A DNA stretch of 64,000 bases from contig NZ_LR134336.1 in assembly GCF_900637025.1 (NCBI RefSeq), forward strand, positions 1,584,501-1,648,500, in the 5' to 3' direction. This document shows, in pieces, positions 1 through 64,000 of the stretch. The stretch comes from Streptococcus oralis ATCC 35037. GTDB lineage: Bacteria; Bacillota; Bacilli; Lactobacillales; Streptococcaceae. The notes beneath the pieces are model-generated. The model was not told the origin of the DNA, did no database searches, and saw only the letters and a list, made by a program, of their open reading frames with translations. A program made the position numbers and the translations under genes. The number at the start of each line of letters is the position of its first letter. Positions within the stretch are counted from its first letter, which is position 1.

Positions 1-1106
1 GGTGCTTCGATTTTGTTTTCAATACCATGCAAACCAACTTCCAATAGAACTGCCATAGCGATGTATGGGTTTGCCATCGGGTCCACTGAACGCAACTCAA
101 GACGAGTTCCCATACCACGTGAAGCTGGTACGCGCACAAGTGGCGAACGGTTACGACCAGCCCAAGCAATGTAAACAGGCGCTTCATAACCTGGAACCAA
201 ACGTTTGTATGAGTTAACTGTTGGGTTCATGATAGCAGTATAGTTGTAAGCATGCTTAATCAAACCGCCAAGGAAATGGTAGGCCGTTTCAGACAACTGC
301 ATTCCTTTTGGATCATTTGGATCAAAGAAGGCATTATTTCCTTCTGCATCAAACAAGGACATATTACAGTGCATACCTGATCCAGCAATACCAAATTTCG
401 GTTTAGCCATAAAGGTTGCGTAAAGGCCATGTTTGCGAGCAATGGTTTTAACAACGAGTTTAAAGATTTGAATCTTGTCACAGGCACGGAGGACTTCATC
501 ATACTTGAAGTCAATTTCATGTTGTCCAACCGCAACCTCGTGGTGACTCGCTTCTACTTCAAATCCCATTTTGGTCAAAACATTCACGATTTCACGACGC
601 GTATTGTCTGCAAGATCAGTAGGGGCCAAATCAAAGTAACCACCCTTGTCATTTACCTCAAGAGTTGGATCGCCATTTTCATCCAGCTTAAAGAGGAAGA
701 ATTCTGGTTCTGGACCAAGGTTGAAGGATTTGAATCCTACTTCTTCCATATGACGAAGTGCACGCTTCAGATTACCACGAGGGTCACCTGCAAAGGGTTC
801 GCCTTCTGTTGTATAGACATCACAGATCAAACCTGCAACACTTCCATTTTCATCTCCCCAAGGGAAGACTGTCCATGTATCCAAGTCTGGGTACAAGTAC
901 ATATCTGACTCATTGATACGTACAAAACCTTCAATAGAAGAGCCATCAAACATGGCTTTGTTTGACAAGACCTTATCTAACTGTTCATCTGTAGCAGGAA
1001 TTTCGACGTTTTTCATGGTTCCCAGAATATCTGAAAACATGAGACGGATAAAGGTAACATTTTTTTCCTTGACTTCACGACGAATATCTGCAGCTGTGAT
1101 TGGCAT
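1..1106 (-). CDS. glnA: Glutamine synthetase type I (3' end outside window)
   Basis: Makes glutamine from glutamate, ammonia and ATP in the cytoplasm. The frame reads leftward from an ATG at 1106 and stays open to the window edge, so about 368 N-terminal codons are present and the C-terminus is missing. The start [17 protein letters not shown] and the following [15 protein letters not shown] and FDGSSIEGF stretches are typical of Gram-positive GS-I; the FDGSSIEGF loop is part of the substrate site. An AAGGAG ribosome site precedes the ATG. It lies 38 bp downstream of glnR on the same strand, the classic glnRA operon, so it is probably repressed by GlnR from the promoter upstream of glnR. The open edge is not a sign of a pseudogene. 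Confidence 0.97.
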
Positions 1107-1144
1107 GGGTTTTCTCCTTAATATATATGACTACTTGCGATTGC

Positions 1145-1501
1145 CTAACCGCGACCAAAGGGTGACCGTACTGAAGCAAAGCGCCCCTGCTGGAGGAGTT
1201 CATTGTGAAGTGCGCGACGCACTTCCGTCTGACTCACGGCTTTCTTGGACTTCGCCTCGCGTTCAGCATATTTTTTCTTAATCGCAGCAATATTATGACC
1301 TTCAGAGATATAATCTTTGATTTCAAGCAGACGATCCATGTCATTCAACGAATACATGCGACGGTTCCCTTCGTTTCGATCAGGTTTGATCAACTCTTGA
1401 TCTTCATAATAACGAATCTGACGCGCCGAGAGATCGGTCAATTTCATAACACTGCCGATAGGAAAAACAGCCATATTTCGGCGAAATTCTCTTTCCTTCA
1501 T
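1145..1501 (-). CDS. glnR: MerR-family nitrogen repressor GlnR
   Basis: 118-residue regulator of glutamine and ammonium metabolism that represses glnRA when nitrogen is plentiful. The N-terminal half is a MerR winged helix-turn-helix (VMKLTDLSARQIRYYEDQ, then RMYSLNDMDRLLEI). The C-terminal tail is rich in Arg and Gln, as in other GlnR proteins, where it senses feedback-inhibited glutamine synthetase. The length matches the family. A consensus GlnR box and a strong promoter lie just upstream (1525-1577), so autoregulation is expected. First gene of the glnRA operon. Confidence 0.96.
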   Translation of the reverse strand: MKEREFRRNMAVFPIGSVMKLTDLSARQIRYYEDQELIKPDRNEGNRRMYSLNDMDRLLEIKDYISEGHNIAAIKKKYAEREAKSKKAVSQTEVRRALHNELLQQGRFASVRSPFGRG

Positions 1502-1524
1502 TTACAATTTCCTTCTTCCTGTCT

Positions 1525-1577
1525 ATTATAGTCTAAAAAAAGACATACGTCAACGAATAATGTCATAAAATGTAACA
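1525..1577 (-). promoter_or_regulatory. glnRA promoter with GlnR box
   Basis: Reading leftward: a -35 TTGACG (1553-1548), 17-bp spacer and -10 TATAAT (1530-1525). The sequence TGTCATAAAATGTAACA at 1561-1577 fits the GlnR operator pattern TGTNA-N7-TNACA exactly and lies 7 bp upstream of the -35. It abuts the stop codon of the preceding gene. This supports GlnR repression of glnRA. Confidence 0.88.
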
Positions 1578-2105
1578 TTATTTTCTTTTTTTCTCCCAAA
1601 AGAGTTTCAGTTGCTCAATATCATAATTTACAAGGATTGCGACAAAAACTCCCATAAATGTTTCAAATACACGTGCAAACACGTACAAAAATGTTTCTCC
1701 GCTCGGTATTGATAGGGTAATGATCAACATAGCCGCTACACCACCGATAACTCCTGCCTTGTTGTTCATGGCGACATTTGTCATAATGGTTAACATGGTG
1801 CAAATCGGAACAACTAGTAAAGTTACCCAAAAGGCTCCATGAAATAAAGTGTTTAAGAGGAAAAAGACAAGGGCGTAAAAACCGCCAATACTATTTCCTA
1901 AGATACGCGAAGTTCCAAAATGGACACTCTTATCAAAGCTTTCTCGTAAACTGAAGACCGCTGTCAACGCTCCAATTTGAAGCCCCTTCCAGCCAAAAAA
2001 ACCAAAAATCAAGAGAACTATAAATACGGCAATCCCTGTTTTGAAGGTTCGCATACCAAGCTTGAACTGTGACTTATCAAATTTATATTTTTTAAAATAA
2101 CTCAT
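1578..2105 (-). CDS. FUSC / aromatic acid exporter-like small membrane protein
   Basis: 175 residues with about four strongly hydrophobic segments (residues ~23-45, ~77-95, ~95-112, ~118-160) and a basic tail ending in KKRK. The N-terminal pattern (RTFKTGIAVFIVLLIF, then a RESF-containing loop and an RILGN motif) resembles the ArAE_1/FUSC group of putative exporters, but the protein is much shorter than full-length members and has no cytoplasmic domain. Substrate unknown. As I recall, a gene of this kind sits upstream of glnR in S. pneumoniae. It is transcribed toward glnR, and its stop codon touches the GlnR box. Confidence 0.6.
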   Translation of the reverse strand: MSYFKKYKFDKSQFKLGMRTFKTGIAVFIVLLIFGFFGWKGLQIGALTAVFSLRESFDKSVHFGTSRILGNSIGGFYALVFFLLNTLFHGAFWVTLLVVPICTMLTIMTNVAMNNKAGVIGGVAAMLIITLSIPSGETFLYVFARVFETFMGVFVAILVNYDIEQLKLFWEKKRK

Positions 2106-2193
2106 AATCTCAACTTTCTACTACCATTTTAACATAAATTAGTTGATTTTATGAGTGAAAATCAATAGGAAGCGTTTTTAATTTAGGGCTATA

Positions 2194-2220
2194 AAAAAGA
2201 GGAAACAGAGTTCCTCTTTT
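2194..2220 (-). terminator. Rho-independent terminator of the antigen I/II gene
   Basis: Stem AAAAGAGGAA / TTCCTCTTTT with a 6-nt loop. On the minus strand it runs into a T tract. It lies about 20 bp past the stop of the adhesin gene. Confidence 0.75.
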
Positions 2221-2238
2221 CTATTTAACTTTCAGAGC

Positions 2239-5200
2239 TTACTTGCTTTCGTCTTCTTTACGTTTCAACTGACCAAGTCCTAAAACTCCTACTAAAGCTG
2301 CTAGACCAAGATATGGCATGTAGCTTGAATCATTTGTACCTGTTTGAGGTAGAGTAGGGTTACCTTTTGGATTTGGAGTAGGAGTTGTTGGCTCCTCTGG
2401 TTTCTTAGGTTCTGGCGTTGTCGTGCGAACTGTATTTGAAGCATAAGCAACTTTGTTCACAGTATTTACATAGGTATTTTCAAAGGTTCCGACAGCAATT
2501 CGTTTCATTTGAATATAAGTCTCAGCCTGGAATGGAGAATCCAACTGAATCTCTTGAAGGAATTCTTCCTTGAAGCGAATTGTAATCATTCCCTTATCTT
2601 GATTATGTTCAACCTGTGTTTCAGCTGTTAAGTCTGTCCCTGCCTTAATAACACGACCGTCTTTCAATCGGATATCAACCTTGGCAAGAACTTTATAGTT
2701 TCCAGTGTATTGATCACCTTTTTGGTCATAATCATCTACAAAACTATAGTCATTCAAGTCCTCAGAATGATTTTGTGGAATCAAACCACCGATTAAACGA
2801 TAATTGAAGAACTGGTTCAACGGAATTGTTTGGCCATCAATATTGTCACTGCTTGGATCCATACTGATTGTCACATCTTTTTTCGGTGTGATTTTCGGTA
2901 CGTTGTTGACAACTACTTCTGTAGCATAGCCATTTCCAAAATCAATTTGGTAGGCTTTGTTTTCATACTTACCACCCGTTTGACCAAATTCAGGTTTAAC
3001 TGTCATCGGATCTGTGATTAGCAATGATTTTCCTGCTGCTACATAGTTCTTGTAGAATTCTGCTGGATTATCAGCTGAGAAGAGTTGGAAAGCACCTTTA
3101 ACAGTGATGTTTGCTTTCTTCAACAGCTCTTGAACCTTCTTAGGCGCAGCTTCTAAACTATCAAATTGTTGAACACTGATACCTGATACAAGGTTGCCTT
3201 CTAGATCACGAATCTTAACCAATTCTGGTTGAAGGGTTAAGGCTTCTTCTGGATAATCATCCACATAGTAGAAACCATTTTGAATCGCTTCTTTAGAAGA
3301 TTTATCTCCCTTGTATTGGTCCAAATCCCATGTGAGTTCATAGTAGTTTGTTGAACCAGCTAGAACTTCTTTGCCATCAATATTCACACCTTGCTTGTTC
3401 TTGTTAACTTTCAAAGGCTTGATGTAGTTGTTATTTGGATTGTCAGGATCATTTGGTTTACCTGGAGTCGTTACACGAACAATGTTTGACTTGACACCGT
3501 AGGCATCGTTGACTGTCAATGTAAAGTTGTTTGTATAAGTCGCCCCATCATTCAAGACACGACCAACAACAGTTGGATATAGAGTCTCAAAGGATTTTGT
3601 CAAATCTGCATTGAAAGCTGCCAAGGTCTCCTCAGTAGCCTTAAAGGTTACAGTGTGACTAGCTTTGTCATAGCTTGTTTCAAAACCTTTGCTTGCAGCC
3701 TTGGTTGCTTCCAAATCAAACTGATAGCCAGTTGGAAGTGGATCTACCAATACAAACGAAGTTGTTTTTGGACGCCCTGCAGTTAAAGCTTCCGTTTTCA
3801 ACTCAAACTTCACTACAGACTGCTTAGCAACTAGAGTACGGTCGATATCTACTCCATCCTCATTTTTAATTTCTTTATTAATCTGAGGTTGTGCAAATAG
3901 ACGATTGTAATGGAAGTGAACTGTTGGCACCGCTGGTGGTGTTGGCAACTGCTTAGGAGTTGGTGCTACCGGCGGAGTTGGCAATGGATCATAATTGGGC
4001 TCTTCTGGTTTTGATGGCTCTGGTTGATCTGGAGTTTTTACCGGTGGTGTTGGCTCATTTTCATAGCTTGGTGCTACTGGAGCTGGTTCCAATGGTTTCT
4101 CTGTCTCATATGTTGGCTCTTCTGGTTTTGATGGCTCCGGTTGATCTGGAGTTTTTACCGGTGGAGTTGGCTCATTTTCGTAGTTTGGTGCTACTGGAGC
4201 TGGTTCCAATGGTTTCTCTGTCTCATATGTTGGCTCTTCTGGTTTTGATGGCTCCGGTTGATCTGGAGTTTTTACCGGTGGAGTTGGCTCATTTTCGTAG
4301 TTTGGTACTACTGGAGCTGGTTCCAGTGGTTTCTCTACTTCATAAGTAGGAGCTTGTGGTGCAGTTGGTTCTACTGGCGGAGTTGGTTTTTCTAATGTGA
4401 TGGTTGGCAAATTAGTTGCTCGAACATTTCCGTTAATCGCAAACCAAATATTTGGCTTTTTGGGAGATAATTTCTCTGCTCTACGTGGATCATTCGCTGC
4501 AGGCTGTCCCAACACTTCTGAAGACGAAATTGTTCCGATAGTCATACTATTTGAAGGACCTGAGATTTCCACTGCTCCCGCACCATACCAAGAGTTTGGT
4601 GCATCTGCATTATCCCAACCAGAATCTGGTTGACTATTCTTATACATGGTGAAGCGGGAACCACCAACTCCTTTTTTGAAGTTTTCAGATTCTGTCGCAT
4701 AAATTTGGCCGTTCTTTTCACCAACTGAAGAACCCGAAATTTTGATGAAATTCCCAGTATAATCTTTAGCCATCTCGATTGAGTTTGCTTCGCGGTTAAG
4801 AGACGCTACAGACATCAAGGCCTTGTCAAAATTAATAATTTGACCATCTTCATCATAGAATTGAAACTCAGTCTTAACGAAGAGAGAGGTAGCATCTTCT
4901 GTATTACCAGTATAAGCCGAAGCGAAAACCCCCATCGTTGGGTCTTTAAAAATTCCCAACCAAGCCTTATCATTGCGGAACTTGGAACTAGAATCAAGAG
5001 TATAAGTATAGACGATTTTAGAAACTTTTTTTCCTTGATAGTAAGTCCCCTGAAGATTCGTATAAGTTGCTGTTGCAGACTGACCTCGTTTCAGCAGGAC
5101 TGAAGACCATTCAGTTGGTCCCTTACCACTTGTTACATTTGAATTGTACTCAGAATACTTACCGACTGTACCAAAGCTTTCCTGTTTGTTTGTCTGGTAG

Positions 5201-6882
5201 TTAGCATTTTGAATGTCTGTTACTTTAAAGTTATCCAACTGGAAGAGTTTATTGGCAAATTCTGCAGTATTCTTCACAGCTGCTTCCATGCCAGTATAGC
5301 TAACAAATTCACCAGTTGTAGTCAATGAAAGTTCAGCATTAGGCTCCGATTTGAAAATCAAACTTTGAGCACTTGGGCGACTCAAGTTTCCATCTTCATT
5401 CTTCTTTGATTCTGCTAAAGCCATAGCTGCCTTAATTTTGGCCTGCTCAGCTTCATAAGCTTGCAACTTAGCCGGATACTCAGCCAACTCTTTCTTATAT
5501 TTGGCAAGATCAGCTTCGTATTTAGCTAATTTTGCTTCATAGTCAGTTTTAGCCGCGGCATTCCGCTGCTTGATTTCTTCGTTTTCAGCTTGGAGCGCTG
5601 CATTTTTTGCCTTGTTGTCTTCAACAGCCTTCTCATAAGCTGTTTTAGCATCAGCATTTGCCTTTTGAACGCGAGCTAGTTCTGTCTGATAAGCCGCTAA
5701 CTTAGTTTGGTAGTCTGTTTCGTTAGCTGCATTCGCTTGTTTGACTGCTGCCAAGTCTTTTTCGTATTGTGCTATTTTAGCCTCATAAGTTGCCTTGGCT
5801 GTTTCATTTCGTTGTTTAATAGCTTCATTTTCAGCTTGGATAGCATTGTTTTTAGCTTTGTTTTCTTCAACAGCCTTTTCATAGGCTACTTTTGCATCAG
5901 AATTAGCCTTTTGAACACGTGCCAATTCTGTTTTATAAGCTGCTAATTTAGCTTGATAATCAGCATCATTATCCTCTTTAGCTTTCTTAATAGCTGCAAG
6001 GTCTGCTTCATACTGCTTCATCGCTGCTTCATAATTCGCTTTTGCAGTTTCATTACGCTGTTTAATCGCTTCATTTTCAGCTTTAAGCGCTTCGTTTTTC
6101 GCAGTGTTTTCTTTTACTGCTTTATCATAAGCCTCTTTAGCTTCAGCATTAGCTTTTTGTACTCGAGCTAATTCTGTCTGGTAAGCTGAAAGTTTATTTT
6201 GATAATCCTTTTGACTATCTTCATTTGCTTTTTTGACAGTTGCTAAATCTTTTTGATATTGTGCTAGCTTAGCCTCATATTCTGCTTTAGCTGTTGCATT
6301 AGCAGTGTTGATTTTTTCAACTTCTTCTTGATGACTTTTTAGATCTTTTTGGTACTTGTCATCCGCTGCTTTGTTTTCAGCATTGATTTTATCTGTTTCA
6401 GCCTGATGAGCTGCGACTTCCTTTTTATATGCTTCAGTTGTTGTCTTTACTTCTTCAGCCTGTTTAGCATAGTCGCTTTTAATTTCATCTTGTTTTTGAG
6501 CATTTTCTGTAGCAGTTGTGGCTGTTCCTTTGTCTTTTGTTTCATCTTGAACCACCTTAACTCCTGCAGATTTTGCATCAGCAACTGCTTTATCCAAATC
6601 AGCTGATGATACTTCTACTGGCAAAGCTGAGTCTTTAGAACCAGCCTTAGCTTGGCTTTCTTTGGCAACTTGGCTCATTTCACCCTGAGCTTCAGGTAGA
6701 TTTGTGGCTGGGTTCCCTGTAGTAGCTACCTCAACTGTACTTGTACTAGTTGTCTCTGTAACTTCATCAGCAAATACTGCTTTGTCTGCAAAAGCAATCA
6801 AAGCAGTTCCTAAAACAGCACCACACAAAGTTTTCGCAACTTTGCTTTTACGAAATCCATAGACTTCTTTTTTATTTTTCAT
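2239..6882 (-). CDS. Antigen I/II family LPXTG adhesin (SspA/SspB/SpaP type)
   Basis: 1547-residue wall-anchored adhesin. In order: a signal peptide with a [11 protein letters not shown] core; an Ala-rich heptad region (about 135-495) of roughly 82-residue repeats carrying the motif [13 protein letters not shown]; a variable GbpC/Spa-like lectin domain (about 510-830); a Pro-rich region (about 845-985) with three 39-residue repeats ([20 protein letters not shown] and so on); C-terminal isopeptide-type domains (about 990-1490); then LPQTG at about 1511, a hydrophobic span and a KRKEDESK tail. In this family the A and P regions form a long stalk that presents the V domain to salivary glycoproteins (gp340) or other bacteria. 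It lies between pgk and the glnR-linked membrane gene. Single gene with its own promoter and terminator. Which named paralogue (ssp, pas, spaP) cannot be told. Confidence 0.93.
3998..4348 (-). repeat. Three 117-bp proline-rich repeats in the adhesin
   Basis: Three tandem 39-codon units. The middle and distal copies are nearly identical at DNA level; the outer copies carry a few substitutions ([16 protein letters not shown]). They encode the P region of antigen I/II, and copy number could vary by slippage or recombination. Confidence 0.85.
5440..6480 (-). repeat. Ala-rich heptad repeats (A region)
   Basis: About three and a half copies of a ~246-bp unit (82 codons) with conserved blocks [27 protein letters not shown] and [12 protein letters not shown]. 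Forms the alpha-helical half of the antigen I/II stalk. The copies differ at many third positions, so the array is older than the P repeats. Confidence 0.8.
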
Positions 6883-6922
6883 TATAATCCTTTTCCTTAT
6901 CTAAATTTAGTCGTTACTTCTT

Positions 6923-6951
6923 ATACTAGCACTTTACAAGGCAGGATGCAA
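6923..6951 (-). promoter_or_regulatory. Putative promoter of the antigen I/II gene
   Basis: Leftward -35 TTGCAT (6951-6946), 17-bp spacer, -10 TAGTAT (6928-6923), about 40 bp before the ATG at 6882. An AAGGAAAAGG ribosome site follows. The hexamers are only moderately good. Confidence 0.5.
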
Positions 6952-7003
6952 ATATTTACTCTTTTTTTATTTATAGAAAAATTCCACCTATTTATAAATT
7001 AAA

Positions 7004-7031
7004 TTAAAAAGAAGATGGTCACACCATCTTC
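7004..7031 (-). terminator. Terminator of pgk
   Basis: Stem GAAGATGGT / ACCATCTTC with a 3-nt loop (7011-7031), followed on the minus strand by TTTTT. It lies just after the pgk stop. Confidence 0.9.
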
Positions 7032-7046
7032 CTTTAGTTAAACTAT

Positions 7047-8246
7047 TTATTTTTCAGTCAATGCTGCCAATCCTGGAAGAACTTTACCTTCAAGAAGTTC
7101 CATTGATGCTCCACCACCAGTAGAAATCCATGAGAACTTGTCTGCACGGCCAAGGTTGATGGCTGCAGCAGCTGAGTCACCACCACCGATGATTGATTTA
7201 ACACCTGGTTGTTTTACGATAGCATCCATGACACCGATTGTACCAGCTTGGAAGTCAGGGTTTTCAAATACACCCATAGGTCCGTTCCATACAACTGTTT
7301 TCGCACCAGTCAAAGCTTCGTCGAATTTAGCGATAGATTTAGGACCGATATCCAAACCAAGGAAACCTGGGTCTACTGCTTCACCTTCAGTGTCTTTCAC
7401 TTCAGTGTAGTCAGCAAATGCGTTTGCTTCTTTTGAGTCAACTGGCAAGATCAATTTGCCGTTTGCTTTTTCAAGAAGAGCTTTCGCAACATCCAATTTA
7501 TCTTCTTCTACAAGTGAGTTACCGATTTCGATACCTTGAGCTTTGTAGAATGTGTAAGTCATCCCACCACCGATAAGCACTTTATCAGCTTTTTCAAGCA
7601 AGTTTTCGATAACACCAATCTTGTCAGATACTTTTGAACCACCAAGGATCGCTACGAATGGACGTTCTGGAGCTTCAACTGCTTCTTGGATGTAGGCAAT
7701 TTCGTTTTCAAGAAGGAAACCAGCAACTGCTTTTTCAACGTTTGCTGAGATACCAACGTTAGATGCGTGTGCACGGTGAGCAGTACCGAATGCATCGTTT
7801 ACGAAGATACCATCTCCAAGTGAAGCCCAGTATTTACCAAGTTCAGAATCGTTTTTAGATTCTTTCTTGCCGTCAACATCTTCGAAACGAGTGTTTTCAA
7901 CCAAGAGAACTTGTCCATCTTCAAGAGCGTTAACAGCGGCTTCCAATTCAGCACCACGTGTAACACCTGGGATAAATTTAACTTCTTGTCCCAATTTAGC
8001 AGCCAAGTCAGCAGCTACAGGAGCAAGTGATTTACCTTCTTTGTCTGCTTCTTCTTTTACACGTCCAAGGTGAGAGAAGAGGATTGCACGTCCACCTTGT
8101 TCAAGGATGTACTTGATAGTTGGAAGAGCTGCAGTGATACGGTTATCATTGGTAATCACGCCATCTTTAACAGGTACGTTGAAGTCAACACGAACGAGAA
8201 CTTTTTTCCCTTTCAAGTCAACGTCTTTAACAGTCAATTTTGCCAT
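7047..8246 (-). CDS. pgk: Phosphoglycerate kinase
   Basis: Glycolytic enzyme converting 1,3-bisphosphoglycerate and ADP to 3-phosphoglycerate and ATP. 399 residues, the usual streptococcal length. Diagnostic stretches: [14 protein letters not shown] near the N-terminus (substrate-binding Arg and Asp), FSHLGR, the Lys-Ala containing hinge region, [10 protein letters not shown], and the nucleotide-site [10 protein letters not shown] near the C-terminus. Monocistronic, with its own promoter and terminator. It lacks its usual partner gap next to it, which is normal in streptococci. Confidence 0.98.
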
Positions 8247-8599
8247 TAGATATGACTCCTTCTTTTTTTATACGTGTTAATTATATCACAAAATCCGCAA
8301 AAGAGATAGAAAAACCCTAAACTTTTCTTGTTCATTCTTCTATCTATTAACCTAAAAACCTAGGATTGCAGTGCGGGAAATAGTAATCTTCACATAATTC
8401 GGTTGGAATATTTTAGGCGAATTTCTTGATTGATCTGCCTAATTACTTCTACACTATCCTTTTTCTAAGATTTTAATCCTTAATATTCTAAACTCTACAG
8501 TCCTTCTTTTTGAATTGCTGGGTTTCTTATTATACAATATAACTAAAATAATTTCTTCAGTTTGTGCTATTTGAGATTAAAAGAAGGGGAATTGCTACG
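8247..8599. other. Intergenic region between pgk and the WYL regulator
   Basis: Divergent spacer of about 350 bp. It holds the pgk ribosome site (AGGAGT), and an extended -10 (TGA-TATAAT, plus-strand 8280-8288) for pgk. On the right are a TATACAAT-like element (~8532) and a GAAGGGG ribosome site before the ATG at 8600. I saw no small ORF or other structure that I can support. Confidence 0.5.
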
Positions 8600-9526
8600 A
8601 TGAAATTAGAAAGACTAATCTATATTTTACTGTCTCTTTTGAATAAGAAGAGAATAACAGCTAAAGAGATCGCAGAGAGGTTTGAAATATCTACTCGAAC
8701 TGTATATAGAGACATGGATACACTCAGTTTAGCGGGGATCCCAATCTATTCGGAACGTGGAGATAAGGGAGGTTTCTATATACCGAGCGACTATAAGATA
8801 GACAGAAACTTTTTCACTGAGGAAGAGAGACAGTTTATCATTAATATGAGCCAAAATGTTAGTAAAATCGTTGGTCATTCAAGTCTTGACAGTATCGAAC
8901 ACAAGCTGTCTTCTCAAGAAATTACAAGAGCAAACAGTCCTTTTTACTTTGATCTCAGTTCCTGGACTCTTAATACAAATTATTTACTAGAAATTGAGGA
9001 AGCGATACAAACTGAACAGATGATTTCTTTTTCTTACTATTCGAAAAAACAAGAGAAAAGTCAGCGAACAGTTATTCCATACAGATTGATCTATAAACTG
9101 AATGCTTGGTATGTTATCGGTTACTGCTTAGAAAAATTAGATTTTCGTATTTTTAAATTAACTCGAATTCGTGAACTAGAACTAGTGGAGATAGAAGATA
9201 AACCATTCGATTATCCACGTTTATCTCAAGAAAAGTTAGAGCTTTTTTTAAATCCCCCAAAACATAAAGTGGAGGGGCAAAGAGAAGAAATCGAACTAGT
9301 TTTTACAAGATTTGCACTTCCAAAAATCTACGATTACTTCACGGAAGAAGAAATCAGAGTCGAGGACGAAATAATAAAAGTTCAGGCATTTAGAGCTTTA
9401 ACTCCTTCGTTTTTTGATTTACTATTAAGTTTTGGTTATCAAGTAAAGGTCGTATCTCCAAGTCACTTACAAAATCTACTGGTCAGTACTCTCAAAAAAA
9501 ATCTTCAGCAATATGACAACCTGTAG
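8600..9526 (+). CDS. YafY-type HTH/WYL transcriptional regulator
   Basis: About 308 residues. N-terminal HTH_11/DeoR-like winged helix (about 1-60: KRITAKEIAERFEISTRTVYRDM) followed by a WYL domain (about 130-205: ISFSYYSKK, VIPYRLIYKLNAWYVIGYC, KLTRIRELELV) and a WCX-like tail. The start at 8600 is preferred over the upstream in-frame 8564 because GAAGGGG lies at proper spacing before it and the protein then begins directly with the HTH helix. The ligand is unknown; WYL domains often sense nucleotides or other small molecules. The next gene follows after 84 bp in the same direction and may be its target or partner. Confidence 0.85.
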   Translation: MKLERLIYILLSLLNKKRITAKEIAERFEISTRTVYRDMDTLSLAGIPIYSERGDKGGFYIPSDYKIDRNFFTEEERQFIINMSQNVSKIVGHSSLDSIEHKLSSQEITRANSPFYFDLSSWTLNTNYLLEIEEAIQTEQMISFSYYSKKQEKSQRTVIPYRLIYKLNAWYVIGYCLEKLDFRIFKLTRIRELELVEIEDKPFDYPRLSQEKLELFLNPPKHKVEGQREEIELVFTRFALPKIYDYFTEEEIRVEDEIIKVQAFRALTPSFFDLLLSFGYQVKVVSPSHLQNLLVSTLKKNLQQYDNL

Positions 9527-9610
9527 TCATATTTCCTTTTGTATACTCTTAAGTGGGCAAAATATTTCGTGATATTCATCATAGCCCAATTATTTTACAG
9601 GAGGTTCCAA

Positions 9611-9979
9611 ATGGATACAAAAACACTTGCAGAAAGCTATTTTACGGCAGTAAATGAGGGAGGCTGGGAAGATTTCGTAGCTGAAAACTTTGACTATGGC
9701 ATGTGCGATAGTATAGAAATTCGACAAGGACGTGATGTTTATTTGCAAGGCGCAGGCCAATTCTATGCTTTGAGCCAGCATCTTGAAGTGAAGCAATTAC
9801 TTGTTGATGGTCGAGCAGTCTCAGCTTTAAATCGCTACCGTCTACATTCTCCTCAAGGAAAAGAACTAGAGCTGGATGTCGCAGAATTTCTGAAATTTGA
9901 TGAATTTGATAAATTAGTTGCATCCAATATTTATTTCGACACCTATCGTTTCCAAAAATTTATCCAAGGAATTGAATAA
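9611..9979 (+). CDS. NTF2-like / SnoaL-like protein
   Basis: 122 residues. The pattern TLAESYFTAVNEGGWEDFVAENFDYG, then a mixed beta-strand C-terminal half ending FDTYRFQKFIQG, suits the cone-shaped NTF2/SnoaL fold. No catalytic signature is clear, so enzymatic role is unknown. The start is set by a perfect AGGAGG at 9599-9604 with 6-bp spacing; a longer in-frame extension to 9539 lacks a ribosome site. Probably co-transcribed with the WYL regulator. Confidence 0.6.
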   Translation: MDTKTLAESYFTAVNEGGWEDFVAENFDYGMCDSIEIRQGRDVYLQGAGQFYALSQHLEVKQLLVDGRAVSALNRYRLHSPQGKELELDVAEFLKFDEFDKLVASNIYFDTYRFQKFIQGIE

Positions 9980-10017
9980 AAAAATCTAGCTTCAAATTTA
10001 CTCTTCAATTTCAAAAC

Positions 10018-10060
10018 TAAAAACAAGGCCTGACTAATCTACAGTCAAACCTTGTTTTTT
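10018..10060. terminator. Bidirectional terminator between the NTF2-like gene and the GH85 gene
   Basis: AAAACAAGG / CCTTGTTTT outer stem with TGACT / AGTCA inside, flanked by A and T tracts on the two sides. It serves the converging genes ending at 9979 and 10096. Confidence 0.75.
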
Positions 10061-10095
10061 ATTTTTATGAGAAAATCCAAGATTCGTAAATCTGA

Positions 10096-13000
10096 TTAGT
10101 CTTCTCTCTTCTTTCCAGCAAGCAAGCCGTAGCCACTCATTAGTCCGAGGAGTCCCAGCGCTACTAGACTAGCATCTCTTGTCGCTCCCGTATTTGGAAG
10201 CTCTTTACTTACTTCTTCAATTTTTGCTGGCGTTGCTGAGAGCGCTTGATCCCTTGTTTGTGAGACTTGCTCTTCTTTCGTTCCTACTTCGACAATTTCT
10301 GGAAGAGCTTCCTTGAGAACCTCAGTAGAATGAAGGGTGCGTTTGCCCTGAGCATCAACTTCTACAAAGCGACGAACTTGGCCTTCAACGCCTGCTTGAA
10401 CTAGCTGGCGTTTGCCTTTGAGAAGGGCTGCATTTGGTCGTTCTTGACGTTCGAAGGAAACTGTTCCCTCTTCAACTTCCAGTTTCGGAGTTTCTAGAAC
10501 TAAATCTTTCACACCTTCAGCTGGTTGGTTGCTTGATAGAACTTTTGTTCCAACTTCGGTGATTTCTGGGATTGCTTCCTTGACTACCTCAGTCGAACGA
10601 AGAGTGCGTCTACCTTGGGTATCTACTGCTACAAAGTGGCGAACTTGACCTTCAACTCCAGCTTGCACAACACGGCGTTGTCCTTTGAGAAATTCGGAGT
10701 TTGGTCGCTCCTGACGTTCATAGGCTGTTGTTTCAGTTTCAATAACTAGTTCAGGGAGGGCCTCAACCGTCGGGGCCACTTCATTTGGATCCATGCTACC
10801 AACATGATGGCTTTCTTCTGCAGGAGCTAGTTTCTTATTCAGCTTTTCTTTCATTTCTGAAAAAGCTTGTGGAGTTGGCATCTCTGAAGCTAATAAAGTT
10901 TCTGCTTGTTCAATCAACTCAGCTTTAGGATCTTTTTCACGGACAGATTCGAGCAAACCTTCCAATTCTTCTCTAGCTGTCTGATAACGTTGATTTCCAT
11001 CCAAGTCCGCTCCAGCTTGTTTCAATTCATTCAAGGCTTTATTGACTTCTTCTTGACTGGCATCATGGTTTTCTGCTACAGCTTTCGCTACATTGAGCTT
11101 CTCTACTAGTGCTGCTTGTTTGTCCTCGCTTGAGAAGGTGTAGGCAAGGGTTGACTGACGGCCTTGGGCAGCAGTAATTTCTTGTTTGAGGTACTCGTCG
11201 TTGACAGCTGCTTTTGGAGAAACCAAGACATCGAACTCAGCTGTGTGTCCCTTGTAATGCAAGGTCAAGGTTTGTCGTCCAGTCTTTTGAGCATCGTAGC
11301 CTGTAATTTCAACACCTTGATCTGTAAAGGCATGGCTTTCTTCTGTCTCATCATCATAGAGAACGCCGAAGCGACCTTCTGCAAGATCCAGTTGATCTCC
11401 TACTAGATAGTCTGTTTTCGGTTTCTGAGTAATGTACAAGCCTGCTACTTCTTTCGGCTTCCCTTCATCTTGACCAGTCACTTGTACTTTTAAGTCACCA
11501 GTAACCGAAAGTCCAAGGTAGCTGACTGTGAGCTTTTGTTCCCCTTTTTGATGAGCGTCGTATCCAGAAACAGTCACACCTGAGTGAGTAAGGTTAATCA
11601 GCTCATCGGCTTGTCCCCCTTCGTACTGAACACGGAGGTTTCCGCCTCTGAGGTCAAGTTTTTCTCCCTCTTTGTAAACTATCTTCTTAGGTCCTTTTTC
11701 AAGGCTAACTGCAGCAATTTTTCTCTCATCCTGCGGAATCGCTACAGCCAAGGTGTTACTGATTTCTTTGCCAGGTAGTTGGGTACGATAGTAGAGGAGA
11801 GTTGGTTGCTTGTCAAAGCCCAATGGTGCTGTTGCCAAGTCGCCTCCAGTTTCAGACTTCAAGGTTGCAATTGGTGTTTGTGAATCTGCCTTGTCGTAAA
11901 CGGTGATAGTTGCACCCGCTGGAACATCAGAGAAACCAAGTTGAACTTGGTGGTTTCCAAGTGAACGGGCAGCTACCTTAGCCATTGGAATATTTTGACT
12001 TTCTGTGTCCAAGGTTTCGTACATCTTCCAGTTGTAGATACGAATGGCCTTCCAAGGTGTCCCATTATCTGAAGTGATAACTTTTAGGCGCCAGTCTTGG
12101 GCAGTGATTGGTTTGTCAAGAGTGATATCTGTCACGTGTGCTTTGTTGCCACGGACTTCCTTAGCTAGTTTCCACTCACCATCTGTATCCTTGTAGTAAA
12201 GATCAAAGTCCTTGGTGTTCATCAAACCATCGTTGACAGACTCACCACCAGCTCCCGCATGATCCATGACCCATCTAACAACGGTACGTGACTTGGTCAA
12301 ACGAATATCCACACTACCGCTCAACTGAGCTGAAGACCACTTGTCTGACAGACTTGTAATCGTACCATTCAACATGCCTTCGATGCCTTCCCCGCCTTCA
12401 GTATTCGGGAAAGTGCTACCAATAACCTTTGCACCTGGAACGATATTTTCAGCTAAAGGTCTTGGAAGAGTCGTATCCTGAACTGTCATCCCCCAGTTAA
12501 AGGATGCCGTCGCAGCTTCGGAACGAAGGCCATTTTTACCAACTGCAACGACTTTCAGTTCCTGAGTCGTACCAGTCGCATTAGCAGAACGGCTAACTTT
12601 TGGCAAGTAGATGGTTGAAGCAGATGATCCTGTCAACAAACGCCAGTTATCTCCATCTTTTTCGTAGACTTCATAGAAATCTGCATCTTGGTTACCCGCA
12701 AACTGGACCACTGCTTCAGCTTCTTGGGCATTTTTAAGAGATTGTTTCACCACAGATAGCCCCGTCGGTGCCTGTGGTGCTTGGTGATTGTCCGTGATAG
12801 TTAATTGTCCTAGGTTGAACTGATAATCTTTTACAGCACCTTCATGTTCGAAGAAGAGTTTGACTGCATAGATGGTTTTACCTGCTAGTGAGCTAAGGTC
12901 AAATTCTTCATTCTTCCAGTCATCAGAGAGAGTCAGTTCTTTCCATGCAGCTGCATCCTCAAATTTGTAGTCTGGAGTCGTAGAGAAGGCCATATAAACT

Positions 13001-14820
13001 TTAGAGCCTTTTCCTCCCTTGTGGGCAACACGAAGTTTGGTTTTCTCTGTTACTTCTAGTTTGGTAGAATACAAATTCACATCCTGGTCCGTCTTACCAG
13101 CTACATCGCCTGAGAATTTAAGGGAGTTTCCTCCATTATAGGCATCTGTAAAGTCATATTCTGCACGAAGTTTTTCCCCTGTTGAAGTCTGCCACCAGCG
13201 CCATGTTGGCAAGACACCAGAAACAGAACGGTAGTTCCACTCAGAATCCTTAGAAACTTTGCCGTCTACAAACCATTTTCTACCATGACCTGTATTAAAG
13301 GAGGTCGTGAAGGTTCGACCTACTGCTGGTGTACGGTCAGCAACTAAATTGGCAATTCCATACCACTCTTTATCTGCTGGTTTTTGAGCCGTTGGATCTC
13401 CTTGGTAACCTGTAAAGAAGATGTCTTCGTTCTTGTGGTAGTCTTCGCCTGTTTTTCCTAGACTGGTAATCGTATCTGGTGCAAAAAGTCCAAGTGACAA
13501 ACGCAACTTGCCTTTTTCATCTAAGAGGGCATCCCATTTGACTTTGGTCTTATAAGAACCACCTTGTTGCAATTCCAAGCCTGCAAAGACATCATATTGA
13601 CTACGCTCTAGCCATTTGGCCATCTCTACGGAGTGGTCATTCTTTTCCTTGTTCCAGTTGAAATTGGCAAAGAATTGATCTGCAGGGACTTTGTCACCTT
13701 CTTTTTGCATGAACTGGTAGTTGTAATCACCTAGACCATCTTCGTGGTAACGACCGTATTTGTAGGTCATGGCATCGTACCAAGCATACTTGATCGGGTG
13801 GTTGACTTTGGCTGCGTATTCTTTTGTATAGAGCATGAATTGGCGCATTTTTTCACCAAGAGGTGCTACCAATTCCCCCGTTGTTTCCTGATTGATGAAA
13901 TAGCCATCAAAGCCATAGTACTTAGCGAGATCAACGAGTTTGCGTGCAATTGGGAATGTGCCATCCTCATCTTGTTTCAAGGCAGCGGCAAATTTCTCTT
14001 GGTCAGCAATACTGTTTGACCAGTTGAAAAAGAGTGTTCCATAAACGGGAACTCCGTTGCGGTGACCGGCATCAATGACATCTGGAGTTGGAACTAGACC
14101 TTCCCAGAAGACCATTGAATCCAAGTATTGCCAGTAGTCAAAAGCATAGGCCTTGAATTCTTCTCCACCAACAGAAGCGTGGTCTTTGGCCTTTGAGTTG
14201 GTGTTTGCTAGCGCCTGAACCTTGGCTCTTCTGCTTGCTTTTTCGTTAACCAACTGGCCTCTATGGCGCTTGGCGAGTTCAACTGATGAACGGTTAATGG
14301 GATCATCCTCACGCGCACCCGGTTCCCATTTTAATAAATCTTCCCAAGTATCAAATTTGATTTCTTTTGGTCGGAGACTCTTTTCCTCATTTTTAGGAAC
14401 GTCTGCTAGAGTCGGTTTGTCGGCTTTCTTCTCAGCCACTTGAGGAGCTTCCTCTGGTTTGACTTCTTCTTTTTCAGTTGGTTGAGCAGGTTTTTCAGCT
14501 TTATCTGCCGGAGCGGGTTTTGCCTCTTCTTTTTCATTGACCAAATCCGTTATTGCTGGAGTGTTTTCTGAAATTGGTTGCTCAGCTACTTTGTTCTCTG
14601 TTTCCTCTAATTGTTTTTCAAGGGCTGCAGTATCTGGATTAGCTGTTTCACTAGCTCTTGTAGCTTGGGCGCTCGTATTTGCAGCTGTTTCAGGGACTGC
14701 GACTTGTTCGGCAAGAGCTGGGCTCGCAAATAGAACTGAACCAATCATCAAGGAACAAGCTCCGATTGACAGCTTACGAATACTGTAACGGCAACGTTTT
14801 TCAAAAAATAGATCTTTCAT
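10096..14820 (-). CDS. endoD: Wall-anchored endo-beta-N-acetylglucosaminidase (GH85, EndoD-like)
   Basis: 1574-residue surface enzyme expected to cut the chitobiose core of N-linked host glycans. YSIRK signal peptide (CRYSIRKLSIGACSLMIGSVLF); low-complexity linker to about 150; GH85 catalytic domain from about 205 to 520 with FDGYFINQETTG, where Asn310 and Glu312 match the Asn/Glu catalytic pair of EndoD; beta-rich carbohydrate-binding-like regions (about 550-700, 780-940); two Big_3-like domains (about 1060-1230, KIVYKEGEKLDLRGG type); a helical stretch; two G5-like repeats (about 1355-1545); LPNTG and a KKRED tail. As I recall, S. pneumoniae has an EndoD gene next to pgk as well. Strong upstream promoter with cre-like sites. 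Confidence 0.95.
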   Translation of the reverse strand: MKDLFFEKRCRYSIRKLSIGACSLMIGSVLFASPALAEQVAVPETAANTSAQATRASETANPDTAALEKQLEETENKVAEQPISENTPAITDLVNEKEEAKPAPADKAEKPAQPTEKEEVKPEEAPQVAEKKADKPTLADVPKNEEKSLRPKEIKFDTWEDLLKWEPGAREDDPINRSSVELAKRHRGQLVNEKASRRAKVQALANTNSKAKDHASVGGEEFKAYAFDYWQYLDSMVFWEGLVPTPDVIDAGHRNGVPVYGTLFFNWSNSIADQEKFAAALKQDEDGTFPIARKLVDLAKYYGFDGYFINQETTGELVAPLGEKMRQFMLYTKEYAAKVNHPIKYAWYDAMTYKYGRYHEDGLGDYNYQFMQKEGDKVPADQFFANFNWNKEKNDHSVEMAKWLERSQYDVFAGLELQQGGSYKTKVKWDALLDEKGKLRLSLGLFAPDTITSLGKTGEDYHKNEDIFFTGYQGDPTAQKPADKEWYGIANLVADRTPAVGRTFTTSFNTGHGRKWFVDGKVSKDSEWNYRSVSGVLPTWRWWQTSTGEKLRAEYDFTDAYNGGNSLKFSGDVAGKTDQDVNLYSTKLEVTEKTKLRVAHKGGKGSKVYMAFSTTPDYKFEDAAAWKELTLSDDWKNEEFDLSSLAGKTIYAVKLFFEHEGAVKDYQFNLGQLTITDNHQAPQAPTGLSVVKQSLKNAQEAEAVVQFAGNQDADFYEVYEKDGDNWRLLTGSSASTIYLPKVSRSANATGTTQELKVVAVGKNGLRSEAATASFNWGMTVQDTTLPRPLAENIVPGAKVIGSTFPNTEGGEGIEGMLNGTITSLSDKWSSAQLSGSVDIRLTKSRTVVRWVMDHAGAGGESVNDGLMNTKDFDLYYKDTDGEWKLAKEVRGNKAHVTDITLDKPITAQDWRLKVITSDNGTPWKAIRIYNWKMYETLDTESQNIPMAKVAARSLGNHQVQLGFSDVPAGATITVYDKADSQTPIATLKSETGGDLATAPLGFDKQPTLLYYRTQLPGKEISNTLAVAIPQDERKIAAVSLEKGPKKIVYKEGEKLDLRGGNLRVQYEGGQADELINLTHSGVTVSGYDAHQKGEQKLTVSYLGLSVTGDLKVQVTGQDEGKPKEVAGLYITQKPKTDYLVGDQLDLAEGRFGVLYDDETEESHAFTDQGVEITGYDAQKTGRQTLTLHYKGHTAEFDVLVSPKAAVNDEYLKQEITAAQGRQSTLAYTFSSEDKQAALVEKLNVAKAVAENHDASQEEVNKALNELKQAGADLDGNQRYQTAREELEGLLESVREKDPKAELIEQAETLLASEMPTPQAFSEMKEKLNKKLAPAEESHHVGSMDPNEVAPTVEALPELVIETETTAYERQERPNSEFLKGQRRVVQAGVEGQVRHFVAVDTQGRRTLRSTEVVKEAIPEITEVGTKVLSSNQPAEGVKDLVLETPKLEVEEGTVSFERQERPNAALLKGKRQLVQAGVEGQVRRFVEVDAQGKRTLHSTEVLKEALPEIVEVGTKEEQVSQTRDQALSATPAKIEEVSKELPNTGATRDASLVALGLLGLMSGYGLLAGKKRED

Positions 14821-14841
14821 CTTATCCTCCTAATAAAATAT

Positions 14842-14940
14842 AAAGTAAGCGCTTTACTTTTTGATAAAAAGTAACTGTTCTCAGTGCACACCACCAGAAC
14901 AGGATCATCTTCATTTTATCCTATATGAAAGCGATGTCAA
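14842..14940 (-). promoter_or_regulatory. endoD promoter with two cre-like boxes
   Basis: Leftward -35 TTGACA (14940-14935), 16-bp spacer, -10 TAAAAT (14918-14913). TGAAAGCGATGTCA (14926-14939) lies between and over these hexamers and fits the CcpA cre consensus TGWAARCGNTNNCA. A second, palindromic cre-like element AAGTAAGCGCTTTACTT (14843-14859) sits in the leader just before the ribosome site AGGAGG. Two sites suggest strong carbon catabolite repression. Confidence 0.78.
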
Positions 14941-15080
14941 TCTATTTAACATAAAAACTATAACTAGGATAATAATCAGTAAAATTTGGACACAATCCTA
15001 TAAATCATTTCTCTTATAGGTAATCTATCTCTCATTTTAAACGAAAGTTCTTGTTTCTTATGAAAATTTCAGCTAAACAC

Positions 15081-15109
15081 TTGTGAGATTTACTTTTATC
15101 CTTTAAAAT
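15081..15109 (+). promoter_or_regulatory. Promoter of the Na/Pi transporter gene
   Basis: TTGTGA, 17 bp, TAAAAT, followed by a GGAGGAAA ribosome site before the ATG at 15153. Confidence 0.6.
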
Positions 15110-15152
15110 AGAATAGGAGAAATTCCGTTATTATTTTCCGGAGGAAAAAGAA

Positions 15153-16784
15153 ATGTCCATTAATTGGCAGGAAATTTTATTTCACTTTTTAGGAGGTCTA
15201 GGACTGTTTTTATACAGTATCAAGACCATGGGAGACGGTTTGCAACAAGCTGCTGGAGATCGCCTTCGTTTTTACATTGACAAGTACACTAGCAATCCCT
15301 TTTTAGGCGTTCTAGTCGGAATCGTCGTGACTGCCCTGATTCAGTCAAGTACGGGGGTTACAGTTATCACGGTCGGACTGGTCAGCGCTAGTCTTCTCAC
15401 TCTTAGACAGGCTATCGGAATTATCATGGGAGCCAACATCGGAACCACTGTTACTTCCTTTATCATCGGTTTCAAACTAGGCGAGTATGCTTTACCCTTG
15501 ATTTTCCTTGGAACTATGTTCCTCTTCTTCACAAAAAACAGAACAGCAAACAATATCGGGCGCATCCTGTTTGGTGTAGGGGGAATCTTCTACGCTCTCA
15601 ACCTCATCAGTGCCGGTATGAGCCCGCTTAAAGATTTACCACAATTCAAGGAGTATATGGTAACCTTGGGTCAAAATCCTATTTTAGGAGTGGTAGCTGG
15701 TGCAGTGATTACCGTCCTCATTCAGGCCTCTTCGGCTACAATCGGGATTTTGCAAGGTCTCTATGCAGGTGGGTTCCTTGATCTTAAAGGTTCACTACCA
15801 GTTCTCTTCGGGGATAATATCGGGACAACCTTAACCGTTATCATTGCGGCAGCTGGAGCCAATGTCTCTGCAAAGCGCGTTGCGGCAACCCACGTTACCT
15901 TTAACGTTTTAGGGACTATTCTTTGCTTAATCTTATTAGGCCCCTTTACTGCTATGATCGAGTACTTCCAGGCACTCCTTCACCTCTCACCTGAGATGAC
16001 CATCGCCTTCTCTCACGGTGCCTTTAACGTAAGTAACACCATTGTACAATTTCCATTCATCGGAGCCTTGGCCTACTTTGTAACCAAGCTCATCCCTGGT
16101 GAAGACGAGGTTGTCAAGTACGAGCCCCTTTATCTCGACGAGCAACTTATCCAGCAATCTCCTTCTATCGCTCTAGGAAATGCCAAAAAAGAACTCTTGC
16201 ACTTGGGGAACTATGCAGCCAAAGCTTTTGACCTTTCTTATAGCTATATCATCGGTTTGGATGAAAAGGTAGCTGAAAAAGGGCACAAGACAGAGGAAGC
16301 CATCAATACCATCGATGAAAAACTCACTCGTTACCTCATCAGACTCTCAAGCGAATCCTTGAGTCAAAAGGAAAGCGAAGTCTTGACCAACATTCTGGAT
16401 TCATCTCGTGATTTGGAACGGATTGGGGACCACGCAGAAGGCTTGCTCAACCTAACAGACTATCTTCAACGCAAGAATGTTCAGTTCTCTGAAGCAGCTT
16501 TAGAGGAATTAGCTGATATTTATCAAGCAACAACCGCATTCATCAAGGATGCCCTTGATAGTGTAGAAAACAATGATATTGAAAAAGCTCAAAGTCTGAT
16601 TGAACGCCATAAAGAAATCAACAATATGGAACGCGTTCTCAGAAAGACCCACATCAAACGCCTTAACAAAGGTGAGTGTTCTACACAAGCTGGAGTCAAC
16701 TTTATCGACATCATTTCCCACTACACTCGTGTATCTGACCATGCTATGAACCTAGCTGAAAAGGTCATCGCTGAACAAATCTAA
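15153..16784 (+). CDS. Na+/phosphate cotransporter family protein (NptA/PNaS) with PhoU-like tail
   Basis: 543 residues. The N-terminal 330 residues form the membrane part, with the two inverted family repeats marked by QSSTGVTVITVGLVSASL (about 65-82) and QASSATIGILQGLYAGG (about 190-206). The C-terminal ~190 residues are hydrophilic and helical, like PhoU (SRDLERIGDHAEGLLNL, SHYTRVSDHAMNLAE). The family imports phosphate, or in some bacteria works in efflux or regulation. Monocistronic, with promoter and terminator. Confidence 0.93.
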   Translation: MSINWQEILFHFLGGLGLFLYSIKTMGDGLQQAAGDRLRFYIDKYTSNPFLGVLVGIVVTALIQSSTGVTVITVGLVSASLLTLRQAIGIIMGANIGTTVTSFIIGFKLGEYALPLIFLGTMFLFFTKNRTANNIGRILFGVGGIFYALNLISAGMSPLKDLPQFKEYMVTLGQNPILGVVAGAVITVLIQASSATIGILQGLYAGGFLDLKGSLPVLFGDNIGTTLTVIIAAAGANVSAKRVAATHVTFNVLGTILCLILLGPFTAMIEYFQALLHLSPEMTIAFSHGAFNVSNTIVQFPFIGALAYFVTKLIPGEDEVVKYEPLYLDEQLIQQSPSIALGNAKKELLHLGNYAAKAFDLSYSYIIGLDEKVAEKGHKTEEAINTIDEKLTRYLIRLSSESLSQKESEVLTNILDSSRDLERIGDHAEGLLNLTDYLQRKNVQFSEAALEELADIYQATTAFIKDALDSVENNDIEKAQSLIERHKEINNMERVLRKTHIKRLNKGECSTQAGVNFIDIISHYTRVSDHAMNLAEKVIAEQI

Positions 16785-16793
16785 TAAACAAGA

Positions 16794-16819
16794 AGCTATC
16801 CTGAATGGGATGGCTTTTT
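16794..16819 (+). terminator. Terminator of the Na/Pi transporter gene
   Basis: Stem AGCTATCC / GGATGGCT (one G-U type pair) with a short loop, then TTTTT. Confidence 0.7.
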
Positions 16820-16855
16820 CGTTTCCTCATCAAGAATTTCTTTTGGAGCATATAG

Positions 16856-16890
16856 AAAAATGCTTTGATTCACAATGGAATCAAAGCATT
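16856..16890 (-). terminator. Terminator of the pepA-immunity gene unit
   Basis: Stem AATGCTTTGATTC / GAATCAAAGCATT, then TTTTT on the minus strand. The upstream arm includes the stop codon of the last gene. Confidence 0.85.
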
Positions 16891-17177
16891 TTAAAGAGTT
16901 CTCCAAACATGATAGCAGAAACTGCAGTGCCCCTATACTTGGCTTCTTCTCTTTTGATAAAGCGCGCCAAGTTGATCAACTCAGGTGCTGGGTGTTTGGG
17001 ATTGATGAGCAATTCACGGGTGACCAGTCCTGAAAGTCGGACTGCTAGTAATTGCTCATTTGTAGTAGGCAGCTTCTTAGCAGTCTCTAGGAGAGCAGCG
17101 ACTAAATCGTCACTCAAGCCCTGACGGGCATGGTTGTAGAGATCTCTTATAAGGCTTTCTAGGTTTGGTTCTACCAT
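16881..17177 (-). CDS. Small helical protein, possible bacteriocin immunity (EntA_Immun type)
   Basis: 98 residues, cytoplasmic and predicted all-helical, with no membrane segment. The spacing of helices and the motif RELLINPKHPAPELINLARFI resemble class II bacteriocin immunity proteins of the enterocin A immunity group, four-helix bundles that guard the mannose PTS receptor. I see this by pattern only. The ATG at 17177 is chosen because GGGAGG lies 9 bp upstream; a TTG nine bases earlier would overlap the ribosome site. It follows pepA by 21 bp and shares its terminator. No bacteriocin gene is nearby. Confidence 0.5.
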   Translation of the reverse strand: MVEPNLESLIRDLYNHARQGLSDDLVAALLETAKKLPTTNEQLLAVRLSGLVTRELLINPKHPAPELINLARFIKREEAKYRGTAVSAIMFGELFKML

Positions 17178-17198
17178 CCCGACCAACCTCCCTTATAT

Positions 17199-18263
17199 TT
17201 AATAATTTTTAATCAAATCAACCGTTGAGCGGTCTAATTTTTTCACCAAGGCTTGCAAGAAAGCTTGGGCTTCTAGGAAGTCATCCATCGCGTAGAGGGT
17301 TTGGTGAGAGTGGATATAACGAGCGCAGACACCGATAGTTGTAGATGGGACACCACCATTTTTCAGATGAGCTGCTCCAGCGTCTGTTCCACCTTTTCCA
17401 CAATAGTATTGGTATTTGATGCCAGCTTCTTCAGCCGTTGTCAAAAGGAAATCCTTCATACCTGGTAGGAGCAAGTGACCTGGATCATAGAAACGAATCA
17501 AAGTTCCATCCCCAATCTTGCCTTGACCACCATAAACATCACCAGCAGGTGAACAATCAACTGCTAGGAAGACTTCTGGGTCAAACTTAGTTGTAGAAGT
17601 ATGAGCGCCACGAAGACCAACCTCTTCTTGGACGTTCGAGCCAAGATAGAGTTCATTTCCGAGTTTTTGACCTGATAAAGCTTCAGCTAGCTCGCTTACC
17701 ATGAGGACGCCGTAGCGATTGTCCCAAGCTTTTGAGATGATATTTTTTTCATTGGCTGTTAAGATCGCTGAGCTATCTGGCACGATGGTGTCACCCGGAC
17801 GTATACCAAGGCTTTCTGCCTCAGCCTTGTCTGCAAACCCACCATCAAAAATGATATCTGAAATTGCTGGCATAGTTGGTCCACCTGTTCCACGTGTCAA
17901 ATGTGGAGGGACAGAACCTGAGATCACTGGAATTTCACGACCGTCACGAGTAAAGAGTTTAAATCGTTGGCTGCTGACCACCATAGGGTTCCAGCCACCG
18001 ATTTCAACCACACGGAAGGTTCCGTCTGGCTTAATCTCACTGACCATAAAACCAACTTCATCCATGTGAGAAGCGACCAAAACACGCGGTGCATCGACAG
18101 CTTCTGAATGCTTGATACCAAAAATACCACCCAAGCCATCTGTCACTACTTCATCCACGTGTGGTGTCAACTTTTCACGAAGATAAGCCCGGACAGGCGC
18201 TTCATGACCTGAGATTGCAGCAAGCTCTGTTACTTCTTTGATTTTTGAAAATAATGTTGTCAT
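17199..18263 (-). CDS. pepA: Glutamyl aminopeptidase (M42 family)
   Basis: 354-residue cytosolic metallopeptidase that removes N-terminal Glu or Asp. Two-metal site residues are visible: His in LVASHMDEVGFM, Asp in KAWDNRYGV, the Glu pair in NVQEEVGLRGA, Asp in AVDCSPAGD, and the C-terminal His in ARYIHSHQTL. Length and order fit M42 peptidases, which form tetrahedral dodecamers. It is the first gene of a two-gene unit with the possible immunity gene. Confidence 0.96.
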   Translation of the reverse strand: MTTLFSKIKEVTELAAISGHEAPVRAYLREKLTPHVDEVVTDGLGGIFGIKHSEAVDAPRVLVASHMDEVGFMVSEIKPDGTFRVVEIGGWNPMVVSSQRFKLFTRDGREIPVISGSVPPHLTRGTGGPTMPAISDIIFDGGFADKAEAESLGIRPGDTIVPDSSAILTANEKNIISKAWDNRYGVLMVSELAEALSGQKLGNELYLGSNVQEEVGLRGAHTSTTKFDPEVFLAVDCSPAGDVYGGQGKIGDGTLIRFYDPGHLLLPGMKDFLLTTAEEAGIKYQYYCGKGGTDAGAAHLKNGGVPSTTIGVCARYIHSHQTLYAMDDFLEAQAFLQALVKKLDRSTVDLIKNY

Positions 18264-18421
18264 ATCAGTTCCTTCTTTCTGTCCTCCATTTTACCACTTT
18301 TTATAGGAGAAGGATAGTAGGAAATTGGATTAGTTTTTACTAGTTTATCCTATAAAATAGAGGGATAGATATTATTTCAGGAATTTTTCTTTCTTTTTAC
18401 ATTAAATTGTCAGAAAATTTA

Positions 18422-18450
18422 TTGACAGATTAAAAAAATCGTGTTACATT
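18422..18450 (+). promoter_or_regulatory. Promoter of the piu iron-uptake operon
   Basis: TTGACA, 17 bp, TACATT, followed about 35 bp later by the AAGGA ribosome site of piuB. I saw no recognisable Fur or MntR box. Confidence 0.75.
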
Positions 18451-18496
18451 ATCTCCAAGGGTATTTTTATACCAAATCTACATGAAAGGACGGGGC

Positions 18497-19456
18497 ATGA
18501 AACTCTCTCATATTTTAACAGGCTTACTTCTACTCCTGGTCTTTCTCTCCATTAGTATTGGAACCAGTGATTTTTCTTGGGAAAAATTCTTTACTTTTGA
18601 CCAACAGACTTGGCTTCTCTTTCAAGAGTCGCGTCTTCCAAGAACTATCAGCATTCTCCTTGCAGCCTCCAGTATGAGCATGGCAGGACTCCTCATGCAG
18701 ACCATTACTCAAAACCAGTTTGCTGCTCCGAGTACAGTAGGAACGACAGAAGCTGCCAAACTGGGAATGGTGTTGAGTCTCTTTGTCTTTCCGTCTGCGA
18801 GTCTGACCCAAAAGATGCTCTTTGCTTTTGGCTCATCCATCTTATTTACCCTCTTCTTCCTAGCCTTTATGACTATTTTTTCTGTAAAGGAAAGGTGGAT
18901 GTTGCCCTTGATCGGGATCATCTATAGTGGGATTATCGGTTCTGTCACAGAAGTTATCGCCTATCGTTTCAATCTGGTTCAGAGTATGACTGCCTGGACC
19001 CAGGGCTCCTTCTCCATGATTCAGACCCATCAGTATGAGTGGCTCTTCTTAGGCCTCATTATCCTAATAGCCGTTTGGAAATTATCCCAAACCTTTACCA
19101 TCATGAATCTGGGCAAGGAAACCAGTGAGAGTTTGGGGATTTCTTACTCTCTACTTGAAAAACTGGCCCTCTTTCTAGTCGCGCTAACGACAAGTGTCAC
19201 CATGATTACCGTGGGTGCCTTGCCTTTTCTCGGGGTCATCGTTCCCAATCTTGTCCGCAAGCGCTATGGAGATAATCTAAGTCAAACCAAACTCATGGTC
19301 GCTCTGGTCGGTGCCAATCTAGTTTTGGCCTGTGACATCCTCTCTCGAGTCTTGATTCGGCCCTATGAGCTGTCTGTCAGTCTCATTCTAGGAATCATCG
19401 GTAGTCTCGCCTTTATCCTACTTCTATGGAGAGGGGGACAAAAAGATGCAGTTTAA
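18497..19456 (+). CDS. piuB: Iron-compound ABC transporter permease
   Basis: About 319 residues, FecCD/BtuC family, with roughly nine to ten membrane spans. Typical stretches: RLPRTISILLAASSMSMAGLLMQ near the N-terminus, and the cytoplasmic coupling segment GALPFLGVIVPNLVRKRYGD near residue 240. The start at 18497 has AAGGA at good spacing; an in-frame ATG at 18482 lies upstream of that ribosome site. It pairs with piuC as the heterodimeric channel for siderophore- or heme-bound iron. Overlaps piuC by 11 bp. Confidence 0.93.
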   Translation: MKLSHILTGLLLLLVFLSISIGTSDFSWEKFFTFDQQTWLLFQESRLPRTISILLAASSMSMAGLLMQTITQNQFAAPSTVGTTEAAKLGMVLSLFVFPSASLTQKMLFAFGSSILFTLFFLAFMTIFSVKERWMLPLIGIIYSGIIGSVTEVIAYRFNLVQSMTAWTQGSFSMIQTHQYEWLFLGLIILIAVWKLSQTFTIMNLGKETSESLGISYSLLEKLALFLVALTTSVTMITVGALPFLGVIVPNLVRKRYGDNLSQTKLMVALVGANLVLACDILSRVLIRPYELSVSLILGIIGSLAFILLLWRGGQKDAV

Positions 19457-20402
19457 AAGCAAACACACTAAGCTCTTCTGGCTTCTCATTATTCTGGCCA
19501 TCGGAGCTTGTCTCCTCTACTTTTGGCCCATCACTAACCTGTCTGCCTTTGCCTGGAAGCTGCGTTCCCAAAAAATCATCGTTTATCTCTTGGTAGCCAT
19601 CGCGACTGGAATTTCGACCATTAATTTTCAAACCCTGACGGAAAATCGCTTTCTGACGCCAAGTATTTTGGGAATCGAATCCTTCTATGTCTTGCTACAG
19701 ACCCTGCTACTGATATTTGAAAGCAAATTTCTACAGCTTGGAAAGTCTCCTGTCTTAGAATTTCTAATCTTGCTTCTGCTTCAATCCCTCTTCTTTCTCG
19801 CCTTACAAGGTTACTTGAAGACGCTGATGAAGCAAGATCTGGTCTTCATTCTGCTAATCTGCCTAGCCCTCGGAAGTCTCTTTCGAAATATCAGTACCTT
19901 CCTCCAAGTTCTGATGGATCCAAATGAATACGATAAACTGCAGAACAGTCTCTTTGCCTCCTTTCAGCATCTCAACACTTCCATCCTAGCCATCGGTTCT
20001 CTGATCATCCTTGCTTTGACAATCTTTTTCTTTCGAAAAGCAGTCGTTCTGGATGTCTTGCACCTGCAAAGAGAAACGGCTCAGATACTGGGACTCGATG
20101 TTGAAAAAGAACAGAGAGAACTCCTCTGGGGCATCGTGCTCTTGACCTCAACAGCCACTGCCTTGGTAGGGCCTATGGCCTTCTTTGGCTTTATGCTAGC
20201 CAATCTCACTTACCTGATTGTCAAAGATTATCGGCACAAGTTGCTCTTTATCCTAGCCATTCTGATTGGATTTATTAGCTTAACCTTGGGGCAAGCCCTC
20301 ATCGAACGAGTCTTTGCGCTGGAAATTCGCATCAGCATGATCATCGAGAGTGTGGGTGGTCTCTTATTCTTTATCTTACTTTACAGGAGGGCCCGTCGGT
20401 GA
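19446..20402 (+). CDS. piuC: Iron-compound ABC transporter permease, second subunit
   Basis: 318 residues, FecCD family. LVGPMAFFGFMLANLTYLIVKDYRHK is the coupling loop that contacts the ATPase. Less conserved than piuB in its first half. The start overlaps the end of piuB, and its TGA overlaps the GTG of piuD in the sequence GTGA, which suggests coupled translation. Confidence 0.92.
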   Translation: MQFKSKHTKLFWLLIILAIGACLLYFWPITNLSAFAWKLRSQKIIVYLLVAIATGISTINFQTLTENRFLTPSILGIESFYVLLQTLLLIFESKFLQLGKSPVLEFLILLLLQSLFFLALQGYLKTLMKQDLVFILLICLALGSLFRNISTFLQVLMDPNEYDKLQNSLFASFQHLNTSILAIGSLIILALTIFFFRKAVVLDVLHLQRETAQILGLDVEKEQRELLWGIVLLTSTATALVGPMAFFGFMLANLTYLIVKDYRHKLLFILAILIGFISLTLGQALIERVFALEIRISMIIESVGGLLFFILLYRRARR

Positions 20403-21151
20403 AACTGGAAAACATTGACAAATCCATTCAAAAACAGGATATTTTGCAAGACATTTCCCTTGAAGTCAGTCCTCAGAAACTGACAGCCTTCATTGGTCCA
20501 AATGGTGCTGGAAAATCAACTCTTCTCTCCATCATGAGCAGACTGACCAAGAAAGATCAGGGAATCCTCAGTATCAAAGGGCGTGAAATCGAGAGTTGGA
20601 ATTCGCAAGAACTAGCCAAAGAGCTCACCATCCTAAAGCAGAAGATCAATTACCAAGCCAAATTGACTGTAGAAGAATTGGTCAGCTTTGGACGTTTTCC
20701 CTACAGCCGTGGTCGACTGAAGGCAGAAGACTGGGAAAAAATCCGAGAAACTCTGGACTATCTGGAACTGACAAACTTAAAAGACCGCTACATCGATAGT
20801 CTGTCTGGTGGACAGTTGCAACGTGTTTTTATCGCTATGGTACTGGCCCAAGATACAGACTTTATCTTGCTAGACGAACCGCTCAATAATCTCGATATCA
20901 AGCAAAGTGTCAGCATGATGCAGATACTTCGGCGACTGGTGGAGGAACTAGGGAAGACCATTATCATCGTCCTCCACGATATCAACATGGCTAGCCAGTA
21001 TGCGGATGAAATTGTTGCCTTTAAAGACGGTCAAGTCTTTTGCAAGGGAACGACTGCTCAAATCATGCAGGCTGACCTGCTCAGTCAACTCTATGAGATT
21101 CCCATCACGCTCGCGGATATCAATGGCAAAAAGATCTGTATCTATAGCTAG
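20399..21151 (+). CDS. piuD: Iron-compound ABC transporter ATP-binding protein
   Basis: 250-residue ATPase that drives the PiuBC channel. Walker A GPNGAGKST (about 32-40), signature LSGGQLQR (about 136), Walker B FILLDEP (about 155), switch His in VLHDINMA. Begins with GTG overlapping the piuC stop; an AGGAGG is placed at 20385-20390. Confidence 0.94.
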   Translation: MKLENIDKSIQKQDILQDISLEVSPQKLTAFIGPNGAGKSTLLSIMSRLTKKDQGILSIKGREIESWNSQELAKELTILKQKINYQAKLTVEELVSFGRFPYSRGRLKAEDWEKIRETLDYLELTNLKDRYIDSLSGGQLQRVFIAMVLAQDTDFILLDEPLNNLDIKQSVSMMQILRRLVEELGKTIIIVLHDINMASQYADEIVAFKDGQVFCKGTTAQIMQADLLSQLYEIPITLADINGKKICIYS

Positions 21152-21248
21152 CTATTCTGAACTCATGTTAGAGAACCCTCTGTCTCTTAGCTAACAAGTC
21201 TATCTAAGAGACCCCTACATCGTTACTATATTTTAAAAAGGAGAAATC

Positions 21249-22220
21249 ATGAAAACATCCCTTAAACTTTATCTCACTGCCCTAGCTGCCAGCTTCTTGC
21301 TCTTACTTGGTGCATGTAGTACAAATACAAACTCAAGCACTAGCCAGACAGAGACAAGTAGCTCTGCTCCAACAGAGATAACCATTAAAAGTTCACTAGA
21401 TGAGGTCAAACTTTCAAAGGTTCCTGAAAAGATTGTGACCTTTGACCTCGGTGCTGCGGATACTATTCGCGCTTTAGGTTTTGAAAAGAATATCGTCGGA
21501 ATGCCTACAAAAACTGTTCCGACCTACCTAAAAGATCTTGCAGGAAATGTCAACAATATGGGTTCCATGGTTGAGCCAGACCTAGAAGCCATTGCTGCTC
21601 TTGAGCCGGATTTGATTATCGCTTCTCCACGTACCCAAAAATTCGTAGACAAATTCAAAGAAATCGCTCCAACCGTACTCTTCCAAGCGAGCAAGGACGA
21701 CTACTGGACTTCTACCAAGTCTAATATCGAATCTCTAGCAAGCGCCTTTGGTGAAACTGGTACACAGAAAGCCAAAGAAGAATTGGCAAACCTGGATAAG
21801 AGTATCCAAGAAGTCGCTACTAAAAACGAAAGTTCTGACAAAAAAGCCCTTGCTATCCTCCTCAATGAAGGAAAAATGGCTGCCTTTGGTGCCCAATCTC
21901 GTTTCTCTTTCTTGTACCAAACTTTGAAATTCAAGCCAACTGACACCAAATTTGAAGACTCTCGCCATGGCCAGGAAGTCAGCTTTGAAAGTGTCAAAGA
22001 AATCAATCCTGACATCCTCTTTGTCATCAACCGCACCCTTGCCATTGGTGGGGACAACTCTAGCAACGATGGCGTCCTAGAAAATGCCCTCATCGCTGAA
22101 ACTCCTGCCGCTAAAAATGGTAAAATTATCCAACTAACACCAGACCTCTGGTATCTAAGTGGCGGCGGTCTTGAATCAACTAAACTCATGATTGAAGACG
22201 CTCAAAAAGCTTTGAAATAA
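21249..22220 (+). CDS. piuA: Iron-siderophore/heme-binding lipoprotein
   Basis: 323-residue substrate-binding lipoprotein of the periplasmic-binding (TroA/FhuD) fold. Lipobox LLGAC with Cys23 as the anchor, then a Ser/Thr-rich linker. Two lobes follow, with the FhuD-like segments PEKIVTFDLGAADTIRALG and EPDLEAIAALEPDLIIA. It hands iron-siderophore or heme to PiuBC. A gap of about 100 bp separates it from piuD; AAGGAGA lies before the ATG. The terminator at 22228 closes the operon. Confidence 0.94.
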   Translation: MKTSLKLYLTALAASFLLLLGACSTNTNSSTSQTETSSSAPTEITIKSSLDEVKLSKVPEKIVTFDLGAADTIRALGFEKNIVGMPTKTVPTYLKDLAGNVNNMGSMVEPDLEAIAALEPDLIIASPRTQKFVDKFKEIAPTVLFQASKDDYWTSTKSNIESLASAFGETGTQKAKEELANLDKSIQEVATKNESSDKKALAILLNEGKMAAFGAQSRFSFLYQTLKFKPTDTKFEDSRHGQEVSFESVKEINPDILFVINRTLAIGGDNSSNDGVLENALIAETPAAKNGKIIQLTPDLWYLSGGGLESTKLMIEDAQKALK

Positions 22221-22227
22221 GCAAGAA

Positions 22228-22261
22228 AACCCAACATCACCTGATGTTGGGTTATTTTTTT
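22228..22261. terminator. Terminator after piuA
   Basis: Stem AACCCAACATCA / TGATGTTGGGTT with a 2-nt centre, then T7 in the plus direction. It also lies just past the end of yidD on the minus strand. Confidence 0.88.
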
Positions 22262-22494
22262 TCTTGATTTCGTCTGAGGGAAAAGTGGTCTGGGACGGGA
22301 TCTTTTCCTATTGGCGACCAAGGATGGCATCGGAAAATTCGAGCCAAGCCCATCAGAACACCCTTGAAGCCATGTTTTTCAATAGCCTGAATCATGTAGT
22401 TGGAACAAGTCGGCTCAAAGCGACAAGAAGGTGGAAAGGCTGGGGAGATAAAACGTTGGTAAAAGCGTACTGGCGCTATTAAGATGCGTTTCAT
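22252..22494 (-). CDS. yidD: Membrane protein insertion efficiency factor
   Basis: 80 residues. Conserved family core: [33 protein letters not shown], then FRCHPW. Amphipathic, membrane associated, thought to assist YidC-mediated insertion. It is the last gene of the minus-strand cluster and starts at the stop of rluB. Confidence 0.95.
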
Positions 22495-23216
22495 TATTTC
22501 TTGGTTACAGCCATAGTGTGTAGTTGGCTGATTTCTTTTTTATTAAGGCGACGGGATTCTCCTGGACGAAGACCTGTCAAGTCTAGGTGTCCAAAACGTG
22601 TCCGAGACAACTTATCCACTTGAAGACCGACAGCTTCAAACATCTTTTTAACCTGATGGTTACGTCCTTCATGGATGGTCAACTGTACCACAGAGCGATT
22701 TTTAACTGGATCCACTTTGAGAATTTCATAAACAGCTGGCTTGGTTTTCTTGCCATCAATCTCAAGACCGCGGGTCAAGGGGCGGAGATTGTCCTTATTA
22801 GCCACACCTTTAACACGCGCGACATAGACCTTGTCAATCTCATTACGGGGGTGAATCATTTCATCTGTAAAGTCCCCATCATTGGTCAAAATCAAGACAC
22901 CTGATGTATCCCAGTCCAAACGTCCCACAGGGTAAATGCGTTCTTTGACATTAGGCAAGAGATCCACAACAGTCTTGCGGCCCTTATCATCTGTCACACT
23001 GGAAATCACTCCGCGTGGTTTATTGAGCAAGTAGTAGACCTTTTCTTCGTTGTAGATAGGCTGGCCTTCAACTTCAACCTTATCACCAGCCTTGATAGTC
23101 GTTGCGAGTTCACGTACCACTTGGCCGTTGACGGTTACCAAGCCTTGCTTGATCAACTCTTCTGCTTTTCTCCTACTGGCCACACCTGCGTGGGCAATAT
23201 ATTTATTGATTCTCAT
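22494..23216 (-). CDS. rluB: 23S rRNA pseudouridine synthase RluB family
   Basis: 240 residues. S4 RNA-binding domain at 1-60 ([25 protein letters not shown]) and a pseudouridine synthase domain with the catalytic motif [17 protein letters not shown], the Asp being the nucleophile, and the [14 protein letters not shown] motif. It modifies a large-subunit rRNA uridine. The start overlaps the end of scpB by 14 bp. Confidence 0.95.
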
Positions 23217-23772
23217 CTTCTTCTATCCTTTCACCAAATAATTGGCTTTCTTGAGCTTGAATCTCAAGCTCATCAATCACTGGCAGTTCTTCCAAATGGT
23301 TAATCCCCATGTAATCTAGGAAATAATCCGTAGTCACATAGAGATTAGGGCGGCCCAAAACTTCTTTTTTCCCATCTTCTCTTATCAATTCAAAAGCTTG
23401 TAGCTTAGCTAGAGCTCCACTAGAATTGACCCCACGAATAGCATCAATCTCAATTCGGGTAATCGGTTGCTTGTAGGCAATGATGGACAAGGTCTCAAGG
23501 GCAGCCCGAGACAAGCTCTGGTTGATGGGTGCCTTGGAGTATTCCTTCAAAATCGCTGCAAATTGAGGCTTGGTGACCAATCTGTATGCACCACCTGTCT
23601 CGATCAGGGACAAGCTCGAATCTTGGTCTTTTTCATACTTCTGGGCTAATTTTTCTAAACTCTGTTGGATGCCTGTCGGTGGCAGAGAGAGGAGTTCAGC
23701 CAACTGACGGACCCGAATCCCATCTTCACCTGCTACAAACAAGAGCGCTTCTATTTCTGCTAAAGTACTCAT
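23203..23772 (-). CDS. scpB: Condensin partner ScpB
   Basis: 189 residues. Two winged-helix domains; typical segment [30 protein letters not shown]. It binds ScpA at the SMC ATPase heads and is needed for chromosome segregation. Adjacent to scpA (24-bp gap), the standard pairing. Confidence 0.96.
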
Positions 23773-23796
23773 CTTTCCTCTCTATCAAGTCTAGCT

Positions 23797-24519
23797 TTAT
23801 GCCTCTTGATTTTCTTCCTTCTTTTCCATGAGATAGATATCTCCGAAACTCTCCTCTTGCACGAGGATTAATTCCTGAGTTTTGATTAACTCTAAGGTCG
23901 CCAAAAAGAGGGTAATGACCTCTTGGACATTCTGGGCTTCCTTGAACAAATCCTGCAAGCGCAACTGGTCTCGTTCAGTCAAGGACTCTTTTACGATGAC
24001 CATCATGTCCTCAATCTTATACTCATCGCGCAGGATGGTCGTGTGGTTCTGAGCGAACTCCTCTTTTTTCTTGGCTAGGATATTTGAAAAAGCCAAAAAG
24101 AGGTCAATGGTCGTCTTGTCATGTACAAGCTCTGCATCTTCGTAAATCAACTCTGTCGGCGCTTTGGAATAGTACTGAGCCCGATCTTGGTGCTTAGCCT
24201 CCAAGTGCTCACCCAGGAGTTTGAACTTGCGGTATTCTTCGATTTGGGAGAGAAGGTCCTGCTCCAGGTCATCCTCTAAGTCTGTCACTTCTGCTACCTT
24301 TGGCAAGAGCTTGCGGCTCTTGATCAGCATCAGCTGACTGGCCATAACCATATACTCGCCCGTTACTTCCAGACGCATGGCCTGCAGAGTTGAGACATAG
24401 GCTAGATACTGTTCGATAACTTCTGTAATGGGCACATCGTAGATATCCATCTGGTACTTAGAAACCAAGTGCAAGAGTAAGTCCAGTGGCCCTTCAAAAT
24501 CTTTTAATTTAATATCCAT
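23797..24519 (-). CDS. scpA: Condensin kleisin ScpA
   Basis: 240 residues. Kleisin family; starts [28 protein letters not shown], the conserved N-terminal SMC-binding helix, and ends with a winged-helix region. Overlaps the stop of the upstream XerD-like gene by one base, so translation is probably coupled. Confidence 0.96.
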
Positions 24520-25259
24520 TATCTATATTTTTCTAAGGTCAGGACTGTTTTTAATCCTAATTTTTTTGCAATTTCGTACAAATCGACCTTGTTTTCTATC
24601 TGTCTTAGAATGAACTGTTCCCGTAGGGCTTGGGCTGATAGTTCTGGGAAACCTTTCTCCTTGACAAAGGACTCCAGCTGACGAAAGGCCCACTGACGAG
24701 AATAGGCTTTCCCTCCCCTTTCAAAGAGATAGGTCTGCCCCATTAAGGGTTCTAGCTCTGGAATCAAGGTCGTAGGTATGGTGACAATCCTCTGTTGGGA
24801 AGCCTTGCTGATTCTCAACACTTGAAAATCCAGATTGATATCTGCAACCTTGAGGGCTAAAATCTCACTTGGCAAGAGCCCTATTTCCAAGATAAGAAGC
24901 GCCAGCAAGCGTCCTTCTGGATAATTACTTTCCTGCCAAAAAGAGTCTAGATCTAGAATCTCTGGCTTTTCAGTCTTCTTTTCAGCTTGTTTGGCTAATT
25001 CCAGACGGTAAAAACTGTCCACTTCTCCTTTTCGATAGAGAAAGTAGAGAAATTGGTTGCAGGCCGAAAGTTTTCGCTTCTGGGCGCTAATTTTTAGATT
25101 GGCTAGCTGGCCTTGGTAAATCTTAAGACTGGTCTCAGAAATCCGCTCACCCACAATGTCTAAAAATTGCTCCAGATCATACTTATAGGACTGCTTGGAA
25201 TTGGCAGACAAGCCCTGTTTTTCCTCTAAAAAGTCTGAAATCCTATCTCTCATTTGCAT
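24519..25259 (-). CDS. XerD-like tyrosine recombinase, probably inactive
   Basis: 246 residues with the phage-integrase fold: an N-terminal SAM-like domain (about 1-95) and a C-terminal catalytic-type domain. The expected catalytic Arg of the G-L-R-x-SE motif is replaced ([13 protein letters not shown]), and the HxLRH motif is ALREQF. A final Tyr remains in EKYR. This fits the streptococcal XerD-like family, which is thought not to act as the real XerD. Embedded in the scp cluster, which argues for a chromosomal-maintenance role. Confidence 0.88.
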
Positions 25260-25711
25260 CGAATCTCATATTCCTTACTAAAGTCATGCAAAAGGGCATT
25301 GACAGCCTTGAGGATGGACTTGCGCGTGATGATTCCTTGGAAAATTCCTTCACCATCTACCACTGGCAAGAAGGGTTCATCCACCAGTTTATGGAGGACC
25401 TCTGTGATGTTATAGTCTGGAGCGACGACTGCCACATCTGTCTTGGTCATATTGACGATGTCTGTCGTTGCCATCTGCTCATCCGTCAAACCTTGCTCCA
25501 TTTGATAAGCCAAAATGTCCCTCAGACCAATGGTTCCAACAAAGCGTTTGTCAAAGGTCACAACAGGGATACGGGTATAGGTGATTTGGCTCAGCACCAA
25601 AATTGCATGGTCAGCGTTATGGGTATCAATCAAGGCTGCTAGATTCTCAGCAGGGGTAAGAAAAGTCTCTTCCTGCTCCAATAAAAATGCTTCAAATTCC
25701 TTGGCAATCAT
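25250..25711 (-). CDS. cbpB: Cyclic-di-AMP-binding CBS protein CbpB
   Basis: 153 residues with two CBS motifs (about 20-75 and 88-150: RIPVVTFDKRFVGTIGLRDIL and PFLPVVDGEGIFQGIITRKSIL). Homologues (CbpB of Listeria, DarB of Bacillus) bind c-di-AMP and control Rel. The assignment is by family resemblance. Overlaps both neighbours by a few bases. Confidence 0.8.
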   Translation of the reverse strand: MIAKEFEAFLLEQEETFLTPAENLAALIDTHNADHAILVLSQITYTRIPVVTFDKRFVGTIGLRDILAYQMEQGLTDEQMATTDIVNMTKTDVAVVAPDYNITEVLHKLVDEPFLPVVDGEGIFQGIITRKSILKAVNALLHDFSKEYEIRCK

Positions 25712-26229
25712 CGAGCAAACTCCTTGGACAAGCCTGGATAAACCTCATGGTCACGTGTCAAAAAGTCTACTTTAAAATAGCTGTCATCAATCTCCACTCG
25801 AGCATAGAGACATTCTCTGATAGTCCCTCGTGGTTGGCTGATGGAGCCTGGATTTAGAAAAAGAGTCTTGCCTTCCATCCAAGCATTTGGCACATGCAAG
25901 TGACCATAGAGACAGATATCGGCATCTTCTTCCTGAGCCCAGTAGTCCAACTTTTGAAAGTTGAAATTGATGTCAAACAAGTGTCCATGCGTCTGGATGA
26001 TCTTAGTGGGACCAAGTTGAGTCACCAACCGTTCTGGGTAGCCAGCATAAAAGTCCATATTTCCTTTGACGACATGAATGCCTTCCCAGAGCGGAGAGTC
26101 TGGACGGAGTTCTGAGTCACCATCGTGAAAAATGGCATCAACTTTCCCCAGATAACGATCACGAATTTCTTCCACAATCAAGCTATCGCCATGGGAATCA
26201 CTCATTACAATGATGGTTTGCTTTGCCAT
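25708..26229 (-). CDS. YfcE/MJ0936-type metallophosphoesterase
   Basis: 173 residues. Binuclear metal motifs are complete: SDSHGD (1), HDGDSE (2), VVKGNMD (3), QTHGH (4) and YGHLHVPN (5). The family hydrolyses phosphodiesters; the substrate is unknown. It overlaps cbpB by 4 bp and rdgB by 25 bp. Confidence 0.9.
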
Positions 26230-27176
26230 GATGGAAATACCTCCAAAAGTTTCTTAACGGCTAAGGCACGGTGGGATTGGCTATTTTTTTCTTCAAGGGT
26301 TAATTCAGCTGCTGACTTACCTGTCTCTCCCACAAGGAAGAGCGGATCATAACCAAAGCCATTTTCACCCTTGGGTTCAAAGTTGATATAACCTGGCCAG
26401 TCAGCTTCAACCACCAAGCTTTCCTTGTTTGGACTAGCTACGACTAGGGTTGTGTGGAATTGAGCCGAACGGTCCTTGAGTTCAAAGACCATGGCCAATT
26501 CGTGCAAGAGTTTGGCATTGTTTTCACGGTCGGTTGCTCCCACACCTGCAAAACGGGCTGACCAGACTCCTGGCAAACCGCCGAGGACATCGACTTTGAG
26601 ACCTGAGTCATCTGCTAGCACCATCTTGCCTGTTAATTGGGAAATGGTTTCTGCCTTGAGGCGGGCATTTTCTTCAAAGGTCATACCTGTTTCAGCTACT
26701 TCAGGCAAATCTGGATAGTCATTGAGATTTTCCACATCGTAGCCTAACTTGTCAAAGATAGCTCGGAATTCCTTGGTCTTTCCTTCGTTACGAGTCGCAA
26801 TGAGCAGAGTTTCTCTGACCTTGCTAGTTTCAAAGAAGGTTTCCACTTCAACTCCTTCTTTAGGCAATTCGACATGCAAAAGCTGTCCATTTTCAATCAA
26901 GAGCAGGGCACCCTGACGTTGGATGACTTCTAGATTGCGGCCTGCTTCAGCATTTAAAATCTCAACGATAAAGGAGAGCAGACGGAAGTTAGAAGACCAG
27001 CGCATCACCGTTATCGTAATCGGAAAGCCATTTTCCTCGTCACGAAAAATCCGCGCTAAATCCATAAAATCAAGCTCGAGAGAATCTTTGATAAGGCTAT
27101 AGATGCCTCCATAGACATCCCAGACACCGACATACCAGTCCTGGTCATCCTTGTATTCATAAATTTTATTTGTCAT
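26205..27176 (-). CDS. rdgB: Non-canonical purine NTP pyrophosphatase with N-terminal extension
   Basis: 323 residues. The C-terminal ~200 residues are RdgB/HAM1 ([54 protein letters not shown]), which removes ITP, dITP and XTP. The first ~120 residues form an extra domain typical of streptococcal versions, function unknown. The ATG at 27176 overlaps the murI stop in ATGA; a longer upstream extension is open but lies inside murI. Confidence 0.93.
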
Positions 27177-27967
27177 AATGTTACATGCTCCACATGAATC
27201 TCTTTTTCCAGCCATTCTTCCCCAATCTGGGCAAAACTTTGGCTACTGGCTGTTGTGTAAAAACGATGTTGAAGAGGCCCCGCATCTCGGCTACGATTGA
27301 TTTCAAAATAGTTCAGTAAAACCGAGATATCCCGTACACACTCTGCTCCACTATCGATGAGTTTTACATCTGGTCCCATGACATTTTGGATGATGGAGCG
27401 AAGGAGCGGGTAATGGGTACAACCCAGAATCAAGCTATCCACCTTGCCGACCAAGGGACGCAGGGTTTCATAAACCACTTTCTTGGTTACACTAGTTGAT
27501 AAGGCACCAGATTCAACCAAGGGGGCAAACTTGGGACAGGCCAAACTTTCCACCTGTAAGTCTGGATCCAAATCATGGATTTTCTGACGGTAGATGTCTG
27601 ATTGTACCGTCATGGGAGTTCCAATCACCCCGATTTTCCCACCTTGACTGGACTTGATAGCTGCCGAAGCTCCTGGCAAAATCACACCTAGAACGGGAAT
27701 GTCTAGTTTGGCCTTGATTTCTTCCCAGACGACCGCAGTCGCAGTATTACAAGCAATGACAATCATCTTGACATCCTTGGTCAAGAGAAAGTTGACCAAC
27801 TGCCAAGTATATTCACGAATTTGCTCAGCAGGGCGGGGACCATAGGGTGCCCGTGCCGAATCTCCAATATAGACGATTTCTTCATGGGGAAGCTGGCGCA
27901 TGAGCTCACGAACAACAGTCAAGCCCCCGACACCCGAATCCAAAAAACCAATTGGTCGATTATCCAT
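27173..27967 (-). CDS. murI: Glutamate racemase
   Basis: 264 residues. Makes D-glutamate for peptidoglycan. Begins with the [12 protein letters not shown] motif; the two catalytic cysteines are in IACNTATA (about 73) and LGCTHYPLL (about 184). It heads the cluster running down to yidD. Confidence 0.97.
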
Positions 27968-28140
27968 ACAGTCTTCTTTCTAGTCTTTTTTCTGATTGAT
28001 AGTTCATCATGATTCCTTGTCCTGAACGATCGGATAGACAGCTTGATAAAATGTCAACTTCCTCTCTCTTAATCATAATCAAATATCAATAGAATGCAAG
28101 GAAAAAGTCTTATCATTGAGAACTATTGAACATAGTGAGA

Positions 28141-28167
28141 AGTCTGGAACTTTCATCCCAGACTTTT
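28141..28167 (+). terminator. Hairpin beyond yneF
   Basis: Stem AGTCTGG / CCAGACT with an 11-nt loop and TTTT on the plus side. The minus strand, along which yneF is read, has no T tract, so it may not terminate yneF. It is unclear which gene it serves. Confidence 0.4.
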
Positions 28168-28172
28168 CCTAT

Positions 28173-28418
28173 TTATTTCTTTTTATTGTTAGCAAGGGCT
28201 GCTTTTTGTTGGCGGATGATTTGGTGGTAAACTTGTTGTACCTTGGCTTCGCTTGGTTTTTGACCATTTGCGCTCAAAAGAGCACGAACTGCCTCAGCGT
28301 TCAAACGTGGGTTGTCCGCAAATTCTTTTTCGATTTGCTTACGAACCAAGTACATCCCTCCAAGAGCTCCTCCTAGAAAAGCTAGCACAATCAAGACAAT
28401 CTCTAAAAGTAAATCCAT
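28173..28418 (-). CDS. yneF: UPF0154 membrane protein YneF
   Basis: 81 residues. One N-terminal membrane helix ([22 protein letters not shown]), then a charged region with the conserved [27 protein letters not shown], matching the YneF family of Firmicutes. Function not established. Confidence 0.92.
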
Positions 28419-28515
28419 TCTTTTTCTCCTGTTTCTTTTTGAGTCTTCTATATTATACCATAAAGTGACTTTCCTGACTAGTTTGTTTTACGCTTTCAAG
28501 AAGGGCAATAGGCGA

Positions 28516-28556
28516 CAAAAAAAGGAGCCCTGCATTTCAATGAAAGAGAGCTCCTT
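28516..28556 (-). terminator. Terminator of the tre operon
   Basis: AAGGAGC / GCTCCTT stem, then on the minus strand seven T residues. It lies about 10 bp after the treC stop. Confidence 0.8.
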
Positions 28557-28563
28557 GCTGCGT

Positions 28564-30189
28564 TTAATTTACATAAATAGCCAGTGTTTGATACGGTTTG
28601 AGCAGAATTTTTTCTGATACTTCTACATCTTCATAGTTTGAAATCAGAATCTGTCCATTTTGGTAGACCACTGGCAAGTCGATTTCCACTTCTGTGGCAT
28701 AAAAGTTATTGAGCACCAATAACTTTTCATCCTCATACTGACGTTCAAAGGCATAGACTTGCTTACTATCTTCAAAGGCTGGTTTGTAGCTTCCTTCTGA
28801 AATGATCGGCATTTCCTTACGAAGTCGAATCAAGTCTTGGTAGAAGATGAAAATTGGGCCTTGGATGTCATTTTCTACGTTGATATCTTTATAGGATTTA
28901 CCAGCTTTCAACCATGGAGTGCCTGTTGAAAATCCTGCATTTTCTGAAGCATCCCACTGCATGGGAATGCGTGAATTATCTCGTGACTTGGCCTGAATAA
29001 TCTGGAAGGCTTCTTGCTCACTTTTCCCTTCTTTTAAGAGCATCTGATAAGCATTGATGGACTCGACATCCACATAGTCAGCCATGGAATCATAGTCTGG
29101 GTCAATCATTCCGATTTCCTCGCCCATGTAGATATAAGGTGTCCCACGTGACAGGTGAATGCTGGCAGCCAGCATAGTCGCCCCTTCATTGCGGAAATGT
29201 TGAATATCGACAAAACGATTCAAAGCTCGTGGTTGGTCGTGATTGTTCCAAAAGAGGGCGCTCCAGCCGTTTTTATCACTCATTTCCTTGCCCCAGCTAT
29301 GGTAAAGACTTTTCAACTCTTCAAAGTCAAAGGGAGCTAAAGTCCACTTCTGTCCGTCCTTGTAGTCCACCTTGAGATGATGGAAATTAAAGGTCATGGA
29401 TAATTCTTGACGGTCAGGTGACGAATAGAGGACACAGTTTTCCATGGTGGTCGAGGACATTTCCCCAACTGTCATAAAGCTATCGTCAGATCCAAAAGTA
29501 GCTTGGTTCATCATACGCAAATAGTCATGAACAATGGGCTTGTCTGTGTAAGCTGGCTTGCCTTCATTTTCTGGGCAATCCACTAAGACCTCATCCTTGC
29601 CGATCAAATTGATCACATCAAATCGGAAACCCTTGACACCCTTGTCCCGCCAGAAGTTGACCACTTTGAACAACTCTTTGCGGACATTGGGATTGCGCCA
29701 GTTAAGATCTGCCTGAGTCTCATCAAAGAGGTGGAGATAATATTTCCCTGTCTCCCCGAAAGGTGCCCAAGCAGAGCCACCAAACTTAGAAATCCAGTCT
29801 GTCGGTTGATCTTGGATGAAGAAAAAGTCTTGGTAATACTTATCACCGGCCAGGGCTTTCTGAAACCATTCATGCTCGGTCGAACAATGATTGAGCACCA
29901 TATCTAACATAAAGTCAATCTTGTGCTCTTTACCAACACGCACCATCTCTTCAAAATCAGCCATATCACCAAAAAGGGGATCCACAGCCATATAATCTGA
30001 AATATCATAACCATTATCCCGCTGAGGACTTGGATAGAATGGATTGAGCCAGACCATATCCACACCTAGCTTGGCTAAATAGGGGATTTTTTCGATAATC
30101 CCACGGAAATCTCCAATGCCATTTCCAGTGGTGTCTTTGTATGATTTTGGATAGATTTGATAGACTACTTTTCTTTTATCAAGTGCCAT
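28564..30189 (-). CDS. treC: Trehalose-6-phosphate hydrolase (GH13)
   Basis: 541 residues. Splits trehalose-6-P, delivered by TreP, into glucose and glucose-6-P. GH13 regions: MVLNHCSTEH, GFRFDVINLI (nucleophile Asp), TVGEMSSTT (acid Glu) and FWNNHDQPR. Placement next to treP and the EMSSTT variant favour TreC over DexB; compare the true DexB-like paralogue at 52016. Older annotations call this dexB. Confidence 0.9.
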   Translation of the reverse strand: MALDKRKVVYQIYPKSYKDTTGNGIGDFRGIIEKIPYLAKLGVDMVWLNPFYPSPQRDNGYDISDYMAVDPLFGDMADFEEMVRVGKEHKIDFMLDMVLNHCSTEHEWFQKALAGDKYYQDFFFIQDQPTDWISKFGGSAWAPFGETGKYYLHLFDETQADLNWRNPNVRKELFKVVNFWRDKGVKGFRFDVINLIGKDEVLVDCPENEGKPAYTDKPIVHDYLRMMNQATFGSDDSFMTVGEMSSTTMENCVLYSSPDRQELSMTFNFHHLKVDYKDGQKWTLAPFDFEELKSLYHSWGKEMSDKNGWSALFWNNHDQPRALNRFVDIQHFRNEGATMLAASIHLSRGTPYIYMGEEIGMIDPDYDSMADYVDVESINAYQMLLKEGKSEQEAFQIIQAKSRDNSRIPMQWDASENAGFSTGTPWLKAGKSYKDINVENDIQGPIFIFYQDLIRLRKEMPIISEGSYKPAFEDSKQVYAFERQYEDEKLLVLNNFYATEVEIDLPVVYQNGQILISNYEDVEVSEKILLKPYQTLAIYVN

Positions 30190-30208
30190 CTGTTTCTCCT
30201 TTTCCGAT

Positions 30209-30237
30209 AAAAGGGAGGAACCTGTGTTCCTTCCCTA
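30209..30237 (-). terminator. Possible processing or attenuating hairpin between treP and treC
   Basis: AGGGAGGAAC / GTTCCTTCCCT stem with a CTGT loop and one bulged base. On the minus strand only TTTT follows, so it may reduce rather than stop treC transcription. Confidence 0.5.
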
Positions 30238-30252
30238 TTTGTGCTATTTTAA

Positions 30253-32220
30253 TTAGATCCGTGTTGCAAGCATGAGCGGTTGACCAGCTTGAATGATCGT
30301 CGGATAAGTTCCAGTGATAGTCGCTGTATAAGCATCTTGGTTGGTGATGATAACAGGAGTTTCTGTTACGAGACCCGCAGCCTTAATGACATCCATATCA
30401 AAACGAATCAATTTCTGACCTACTGTGACATGGTCTCCTTGGGCTACAAGACTTTCAAATCCTTTGCCATCAAGACCTACTGTATCCATACCGATGTGGA
30501 TGAGTAATTCCACTCCCTCATCAGAGACAATACCGATGGCATGCTTGGTAGGGAAAAGAACCGTCACTGTCCCATTGACTGGAGAAGTTAACTCACCTTG
30601 GCTTGGTTCAATAACCAAACCTTGTCCCATGACACCTGATGCAAAAACAGGGTCCGTCGCTTGACTCAATTCTTTCACTCGACCAGCAAGTGGGCTGACA
30701 ATTTCTACTGGAGCATGGGTTACTGGCTCGTGAGTCACAAATTCTGCTTCTTCTTGGGCAACGAATTCTGCCTGCAAGGCTGTATCGTCCTCTGTTTTTG
30801 TAAAGAAGCCTGCCTTACGGAAGAAGAAAGTCAAGAGCATTGGTACAACAATAGCAACTAGCATGGTTCCTGCAAACGGCAGCATGTATTGAGGTTGAAT
30901 AGAGAGGATACCTGGCAAACCACCGATACCAATAGAAGCCGCAGTTACATTGAAAGTAACGGACAACATCCCTGCAAGGGCTGAACCAATCATCCCAGCT
31001 ACAAATGGATAGATGTATTTGACATTGACCCCAAAGAGGGCTGGTTCTGTAACACCGAGATAGGCTGAAATGGTTGCAGGAAGTGAAATCTGAGCCTCAC
31101 GCTCATCATGACGATGCATGAAATAATAGGCAAATACGGCTGAACCTTGGGCAATATTAGAAAGAGCAATCATTGGCCAAAGGGCAGTTCCGCCAGCATC
31201 CGCAATCAATTGTGTATCGATGGCATTGGTCATATGATGCAAACCAGTGATGACAAATGGAGCGTAGAGGGCACCAAAAATCGCACCGAAGAGCCATTTA
31301 ACTGGACCCGTCAAACCTGCCAAGACAACTGCAGAGAGTCCTTGCCCAATTGTCCAACCGATTGGTCCCAAGACAGTATGAGCCAAAATCAAGGCCGGAA
31401 TCAATGACAAGAAAGGTACAAAAATCATGGAAATGACTTCTGGGATATGCTTACGCCAGAAAATTTCCAAATATGCCAAACTCAATCCTGCTAATAAAGC
31501 TGGAATAACTTGGGCTTGATAACCGATACGATTAACAGTAAAGTAGCCAAAATTCCATACCCAGTTGGCTGCGATTTCTGATGCAGGTGTTGAAGCTACT
31601 GCATAGGCATTGAGCAACTGAGGTGAAACCAAACAGATCCCGAGAACAATTCCCAAGATTTGGCTGGTTCCCATCTTACGAGAGACAGACCAGGTAATCC
31701 CTACTGGCAAGAACTGGAAGATCGCTTCACCAGGCAACCAGAGGAAGTGATTAACCCCTGCCCAAAACTGAGAGGATTCTGTGATGGTCTTACCATCCAA
31801 CATCGACCAATGCACACCTTCAAGAACATTACGGAAACCGAGGATCAACCCTCCGACAATCAGGGCTGGAATAATCGGTGTAAAGATTTCCGCCAGAGTG
31901 GTCATAACACGTTGGACCACGTTTTGATTGCTCTTAGCTGCGGACTTGGCTGCTTCTTTGGAAACACCCTCAATGCCTGAAACAGCTGTAAAATCATTAT
32001 AAAAAATCGGCACGTCATTCCCAATAATCACCTGAAATTGACCCGCATTTGTAAAGGTCCCTTTGACGGCTGGAATCGACTCGATGACCTTGACATTGGC
32101 CTTCTTTTCGTCTCCGAGAACAAAGCGCATCCGTGTCGCACAGTGGGTGACGGCAGTAACATTCTCCTTACCTCCAATCGCTTGAAGCAGATCTTTGGCT
32201 TCTTGTTCAAATTTTCCCAT
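30253..32220 (-). CDS. treP: Trehalose PTS transporter EIIBCA
   Basis: 655 residues, single-chain EII. EIIB domain at 1-90 with the phosphorylated Cys in VTHCATRMRF; EIIC with about ten membrane spans (about 110-460); EIIA at about 510-655 with the His in LLIHIGMDTVGLDGKGF. Imports trehalose as trehalose-6-P. Start 32220 is set by AAGGAGAATC and by the EIIB fold; the frame is open upstream to 32391 but those residues look non-coding. Operon with treC, divergent from treR. Confidence 0.93.
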   Translation of the reverse strand: MGKFEQEAKDLLQAIGGKENVTAVTHCATRMRFVLGDEKKANVKVIESIPAVKGTFTNAGQFQVIIGNDVPIFYNDFTAVSGIEGVSKEAAKSAAKSNQNVVQRVMTTLAEIFTPIIPALIVGGLILGFRNVLEGVHWSMLDGKTITESSQFWAGVNHFLWLPGEAIFQFLPVGITWSVSRKMGTSQILGIVLGICLVSPQLLNAYAVASTPASEIAANWVWNFGYFTVNRIGYQAQVIPALLAGLSLAYLEIFWRKHIPEVISMIFVPFLSLIPALILAHTVLGPIGWTIGQGLSAVVLAGLTGPVKWLFGAIFGALYAPFVITGLHHMTNAIDTQLIADAGGTALWPMIALSNIAQGSAVFAYYFMHRHDEREAQISLPATISAYLGVTEPALFGVNVKYIYPFVAGMIGSALAGMLSVTFNVTAASIGIGGLPGILSIQPQYMLPFAGTMLVAIVVPMLLTFFFRKAGFFTKTEDDTALQAEFVAQEEAEFVTHEPVTHAPVEIVSPLAGRVKELSQATDPVFASGVMGQGLVIEPSQGELTSPVNGTVTVLFPTKHAIGIVSDEGVELLIHIGMDTVGLDGKGFESLVAQGDHVTVGQKLIRFDMDVIKAAGLVTETPVIITNQDAYTATITGTYPTIIQAGQPLMLATRI

Positions 32221-32266
32221 TTGATTCTCCTTATATTTGTCAAAGCAAGCTTGACTTGATAGCTCT

Positions 32267-32295
32267 ATTGTAAACGATACCAAACTTGTATGCAA
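32267..32295 (-). promoter_or_regulatory. treP promoter with cre and TreR half-site
   Basis: Leftward -35 TTGCAT (32295-32290), 17-bp spacer, -10 TACAAT (32272-32267). TGTAAACGATACCA (32269-32282) matches the CcpA cre consensus and overlaps the -10. ACTTGTAT (32284-32291) beside it repeats the arm of the treR operator. So both CcpA and TreR probably act here. Confidence 0.75.
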
Positions 32296-32337
32296 CTTGT
32301 TTGTGATAAAAAGAGGATATTTTTGGATATTTTCTAG

Positions 32338-32365
32338 CACTTGTATGGTAAAATAGATACAAGTG
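32338..32365 (+). promoter_or_regulatory. treR promoter with inverted-repeat operator
   Basis: CACTTGTAT and ATACAAGTG form a perfect 9-bp inverted repeat with 10 bp between. The spacer holds an extended -10 (TGG-TAAAAT, 32346-32354). This is a good candidate TreR autoregulatory operator. Confidence 0.72.
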
Positions 32366-32404
32366 TGTATAGAATAAGATTCAAAACTCATTTAAGGAAG
32401 CAAT

Positions 32405-33118
32405 ATGAAGAAATACCAACAACTATTTAAGCAAATCCAAAAAACCATTCAAAACGAGACTTACGCTGTCGGAGATTTCCTCCCCAGTGAGCACGACCTC
32501 ATGAATCAGTATCAGGTGAGCCGTGACACCGTCCGAAAAGCTCTGTCCCTCCTCCAAGAGGAAGGATTGATCAAAAAGATAAGGGGGCAAGGTTCCCAAG
32601 TCGTCAAAGAAGAAACGGTCAATTTCCCTGTCTCCAACCTAACCAGCTACCAAGAACTGGTCCAGGAACTTGGACTTCGCTCTAAGACTAATGTCGTCAG
32701 CCTGGACAAGATCATTATCGATAAAAAATCCTCACTGATAACCGGCTTTCCAGAGTTTCGGATGGTTTGGAAGGTAGTCCGCCAGCGTGTGGTGGATGAT
32801 CTGGTATCGGTTCTGGATACGGACTATCTGGATATGGAACTGGTCCCAAATCTCACTCGCCAAATCGCTGAGCAGTCTATCTACTCGTATATAGAGGACA
32901 ACCTCAAACTCCTTATTGATTATGCTCAGAAAGAAATCACCATTGACCACACTAGCGATCGAGACAAGATTCTCATGGACATTGGCAAAGACCCTTATGT
33001 CGTTTCCATCAAGTCAAAAGTCTATCTCCAAGACGGGCGCCAGTTTCAATTCACCGAAAGTCGCCATAAATTAGAAAAATTTCACTTTGTTGACTTTGCC
33101 AAAAGACATCCGAAATAA
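32405..33118 (+). CDS. treR: GntR-family trehalose operon repressor
   Basis: 237 residues. N-terminal GntR winged helix (GDFLPSEHDLMNQYQVSRDTVRKALSLLQEEGLIKK, about 22-60) and a UTRA ligand domain (about 90-235), which in TreR senses trehalose-6-P. Divergent from treP with shared operator half-sites between. Confidence 0.93.
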   Translation: MKKYQQLFKQIQKTIQNETYAVGDFLPSEHDLMNQYQVSRDTVRKALSLLQEEGLIKKIRGQGSQVVKEETVNFPVSNLTSYQELVQELGLRSKTNVVSLDKIIIDKKSSLITGFPEFRMVWKVVRQRVVDDLVSVLDTDYLDMELVPNLTRQIAEQSIYSYIEDNLKLLIDYAQKEITIDHTSDRDKILMDIGKDPYVVSIKSKVYLQDGRQFQFTESRHKLEKFHFVDFAKRHPK

Positions 33119-33124
33119 ACACTT

Positions 33125-33153
33125 ACAGTTGGGGATACTCTCAACTGTTTTTT
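33125..33153 (+). terminator. Terminator of treR
   Basis: Stem ACAGTTG / CAACTGT, then T6. Confidence 0.85.
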
Positions 33154-33257
33154 GTAGTAAACGATCTAGTTGATAGTTGGAAAAGAGGGACTGCTTGCTA
33201 CTTATTCTACTATTTTAAGAAAAAACAACAGCAAATATGTATCTTGCTAAAAAGTTC

Positions 33258-33351
33258 TTGACAAATGCTAAGCGACCATTAGAATGGGAGGTGAGGAGAT
33301 AAATAGAAACAAATTAAACGAAACTGCTTTATAAAATGTAAGCGGTTTCTA
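33258..33351 (+). promoter_or_regulatory. GH95 fucosidase promoter and cre site
   Basis: TTGACA (33258-33263), 16 bp, TAGAAT (33280-33285). TGTAAGCGGTTTCT (33337-33350) fits the cre consensus and lies downstream in the leader, where CcpA could block transcription. The GGAGG ribosome site follows. Confidence 0.72.
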
Positions 33352-33370
33352 ATACACAAAGGAGGGTTTT

Positions 33371-36300
33371 ATGAAAAAACACTTTTGGGAGAAATCCTGT
33401 CGCTATAGCATCCGCAAGCTGACGGTTGGGACTGCTTCTGTTTTACTGGGGGCTGTTTTTCTAGTCAACCATACTGTAGCCGCAGACAGTGTTGAGGTCA
33501 AGCAAACTGAACCAACCTCTGTCGAAGCTATCACTAAGCCTGATAGTGAACCCAAAGCTGCTGAAGCTACTGAAACTACAAAACCATCTCTAGCCGAGAG
33601 TCCAGTAGTTTCCAAAAGCAAGTCAGCTGAGGAGACTAAGACGACAAATAGTCAAGCTAGTGAAGAAGCCATTGTAGAAGCTAAAGAAAATAAGGAACCT
33701 GAAAAAGCAGATCAGCCTGTGACAAAGCAAGAAAACTATCAACTCAACTACGATCAACCAACAGCTCCCTCCTATGATGGATGGGAAAAACAAGCCCTTC
33801 CTGTCGGAAATGGAGAGATGGGAGCCAAGGTTTTCGGACTCATTGGCGAAGAGAGAATCCAGTACAACGAAAAGACCCTCTGGTCAGGAGGACCACAACC
33901 TGATAGCACCGACTATAACGGAGGAAACTACAAGGATCGCTACAAGGTCTTAGCAGAGATACGTAAAGCCCTCGAAGCTGGTGACCGCCAAAAAGCAAAA
34001 CAGCTAGCTGAACAAAATCTAGTTGGACCAAACAACGCCCAGTATGGACGTTACCTAGCCTTTGGAGATATCTTCATGGTCTTTAATAACCAGAAGAAAG
34101 GACTAGATACTGTAACTGATTATCATCGTAATCTAGACATCACCGAAGCCACTACGACCACTTCTTACACCCAAGATGGGACGACCTTCAAACGCGAAAC
34201 CTTCTCCAGTTATCCTGATGATGTCACTGTAACCCACTTGACCAAAAAAGGAAACAAGACACTTGACTTTACCCTTTGGAACAGCTTGACAGAAGACTTG
34301 CTTGCTAATGGCAACTACTCTTGGGAATATTCCAACTATAAGAATGGTCATGTCACTACAGATGCAAACGGAATCCTTCTAAAGGGAACTGTCAAAGATA
34401 ACGGCCTCCAATTTGCATCCTATCTAGGAATTAAAACGGACGGAAAGGTGACTGTTCAGGACGAAACTCTGACCGTTACAGGCGCAAGTTATGCAACCCT
34501 CTATCTCAGTGCCAAGACTAACTTTGCTCAGAATCCAAAAACCAACTATCGAAAAGACATTGACCTCGAAAAAACAGTTAAAGGGATTGTCGAAGCAGCT
34601 AAGTCCAAAGACTACGAGACACTTAAAAAGGCCCATATCAAGGACTATCAAAGTCTCTTTAACCGCGTTAAACTAAATCTAGGCGGAACCAAGACTACTC
34701 AAACGACAAAAGAGGCCCTTCAAGGCTATAACCCAGAAAAAGGGCAAAAATTGGAAGAACTCTTCTTCCAATATGGCCGATATCTACTCATCAGTTCGTC
34801 TCGTGATCGGACAGATGCTCTTCCTGCCAACCTCCAAGGAGTCTGGAACGCTGTAGACAATCCACCTTGGAACGCTGACTACCACCTCAATGTCAATTTG
34901 CAAATGAACTATTGGCCAGCTTACATGAGCAACCTTGCTGAAACTGCCAAGCCAATGATCAATTACATTGATGACATGCGCTATTATGGCCGTATCGCTG
35001 CCAAGGAATACGCAGGTATCGAATCCAAAGACGGACAAGAAAATGGTTGGCTGGTCCACACTCAGGCGACACCATTTGGCTGGACTACTCCAGGCTGGAA
35101 TTACTATTGGGGTTGGTCGCCAGCTGCTAATGCCTGGATGATGCAGAACGTTTATGACTACTACAAATTCACCAAGGATGAGACCTATCTCAAAGAAAAG
35201 ATCTATCCTATGTTGAAAGAGACTGCCAAGTTCTGGAACTCCTTCTTGCACTATGACCAGGCCAGTGACCGTTGGGTGTCTTCTCCATCCTACTCACCAG
35301 AACACGGTACCATCACCATCGGAAATACCTTTGACCAATCGCTAGTCTGGCAGCTATTCCACGACTACATGGAAGTTGCCAACCATCTGAAAGTCGACCA
35401 AGACTTAGTCACAGAGGTCAAGGCTAAATTTGACAAACTTAAACCACTTCACATCAATAAAGAGGGCCGTATCAAAGAATGGTACGAAGAAGACAGTCCG
35501 CAATTCACCAATGAAGGGATTGAAAATCACCACCGCCACGTTTCCCATCTAGTTGGTCTCTTCCCAGGTACGCTCTTTAGCAAGGACCAGGCTGAATACC
35601 TAGAGGCTGCGCGTGCTACCTTGAATCACCGTGGAGATGGGGGGACTGGTTGGTCTAAGGCCAATAAAATCAACCTCTGGGCTCGTCTGCTGGACGGTAA
35701 CCGTGCCCATCGCTTACTCGCTGAACAGCTCAAGTACTCAACTCTAGAAAACCTTTGGGATACCCACGCGCCTTTCCAAATCGACGGAAACTTTGGAGCG
35801 ACCAGTGGGATGGCAGAAATGCTTCTCCAATCACACACTGGCTATATTGCACCATTGCCAGCCCTTCCAGATGCATGGAAAGACGGTCAAGTTTCTGGCT
35901 TGGTTGCCCGTGGTAACTTTGAAGTCAGCATGAAGTGGAAAGATAAAAACCTGCAAAGCTTGTCCTTCCTTTCAAATGTCGGTGGAGACCTGGTTGTAGA
36001 TTATCCAAATATCGAAGCTAGCCAAATCAAGGTCAATGGCAAACCAGTCAAGGCAACGATCCTTAAAGATAATCGTATCCAGCTTGCAACGCAAAAAGGT
36101 GACGTCATTACCTTTGAACATTTCCCTGGCCGTGTGACCAGTCTGACAGCCGTTCGACAAAATGGAGTCACTGCCGAACTTACCTTCAACCAAGTAGAAG
36201 GCGCTACCCACTATGTCATCCAAAGACAAGTGAAAGACGAAACTGGCCAAACCTCTGCGACCAGAGAATTTGTAACCAATCAAACCCACTTTATTGACCG

Positions 36301-38494
36301 ATCACTAAATCCTCAACTCGCCTATACTTATACTGTCAAGGCTATGCTGGGCGAAGTTTCCACACAAGTTTCTGAACAGGCCACTGTCGAAACCTATAGC
36401 GAGTTGATGGACGACCGAGATAGCCGCATCCAGTACGGAGCTGCCTTTGGAAACTGGGCAGACTCAGAATTATTTGGAGGAACAGAGAAATTTGCTGACC
36501 TTTCAAAAGGAGACTACACAGACGAAGATCTCACTGCTACCATTCCTTTCACTGGCGTTGGTATCGAAATCTATGGACTGAAATCGTCTGAACTAGGTCT
36601 TGCCACTGCTAAAATTGATGGCAAAGAAGTCGGGGAGCTTGACTTCCATACTGCTGGAGCAACTGAAAAAGGTAGTCTCATTGGTCGCTTCGCAGGACTA
36701 TCTGACGGACCTCACACATTGACTCTTAGTGTTAAACGTGAGCACAAAGGACGTGGTAGTGAGCGCTCGAAAATTTCATTAGACTACTTCAAGATCCTAG
36801 CAGGAACAGGCAATACGATTGAAAAAATAGATGATCGCGATTCGCGCATCCAGTATGGTGCCCAGTTTAAGGACTGGTCTGACCCTGAACTCTACGGAGG
36901 TACGGAAAAATACGCTGATATTAACAACAGCGACTCTAGTGCAGCTTCAGAAGCTCAGGCAACTATTTCCTTTACAGGGACGGGTATTCGTATCTTTGGC
37001 TTAAAGAGCCTCGCTCTTGGACGAGCACGTGTTACACTAGATGGCAAAGAAATGCCAAGTCTAGACTTCTACACTTCAGGTGCAACTGAAAAGAGAGCTT
37101 TTATTGGTGAATTTACAAACCTTACTGACGGTCCGCACACCCTGACACTACAAGTTGACCCAGATTCGCCAGAAGGTCGCAAGAAAATCTCTCTAGACTC
37201 CTTTGATATCATCAAAGCCCCTGCTGTTGGTATAGATAGCCCGAGCATTGCGCCTCTTAAGGAAAATGACAAAACCATTTCCTTAAGCCTACCAGCTGGA
37301 GATTGGGAAGCCATCGCAGTGACCTTCCCAGGTGTCAAAAATCCTCTAGTTTTGCGTAAGGTGGATGAAACACATCTAGTTACAAGTGGAGATCAGACTA
37401 TCCTATCAATCCAAGACAATCAAGTTCAAATCCCAATCCCTGAAGAAACCGATCGCAAAGCTGGAAATGCCATTGAAGCTTATACCATTCAAGGAAATAC
37501 CACAAGCAGCCCTATCGTAGCCGTCTTTACTAAAAAGGATGAGAAAAAGGTTGACGAGAGTCAGCCAACTACAAGAAAGGGGGACGAACCAGCTCCTACT
37601 GTTGAAATTCCGGAATACACCGATCCTATCGGAACGGCAGGGCAAGAGGAACCACCTACAGTGACAATTCCTGAATACACTAAACCTATCGGGACTGCAG
37701 GGCAAGAAGTGCCACCCACTGTAGAAATGCCTGAATACACCGAACCTATCGGAACGGCGGGGCAAGAAGAGTCTCCTACTGTAGAAAAGCCTGAATACAC
37801 CGAACCGATCGGAACAGCAGGTCAAGAGGAAGCACCTACTGTTGAAAAACCTGAATACACCAAACCTATCGGAACTAGCGGAGATCAGGCCGCTCCAAGC
37901 CTTAGCCTTCCTGACTATCCAGTTCAAGTCTTAAAAGATAAGGAGACTGGAGTAGAAATCATCGGTGGAGCCAGCGACTTAGAAGGAATTTCTCACGTTT
38001 CTAGCCGACGTGTCCTAGCTCAAGAACTCTTTGGCAAGACCTATGACGCTTACGACCTACAACTTAAAAATCCAACAGATCATAGCGTACAGCCAAAAGG
38101 CGCTGTCTTAGTTCGCTTGCCTGTTTCAGCTAGCGTAGAAAACATCTACTACATCACTCCAACCAAGGAGTTGCAAGTCCTTGATTTCACCGTTCGAGAC
38201 GGAAAGGTAGAATTCATCACTAATCATTTCAGTACCTATGCTGTCGTCTATCAAGCAACTGGAACAAGCTCTAACACAGAGGAAAAACCAAGTACTTCAG
38301 ATGCAGAAACCTCAGCACACGAGGCTGAACAATTTCCAGCTAGTCCGAGCCTTGCTAAAGCTGGAAATCATTCTCCTAAAGAAGAACTTCCAGCAACAGG
38401 AGAAGTGTCCAACCCACTCCTCTTCTTAGCAGGACTCAGCCTAGCCCTTACAGCCACTTTTATGTTAAAAGGGAGAAAGGATGACTCCAACTAA
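33371..38494 (+). CDS. Wall-anchored alpha-L-fucosidase (GH95)
   Basis: 1707 residues. YSIRK signal (CRYSIRKLTVGTASVLLGA), acidic linker, GH95 catalytic region about 130-865 (YNEKTLWSGGPQPDSTDYNGG). Asn507 and Asn509 in HLNVNLQMNYW, Glu644 in SPEHG and Asp805 in QIDGNFG correspond in order and spacing to the catalytic residues described for Bifidobacterium AfcA. Next come an FnIII-like region (about 920-1008), two related beta modules (about 1012-1147, 1152-1282), five 20-residue repeats with PEYT-PIGTAGQE (about 1408-1505), a conserved surface-protein domain (about 1515-1630), and LPATG at about 1673. GH95 enzymes remove alpha-1,2-fucose, for example from H antigens. Single gene with its own promoter; terminator shared with mraY. 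Confidence 0.93.
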   Translation: MKKHFWEKSCRYSIRKLTVGTASVLLGAVFLVNHTVAADSVEVKQTEPTSVEAITKPDSEPKAAEATETTKPSLAESPVVSKSKSAEETKTTNSQASEEAIVEAKENKEPEKADQPVTKQENYQLNYDQPTAPSYDGWEKQALPVGNGEMGAKVFGLIGEERIQYNEKTLWSGGPQPDSTDYNGGNYKDRYKVLAEIRKALEAGDRQKAKQLAEQNLVGPNNAQYGRYLAFGDIFMVFNNQKKGLDTVTDYHRNLDITEATTTTSYTQDGTTFKRETFSSYPDDVTVTHLTKKGNKTLDFTLWNSLTEDLLANGNYSWEYSNYKNGHVTTDANGILLKGTVKDNGLQFASYLGIKTDGKVTVQDETLTVTGASYATLYLSAKTNFAQNPKTNYRKDIDLEKTVKGIVEAAKSKDYETLKKAHIKDYQSLFNRVKLNLGGTKTTQTTKEALQGYNPEKGQKLEELFFQYGRYLLISSSRDRTDALPANLQGVWNAVDNPPWNADYHLNVNLQMNYWPAYMSNLAETAKPMINYIDDMRYYGRIAAKEYAGIESKDGQENGWLVHTQATPFGWTTPGWNYYWGWSPAANAWMMQNVYDYYKFTKDETYLKEKIYPMLKETAKFWNSFLHYDQASDRWVSSPSYSPEHGTITIGNTFDQSLVWQLFHDYMEVANHLKVDQDLVTEVKAKFDKLKPLHINKEGRIKEWYEEDSPQFTNEGIENHHRHVSHLVGLFPGTLFSKDQAEYLEAARATLNHRGDGGTGWSKANKINLWARLLDGNRAHRLLAEQLKYSTLENLWDTHAPFQIDGNFGATSGMAEMLLQSHTGYIAPLPALPDAWKDGQVSGLVARGNFEVSMKWKDKNLQSLSFLSNVGGDLVVDYPNIEASQIKVNGKPVKATILKDNRIQLATQKGDVITFEHFPGRVTSLTAVRQNGVTAELTFNQVEGATHYVIQRQVKDETGQTSATREFVTNQTHFIDRSLNPQLAYTYTVKAMLGEVSTQVSEQATVETYSELMDDRDSRIQYGAAFGNWADSELFGGTEKFADLSKGDYTDEDLTATIPFTGVGIEIYGLKSSELGLATAKIDGKEVGELDFHTAGATEKGSLIGRFAGLSDGPHTLTLSVKREHKGRGSERSKISLDYFKILAGTGNTIEKIDDRDSRIQYGAQFKDWSDPELYGGTEKYADINNSDSSAASEAQATISFTGTGIRIFGLKSLALGRARVTLDGKEMPSLDFYTSGATEKRAFIGEFTNLTDGPHTLTLQVDPDSPEGRKKISLDSFDIIKAPAVGIDSPSIAPLKENDKTISLSLPAGDWEAIAVTFPGVKNPLVLRKVDETHLVTSGDQTILSIQDNQVQIPIPEETDRKAGNAIEAYTIQGNTTSSPIVAVFTKKDEKKVDESQPTTRKGDEPAPTVEIPEYTDPIGTAGQEEPPTVTIPEYTKPIGTAGQEVPPTVEMPEYTEPIGTAGQEESPTVEKPEYTEPIGTAGQEEAPTVEKPEYTKPIGTSGDQAAPSLSLPDYPVQVLKDKETGVEIIGGASDLEGISHVSSRRVLAQELFGKTYDAYDLQLKNPTDHSVQPKGAVLVRLPVSASVENIYYITPTKELQVLDFTVRDGKVEFITNHFSTYAVVYQATGTSSNTEEKPSTSDAETSAHEAEQFPASPSLAKAGNHSPKEELPATGEVSNPLLFLAGLSLALTATFMLKGRKDDSN
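37590..37890 (+). repeat. Five 60-bp repeats in the GH95 gene
   Basis: Five tandem 20-codon units of the form P-T-V-E-x-P-E-Y-T-x-P-I-G-T-A-G-Q-E with a strict 60-bp period. A flexible spacer that could change length by recombination. Confidence 0.85.
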
Positions 38495-38507
38495 CCTTTA
38501 AACACAC

Positions 38508-38543
38508 AAAAACAGGATGAAGATCACCTTCATCCTGTTTTAT
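38508..38543. terminator. Bidirectional terminator between the GH95 gene and mraY
   Basis: Stem AACAGGATGAAG / CTTCATCCTGTT with flanking A and T tracts. Confidence 0.88.
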
Positions 38544-38563
38544 TTTGTCATCAAAAGTTAGTT

Positions 38564-39544
38564 TTACAGTAGGTATAAAAAGGCTAAGGTCAAGAGACTT
38601 GCTAGAAGCCCAACTCCCCAAAAGAAGAAGTCAACCTTCCACTCGCTCCAAGGATTGCCCTTGCCTGAGAATCCTCCAAGCTCGAAATGGTGATGCACAG
38701 GTGTCATACGGAAAATACGTTTTCCACCACTAAGTTTGAAGTAGGTAACCTGCATCATAACAGAGCTTGTCTCAAAGACATAGATAATCCCAATCAGTAA
38801 AAGGGTCCATTCTTGGTGGAGGGCCATAGAGATTGCTGCCAGCATCCCACCAAGAGCCAAACTTCCCACATCTCCCATGAAGACCTTGGCAGGCTTGTGG
38901 TTAAAGACGAAGAAACCTAGCAAACCACCAATCATGGCAAGAATCACAAGAAGGATATCCAGTTGATTTTGCATATAAGCAATCACACCGTAGGCCGATA
39001 AGCTAATCACCACGGAAATACTTGCTAAGCCGTCAATCCCGTCTGTCAAGTTTACTGCGTTTGAAAAGCCAACTAGCCAGAAAAGGGCAAAGAAAATATA
39101 GAAAATGCCTAGATGAACTTGGTAGCCAAAGACCGAAAGCATGTCGCCACCACGCTCATAAAAGAGGTAGAAAATCACTCCTCCAAGGAGCTGGAGAGCA
39201 AGTTTTTGCTTGGGATTTAAGCCTTCGTTAATCTTACGAAAGACCTTGAGGAAATCATCCAAAAAACCTACCAAACCATACAAAACCAAGATAAACAAAA
39301 TCATGCCTACATTGTTGGTCAATTGTTGGGTAAAGAGAGCGACAAGGAAGCTCACAACAACTGCAACGATCAGGAAGACAAGACCTCCCATGGTTGGAGT
39401 TCCAGCTTTAGCTTGGTGTTGCTTGACATCCTCGTGCATCTGCTGACCTGTAATCTGTGCTTTTCGATAAAATCGGATAAAGGCTGGAATACCTATCAAG
39501 GTCAATAGAAAGGCTAGAACTCCAGCACTAATGGAACTAATCAT
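38564..39544 (-). CDS. mraY: Phospho-N-acetylmuramoyl-pentapeptide transferase
   Basis: 326 residues, about ten membrane spans. Makes lipid I from UDP-MurNAc-pentapeptide and undecaprenyl phosphate. Signature motifs: [23 protein letters not shown] (catalytic Asp), [12 protein letters not shown] and [12 protein letters not shown]. One base after pbp2X; last gene of the rsmH-ftsL-pbp2X-mraY unit. Confidence 0.97.
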
Positions 39545-39545
39545 C

Positions 39546-41801
39546 TTAATCTCCTAAAGTTATTTTCATTTTTTTAATGTCTTTAAGGGCTGTATTGGCA
39601 CGGACACTTTGTTTCTTGACCGTTTTGCCACTACCTTCCCACTCGACTTCTATATTCAGCCATTTGGCAAATGTTTGCACATTTTCATCTGTCCAGCCAT
39701 ACATATCAGGCATTTCTTCGACCTTATCTGACAGGATCAAGATTTGCTGATTGGCTTCCAAATTATCTCCTTCAGAAACCGAGAGTTCCTTGATCTTGGT
39801 TCCTGTTCCGATAACGATTGGTTGGACAAGGTTACGACGCAATTCCTCTGCGAGGTCACCTGGGGTAAAGTCCTTGGTAGCTGGCATAGCATAGCTTGTC
39901 GTCTTGCTGACCTGATCCAAGCTCTTGGCAGTTGACTGAAGATTGAGGGATTCTTTAGTGGCAGAAGCTCGCTCAAGGATTGGGTTGGCAAACTCCCCAA
40001 GCTGAACACCCGAATAATGCTCTGGCTGTTGCACCGTTACATAGAGGATAAAGTCAGGATTTTCTGCAGGATGCATCGACACAACTGAGAAGATATAGTT
40101 GGTTTCACCTGTCAGATAGCCCCCATTCTTCTCATCGGCAATCTGAGCAGTCCCTGATTTCAGGGCAACATTCTGTCCCGGAACATTGACATTTGGTTTT
40201 CCTGTACTGTGGTTGTACATGGTACCGTAGACAGGATCTGTTCCGACCATGACCATGTGCTCCCGAGTAGAGGACGCTGCTGCTTTTGACACAGGATTTC
40301 CGACAATTTCCTTTTGAGACTTACGAACAGACTGGTCATTTGGATCATAGAGGGCACTGATAAATTTCGGCTCCAACATAACCCCATCGTTGGCAATAGC
40401 TGTAAAGGCACGAAGCATCTGGGTCTGGGTAACAGAAATCCCTTGTCCAAATGAACTCATGGCGATATTGACAATGTTATCAGCAGGCAATTGACCTGTG
40501 TACTCATCCGCCAGACCAAAACGGGTCGGCACCCCAAACTTAAAGCGGTTAAGGTAGTCCAGCCAGGTTGCATCCCCCATCTTTTGCTCAAGCAAGGTCA
40601 TTCCGATATTACTTGAGTGGGCAAATCCTTGAGAGAAGGTCATAGTGCCACCACTGGTCAATCCTTCATTGACGTCCCAGTCTCGAATGGTCGCATCAGC
40701 TATTTTCAATTCGCTACTGTTAAAGTATTCGCCACCAGGGAAGGTATTGTTGTCAATAGCCGAAGCTAACATCATCACCTTCATGGTTGACCCTGGCTCA
40801 TAGTTACTTTGATAGAGGATATCACGCCAGACAAAGTCTTTTGTGATGCCATCCTTGGTATCTGCATTAAAGGTCGGCCGTTGGGTCGTAGCCAGGATTT
40901 CCCCTGTTTTAGCGCTGACCAAGGTAGCCGTCATATACTTGCCTTTTACCTTTTCCTGAAAGGCATCCATCTGGGTTTCCATAAAGGATTGCAAGGGACT
41001 AGAAAGGGTTGTGTACACATCCTTTCCATCTACCGTTTGTTGAGAAGCTTGATCTGTACCCGGAACAATATTTCCCAGACGATCCTTCTCATAGGTGATG
41101 ATCCCATCTGTACCCGCCAGAATGTTATTTAAAGAACTCTCCAATCCAGATGTCCCAATCAAACGTTTGGTGCCATCCTCATTTTCATGGAGTTGCGCTA
41201 AACCGATAAAGGAAGAAGCAAACTGTCCATTGGGATAACTGCGGTTAGGGCTAGTTGTAAAGTCAACTCCCTCAACACCAGCAGTTTTGAGGTCATTTTT
41301 AATAGCCATCATATTGGCATAGGTGATCCCATTTCCCTTGGTCCCAAAGGATACCTGTTTTAGATCTGGTTGAGAAAGCTGTTCTTTGACATAAGACTCC
41401 TCCATATCCAGATACTTATGGAAAATTTCAGCTACCTTATTAAATTGAGAATCCTCTACATAGAGAATTTTGCCTGTTGCTGACTTGTAGGTCTTATCAA
41501 TAACGGCATAGATATTATACGAAGTCGCATCCTCTGCAATAGGCGTTCCATTACGATCGTAGATGGTTCCCCGTTTTGCAGGAATCGTCTTGGTTGTTTG
41601 GTGAACCTTGTTGGCTTCTTGAACCAAGTCCTTACCAAATTTTTTACCCGTTCCGATGATGACCGCAAAGTTGACCAAAAAGACAGCGAAGAGTATGACA
41701 GCCAATAAACTCAGGCTTTTCCCTACTCTTCGGCGATTTTCTTCTGGAGATTTACGGTTACGAACGGCATAACGGATGATTTTTTCTTTCCACTGTTTCA
41801 T
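39546..41801 (-). CDS. pbpX: Penicillin-binding protein 2X
   Basis: 751 residues. Septal transpeptidase partner of FtsW. One N-terminal membrane segment (about 30-48), dimerisation domain, transpeptidase domain with SxxK motif S338-T-M-K, SSN near 396 and KSGT at 548-551, then two PASTA domains (about 635-750). The residues next to the active site match the usual penicillin-susceptible pattern: Thr after Ser338, Met then Lys, and Gln553 (R6 numbering Thr338, Met339, Gln552). Overlap-free within a tight operon. Confidence 0.97.
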
Positions 41802-41804
41802 TTC

Positions 41805-42122
41805 TTACTCCGCTGCTCGGATATTTTCGTTATTCAGCTGCAAATCTTTAGAGTTTGCAATCTCTTTCAAACGTTCTGAACGAATCAATTCATTGACCTC
41901 TTGCTTGGCATCATCTAGCTCGGTTTTCTTTTCTTCGATTTGAGCATTGACCTTGGTCAATTCATTCTGAACTTGTAATAGCTTGGTCTGCATAAACACA
42001 ACGCTAATTGCCAGGATAATCATTGTTGCAGCAATCGAAACATAGAAGGCCTTTTCCACACGTGAAAAACCTTTGAACTTCGTTTGCAATAACTGGCTTG
42101 TTTTTTCGATTCTTTCTGCCAT
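41805..42122 (-). CDS. ftsL: Cell division protein FtsL
   Basis: 105 residues: short cytoplasmic N-terminus, one membrane span (about 27-46, VSIAATMIILAISVVFM) and an extracellular coiled coil. Works with DivIC/FtsB at the septum. Between rsmH and pbp2X as expected. Confidence 0.94.
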   Translation of the reverse strand: MAERIEKTSQLLQTKFKGFSRVEKAFYVSIAATMIILAISVVFMQTKLLQVQNELTKVNAQIEEKKTELDDAKQEVNELIRSERLKEIANSKDLQLNNENIRAAE

Positions 42123-42132
42123 GTTTTTCCTC

Positions 42133-43083
42133 TTACTTGTGAATTTTTCTAGCCACGCGCAACTTGGCTGAATGCGAACGATTGTTGGCTTCTAGCTCTT
42201 CAGCACTTGGCAAGATTGGCTTACGGGATACCAATTCCATCTTGGGCTTAAGGTCATCTGGAATGAAGGGCAAGCCTTTGGGAACTTCCACTGTTGAAGC
42301 TTCCTTGAATAATTGCTTGGTCAAGCGGTCTTCCAGCGAATGGAAGGTAATGACCGAGATTCTACCATCCAGAGCCAGCATGTCCATGGCCTGCTGGATA
42401 GATTCATCTGCAGCGCCCAGCTCATCATTGACTTCGATTCGGATAGCCTGAAAAATCTGCTTGGCAGGGTGTCCCTTTTTCTTGAGCTCCTTGGCAGGCT
42501 TGGCCGACTTGATAATCTCTGCCAACTCCGTCGTTGTCTCAATGGGTTTCACCTCACGCGCTTGCTCAATCTTACGAGCTATCTGTTTAGAAAACTTATC
42601 CTCACCATACTTGAAAAAGATCCGAACCAAGTCATGATAGTCATAATGATTGACCACCTCATAGGCCGTCAGACTAGCTTCCTGATTCATCCGCATATCC
42701 AGTGGCGCATCCTTTTTATAAGAAAAACCACGTTCACGCTGATCCAGCTGAGGACTGGACACTCCCAAGTCATAACAAATTCCATCAATTTCCTGGACAC
42801 CAGCCTCCTGCAAACGTGCCTGCAAATGACGGAAGTTATCCTTGATAAAGGTTACCATCCCCTTTTCGATATAGGGTGCCAACCGTTTTTGCGCATTGTC
42901 AATGGCATTCTGGTCCTGGTCAAAGGCATAGAGATGCCCTTTTTCGCTCAATTTACTTAATAAATATTCGCTATGGCCTGCTCCGCCCAAAGTCGCATCA
43001 ACGTAGATACCGTCAGGTTTTACGTCAAGCATATCAATCGTTTCATGAAGCAAGACCGTTACATGATGAAATTCTTTTGTCAT
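42133..43083 (-). CDS. rsmH: 16S rRNA (cytosine-1402-N4) methyltransferase
   Basis: 316 residues. SAM-binding and family motifs: [51 protein letters not shown] and [10 protein letters not shown]. Methylates C1402 of 16S rRNA. First gene of the division cluster. An extended -10 (TGG-TAAAAT) ends only about 9 bp before the ATG, with little room for a leader. Confidence 0.96.
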
Positions 43084-43163
43084 ATCCTATCTATTTTACC
43101 ACAAATCTGACCAGCTTGCACTTGTCAGACAAGGCTAAGTTTCTTCGAAAAAAATTCTCAAAA

Positions 43164-43230
43164 ATATGTCATATATACTTGACACCTCATCCCCAAAAGA
43201 ATATAATATAGTCAAATATATACGACATAT
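43164..43230 (+). promoter_or_regulatory. XRE operon promoter inside a 20-bp inverted repeat
   Basis: TTGACA (43179-43184), 17 bp, TATAAT (43202-43207). The arm ATATGTCATATATACTTGAC (43164-43183) reappears inverted at 43211-43230 with two mismatches. The left arm covers the -35 and the right arm lies just after the -10. This looks like a paired operator for the XRE protein encoded next. Confidence 0.82.
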
Positions 43231-43245
43231 CAGAAAGGAGACCCT

Positions 43246-43440
43246 ATGAATCGTGTGAAAGAATTCCGCAAGGAACTGGGCATTTCCCAGCTCGAGCTCG
43301 CCAAAGATATCGGTGTCTCGAGACAGACCATCAACATGATTGAAAATGACAAGTACAATCCAACCCTAGAACTCTGTCTCAACCTCGCCCGCAGCCTCCA
43401 AACTGACCTCAATAGCCTCTTTTGGGAAGACGATTTTTAA
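43246..43440 (+). CDS. Small XRE-family regulator
   Basis: 64 residues, almost only an HTH_3 domain (LGISQLELAKDIGVSRQTINMIENDKYNPTLELCLNLARSL). Regulators of this size often sit before small membrane-protein genes. AAGGAGA ribosome site. The inverted repeat around its promoter suggests it represses its own operon. Followed at 16 bp by the first membrane gene. Confidence 0.9.
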   Translation: MNRVKEFRKELGISQLELAKDIGVSRQTINMIENDKYNPTLELCLNLARSLQTDLNSLFWEDDF

Positions 43441-43455
43441 AAAAGGAGCAAACAA

Positions 43456-43998
43456 ATGAAAAAAGAAACTCTCACTGAAAAACTCATCAAACGCATATAC
43501 GGTATTTCTGGTCCCCTTGACGAACACAAACGGCGCGAGGCCGATCGTATCGGGAATCAGGTCTTTATTGTCCTCTTTTATCTGATGACATTTGGCAATC
43601 TTATCCCGCTCGTTCTTGCCTATAAATACCCGCAAATTGTCGCTATCGGCTATCCTCTCGTGGTGTTTAGCATTTCGATGATGGCTGCCCTCTATGTAGT
43701 CTCTCAAACCAAGAAAACGGGCATCACAGCCATTGATCCCGAAATGCTGAGTCAAAAAGAAAGTAAAAAGCTACATTTTCCGGGTCTAAAAGCCGGTCTG
43801 ATCTACGGCATAGCGATATTTTTTATAATGCCACTCATCGATACCCTAACCAGTGAAAATCCAAATTTCATCAGTTCTCTTCTGAATTCAAAACATATTT
43901 TAAAAACGATACTGGGAGCGTTCTTTTTTGGACTGATGATGCAAATTATCGTCTCTCTTCGCATTCAAAAGGCCAAGAAAGACCAAGAAGACGACTAG
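43456..43998 (+). CDS. DUF3278-like membrane protein (first copy)
   Basis: 180 residues, about four membrane spans (residues ~35-55, ~58-80, ~112-132, ~150-168). N-terminus KRIYGISGPLDEHKRREADRIGN resembles the third gene of this operon, so the two are paralogues. The resemblance to DUF3278 is my recollection of a family linked to XRE regulators. Function unknown. Confidence 0.6.
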   Translation: MKKETLTEKLIKRIYGISGPLDEHKRREADRIGNQVFIVLFYLMTFGNLIPLVLAYKYPQIVAIGYPLVVFSISMMAALYVVSQTKKTGITAIDPEMLSQKESKKLHFPGLKAGLIYGIAIFFIMPLIDTLTSENPNFISSLLNSKHILKTILGAFFFGLMMQIIVSLRIQKAKKDQEDD

Positions 43999-44008
43999 GA
44001 GGTGCCTT

Positions 44009-44350
44009 ATGAAATCACTAGCTAGACTACTGATCAGTCATGTTTTTATCAGTATCTTTGTTACCTTTTTCCTACTTTCTGGACATCTTGAGCATCCTTT
44101 CTTGATTATCTTTCTTTTATTCCTTCCTGTATTGAACAAGGGACAGAGATTCCAGAAAATCCAATCAAAAAAAATACGTCTTCTAAACGCATCTCTCTGT
44201 TTTATCCTCGTATCCTTTCCACAACTTTTAACAGATCCTATGGATTGGAGATACCTGGTATTTCTAATAATCTGTATCATTTTTAGTTTGGTTTACTTCT
44301 ATACTCTCTATCAACTCTTTAAAGAAGTCAATCAAAAATCGCTCATTTAG
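44009..44350 (+). CDS. Small membrane protein of the XRE operon
   Basis: 113 residues, about four membrane spans and basic loops. No family recognised. GGAGGTG ribosome site; 10 bp after the preceding gene, 12 bp before the next. Confidence 0.6.
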   Translation: MKSLARLLISHVFISIFVTFFLLSGHLEHPFLIIFLLFLPVLNKGQRFQKIQSKKIRLLNASLCFILVSFPQLLTDPMDWRYLVFLIICIIFSLVYFYTLYQLFKEVNQKSLI

Positions 44351-44362
44351 GAGGTTACTCCC

Positions 44363-44941
44363 ATGAAAAAAGAAGATTTCACCACTCGCTTACTCAAACT
44401 ATTCTTTCACATACAAGGGCCTTTTGATGAATGCCGTCAAGAGATGATTTACAAGGCTTGTGCCCGTGCCTTGATCCAAATCGTTTACTCCTCCCTCCTA
44501 CTCTTCTTGTTCTATCTCCTATTTGGACGCTTCATAGAGTTAGTTCGTGATGCCATGCCCTACCTCTATTTTGGACTTATCTTCGCCCTCGCATCTAGGG
44601 CGAGACTAGCAGTTCGCAACTTACATTTAGACAAGGATGACCAGTCCGAAATCCATCACAAAAGCTACAGCAAAAGCCAAATCAACCTTCGTAGTTGGGG
44701 TGTATTCATCAGTATTCAGCTTGGTCTCTTCCTCTTACTAATCTTTCATAAACTCTTTGTTCAGCATCTTCCCCTCGATACCTTTTGGGACAGTCTCTCC
44801 CAGTTCGATAAAATGCTCCCTTTACTAGTGTTGGGATTGGGTATTGGTGCCATCTTTGGAACCATGACCTACGCCTTTTTATCGGAACACGAGATGAAAC
44901 ACTCTGAATCAGGAATGCATAAGGAGAATATAGAAAAATGA
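44363..44941 (+). CDS. DUF3278-like membrane protein (second copy)
   Basis: 192 residues. N-terminus FFHIQGPFDECRQEMIYKA parallels GISGPLDEHKRREADR of the first copy. Four membrane spans. Its stop overlaps the gpo start in ATGA, so the peroxidase is translationally coupled to it. Confidence 0.6.
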   Translation: MKKEDFTTRLLKLFFHIQGPFDECRQEMIYKACARALIQIVYSSLLLFLFYLLFGRFIELVRDAMPYLYFGLIFALASRARLAVRNLHLDKDDQSEIHHKSYSKSQINLRSWGVFISIQLGLFLLLIFHKLFVQHLPLDTFWDSLSQFDKMLPLLVLGLGIGAIFGTMTYAFLSEHEMKHSESGMHKENIEK

Positions 44942-45414
44942 CCAGTGTATATGATTTTTCCGTTTTAAACCAAAATAACCAAGCAACTCCCCTGGATAGC
45001 TATCGTGGCAAGGTTCTCTTGATTGTCAACACTGCTACTGGATGTGGTTTAACGCCCCAGTACCAGGGGCTTCAAGAACTCTATGAACGCTATCAAGATA
45101 AGGGCTTTGAAATCCTAGATTTCCCTTGCAATCAGTTTATGGGACAAGCACCCGGCAGCGCAGAGGAAATCAATAGTTTCTGTAGCCTACACTATCAGAC
45201 CACTTTCCCTCGCTTTGCCAAGATCAAGGTCAACGGCAAGGAAGCAGATCCTCTTTATGTTTGGCTAAAAGACCAGAAATCTGGCCCACTAGGAAAACGA
45301 ATCGAATGGAATTTTGCTAAGTTTCTCATTGGTCGAGATGGGCAAGTCCTTGAGCGCTTCTCTTCCAAAACAGACCCCCAAACCATCCAAGAGTCTCTCC
45401 ATAAAATACTCTAA
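44938..45414 (+). CDS. gpo: Glutathione peroxidase-like thiol peroxidase
   Basis: 158 residues. Reduces peroxides using a cysteine in place of selenocysteine: Cys36 in NTATGCGLTPQ. The other catalytic-site residues are visible in FPCNQFMGQ and IEWNFAKFL. The bacterial enzymes usually use thioredoxin rather than glutathione. Last gene of the XRE operon. Confidence 0.94.
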   Translation: MTSVYDFSVLNQNNQATPLDSYRGKVLLIVNTATGCGLTPQYQGLQELYERYQDKGFEILDFPCNQFMGQAPGSAEEINSFCSLHYQTTFPRFAKIKVNGKEADPLYVWLKDQKSGPLGKRIEWNFAKFLIGRDGQVLERFSSKTDPQTIQESLHKIL

Positions 45415-45423
45415 TTTCTTTTT

Positions 45424-45470
45424 AAAACGTATCCTTTCATTTAGTTTGATCCCTGAAGGGTGCGTTTTTT
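45424..45470 (+). terminator. Terminator after gpo
   Basis: AAAACGTATCC pairs with GGGTGCGTT (two G-U pairs), then TTTTTT. Confidence 0.65.
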
Positions 45471-45525
45471 CTTTAAAAAGTAACTGATTTTCTTTAATTT
45501 ATATTTATTTTTTTGCTTTTTGCTA

Positions 45526-45635
45526 TTGCAATTCTTTCATTAATTTAGTATATTTGTTATATTAAAAGTTTTCAGTCATTTTAAGGGAGAAATGACCTTT
45601 TAAATTTTTTTATCTTAAAATGAAAGCGCTTTATA
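45526..45635 (+). promoter_or_regulatory. Promoter and cre of the protease-fucosidase gene
   Basis: TTGCAA, 17 bp, TATATT (45526-45554). TGAAAGCGCTTTAT (45621-45634) matches cre except for one position and lies in the leader, as in the other two glycosidase genes. Confidence 0.65.
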
Positions 45636-45755
45636 AACAGGAGGTAAGGTGGCTTACAAATTATCAGAGAGTTTTTTCATTAAATCAAGTTGTAACCAAG
45701 TCAGACTTGGGCTTGGGCAGTAGCTGACTGCCTTTCTAAAAACTAGGAGTATATT

Positions 45756-48700
45756 ATGAATCGATACCTTTTTGAAAAAGGGCAAACATTTAGCATTCGG
45801 AAGTTGACTGTAGGTGTGGCATCTGTTATCGTCGGACTGGCATTTTTTGCTTCTGGAACCGTGCGTGCAGACGAAACGTCTCCTGCCACAACATCCAATT
45901 TAGATCAGCAAATGAAACAAGTAGCAGATATAGAAGAGACCAAGGTTGAACCAGTCAAAGAAGAAGGCCGTGTAGAAGCTGAAAAACAAGAAACACCTGC
46001 TGCAGATACCAACAGTGCTGACTTGCTCCCTGAAGACATTCAGGACCGTGCCTATCCAGACACACCTGTCAAAGAACTCGATACGACTACTATCGTTGAC
46101 CAGAAAGCTAGTCCAAAAGTAGAAACTAAGAGCATTCTAAAGGACAAGGAAGAAGCTCCAAAAGAAGCTGAGAACGGAAACCGTGCCATCATTAACGGTG
46201 GACAAGACCTCAAACACATCAACTACGAGGGACAACCTGCTACTGCTGCTACTATGGTTTACAGCACTTACAATGCAGGAGAACAACGCTACCTCGTTTC
46301 AGGCTCAGGTATCTTTGTAGCACCTAACCTGATCCTTACCGTTGCTCATAACTTCCTAGAAGCCAATAAAGAAACTAGCGAAGGTCACATTCGTGGTGGA
46401 AAATCTGCCCAGTTTTACTATAACGTTGGTTCAAACAGCGAAAAGAAAAACTCACTGCCATCTTCTGGGACTACGGTTTTATTCAGAGAAAAAGACATAC
46501 ATTTCTGGAACAAGAAAGAGTTTGGAAAAGGCTATAAGAATGACCTTGCTCTTGTAGAAGCTCCTATTCCTCTTCCGATTGCTAGTCCAAACAAAGCAGC
46601 AACCTTTGCGCCTTTAGCGGAGCACAAGACACATCAGCCGGGAGAAGCCATCAGTACGATTGGCTACCCAACTGACTCGAGCTCAAAAGAACTGAAACAA
46701 CCTATCCTAGCTGGTCAGCTTTACAAGGCAGATGGGACCATCCGATCTGTTGAGTCCTATGATGATAAGGGAACAACCGGTATTACCTACAAAACCACTT
46801 CTGTATCTGGTTTGTCTGGTGGCGGGATTGTCGATAGCCAAGGAAAAGTTCTGGGGGTTCACCAACACGGAACCGTTGACAATGGTGTGGCTGAAAAGGA
46901 TCGCTTTGGTGGCGGACTCGTCCTTTCACCTGAACAACTGAAATGGGTGAAGGACATGATTGCCAAGTATGGTGTGAAAGGCTGGTACCAAGGTGATAAC
47001 GGAAATCGTTACTACTTTACCGATGAAGGACGTATGCTTCGGAACGAAACAGCTGTTATCGGAAGCAACGAATATTCCTTCAACCAAGATGGGATTGCTA
47101 CCTTGACCAAGGGAGTTGAATACGGTCGTGTGGTTATTCAACACGAAGACGAAGAAGGAAATCCTGTCAAAGATAATGACACCTTTATCGAACAGACAGC
47201 TGTTGATTCGCCATTTGACTATAATTTCAAAAAAGAAATTGAGAAGACGGACTTCTATCAGAAGAATAAAGACAAATACGAAATTGTATCCATTGATGGC
47301 GTAGCAGTTAATAAACAGCTAAAAGATACTTGGACTGAAGATTACAATGTTGTCAGCAAAGCGCCTGCCGGTACACGTGTCATCAAGGTGGTCTATAAAG
47401 TCAACAAAGGCTCCTTCAAAGTTTACTACCGTCAAAAAGGAACCACTACTGAACTAGCGGAAGCGACAGTTGATAACAATGAAGGTCAAGAGTATGACGT
47501 TTCCTTTGTCAACACCTTCCATGCAAAAGACATTGCTGGCTACCGTCCAGTCAAAACCAGCCTGGAAGCAAGGATCCAGCATAAAGGTGTGAATGAGGTC
47601 GTCTTTGAATACGAGCCAGTCGCTGATACAGCCAATCCAACGACACCGACTCCACCAGTCGCTCATCCAGAAGATAAAGAAACCGAGATTGGCAATCATG
47701 GACCTCTTCCAAGCAAGGCTCAACTCGATTACCACAAGGAAGAATTGGCAGCCTTCATCCACTATGGAATGAACACTTATACCAATTCTGAATGGGGAAA
47801 TGGGAAAGAAGACCCCCGGTACTTCAATCCAACCAACTTGGATACTGACCAGTGGATTCGCACTCTGAAGGAAACGGGCTTCAAACGAACCATTATGGTT
47901 GTTAAACACCACGATGGTTTCGTTGCTTACCCATCTAAGTACACCAACCATACCGTAGCTGCTAGCCCATGGAAAGATGGAAAGGGTGACCTTCTCGAAG
48001 AAGTTTCCAAGTCTGCTAGCAAGTATGACATGAATATGGGTGTTTACCTTTCACCATGGGATGCCAACCATCCTAAATACCATGTCGCAACCGAAAAAGA
48101 ATACAACCAATACTATCTCAACCAGCTGAAAGAAATCCTTGGTAATCCGAAATACGGTAACAAAGGGAAATTTATCGAAGTTTGGATGGACGGTGCACGT
48201 GGTAGCGGTGCCCAAAAAGTAACCTATACCTTTGATGAATGGTTCAAATACATCAAAGAAGCCGAAGGAGATATCGCTATCTTCTCTGCTCAACCAACAA
48301 GCGTTCGCTGGATCGGAAATGAACGGGGAATCGCAGGCGACCCTGTATGGCATAAAGTTAAAAGAGCCAACATCACAGATGATGTAAAAAATGAATACCT
48401 CAACCATGGTGACCCAGATGGCGATATGTACTCTGTAGGGGAAGCTGATGTTTCGATCCGTTCAGGCTGGTTCTATCATGACAATCAACAACCGAAATCA
48501 CTCAAAGAGTTGATGGACATCTACTTCAAGTCTGTTGGTCGTGGAACCCCACTCCTTCTCAATATTCCACCAAATAAAGAAGGAAAATTCGCAGATGCAG
48601 ATGTGGCTCGCTTGAAGGAATTCAAGGCAACCCTAGACCAAATGTATGCGACTGACTTTGCCAAAGGCGCGACTGTAACAGCAAGTTCTACTCGTCAAAA

Positions 48701-51700
48701 CCACCTTTACAAGGAAAGCCACCTCACAGACGGTAAAGATGACACCAGCTGGGCGCTCTCAAATGATGCCACAACTGGAAGCTTTACAGTCGATTTGGGG
48801 CAAAAGAGACGCTTTGACGTCGTTGAACTCAAGGAAGATATCGCCAAAGGTCAACGTATCTCTGGTTTCAAGATTGAAGTTGAAATCAACGGACGTTGGG
48901 TGACATACGGCGAAGGTTCGACCGTTGGTTACCGTCGCTTGGTTCAAGGCAAGCCTGTAGAAGCACAAAAAATCCGTGTAACCATCACTGGTGCTCAAGC
49001 AACTCCAATCTTGACCAACTTCTCAGTCTACAAGACACCAAGCAGCATTGAAAAGACTGATGGCTACCCTCTTGGACTTGAATACCACTCAAACACAACG
49101 GCAGATACAGCCGGAACAACTTGGTACAATGAATCTGAAGGTGTTCGTGGCACTTCTATGTGGACCAATCAAAAAGATGCCAAAGTAAGCTATACCTTCA
49201 CAGGAACCAAGGCCTATGTCGTCTCTACAGTCGACCCAGGTCATGGAGAAATGTCTGTCTACGTTGATGGTCAAAAGGTTGCCGATGTCCAAACTAAGAA
49301 TGCTAGCCGTAAACGCAGCCAAAAAGTCTTTGAGACAGGCGATTTAGCACCAGGCCAACACACTATTACCCTCGTGAACAAAACAGGCGAACCAATTGCT
49401 ACAGAAGGGATCTACACCCTAAACAATGATAGCAAAGGGATGTTTGAACTTGAGTCTACTAACTACGAAGTCGAAAAAGGAAAACCAGTCACTGTTAAAA
49501 TTAAACGTGTTGGTGGAAGCAAGGGAGCTGCTACTGTTCGCTTCATCACAGAACCTGGAACTGGGGTTCACGGTAAAGTTTACCAAGATACAACTCAAGA
49601 TGTGACTTTTGAAGATGGAGAAACAGAAAAGACTGTGACCATCCCAACGATTGACTTTACTGAACAAGCCGACTCTGTCTTTGACTTCAAAGCCAAGCTC
49701 ACTTCTGTCACTGATGGTGCCCTGCTCGGTTTTGCTACCGATGCAACCATCCAAGTGATGAAAGCTGAATTGCTGATCAAGGACCAAACAAGTTATGATG
49801 ACCAAGCTAGTCAGTTGGATTACAGTCCTGGCTGGCACCATGAAACCAATTCGGCAGACAAATACCAAAAGACGGAGTCTTGGGCTTCCTTTGGTCGCTT
49901 AACTGATGAGCAAAAGAAAAAGACAACTGTCACAGCCTACTTCTACGGTACTGGACTTGATATCAAGGGCTATGTCGATCCAAATCATGGTATCTACAAG
50001 GTATTCCTCGACGGCAAAGAAGTTCCTTACCAAGAGGGTATGGGAAATGCTTCGACTATTGATGGTAAGAAATACTTTAGCGGTCACGCTGCCCAACGCC
50101 AAGGCAATCAAACTCTGGTTAGCCTAAAAGGTCTGGACGAAAACTTGCACGCAGTCACCCTTCAACTCGATCCTGATCGAAACGATTTGTCTCGAAATAT
50201 CGGTATCCAGGTAGACCAATTCATCACTCGTGGCGAAGGCAGTGAACTCTACAGTAAGGCAGATATCATCCAGTCTATCTCTAAATGGAAAGATGATCTG
50301 TCAAACTTTGATCCAGCAGGTTTGAAAAATACAGCTACTGCACGTCAAGCTTTCCAAGCAAATCTAGAAAAATTGAGAAACCAACTCAGTGCTGATGCAG
50401 TGGATGTTCAAGAAGTCATGTTGACTGTCAGCGCCTTACAAGATATCCTGTCCAAGGACGAGAACTATCAAAGAGGGCAAGAGGAACCTAGTCCAGATCA
50501 ACCTGAACAGCCTGAAGAACCTTCTAAACCTGATCAACCTGAACAACCTGCTCAACCAAAACAACCGGAAATTGAGTACGATAAGGCTATGGACAGCTTG
50601 GCAAAAGCTATCGAGAAAAAAGTCGCTGAGCTTGGATCCAACAAGGAAGCTAAGAAGCAATTGTTAGCAATTGCTGACCAAGCCATTGCTGCCATCCAAG
50701 AAGCTAAGACTCAGGAAGCAGTCAACAAAGCACTTGAAACTGCTCTCGAACAAATCAGCAAGCTCGAAGCAGCTCAGCCTGAAAAACCAGCGCAACCGGA
50801 AAATCCTGCTCAGCCTGAGAAACCTGTTCAGCCTGAAAAGCCAGCGCAACCGGAAAAACCTGCTCAACCGGAAAAGCCAGCTCAACCAGAAACTCCAGTT
50901 CAACCTGAGAAACCTGCTCAGCCTGAAAAGCCGACTCAACCGGAAAAGCCAGCTCAACCTGAAACTCCAGCGCAACCTGAGAAACCTGCTCAACCTGAGA
51001 AACCGGCGCAACCTGAGAAACCGGCGCAACCGGAAACTCCAGCGCAACCGGAAACTCCGGCTCAGCCTGAAAAACCGGCGCAACCGGAAAAACCGGCGCA
51101 ACCGGAAAAACCGGCGCAACCGGAAAAACCTGCTCAACCTGAGAAACCTGCTGAGACTGAGAAACCTGCTCAACCTGAGAAACCTGCTCAGCCTGAAACT
51201 CCAGCTCAACCTGAGAAACCAGCGCAACCGGAAAAGCCAACTCAACCTGAGAAACCTGCTCAGCCTGAAACTCCAGCTCAACCGGAAAAGCCGGCTGAAC
51301 CTGAGAAACCTGCTCAGCCTGAGAAACCAATTACGTCTTCAAGTCCTGAGGAAGGGGTTAAAGACCTTGTCTTTACACTTCCAAGCTTGGAAATCGTCAA
51401 TAAGGTCGTACCGTTCAAGACTATTCGTCACGAAAACCCACAATTAGACAAAGGAAAAGAGCATGTTCTATCAGAAGGAAAAGACGGTCTTTTAGTTGAG
51501 TATGTTGAAGTGGATGGTGACAATCGCAAGGTTCTCCAAACAGAAGCAACTCCAGCTCAAGATCGAGTGATTGAGGTAGGTAGCAAACAAAGCTCAGTTG
51601 GTACAGAAGCGCCACCAGTTGTGACTCTTCCTGAGTATGTTCTACCAAGAGAGACTGAAAAACCGACTCCAGCCGTAACAGATAATTCATCAGCAAAAGA

Positions 51701-51851
51701 TGAAAAAGCTCCTGTTACAGCTACGGTCAAAGAAGACAAGGAAAGAGAACTCCCTGCAACTGGGGAACAAGAAGCAACTGCTTTCCTCTTCTTGGCAGCC
51801 ATTACTTCTATCTTGTCTCTCCTCATCTTCCAAAAGAATTTCAAAGACTAA
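45756..51851 (+). CDS. Wall-anchored trypsin-like protease fused to GH29 alpha-L-fucosidase
   Basis: 2031 residues. YSIRK-type signal (FSIRKLTVGVASVIVGLAFF). Serine-protease domain about 140-405 with a His198, Asp263, Ser354 triad (LTVAHNF, KNDLALV, SGLSGGGI). Two cell-wall-binding-like repeats (about 407-451, GWYQGDNGNRYYFTDEGRML). MucBP-like region (about 452-622). GH29 domain (about 645-955) with likely nucleophile Asp812 in FIEVWMDGARG; F5/8C or CBM32-like domain (about 967-1095); a beta module (1102-1222), Calx-beta-like (1229-1335), and another module (1345-1497). Then helical regions, about 30 six-residue AQPEKP-type repeats, a G5-like domain, and LPATG near 2000. GH29 cuts alpha-1,3/1,4 fucose; the protease may act on host proteins or other surface proteins. 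One frame, no frameshift seen. Confidence 0.9.
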   Translation: MNRYLFEKGQTFSIRKLTVGVASVIVGLAFFASGTVRADETSPATTSNLDQQMKQVADIEETKVEPVKEEGRVEAEKQETPAADTNSADLLPEDIQDRAYPDTPVKELDTTTIVDQKASPKVETKSILKDKEEAPKEAENGNRAIINGGQDLKHINYEGQPATAATMVYSTYNAGEQRYLVSGSGIFVAPNLILTVAHNFLEANKETSEGHIRGGKSAQFYYNVGSNSEKKNSLPSSGTTVLFREKDIHFWNKKEFGKGYKNDLALVEAPIPLPIASPNKAATFAPLAEHKTHQPGEAISTIGYPTDSSSKELKQPILAGQLYKADGTIRSVESYDDKGTTGITYKTTSVSGLSGGGIVDSQGKVLGVHQHGTVDNGVAEKDRFGGGLVLSPEQLKWVKDMIAKYGVKGWYQGDNGNRYYFTDEGRMLRNETAVIGSNEYSFNQDGIATLTKGVEYGRVVIQHEDEEGNPVKDNDTFIEQTAVDSPFDYNFKKEIEKTDFYQKNKDKYEIVSIDGVAVNKQLKDTWTEDYNVVSKAPAGTRVIKVVYKVNKGSFKVYYRQKGTTTELAEATVDNNEGQEYDVSFVNTFHAKDIAGYRPVKTSLEARIQHKGVNEVVFEYEPVADTANPTTPTPPVAHPEDKETEIGNHGPLPSKAQLDYHKEELAAFIHYGMNTYTNSEWGNGKEDPRYFNPTNLDTDQWIRTLKETGFKRTIMVVKHHDGFVAYPSKYTNHTVAASPWKDGKGDLLEEVSKSASKYDMNMGVYLSPWDANHPKYHVATEKEYNQYYLNQLKEILGNPKYGNKGKFIEVWMDGARGSGAQKVTYTFDEWFKYIKEAEGDIAIFSAQPTSVRWIGNERGIAGDPVWHKVKRANITDDVKNEYLNHGDPDGDMYSVGEADVSIRSGWFYHDNQQPKSLKELMDIYFKSVGRGTPLLLNIPPNKEGKFADADVARLKEFKATLDQMYATDFAKGATVTASSTRQNHLYKESHLTDGKDDTSWALSNDATTGSFTVDLGQKRRFDVVELKEDIAKGQRISGFKIEVEINGRWVTYGEGSTVGYRRLVQGKPVEAQKIRVTITGAQATPILTNFSVYKTPSSIEKTDGYPLGLEYHSNTTADTAGTTWYNESEGVRGTSMWTNQKDAKVSYTFTGTKAYVVSTVDPGHGEMSVYVDGQKVADVQTKNASRKRSQKVFETGDLAPGQHTITLVNKTGEPIATEGIYTLNNDSKGMFELESTNYEVEKGKPVTVKIKRVGGSKGAATVRFITEPGTGVHGKVYQDTTQDVTFEDGETEKTVTIPTIDFTEQADSVFDFKAKLTSVTDGALLGFATDATIQVMKAELLIKDQTSYDDQASQLDYSPGWHHETNSADKYQKTESWASFGRLTDEQKKKTTVTAYFYGTGLDIKGYVDPNHGIYKVFLDGKEVPYQEGMGNASTIDGKKYFSGHAAQRQGNQTLVSLKGLDENLHAVTLQLDPDRNDLSRNIGIQVDQFITRGEGSELYSKADIIQSISKWKDDLSNFDPAGLKNTATARQAFQANLEKLRNQLSADAVDVQEVMLTVSALQDILSKDENYQRGQEEPSPDQPEQPEEPSKPDQPEQPAQPKQPEIEYDKAMDSLAKAIEKKVAELGSNKEAKKQLLAIADQAIAAIQEAKTQEAVNKALETALEQISKLEAAQPEKPAQPENPAQPEKPVQPEKPAQPEKPAQPEKPAQPETPVQPEKPAQPEKPTQPEKPAQPETPAQPEKPAQPEKPAQPEKPAQPETPAQPETPAQPEKPAQPEKPAQPEKPAQPEKPAQPEKPAETEKPAQPEKPAQPETPAQPEKPAQPEKPTQPEKPAQPETPAQPEKPAEPEKPAQPEKPITSSSPEEGVKDLVFTLPSLEIVNKVVPFKTIRHENPQLDKGKEHVLSEGKDGLLVEYVEVDGDNRKVLQTEATPAQDRVIEVGSKQSSVGTEAPPVVTLPEYVLPRETEKPTPAVTDNSSAKDEKAPVTATVKEDKERELPATGEQEATAFLFLAAITSILSLLIFQKNFKD
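50773..51330 (+). repeat. Imperfect 18-bp repeats (AQPEKP spacer)
   Basis: About 30 tandem six-codon units (AQPEKP, with AQPETP, VQPEKP, TQPEKP and AETEKP variants). They form the wall-spanning segment and are prone to copy-number change. The long open frames on the opposite strand here are artefacts. Confidence 0.9.
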
Positions 51852-51896
51852 TAACCCTCTTTGATTGATTCTTTCTAATTATTCAGTTCCCCCGTT

Positions 51897-51923
51897 GAGA
51901 AGACCAGTTGGTCTTCTCTTTTT
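51897..51923 (+). terminator. Terminator of the protease-fucosidase gene
   Basis: Stem GAGAAGACC / GGTCTTCTC with an AGTT loop, then TTTTT. Confidence 0.88.
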
Positions 51924-51954
51924 CTATCTGTAAAATTTAAAAACATCCACAAAT

Positions 51955-52007
51955 TAAACAGCACCCCAAAAGTCAGACAGAAAAAATCTAACTTTTGCGG
52001 TGCTGTT
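51955..52007 (-). terminator. Long stem-loop after dexB
   Basis: AACAGCACC-C-CAAAAGT pairs with ACTTTTG-C-GGTGCTGTT. A long stem with a short A/T-rich end, next to the dexB stop. Confidence 0.65.
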
Positions 52008-52015
52008 CACTTATT

Positions 52016-53635
<1,620 letters not shown>

Positions 53636-53660
53636 TCATTATTTTCATAATCTATAGTCT

Positions 53661-53698
53661 ATGATAGCGCTTTTTAAAACTTAGTGCAAGCGTTTGCC
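53661..53698 (-). promoter_or_regulatory. dexB promoter with two cre sites
   Basis: Leftward -35 TTGCAC (53689-53684), 17 bp, -10 TATCAT (53666-53661). TGATAGCGCTTTTT (53662-53675) covers the -10 and TGCAAGCGTTTGCC (53685-53698) covers the -35; both match cre closely. Confidence 0.72.
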
Positions 53699-53778
53699 TA
53701 ATCTTTTTGATTTCTTTTTTGACTCCGTAGTTTCCTATCTTCCAATTTTTTATTATAATAGAGATCAGAGGTAAAAAA

Positions 53779-55263
53779 ATGAAAAAACAAGCTTTTAGTT
53801 CTGAACAATATTTGAATCTACAGCGCGACCACATTTTGGAGCGCATCAACCAATTTGACGGCAAACTCTATTTGGAGTTTGGTGGCAAAATGTTAGAAGA
53901 TTTCCACGCTGCTCGTGTCCTTCCTGGTTATGAGCCTGACAATAAAATCAAGCTCTTGCAAGAATTGAAAGAGCAGGTTGAAGTTGTGATTGCCATTAAC
54001 GCAAGCAACATCGAGCATTCTAAAGCGCGTGGCGACCTAGGCATTTCTTATGACCAAGAAGTTCTTCGTTTGATTGATAAATTCAATGAATTAGGAATTT
54101 TTGTTGGTTCCGTTGTCATCACACAATACGCTGGCCAACCCGCTGCAGATGCCTTCCGCAACCAGTTAGATAAAAACGGGATTGATTCCTATCTTCATTA
54201 TCCAATTAAAGGATACCCGACGGATATGGACCACATCATTTCTTCTGAAGGTATGGGGAAAAACGACTATATCAAAACCAGTCGCAACTTGATCGTCGTG
54301 ACGGCTCCTGGACCTGGTTCTGGAAAATTAGCAACTTGTATGTCCAATATGTACCACGACCAACTTAATGGCATCAAGTCTGGTTACGCTAAGTTTGAAA
54401 CCTTCCCAGTTTGGAACCTGCCCCTTCATCATCCAGTCAATTTGGCCTACGAGGCTGCAACCGCAGACCTTGATGATGTCAATATGATTGACCCTTTCCA
54501 TCTCCAAACCTACGGAGAAACCACTGTCAACTACAACCGTGATATTGAAATCTTCCCAGTACTTAAACGTATGTTGGAACGTATACTTGGTGAATCTCCA
54601 TACGCTTCACCAACAGACATGGGTGTCAACATGGTTGGTTTCGCTATTACAGATGATGAAGCTGCTATCGAAGCTTCAAAACAAGAAATCATTCGCCGTT
54701 ACTATCAAACAGTTCTTGACTTCAAGGCTGAAAAAGTTGGCGAATCTGCTGTCAAGAAAATCGAGTTGCTCATGAACGACCTCGGTATCACACCTGCAGA
54801 CCGTAAGGTTGCTGTCGCTGCACGTCAAAAAGCAGAAGAAACTGGTGGCCCTGCCCTAGCCCTTGAATTACCAAATGGGGAAATCGTAACTGGTAAAAAC
54901 TCAGAGCTCTTTGGCCCTACAGCCGCTGCCTTGATCAATGCGATTAAGAAATCTGCTGACATTGCTAAGGAAGTGAAATTGATTGAGCCTGAAGTTGTCA
55001 AACCAATTCAAGGCCTCAAGATTAACCATCTAGGCAGTCGCAATCCTCGCCTCCACTCAAATGAGATTTTGATTGCACTTGCAATCACGGCTATGGAAAA
55101 CCCTGATGCTGCGCGTGCCATGGAAGAACTTGGGAATCTCAAAGGAAGCGAAGCTCATTCAACCATCATCCTGACCGATGAAGACAAGAATGTCCTACGA
55201 AAATTGGGTATCAACGTAACCTTTGACCCATTCTACCAATACGATCGCTTGTATCGCAAATAA
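53779..55263 (+). CDS. DUF1846 family protein
   Basis: 494 residues, conserved in streptococci and other Firmicutes. Starts [22 protein letters not shown]; nucleotide-like loop [19 protein letters not shown] (about 173-192). Structures exist for the family but a role is not settled. Divergent from dexB, TATAAT at 53754-53759 just upstream. Confidence 0.88.
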
Positions 55264-55330
55264 ATAAACAAGGCTGGACAAAAACTCAATTCGAGATAAA
55301 AATCCAGTAAATCTTTACATAATAAAAAAA

Positions 55331-55381
55331 TCAAACGCATAATATCAAGTCTTTTGGACACTTGGTATTATGCGTTTTTAT
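55331..55381. terminator. Terminator between the DUF1846 gene and the histidine kinase gene
   Basis: Long stem AAACGCATAATATCAAG / CTTGGTATTATGCGTTT flanked by A and T tracts, serving converging genes. Confidence 0.85.
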
Positions 55382-55397
55382 GATTTTCCATTCTCAT

Positions 55398-56429
55398 TTA
55401 TTTCAATGAAATTGTCAACTCGACACAGGCTCCTACTTGGTCTGGATTGAGCAGAGTCAGACGACCACCGTGCAAGAGAGCTACTTGCTTAGAAAAGGCT
55501 AAGCCGATTCCATGATGGAGATTAGCTGAATTGCGGCTTTGGTCACTCTGATAAAAGAGCCGTTCCGCTCCCAGCAGCATCTCCTCTGAAAATGCAGGGC
55601 CATTGTTCCAGATAGCAAAAACCAACTGGTCCTGCTGCACTGATACCATCAGCTTCACTTCCTTTTGATTCTGGCCTGCATGTTCAAGCGCATTCAGTAA
55701 AATATTGAGCAAAGCTCGCTTGAGATAGTCCAAATGAATTGACAAAATCAGACTAAGCTCACAATCTTCTTGGAGGTAGAAACGATGGCTTTCCTGTTTG
55801 CTGAACAGTGCCCAATCATCCTGTAGATAAGCCAAAAAGTCCCCTAAGGAAAGCTGAATGAACTGATTAGAATCAATCTGAAAAGTCTTAGCGTAATCAA
55901 TCAAAGAGCCACAATACTCTTCCATCTTGTGACTAGCCTGCAAAATCTCAGCAGCATAGTCTGCCTGTGGATGGCCCAACTGCGCCAATTCCAAGAGCTC
56001 AGCGTTCCCTTTAATCACAGTTAGGGGCGTCTTCAAATCGTGCGATGTCGCTGACAGCTGTAAAATCAACTCCTGATTATGCTGCTGCTCTCTTTCTAGA
56101 AGACGAGCATTTTCTTGGTGGCTGCTCCGTAAATCGCTATAGACTTCTAGCATTTCCTCAATCCGAAAAAGCTGACTTTGATTTTCTTCTAAAAGCTTCT
56201 CGCTCTTTAGCATTTTTATTTCCCTGTCGATTTTTCGGAGCAATTTCAAAATATGATAAAAAGTAATCAGCAGCAAGCTCCCTGCCCAGAAGAACAAGGT
56301 GAAAAGAACGTAATCACTTCCTTGCGTAAATTCATAGCCTATAAGCACAAAAATCAAAACATGGAAAAAGACGATTTTTAAACTGGTTGTCCAAACTAGG
56401 CTTTTGAAATTTCGGGTTCTAATTGCCAT
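55398..56429 (-). CDS. Sensor histidine kinase
   Basis: 343 residues. Two N-terminal membrane spans close together (about 15-32 and 40-60) with almost no extracellular loop, as in bacitracin/intramembrane-sensing kinases. DHp with His in ATSHDLKTPLTVIKGN, N box NILLNALEHAG, HATPase_c to the end. Overlaps the response regulator by 34 bp. Likely partner of the ABC transporter encoded upstream. Confidence 0.88.
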   Translation of the reverse strand: MAIRTRNFKSLVWTTSLKIVFFHVLIFVLIGYEFTQGSDYVLFTLFFWAGSLLLITFYHILKLLRKIDREIKMLKSEKLLEENQSQLFRIEEMLEVYSDLRSSHQENARLLEREQQHNQELILQLSATSHDLKTPLTVIKGNAELLELAQLGHPQADYAAEILQASHKMEEYCGSLIDYAKTFQIDSNQFIQLSLGDFLAYLQDDWALFSKQESHRFYLQEDCELSLILSIHLDYLKRALLNILLNALEHAGQNQKEVKLMVSVQQDQLVFAIWNNGPAFSEEMLLGAERLFYQSDQSRNSANLHHGIGLAFSKQVALLHGGRLTLLNPDQVGACVELTISLK

Positions 56430-57094
56430 CTATAGCCTACTCCTCTCACTGTTGCGATTGCTTGCAGCCCTTCTTGTTTGCATTTTTGGCGAATCTGATA
56501 TACGTATTCTGAGATGGAGCGAAGCTGTGTTTCTGAGCTTTCTGGGTAAAGCAAGGTATGCAGGCGTTCAGCTGAAAAGGTCTGCTTGGGATTGCTAGCT
56601 AGTAAATGCAGCAACTTAAACTCTCGCTCTGAAAATTTCAAGACTTTACCAAAATAGGCAACTTCATAGCGCTCTGGATAAAATTGACAAGAAGCAATTT
56701 CAGAATATCGCTCCTCCCGTCTTTCCTCCCGCCGAAGATGAGCTCTGACACGCGCCAGCAATTCTTTGGTCCCAAAAGGCTTGACAATATAGTCATCTGC
56801 TCCGCGAAAGAGCCCTTCCACCTTGTCCGCCTCTAACTCCTTAGCTGTCAGAAAGATAATTGGACACGAAAGATGAGGACGAATGTAGGAACACAGCTCA
56901 AAACCATTAACAGGCTCCATCATCACATCTAGCAGAATCAAATCATATCCTACAAAATCCGTCAGCTCGAGCTCTTCTATCCGATCAAGCGTCGTCACGT
57001 CATAAGCATCTAGCTCTAGGACGTTTTTCACCAGCTTTAAAATGCTCCGGTCGTCATCAACCACCAAAATACGATACTGTCTCATGATTTCCAT
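56396..57094 (-). CDS. OmpR-family response regulator
   Basis: 232 residues. Receiver (about 7-120) with acidic pocket DDD, phospho-acceptor Asp in LILLDVMMEP and Lys in YIVKPFG; winged-helix DNA-binding domain (about 135-230, ISEYVYQIRQK, VRGVGYRW). GAGG ribosome site; a nearby ATG at 57085 is an alternative start. Follows the permease by 12 bp. Confidence 0.9.
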   Translation of the reverse strand: MEIMRQYRILVVDDDRSILKLVKNVLELDAYDVTTLDRIEELELTDFVGYDLILLDVMMEPVNGFELCSYIRPHLSCPIIFLTAKELEADKVEGLFRGADDYIVKPFGTKELLARVRAHLRREERREERYSEIASCQFYPERYEVAYFGKVLKFSEREFKLLHLLASNPKQTFSAERLHTLLYPESSETQLRSISEYVYQIRQKCKQEGLQAIATVRGVGYRWQLEPEISKA

Positions 57095-57106
57095 TATAGC
57101 ATACCT

Positions 57107-57829
57107 CTAGCGAACATCTCGTTTCAAGGTCAAGAATATAGCAGAGCTCCAAATCAAAGCTAGCCAGAACAGCTGTATTCCCAACCCTGATAGATCTATT
57201 GAATGCTGAAGCCCTTCATACTCAAAAAGATTTAGCGTAGCCAGATCGGGCAGGTACTTTGCTTCTTTGATAAAAGTTGTCAATAAACGGCTAAGACCAA
57301 TCAAGAGAGGAAATAGCACCGACACCGGCACAACCCAAGATTGAAAGAGCAAAGCGAGACCAGCAGCTAAAAGAGCCAGAAAAAGATTGCTGAGAAGACC
57401 AAAAGAGCTGTAATAGAGGAATTTCCCCAGTAAGGGCCAGCTAAAGTCTAGGTCAAATCGAGCCAGCATAACAAAGAAACAGCTGCCTATCATGACACTG
57501 TAGAGAACCAAGAGCAGAACGGCCAGAAAAAGGAATTTCCCAGCCAACCAAGCCTTTCTATTTGATACGGTTAGAAAATTCGTTCGCATCCCAGACTTGA
57601 CAAACTCCTGGGCAAAATAGAGGGAAGTAAAGATGACGATGACAGGCTGCGCCAGATAGAGAGCATGCAAAGCTTCACTCAGAGCCTTTGTCTGGCCAAC
57701 TGCTGTCTGACTGTAGTCAAGATTCATCAGAAAAAAAGGAACGACTACCAGAGCCACCAAGGCGACACCAAGAACGAGATAGTAAGAACGAAACTTAATC
57801 CATTCACTTTTAAGCAGAGCTTTTATCAT
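57107..57829 (-). CDS. ABC-2 permease, lantibiotic-protection type (second)
   Basis: About 240 residues with six membrane spans, LanG/MutG-like by context. Starts MIKALLKSEWIKFRSYYLV. A longer frame exists upstream to 58000, but it overlaps the neighbouring permease gene. The ATG overlaps the upstream stop as TGATG, so they are coupled. Confidence 0.78.
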   Translation of the reverse strand: MIKALLKSEWIKFRSYYLVLGVALVALVVVPFFLMNLDYSQTAVGQTKALSEALHALYLAQPVIVIFTSLYFAQEFVKSGMRTNFLTVSNRKAWLAGKFLFLAVLLLVLYSVMIGSCFFVMLARFDLDFSWPLLGKFLYYSSFGLLSNLFLALLAAGLALLFQSWVVPVSVLFPLLIGLSRLLTTFIKEAKYLPDLATLNLFEYEGLQHSIDLSGLGIQLFWLALIWSSAIFLTLKRDVR

Positions 57830-58617
57830 CAGTAGCGTCCTCCTAAATCCGTCTTCAAAAAGCGCAGAGAGGCCATGACGCCGATGACTAGCAACCATAC
57901 GCTTAGTATCAAGAGTCCTTGCAAGGGATTGTTGGCATATTGGGAAGTCGGCGTTGCAACAAATAACTCTCCTGCGGGCTGTGGCAGATAAGCACCCCAA
58001 CTCGTATGAGCTGCCAGGTAGTTTCCCAGATTATAGAGCTGGGGCACAAGAAAGAGTAAGGGAAGCAACATCGTCCGCCCAAGCAATCCCAATAAAAAGG
58101 ACAAGAGACCTAGCAATGCAGTAGCTAGTGCCTTCCATAAAAGATGACTCCAGGCAGCTTGATTAAGTAAAATTGGATGTAGCCCTTCTTTTCCTAAAGC
58201 CAAGTGCATGACAATATAGCTCAAATAAATGGATAACAAGCTAATGATGAGTGAAAACAAACCAAAGGTCAATATTTTCCCCATAAGTAGCTTCAAGCGG
58301 TTATTACAAGCCAATAGACTGGTTCGCAAGCTATGAGACTGAAATTCCGTTGCTCCCAAAATTCCAGATAAGATGACTAAAACCATACCACCCATAGAAG
58401 CGCCATTAAGACCTAGATATTCAAGCGGATCAATAGCTTCTGCCAGACCGGGAACCGTCTCAGGGGTCGCATCTAAACCGATAGACAGATACTGACGTCC
58501 CTCTAGCCATGACACAACAGGTACCAATAACAGCATAAAGACCACACTTACCCTGAAAGCCTTGGTTGATTGGATTTTCAACCACTCTGAATGCAATAAG
58601 GACATCGTTTCTTTCAT
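57829..58617 (-). CDS. ABC-2 permease, lantibiotic-protection type (first)
   Basis: 262 residues with about six membrane spans; begins MKETMSLLHSEWLKIQSTK, the usual start of LanE/LanG-type permeases. Coupled with the next permease; one base after the ATPase stop with AGGAGG inside the ATPase end. Confidence 0.78.
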   Translation of the reverse strand: MKETMSLLHSEWLKIQSTKAFRVSVVFMLLLVPVVSWLEGRQYLSIGLDATPETVPGLAEAIDPLEYLGLNGASMGGMVLVILSGILGATEFQSHSLRTSLLACNNRLKLLMGKILTFGLFSLIISLLSIYLSYIVMHLALGKEGLHPILLNQAAWSHLLWKALATALLGLLSFLLGLLGRTMLLPLLFLVPQLYNLGNYLAAHTSWGAYLPQPAGELFVATPTSQYANNPLQGLLILSVWLLVIGVMASLRFLKTDLGGRY

Positions 58618-58618
58618 C

Positions 58619-59326
58619 TTAAACCTCCTCTGTTAAGTCGAAGAAGAGCTCTTCTAAACTATCTGTTCCTTGTAATACATCTTCTAGCGTTCCCTGTTCG
58701 ATAATTTGCCCATGATGAATCAAGACTACATCATCTGTTACCATTTGTACCTCAGACAGAATATGAGAGGATAGAAGGACGGTTTTCCCTAAATCAGCCT
58801 GCTGGCGAATAAACCTTCTAAACCACTTAATCCCACTTGGATCCAGTCCATTGGTCGGCTCATCTAATATTAAAAACTGGGGATCACCTAGTAAAGCTAC
58901 TGCCAACCCCAGGCGCTGCCCCTCTCCTAGAGACAGGCTTGATAAGAAATCCTTTTTCTTATGAGCGATCCCAGTCATATCCAATACCTCATCAATCCGA
59001 AACTTCGGAATAGCATTACTTGCAGCAATAATATGCAGATGGTCGTAAACCTTTCTATTTGGCAGACCTCCAATACCGTCAAAAGCTGCACCTACTGTTT
59101 TGAGAGGATAAATCATTGACTGATAGGTTTGCCCATCAAAAGTCGCAGTTCCTGCTGTCGCCCGATCTAAGCCCAAGAGAATCCTCAAGGTCGAGCTTTT
59201 TCCTGCACCATTATGTCCTAGAAAAGCCGTAATGCGACCACTCCTAGCTGTAAAAGAAATATCCTTTAAAATTTGCTTGTCTCCATATTTTTTAGAAACA
59301 CGATCAATTTTTACAATATGTTCCAT
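58619..59326 (-). CDS. ABC transporter ATP-binding protein
   Basis: About 235 residues. Walker A GHNGAGKSS (about 36), signature LSLGEGQR (about 130), Walker B LILDEP (about 150), His in LSSHILSE. Starts MEHIVKIDRV, after an AGGAGT at good spacing; an in-frame upstream start at 59365 has no ribosome site. Works with the two permeases, probably to protect against an antimicrobial peptide. Confidence 0.9.
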   Translation of the reverse strand: MEHIVKIDRVSKKYGDKQILKDISFTARSGRITAFLGHNGAGKSSTLRILLGLDRATAGTATFDGQTYQSMIYPLKTVGAAFDGIGGLPNRKVYDHLHIIAASNAIPKFRIDEVLDMTGIAHKKKDFLSSLSLGEGQRLGLAVALLGDPQFLILDEPTNGLDPSGIKWFRRFIRQQADLGKTVLLSSHILSEVQMVTDDVVLIHHGQIIEQGTLEDVLQGTDSLEELFFDLTEEV

Positions 59327-59585
59327 ACTGAACTCCTTTGTCTTTATTTTCTCCAGTATACCCAATCTAGTTCAGAATTAGTTCAGAGATTAAACAGAAA
59401 TTTCAGAAAAAGTTGATCCAATTTTCAAAATTCACCTTAGTTCCACTAGAAAAACTAAACTTTTCTTTCACAAGGTATTCTTCTCTCCATTCTTTCTTTA
59501 TAATTCTGAGGTTTATGTATAGAGACTTTATTATCATTCTAGTACCAAAAAGTCATTTATCAAACTCCATCAACAGCACCCTTTA

Positions 59586-59594
59586 TGTTATAAT
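59586..59594 (+). promoter_or_regulatory. Extended -10 of luxS
   Basis: TGT-TATAAT about 27 bp before the ATG, with AAAGGAAC as ribosome site. No good -35 seen. Confidence 0.55.
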
Positions 59595-59621
59595 GAAAGA
59601 AGAAAACTGAAAGGAACTACC

Positions 59622-60104
59622 ATGTCAAAAGAAGTTATTGTTGAAAGTTTTGAACTTGACCACACCATTGTTAAAGCCCCCTATGTTCGCTTGATTGGGG
59701 AAGAAACCGGACCAAAGGGAGATGTCATCTCCAACTTTGATATTCGCTTGGTACAGCCAAATGAGGACTCTATCCCTACTGCTGGGCTTCACACTATCGA
59801 ACACCTCTTGGCAAAACTCATCCGTACCCGCATTGACGGCATGATTGACTGTTCGCCATTTGGCTGCCGTACAGGTTTTCACATGATTATGTGGGGACGT
59901 CATACCAGTGCTGAAATTGCTGCTGTTATCAAGGATTCACTCAAGGAAATCGCTGAAACCACTACTTGGGAAGATGTTCCTGGAACAACCATCGAATCTT
60001 GCGGAAACTACAAGGACCACAGCCTCTTTTCTGCTAAAGAATGGGCGAAACTCATCCTAGAACAAGGAATTTCAGATGATGCCTTTGAGCGCCATGTCAT
60101 CTAA
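59622..60104 (+). CDS. luxS: S-ribosylhomocysteine lyase
   Basis: 160 residues. Splits S-ribosylhomocysteine to homocysteine and the AI-2 precursor. Metal and catalytic motifs: [10 protein letters not shown] (two His), [12 protein letters not shown] (catalytic Cys) and ESCGNYKDH (third metal ligand). Single gene with terminator. Confidence 0.98.
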
Positions 60105-60109
60105 ACACA

Positions 60110-60148
60110 AAAAGGAACCAGCTTTTTAGCTAGTTCCTTCTTTTTTTA
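60110..60148. terminator. Bidirectional terminator between luxS and clpL
   Basis: AAGGAACCAGCT / AGCTAGTTCCTT stem, TTTT loop, then T7 on the plus side and A tract before. Confidence 0.88.
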
Positions 60149-60164
60149 TTCTCAAAATCTTGAG

Positions 60165-62270
60165 TTAGGCTTTTTCACGAATAACCAAAACGCCATCTTC
60201 CATATCTGCTTCCAAATGTTTGGCATCTAGATGATCCAAGTGGAAATCTGTTACCTTATCACGAATTTGTTGTTCCACCACGCGACGGAGAGGGCGAACA
60301 CCCATAACTTCGTCATAACCTTCTTCTGTGATAAAGTCTTTAGCTGCTTGGCTGACTTCCAAATCAATGTCTTTCTTAGCCAAGGTTTGGTTGACTTCCG
60401 CCAACATCAAGTCCACAATCTTAGAAAGGTCTTCCTTATTCAAGTGTGAGAATTCGATAACTGCGTTAAAGCGGTTAAGGAACTCTGGGCGGAAGAATGG
60501 TTTCAAACGATCCATCAATTCTGGCTTATCCGCATCTTCTGTCAAGTTGGCTTCATAGCCAAATCCAGCATTTGATGTCGCGATAATGACTGTGTTCTTG
60601 AAGTTCACTGTATTTCCTTGACCATCAGTCAAACGACCATCATCCAAGACTTGGAGGAGAAGGGTAATGACTTGAGGATCAGCCTTTTCAATTTCGTCCA
60701 AGAGAATGATAGAGTATGGATTGCGACGAACACGTTCTGTCAAGGTATTGCTATTGTCATCATAACCCACATAACCTGCTGTTGTACCGATCAATTTAGA
60801 AACGGCTGTGCGGTCACTGTATTCAGACATATCCAAGCGGATAATCGCATCCTTGGTACCAAACATATCGAGCGCCAATTGCTTAGCAAGCTCCGTCTTA
60901 CCAACTCCAGTAGGCCCTACAAAGAGGAAGCTACCGATTGGGCGATTGCCTTCATCAAAACCAGCGCGGTTACGACGGATAGCACGAGCCACTGCTTCTA
61001 CTGCCTTATCTTGGCCGATTACCTTGTGTTCCAAGCGATGAGCCATATCTTTCAAACGTTCGATGTCTGACGCTCCCATTTGTGACACTGGAATACCTGT
61101 CATTCGTTCCACAGACTCAGCCACATCGTTGATGCTTGCAGTCACTTTCATGTCTTCTGTGTGGTTTGCGACTTTTTTCTCTAATTCAGCAATGCGTGTC
61201 TTAGCATTAAGAGCTGCTTCAAAGTCTTCTGCCTCAACTGCTTTTTCTTGCTTGTCTTTTTCTGCCTCAATCTCCCGTTCAACAGCATGCACATCTGTTA
61301 CAGGATGTTGAGCTGCCAAGTGAGCAGCCGTTACGTCCACAAGGTCAATAGCCTTATCTGGCAAGCTACGTTGAGGAATGTATTGGATAGAATAATCCAC
61401 CGCTGCTTTCAAGACTTCGTCTGGCAAGATGACATTGTGGTGTTGTTGATAGAGGTCACGAATCCCTTGAAGGATTTTAAAGGTATCCTCTGCTGAAGGA
61501 GCATTGACCTTAACTTCGTTGAAACGACGAGCAAGTGCTGCATTTTTCAAGATGGTATTACGGTATTCGTCTTGAGTCGTTGCCCCAATAACAGTCAACT
61601 CACCACGAGAGAGAGCTGGCTTGAGAATGTCCGCAAGCCCTTTAGATCCACTGTCTCCACCAGTGCTACCAGCACCGAGAATTTGGTGAATTTCATCAAA
61701 GAAGAGGATAATATTCCCTGCTTCTTTCACTTCATTGACTAGATTTTGAACGTTTTCTTCAAAGCTGCCACGGTATTGAGTACCAGCTTCAAGACCTGAG
61801 ATATCAATAGAAATAATTTCCTTATTCTTGATGGCAGCTGGAACATCTCCATTCACAATAGCTTGTGCCAAGCCTTCGACAACGGCTGTCTTACCAACAC
61901 CTGCATCTCCGACCAGAACAGGATTATTTTTCGTACGACGTGAGAGGATTTCAGATGTTTCTTGAATTTCCTTGTTTCGTCCGATAACAGGATCCAACTT
62001 GCCCTCACGAGCTTCCGCTGTCAAGTTACGACCTAGTTTAGCAAGGACACCGTCTTGTTTCATACCTGAAGCCTGTTGTTGCATTTGTCCATCAACTTCT
62101 GCATTACCTGGCAATTGACCAGTTGCACGATAGTGAGCAAATTCCTCAGGTGTCACTTCACGTCCATTAATCAGGTAGCGACGATTTTCAGAACTATATC
62201 CTCGCATACCACCCATCAATTGGTTAAATAAATCATCCATGTTGTTAAAGTTATTAAAGTTGTTGTTCAT
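60165..62270 (-). CDS. clpL: Heat-shock AAA+ ATPase ClpL
   Basis: 701 residues. ClpL chaperone with two AAA+ domains: Walker [11 protein letters not shown] (about 121) and [10 protein letters not shown] (about 450). N-terminus [18 protein letters not shown] is typical of ClpL, and there is a shortened middle coiled coil (about 330-380). Disaggregase that acts in heat and antibiotic stress; no ClpP loop is evident. GAGGTAAAG ribosome site. Two CtsR boxes and a small ORF lie upstream. Confidence 0.95.
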
Positions 62271-62312
62271 ATTCTTTACCTCGTTTATTCTTAATTATAT
62301 GCGATCTCTGAT

Positions 62313-62329
62313 ATTGACTATCTTTGACC
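62313..62329 (-). promoter_or_regulatory. Second CtsR-like box near clpL
   Basis: Minus-strand GGTCAAAGATAGTCAAT matches RGTCAAANANRGTCAAA in 16 of 17 positions. It lies close to clpL, with TATAAT (minus, 62301-62296 region) downstream, so a second promoter is possible. Confidence 0.65.
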
Positions 62330-62353
62330 TTTGTTTTAAAAATTTTAGACTAG

Positions 62354-62443
62354 CTAACTAGCTACCCTACGTATAATTTCTGGTTTTTCTTTCTTAAATA
62401 AGCCTTTTATCATCTTTTTTTCAAAGTCTGTTAGATTTAACAT
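62354..62443 (-). CDS. Putative 29-residue leader peptide ORF
   Basis: ATG at 62443, stop TAG at 62354. Preceded by AAAGGGGTGA, a near-perfect ribosome site, at about 7-bp spacing. The peptide begins MLNLTDFEKKMIKGL and is rich in Lys and Glu, with no membrane segment. It lies in the clpL leader, about 85 bp before clpL, in the same direction. It may be a small protein or a translated leader. No family recognised. Confidence 0.55.
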   Translation of the reverse strand: MLNLTDFEKKMIKGLFKKEKPEIIRRVAS

Positions 62444-62540
62444 AGGCCTCACCCCTTTCTAGGGTATCTATCGTACATTTTCAAGAAATAGAATCATTGA
62501 AAATGAAGTTTTCTAAGGAATTCATTTTCCTTATGTTCCT

Positions 62541-62592
62541 ACTATACCACTTTGGTCAGTAAAAGTCAATAGCATTTTGACCAAATTTGACT
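62541..62592 (-). promoter_or_regulatory. clpL promoter with CtsR box
   Basis: Leftward -35 TTGACT (62569-62564), 17 bp, -10 TATAGT (62546-62541). AGTCAAATTTGGTCAAA (minus, 62592-62576) fits the CtsR consensus heptad repeat, a few bases upstream of the -35. So clpL is very likely in the CtsR heat-shock regulon. Confidence 0.85.
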
Positions 62593-62618
62593 ATTTTTTA
62601 AAAAAATTTTTTGAAGTA

Positions 62619-62654
62619 CAAAAAAGCCCCTAGAAAACGAATTTTCTAGAGACT
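62619..62654 (-). terminator. Terminator of the pilin-like gene
   Basis: Stem CTAGAAAA / TTTTCTAG with a TTCG loop on the minus strand, then TTTTTT. Confidence 0.85.
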
Positions 62655-62722
62655 TTCTCTATCAAGTTTAAGAGAGAAGAAATATTCTCACTTACCAAGT
62701 TTCATGTTTCTTCTACAAAAGC

Positions 62723-64000
62723 TTAAGCTTTGCGTTTTACGAAGAATACCAATCCACTCAATGCCAAGACTACAAATCCAAGCGCAGAAAGGATAGAGGT
62801 TGCTTCCCCTGTGTTTGGAAGTTCAGCTTTACCTTTAGTCTCAGTAGCTGGAGGTGCTGGTTTTGGATCCTCTTTTTGTCCTGGATCAGTTGGTTCTGTT
62901 CCTGGAGTTGGATTTGTTCCTGGATTATTTGGCGTTGGATCTGGTGTTGGTGCTGGATCTGGCGTTGTTCCTGGATTATTTGGAGCTGGATTTGGATTTG
63001 GTTCTGGTATTGGTGTTGGAACAGTGTATTTATTTGTAAATACAACTTCTTTACCATCGGTATACGAAACCTTTGCAGTCAAGAGACCTTGATCATCCGC
63101 AACTACAGTGACTGTTACGGTATGCTCAGTCTTATCGTATTCAATACCCTCTTCAGTACCAACTTTTTCAACCAAGGTATAAGTATGAGTACCTGCTTCT
63201 TCGAATGAACGAACAAAGGCTACTTTACCTTCGGCAGTATTCTTAGCTTCTGCTACAACTGCGCCTTTCTCTTTCAATTCGAAAGTATAAGCATCAGCCG
63301 CAAGTTCTTTACCTTCAAGTTTCTTAGTTGCTTCAATCGTAGCTTCTACCGCTGGTGCTTTGAAGCTATTCTTGAAGACACTACCTGCTGGATATTCAAC
63401 AGCTGCCTTCAAGGCATTTGTTGCTGCATCTTTGGTTACTGTTACCTTTGCAGTCTTTTCTGTATCGTAAGTAATACCAGTTGCTCCAGCATTCACTTCT
63501 TTTACAGTATAAGTATGAACACCTTCTGCATCATAGTTGATTGTATTAAATGTTACTCTTCCACCTTGGTTTGTTTTTGTATCAATTTTTTGTCCATCTT
63601 TGTACAATTCAAATTGGAACTCACCATCAACCAAAGTACGACCAGTCAATTCTTTCGTAAACTCAAGTGTTGCTGATGTAGCTGTTGGAGCTGGTGCTGT
63701 ATAAATATTTGTGAAGACCCGTTCTGTATCCGCATCTTCTACAGTCGCAACCAATTGGCCTTTACCATCATCCGCAACAGTGACGAACACTTCATACGCA
63801 GTTTGATCATAAGTGATTGTTTTATCGTCACCAGCTTTTTCAGTAATAGTGTAAGCGTAATCGCCTGCTGCTGAGAAAGTGACGTTGAAGACAACTTCTC
63901 CTGAGGCAGTATTCTTAGCCGTAGCTACAAGGTCTGAACCTTCTTTCAGTTCGAAAGTATAAGCATCAGCTTCAAGCGCTTTTCCTTTCAAGACTTTCTT
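62723..64000 (-). CDS. Pilin-like (Spy0128/FctA-type) LPXTG surface protein, 5' end outside window
   Basis: The last ~425 residues of a wall protein; the frame is open to the window edge, so the start is missing. Contains three to four Ig-like repeats of about 90-105 residues with the pattern ADAYTFELKE, YTITEKAGDD and YDKTEHTVTV, typical of Spy0128/FctA pilin domains with internal Lys-Asn isopeptide bonds (E-x-T/Y motif). Then a Pro/Asn/Thr-rich spacer, LPNTG, a hydrophobic span and a short basic tail (KRKA). May be a pilus subunit or adhesin; no sortase gene is visible. Confidence 0.85.
   Translation of the reverse strand, partial: KKVLKGKALEADAYTFELKEGSDLVATAKNTASGEVVFNVTFSAAGDYAYTITEKAGDDKTITYDQTAYEVFVTVADDGKGQLVATVEDADTERVFTNIYTAPAPTATSATLEFTKELTGRTLVDGEFQFELYKDGQKIDTKTNQGGRVTFNTINYDAEGVHTYTVKEVNAGATGITYDTEKTAKVTVTKDAATNALKAAVEYPAGSVFKNSFKAPAVEATIEATKKLEGKELAADAYTFELKEKGAVVAEAKNTAEGKVAFVRSFEEAGTHTYTLVEKVGTEEGIEYDKTEHTVTVTVVADDQGLLTAKVSYTDGKEVVFTNKYTVPTPIPEPNPNPAPNNPGTTPDPAPTPDPTPNNPGTNPTPGTEPTDPGQKEDPKPAPPATETKGKAELPNTGEATSILSALGFVVLALSGLVFFVKRKA

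Follow-up and report, generated by a model that had tools for sequence, protein, structure and literature searches.

A predicted wall-anchored fucosidase of Streptococcus oralis with a putative zymogen-type V8-like protease domain in the same reading frame

Within the 64,000-nucleotide stretch of Streptococcus oralis ATCC 35037 analysed here (the window; contig NZ_LR134336.1, positions 1,584,501 to 1,648,500), one gene encodes a surface protein that joins a trypsin-like protease domain (TrpA) to a GH29 fucosidase. We favour, with a probability of about 0.58, a sortase-anchored enzyme directed at host glycoproteins, in which the fucosidase is paired with a V8-like protease that is made as a zymogen and cuts after acidic residues. 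The synergy between the two activities, and the substrate and activation of the protease, are what we infer rather than observe. The features of the gene and its flanks are collected in Table 1.

Table 1 Features of the protease/GH29 gene and its flanks in the window
Feature	Residues	Position (nt)	Strand	Basis
Sigma-70-like promoter candidate		45526..45554	+	Consensus scan only, 9/12 matches
cre-like site (catabolite repression)		45620..45634	+	122-136 nt upstream of start codon; one mismatch to WTGNAANCGNWNNCW
Protease/GH29 surface-protein gene		45756..51851	+	2031 aa, ATG start
YSIRK signal peptide	1-38	45756..45869	+	PF04650 at 7-30, TIGR01168 at 1-40
Variable pro-region	39-143	45870..46184	+	
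Predicted activation site, Arg143 then Ala144-Ile-Ile-Asn-Gly-Gly149	143-149	46182..46202	+	Conservation, homologue alignment, superposition
TrpA, predicted V8-like (S1B) serine protease domain	144-405	46185..46970	+	
Catalytic His198	198	46347..46349	+	Position check, alignments
Catalytic Asp263	263	46542..46544	+	Position check, alignments
Catalytic Ser354	354	46815..46817	+	Position check, alignments
His369, predicted S1-pocket histidine	369	46860..46862	+	Invariant in alignments A1 and A2; aligns with GIH of SplB
Choline-binding-like repeat, single	407-445	46974..47090	+	PF19127, below cut-off
MucBP-like domain	556-619	47421..47612	+	PF06458, below cut-off in window protein
GH29 catalytic domain	645-960	47688..48635	+	PF01120; SpGH29 6org match; Asp812 at 48189-48191, Glu856 at 48321-48323
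F5/8 type C (CBM32-like) domain	974-1079	48675..48992	+	PF00754, 52.7 bits
CE2_N-like beta-sandwich	1143-1214	49182..49397	+	PF17996, 32.3 bits, cut-off 27.9
Calx-beta domain	1224-1334	49425..49757	+	PF03160, 39.2 bits
PEKPAQ-type proline-rich repeats		50769..51335	+	From translation
G5 domain	1881-1944	51396..51587	+	PF07501, 34.6 bits
LPATG sortase motif	1999-2003	51750..51764	+	PF00746 (Gram_pos_anchor), 20.2 bits, cut-off 20
Terminator-like hairpin 3′ of gene		51897..51918	+	9-pair stem then T run; pattern match only

The single frame is unbroken, as the preliminary description had it, and runs through a YSIRK signal, the trypsin-like peptidase, GH29, F5/8C, Calx-beta, G5 and LPATG, in that order. 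Pfam matched both enzyme domains, and the CBM-like and Calx-beta-like modules named earlier were recovered as F5_F8_type_C and Calx-beta. Wall anchoring is borne out by profiles for the YSIRK signal and the LPXTG anchor that score above cut-off (PF04650, PF00746 and TIGR01168), with TIGR01167 marginally below (15.7 vs 15.9); we place the signal cut after Ala38 on our own reading of the sequence. The PEKPAQ-type repeats presumably form a wall-spanning stalk. The wall-binding-like repeats described earlier were reduced to one weak choline-binding-like repeat; its family, PF19127, matches at E ≤ 1 in 16/16 linker sequences. The linker model itself (residues 404-646; pLDDT 58.9) is too poor for structural use. 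An SpGH101-type protein can be set aside, with no GH101 match in Pfam and NF040533 aligning to residues 1-403 only, where it scores 127.5 bits (cut-off 2900). Pfam also found no M26 metallopeptidase domain in the protein; the genome holds three separate M26 genes.

The GH29 domain is a predicted alpha-1,3/4-fucosidase of the GH29-B type. Alpha_L_fucos (PF01120) matches residues 687-958 at 100.4 bits (cut-off 25.2), and SpGH29 of Streptococcus pneumoniae (6org) matches residues 645-1095 at 608 bits. Asp812, proposed earlier as the likely nucleophile, lies where it was placed and aligns, together with Glu856, with the residues altered in 6orf and 6or4 (D to N and E to Q); D812 is invariant in 39/39 sequences and E856 in 40/40, and the two are the predicted nucleophile and acid/base, respectively. 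Given the 608-bit match and the identical catalytic residues, the domain would remove alpha-1,3/4-linked fucose. The linkages supporting this assignment come from SpGH29 (Hobbs et al. 2019), as summarised in the available part of PMC9937060, and an S. mitis enzyme is classed as GH29-B in passages of PMC11189522. Likeness to the SpGH29 structures (PDB 6or4, 6orf, 6org, 6orh) covers the GH29 and F5/8C part, and the solved constructs span ~452 residues. In a standalone GH29 paralogue of the same genome (60% identity over 451 residues) Pfam detects neither a protease nor a signal peptide nor an anchor. MucBP (PF06458) matches at E ≤ 1 in 11 of the 16 linker sequences (best 1.8e-4), and the MucBP-like and F5/8C modules probably bind mucin and would keep the protein on mucin-type glycans. 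Since no L-fucose isomerase was detectable in the genome, fucose loss would more likely unmask glycans for other glycosidases than nourish the cell.

For the N-terminal domain the preliminary description had proposed a serine protease. Trypsin_2 (Pfam) matches residues 183-368 at 50.8 bits (cut-off 27.6), and the predicted fold is chymotrypsin-like and closest to glutamyl endopeptidases, so that TrpA is modelled as a V8-like S1B protease. Of the two families suggested at the outset, S1 or S6-like, the first stands; no S6 (IgA-protease type) family appeared among the 13 Pfam matches at E ≤ 1. The triad of His198, Asp263 and Ser354 was correctly located and is kept across the alignments. His369 we take to be the S1-pocket histidine for an acidic P1 residue, and TrpA is predicted to cut after acidic residues. 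Triad and S1 histidine are retained in 95/95 module copies of our tree, a set in which the catalytic histidine is present by construction and the aspartate or S1 histidine was partly imposed by the search patterns, and in 30/30 loci collected without motif selection. The V8, Esp and Bacillus intermedius glutamyl endopeptidases share 17-18% identity with TrpA and are stand-alone enzymes; none is known to have a fused glycosidase or a wall anchor.

TrpA follows a variable pro-region (median dN/dS 0.29 for residues 41-139), and residues 101-148 of the predicted structure have pLDDT <50. R143 and A144 are invariant in 39/39 related loci, and the motif RA[IV]INGG occurs in 121/121 proteins of the collected set. 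In 17/17 two-protease proteins the residue homologous to Arg143 aligns with the point where signal peptidase is predicted to cut. Superposed V8-like enzymes place their mature N-termini at residue 145, within one residue of the Arg143|Ala144 junction. These three observations (the invariant arginine, the signal-peptidase alignment and the superposition) suggest that TrpA is a zymogen. Cleavage of the disordered pro-region, at Arg143|Ala144 or at most one residue away, would free an N-terminus that completes the S1 pocket. Active TrpA would then cut after acidic residues, its most likely target being the protein backbone bared by deglycosylation. New here is the likely activation site of such a trypsin-like module; none is seen in the consulted passages of an earlier paper on TrpB modules linked to GH101 or M26, and 'GH29' is absent from its text. 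TrpA-type modules sit on GH29, GH29-GH33 and GH33 proteins. A bolder proposal, which we regard as improbable, is that the junction is a sensor. Proteases that cut at Arg, supplied by the host mucosa or by neighbouring plaque bacteria, would switch on the wall-displayed protease beside the fucosidase, and backbone cutting would start only in their presence. The two-protease homologues would then be constitutive, with signal peptidase doing the trimming at this residue, and the three kinds of protein would form one family of surface glycoprotein shredders with two activation modes.

Colinear matches that begin at residue 1 and extend to residue 1570 or beyond were found in 32/147 Streptococcus genomes, own included (a hand count of genome-search rows, with only two candidates scored per genome). 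Protease and GH29 share one frame in 38 of the 39 named loci of the class, the exception (L089) ending at 481 aa. The search of other genomes proposed earlier was thus positive and, because the fusion recurs so widely, an assembly chimera or chance joining is excluded. The view that the combination is unusual was half right: the protease module itself recurs on several other kinds of surface protein. Modules of this kind are fused to GH101, GH33, M26, choline-binding, plain anchored and two-protease proteins, mostly in Mitis-group streptococci, and the GH101 protein of the same genome (L047) carries one; the GH29 pairing is therefore one of several fusions. An extra S1B domain has already been described, in the sources as far as available, in SpGH101, ZmpA and a choline-binding protein; the S. 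mitis and S. oralis surface enzymes in the passages of the earlier paper have the same kind of module, but of the TrpB branch and with GH101 or M26. We recognised no treatment of the GH29-protease fusion in the searched literature, which took in few subscription journals, and nothing on this protein in the available parts of PMC8592123, PMC11861894, PMC7846122, PMC12687362 and PMC10376253.

In the 95-module tree, for which the program warns that long branches may meet falsely, each partner class forms one group (GH101 100/99, M26 100/100, two-protease A 100/100, two-protease B 100/95, GH29 only 74/61). Promiscuous shuffling of a single protease module is not supported by this pattern. On the GH29 tree the protease label needs four changes, to which we give no weight because the 'no protease' labels of L049 (partly masked) and L050 (frame running off the end of the piece) are unreliable and L053 is a remnant of 722 aa.

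One-step stripping of glycoproteins by the two activities, as first suggested, may occur. The strongest competitor, which we nevertheless consider unlikely, is an active domain that mainly cuts its own or neighbouring surface proteins and frees enzymes, host glycoproteins not being the target. Such a role would suit a domain that heads large anchored enzymes whose linkers are long, and the GH29 module occurs without a protease in L039, L052 and L057, which makes the protease an add-on. The scanned two-protease proteins L040, L041 and L055, however, contain no other enzyme by Pfam that could be released, and the close relative L039 retains fucosidase and anchor with the protease missing. Self-processing as the sole role, the alternative offered in the preliminary description, is less likely for the same reasons.

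Slightly less plausible still is a retired protease, its S1 fold kept as a non-catalytic binding or spacer module. The nearest solved relative of TrpA is the inactive trypsin-like domain (GhTrp) of the Gemella IgA1 protease, which, in the parts of PMC11970125 and PMC9637739 available, had a blocked S1 pocket and was inactive on all substrates tried in two studies; PMC11970125 allows it a binding or spacer role. Retention of the triad and S1 histidine as uniform as in the 95 tree copies (partly through selection of that set) and the 30 unselected loci is not what one expects of a mere spacer, yet inactive GhTrp keeps the same residues. GhTrp differs from TrpA in its M26 partner and its place on the TrpB branch, and in the alignment it lacks the Arg-AIINGG junction that the GH29-linked protein has at Arg143.

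Compared with the S. oralis locus L063, DNA identity is 61-80% over codons ~161-560, 88-98% over codons 1-160 and 561-1400, and lower again beyond codon 1400 (79-87% in parts); dS in this pair is 1.66 for TrpA vs 0.41 for GH29. The raised dS of TrpA is the mark of allele exchange. Within the block dN/dS is 0.073 (Nei-Gojobori, 741 pairs without L089 and L039; pairs with dS 0.05-1.5 kept, namely 332 for TrpA, 608 for GH29, 427 for the pro-region and 367 for the linker; recombinant tracts left in), which points to purifying rather than diversifying selection. On a further reading, immune selection is the main reason that the block persists, as an exchangeable surface domain and regardless of its chemistry. 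This would fit the exchange and the raised dS but is very improbable given this dN/dS, and allele exchange is compatible with catalysis.

On the preferred reading of a zymogen-type protease beside a fucosidase, the predicted activation site suggests a way to test why GhTrp has so far been inactive. According to the available parts of PMC11970125 and PMC9637739, the trypsin-like domain of M26 IgA1 proteases was left without an assigned function because no construct was active. TrpA offers a relative with a precise predicted start for the TrpA-branch domain, at which the two-protease homologues are predicted to be trimmed by signal peptidase, and the zymogen idea is consequently testable with one construct. 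If TrpA is active, a single surface protein of commensal streptococci would combine deglycosylation with proteolysis. Such coupling would be relevant to how these bacteria feed on mucin, live in biofilms and evade mucosal antibodies.

Upstream of the gene, the sigma-70-like candidate is one of 11 in the scanned region against 7.8 expected. The cre-like site is weak by itself, as the consensus search of the window returned 46 sites vs 31.8 expected, and the low expectation of a 14-base query is no test since that query was derived from the site. A similar cre-like element lies 86-150 nt upstream in 38/39 related loci.

Translation of the gene for the wall-anchored protease and GH29 fucosidase gave one stop-free frame of 2031 codons, unbroken as the preliminary description had claimed, with the catalytic triad exactly at the positions it had named (His198, Asp263 and Ser354). 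A Pfam domain search matched both the protease and the fucosidase, in the order (N to C) YSIRK signal, Trypsin_2, choline-binding-like repeat, Alpha_L_fucos, F5/8 type C, CE2_N-like beta-sandwich, Calx-beta, G5 and Gram-positive anchor, which bears out the CBM-like and Calx-beta-like modules; the proposed wall-binding-like repeats came down to the one choline-binding-like repeat, a weak match. A weak MucBP domain also lies within the linker (residues 404-646). The closest solved structure to the GH29 part is SpGH29 (6org, 608 bits). Compared with 6org, two solved SpGH29 sequences carry replacements, D to N in WMDG and E to Q in WIGNERG, at positions that align with Asp812, the nucleophile proposed earlier, and Glu856, which are invariant in 39/39 and 40/40 sequences, respectively. 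Databases that name the protein call it ‘alpha-L-fucosidase’ and once ‘Beta-N-acetylhexosaminidase precursor’.

Some part of the protein was matched in 123 of 147 Streptococcus genomes, and 32 of the 147, the window's own included, had a one-frame match starting at residue 1 and reaching residue 1570 or further (tallied from result rows, two candidates scored per genome). A protease-alignment scan of named species genomes yielded 77 loci from the best 80 of 103 relatives: 39 of GH29 class, 17 two-protease (homologues with two protease domains), 20 GH101 (counting L118, a 629-aa frame) and a lone M26 IgA1 protease locus. The fusion lies in one frame in 38 of the 39 GH29-class loci, ten of the 38 being cut by contig ends. 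By record title, they are from S. oralis, S. mitis, S. infantis, S. pseudopneumoniae, S. taonis, S. shenyangsis and other Streptococcus. The protease-GH29 fusion is a real gene type, and the earlier finding is confirmed. Class-wide, 6/398 genomes matched at E ≤ 1e-15, all in one genus of 145; Gemella haemolysans (L098) has the two-protease type. Within the searches made, the module is therefore limited to Gemella and streptococci of this type.

The module falls into two branches. The GH29 protein is headed by TrpA, which is also domain 1 of two-protease proteins; TrpB is their domain 2 and heads GH101 and M26 enzymes. The module tree has one group per partner class (GH29 group weakly supported, 74/61), a pattern we take to mean a small number of stable captures of the module. 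In the available text of PMC12211801, commensal SpGH101 and ZmpA carry an extra S1B catalytic domain and Cbp33 is a trypsin-like choline-binding protein; PMC6593409, likewise seen in part, describes new S. pseudopneumoniae choline-binding proteins with trypsin-like domains. We recognised no paper treating the GH29-protease fusion in the literature searched. The pairing, earlier called unusual, is a real fusion but belongs to a small, already known kind with several other partners.

Features of the window, its source genome (C1) and loci of relatives (L-numbers).
Feature	Location	Coordinates	Details
Protease-GH29 gene	window	45756..51851 (+)	
cre-like site	window	45620-45634	one mismatch; consensus search
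Wall-anchored GH95 fucosidase	window	33371-38494 (+)	YSIRK signal; exact cre-consensus just upstream, 33336-33350
Wall-anchored GH85 endo-beta-N-acetylglucosaminidase	window	10096-14820 (-)	F5/8C, Big_3, G5; exact cre-consensus match upstream, 14925-14939
Antigen I/II type adhesin	window	2239-6882 (-)	GbpC domain, LPXTG anchor
Three M26 metalloprotease genes	source genome	C1:1378029-1393329 (-)	within ~15 kb
GH101 O-glycanase, N-terminal TrpB	L047, source genome	980-7402 = C1:284979-291401	
GH29 class, truncated	L089	7903-9345	frame ends at 481 aa, after protease part
GH29 + GH33-type sialidase	L066, Streptococcus sp. DD10	9542-17335	one 2598-aa frame; no anchor found (Pfam)
GH29 + GH2 beta-galactosidase + BgaA-like CBM domains	L048	23-9580	one frame, at least 3186 aa
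Two-protease head + sialidase	L042	1337-7057	Pfam; LPXTG anchor
Two-protease head + sialidase	L110	9857-15742	Pfam; LPXTG anchor
Two-protease head + sialidase	L111		blastp
Two-protease head + choline-binding repeats	L040, L099		
Two-protease head + G5	L098		contig end
Two-protease head + anchor only	L041, L055		
M26 partner	L124		

By region, median dN/dS was 0.073 (TrpA), 0.091 (linker), 0.031 (GH29) and 0.29 (pro-region). When the window is compared with L061-L064, of which L062 and L063 are labelled S. oralis, protein identity is 78-81% for protease and linker and 99.7% for GH29; against L063, the low-identity DNA tract spans codons ~161-560 and a second dip starts past codon 1400. L039 holds the same gene without the protease block, flanked by the same two neighbours as in the window, a glutathione peroxidase and an alpha-amylase-family gene. 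Of the 39 named loci, 11 have the upstream neighbour, and no locus has a high-identity copy of the downstream one. The protease block behaves as a head that can be exchanged or dispensed with, on a fucosidase that stays fixed.

The partner census and a predicted activation site are what this analysis adds. GhTrp, the trypsin-like domain of a Gemella IgA1 protease, has a solved structure, no activity and a proposed pro-enzyme hypothesis (PMC11970125), and gives no help to IgA1 cleavage (PMC9637739), according to the available parts of both papers. In our protein, three lines agree within one residue on a predicted site near Arg143|Ala144. First, both residues are invariant (39/39), RA[IV]INGG occurs in 121/121 proteins (that of the window plus the 120 best among 494 matches), and the whole motif, triad and S1 His recur in 30/30 loci found without motif selection. 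Second, Ala144 aligns with the first post-signal-peptide residue of two-protease sequences (n = 5 in the alignment), whose cut is predicted from the -3,-1 rule; in all 17 two-protease loci position -3 is A or V and position -1 is A, directly before [DA]V[IV][QK]GG. Third, in structural superposition three mature glutamyl endopeptidase structures place their residue 1, and Esp its residue 67, at residue 145, and an Esp form retaining one pro-peptide residue places its residue 66 at residue 144. However, the N-terminal register lies where the model has low confidence (pLDDT < 50 over residues 101-148, which include NR143-AIINGG), and four further basic residues in region 41-164 are likewise invariant.

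The search that found the cre-like site gave 46 in the window against 31.8 expected; a similar element lies 86-150 nt upstream in 38/39 related loci. No L-fucose isomerase (PF07881) was detectable in the window's own genome, a search in which 3/14 controls rang. This is consistent with PMC6722419, whose available text places fucose uptake systems among those that every S. oralis strain, or almost every one, lacks, and we infer that fucose removal would unmask glycans. The GH95 and GH29 genes would put both fucosidase types ~7 kb apart.
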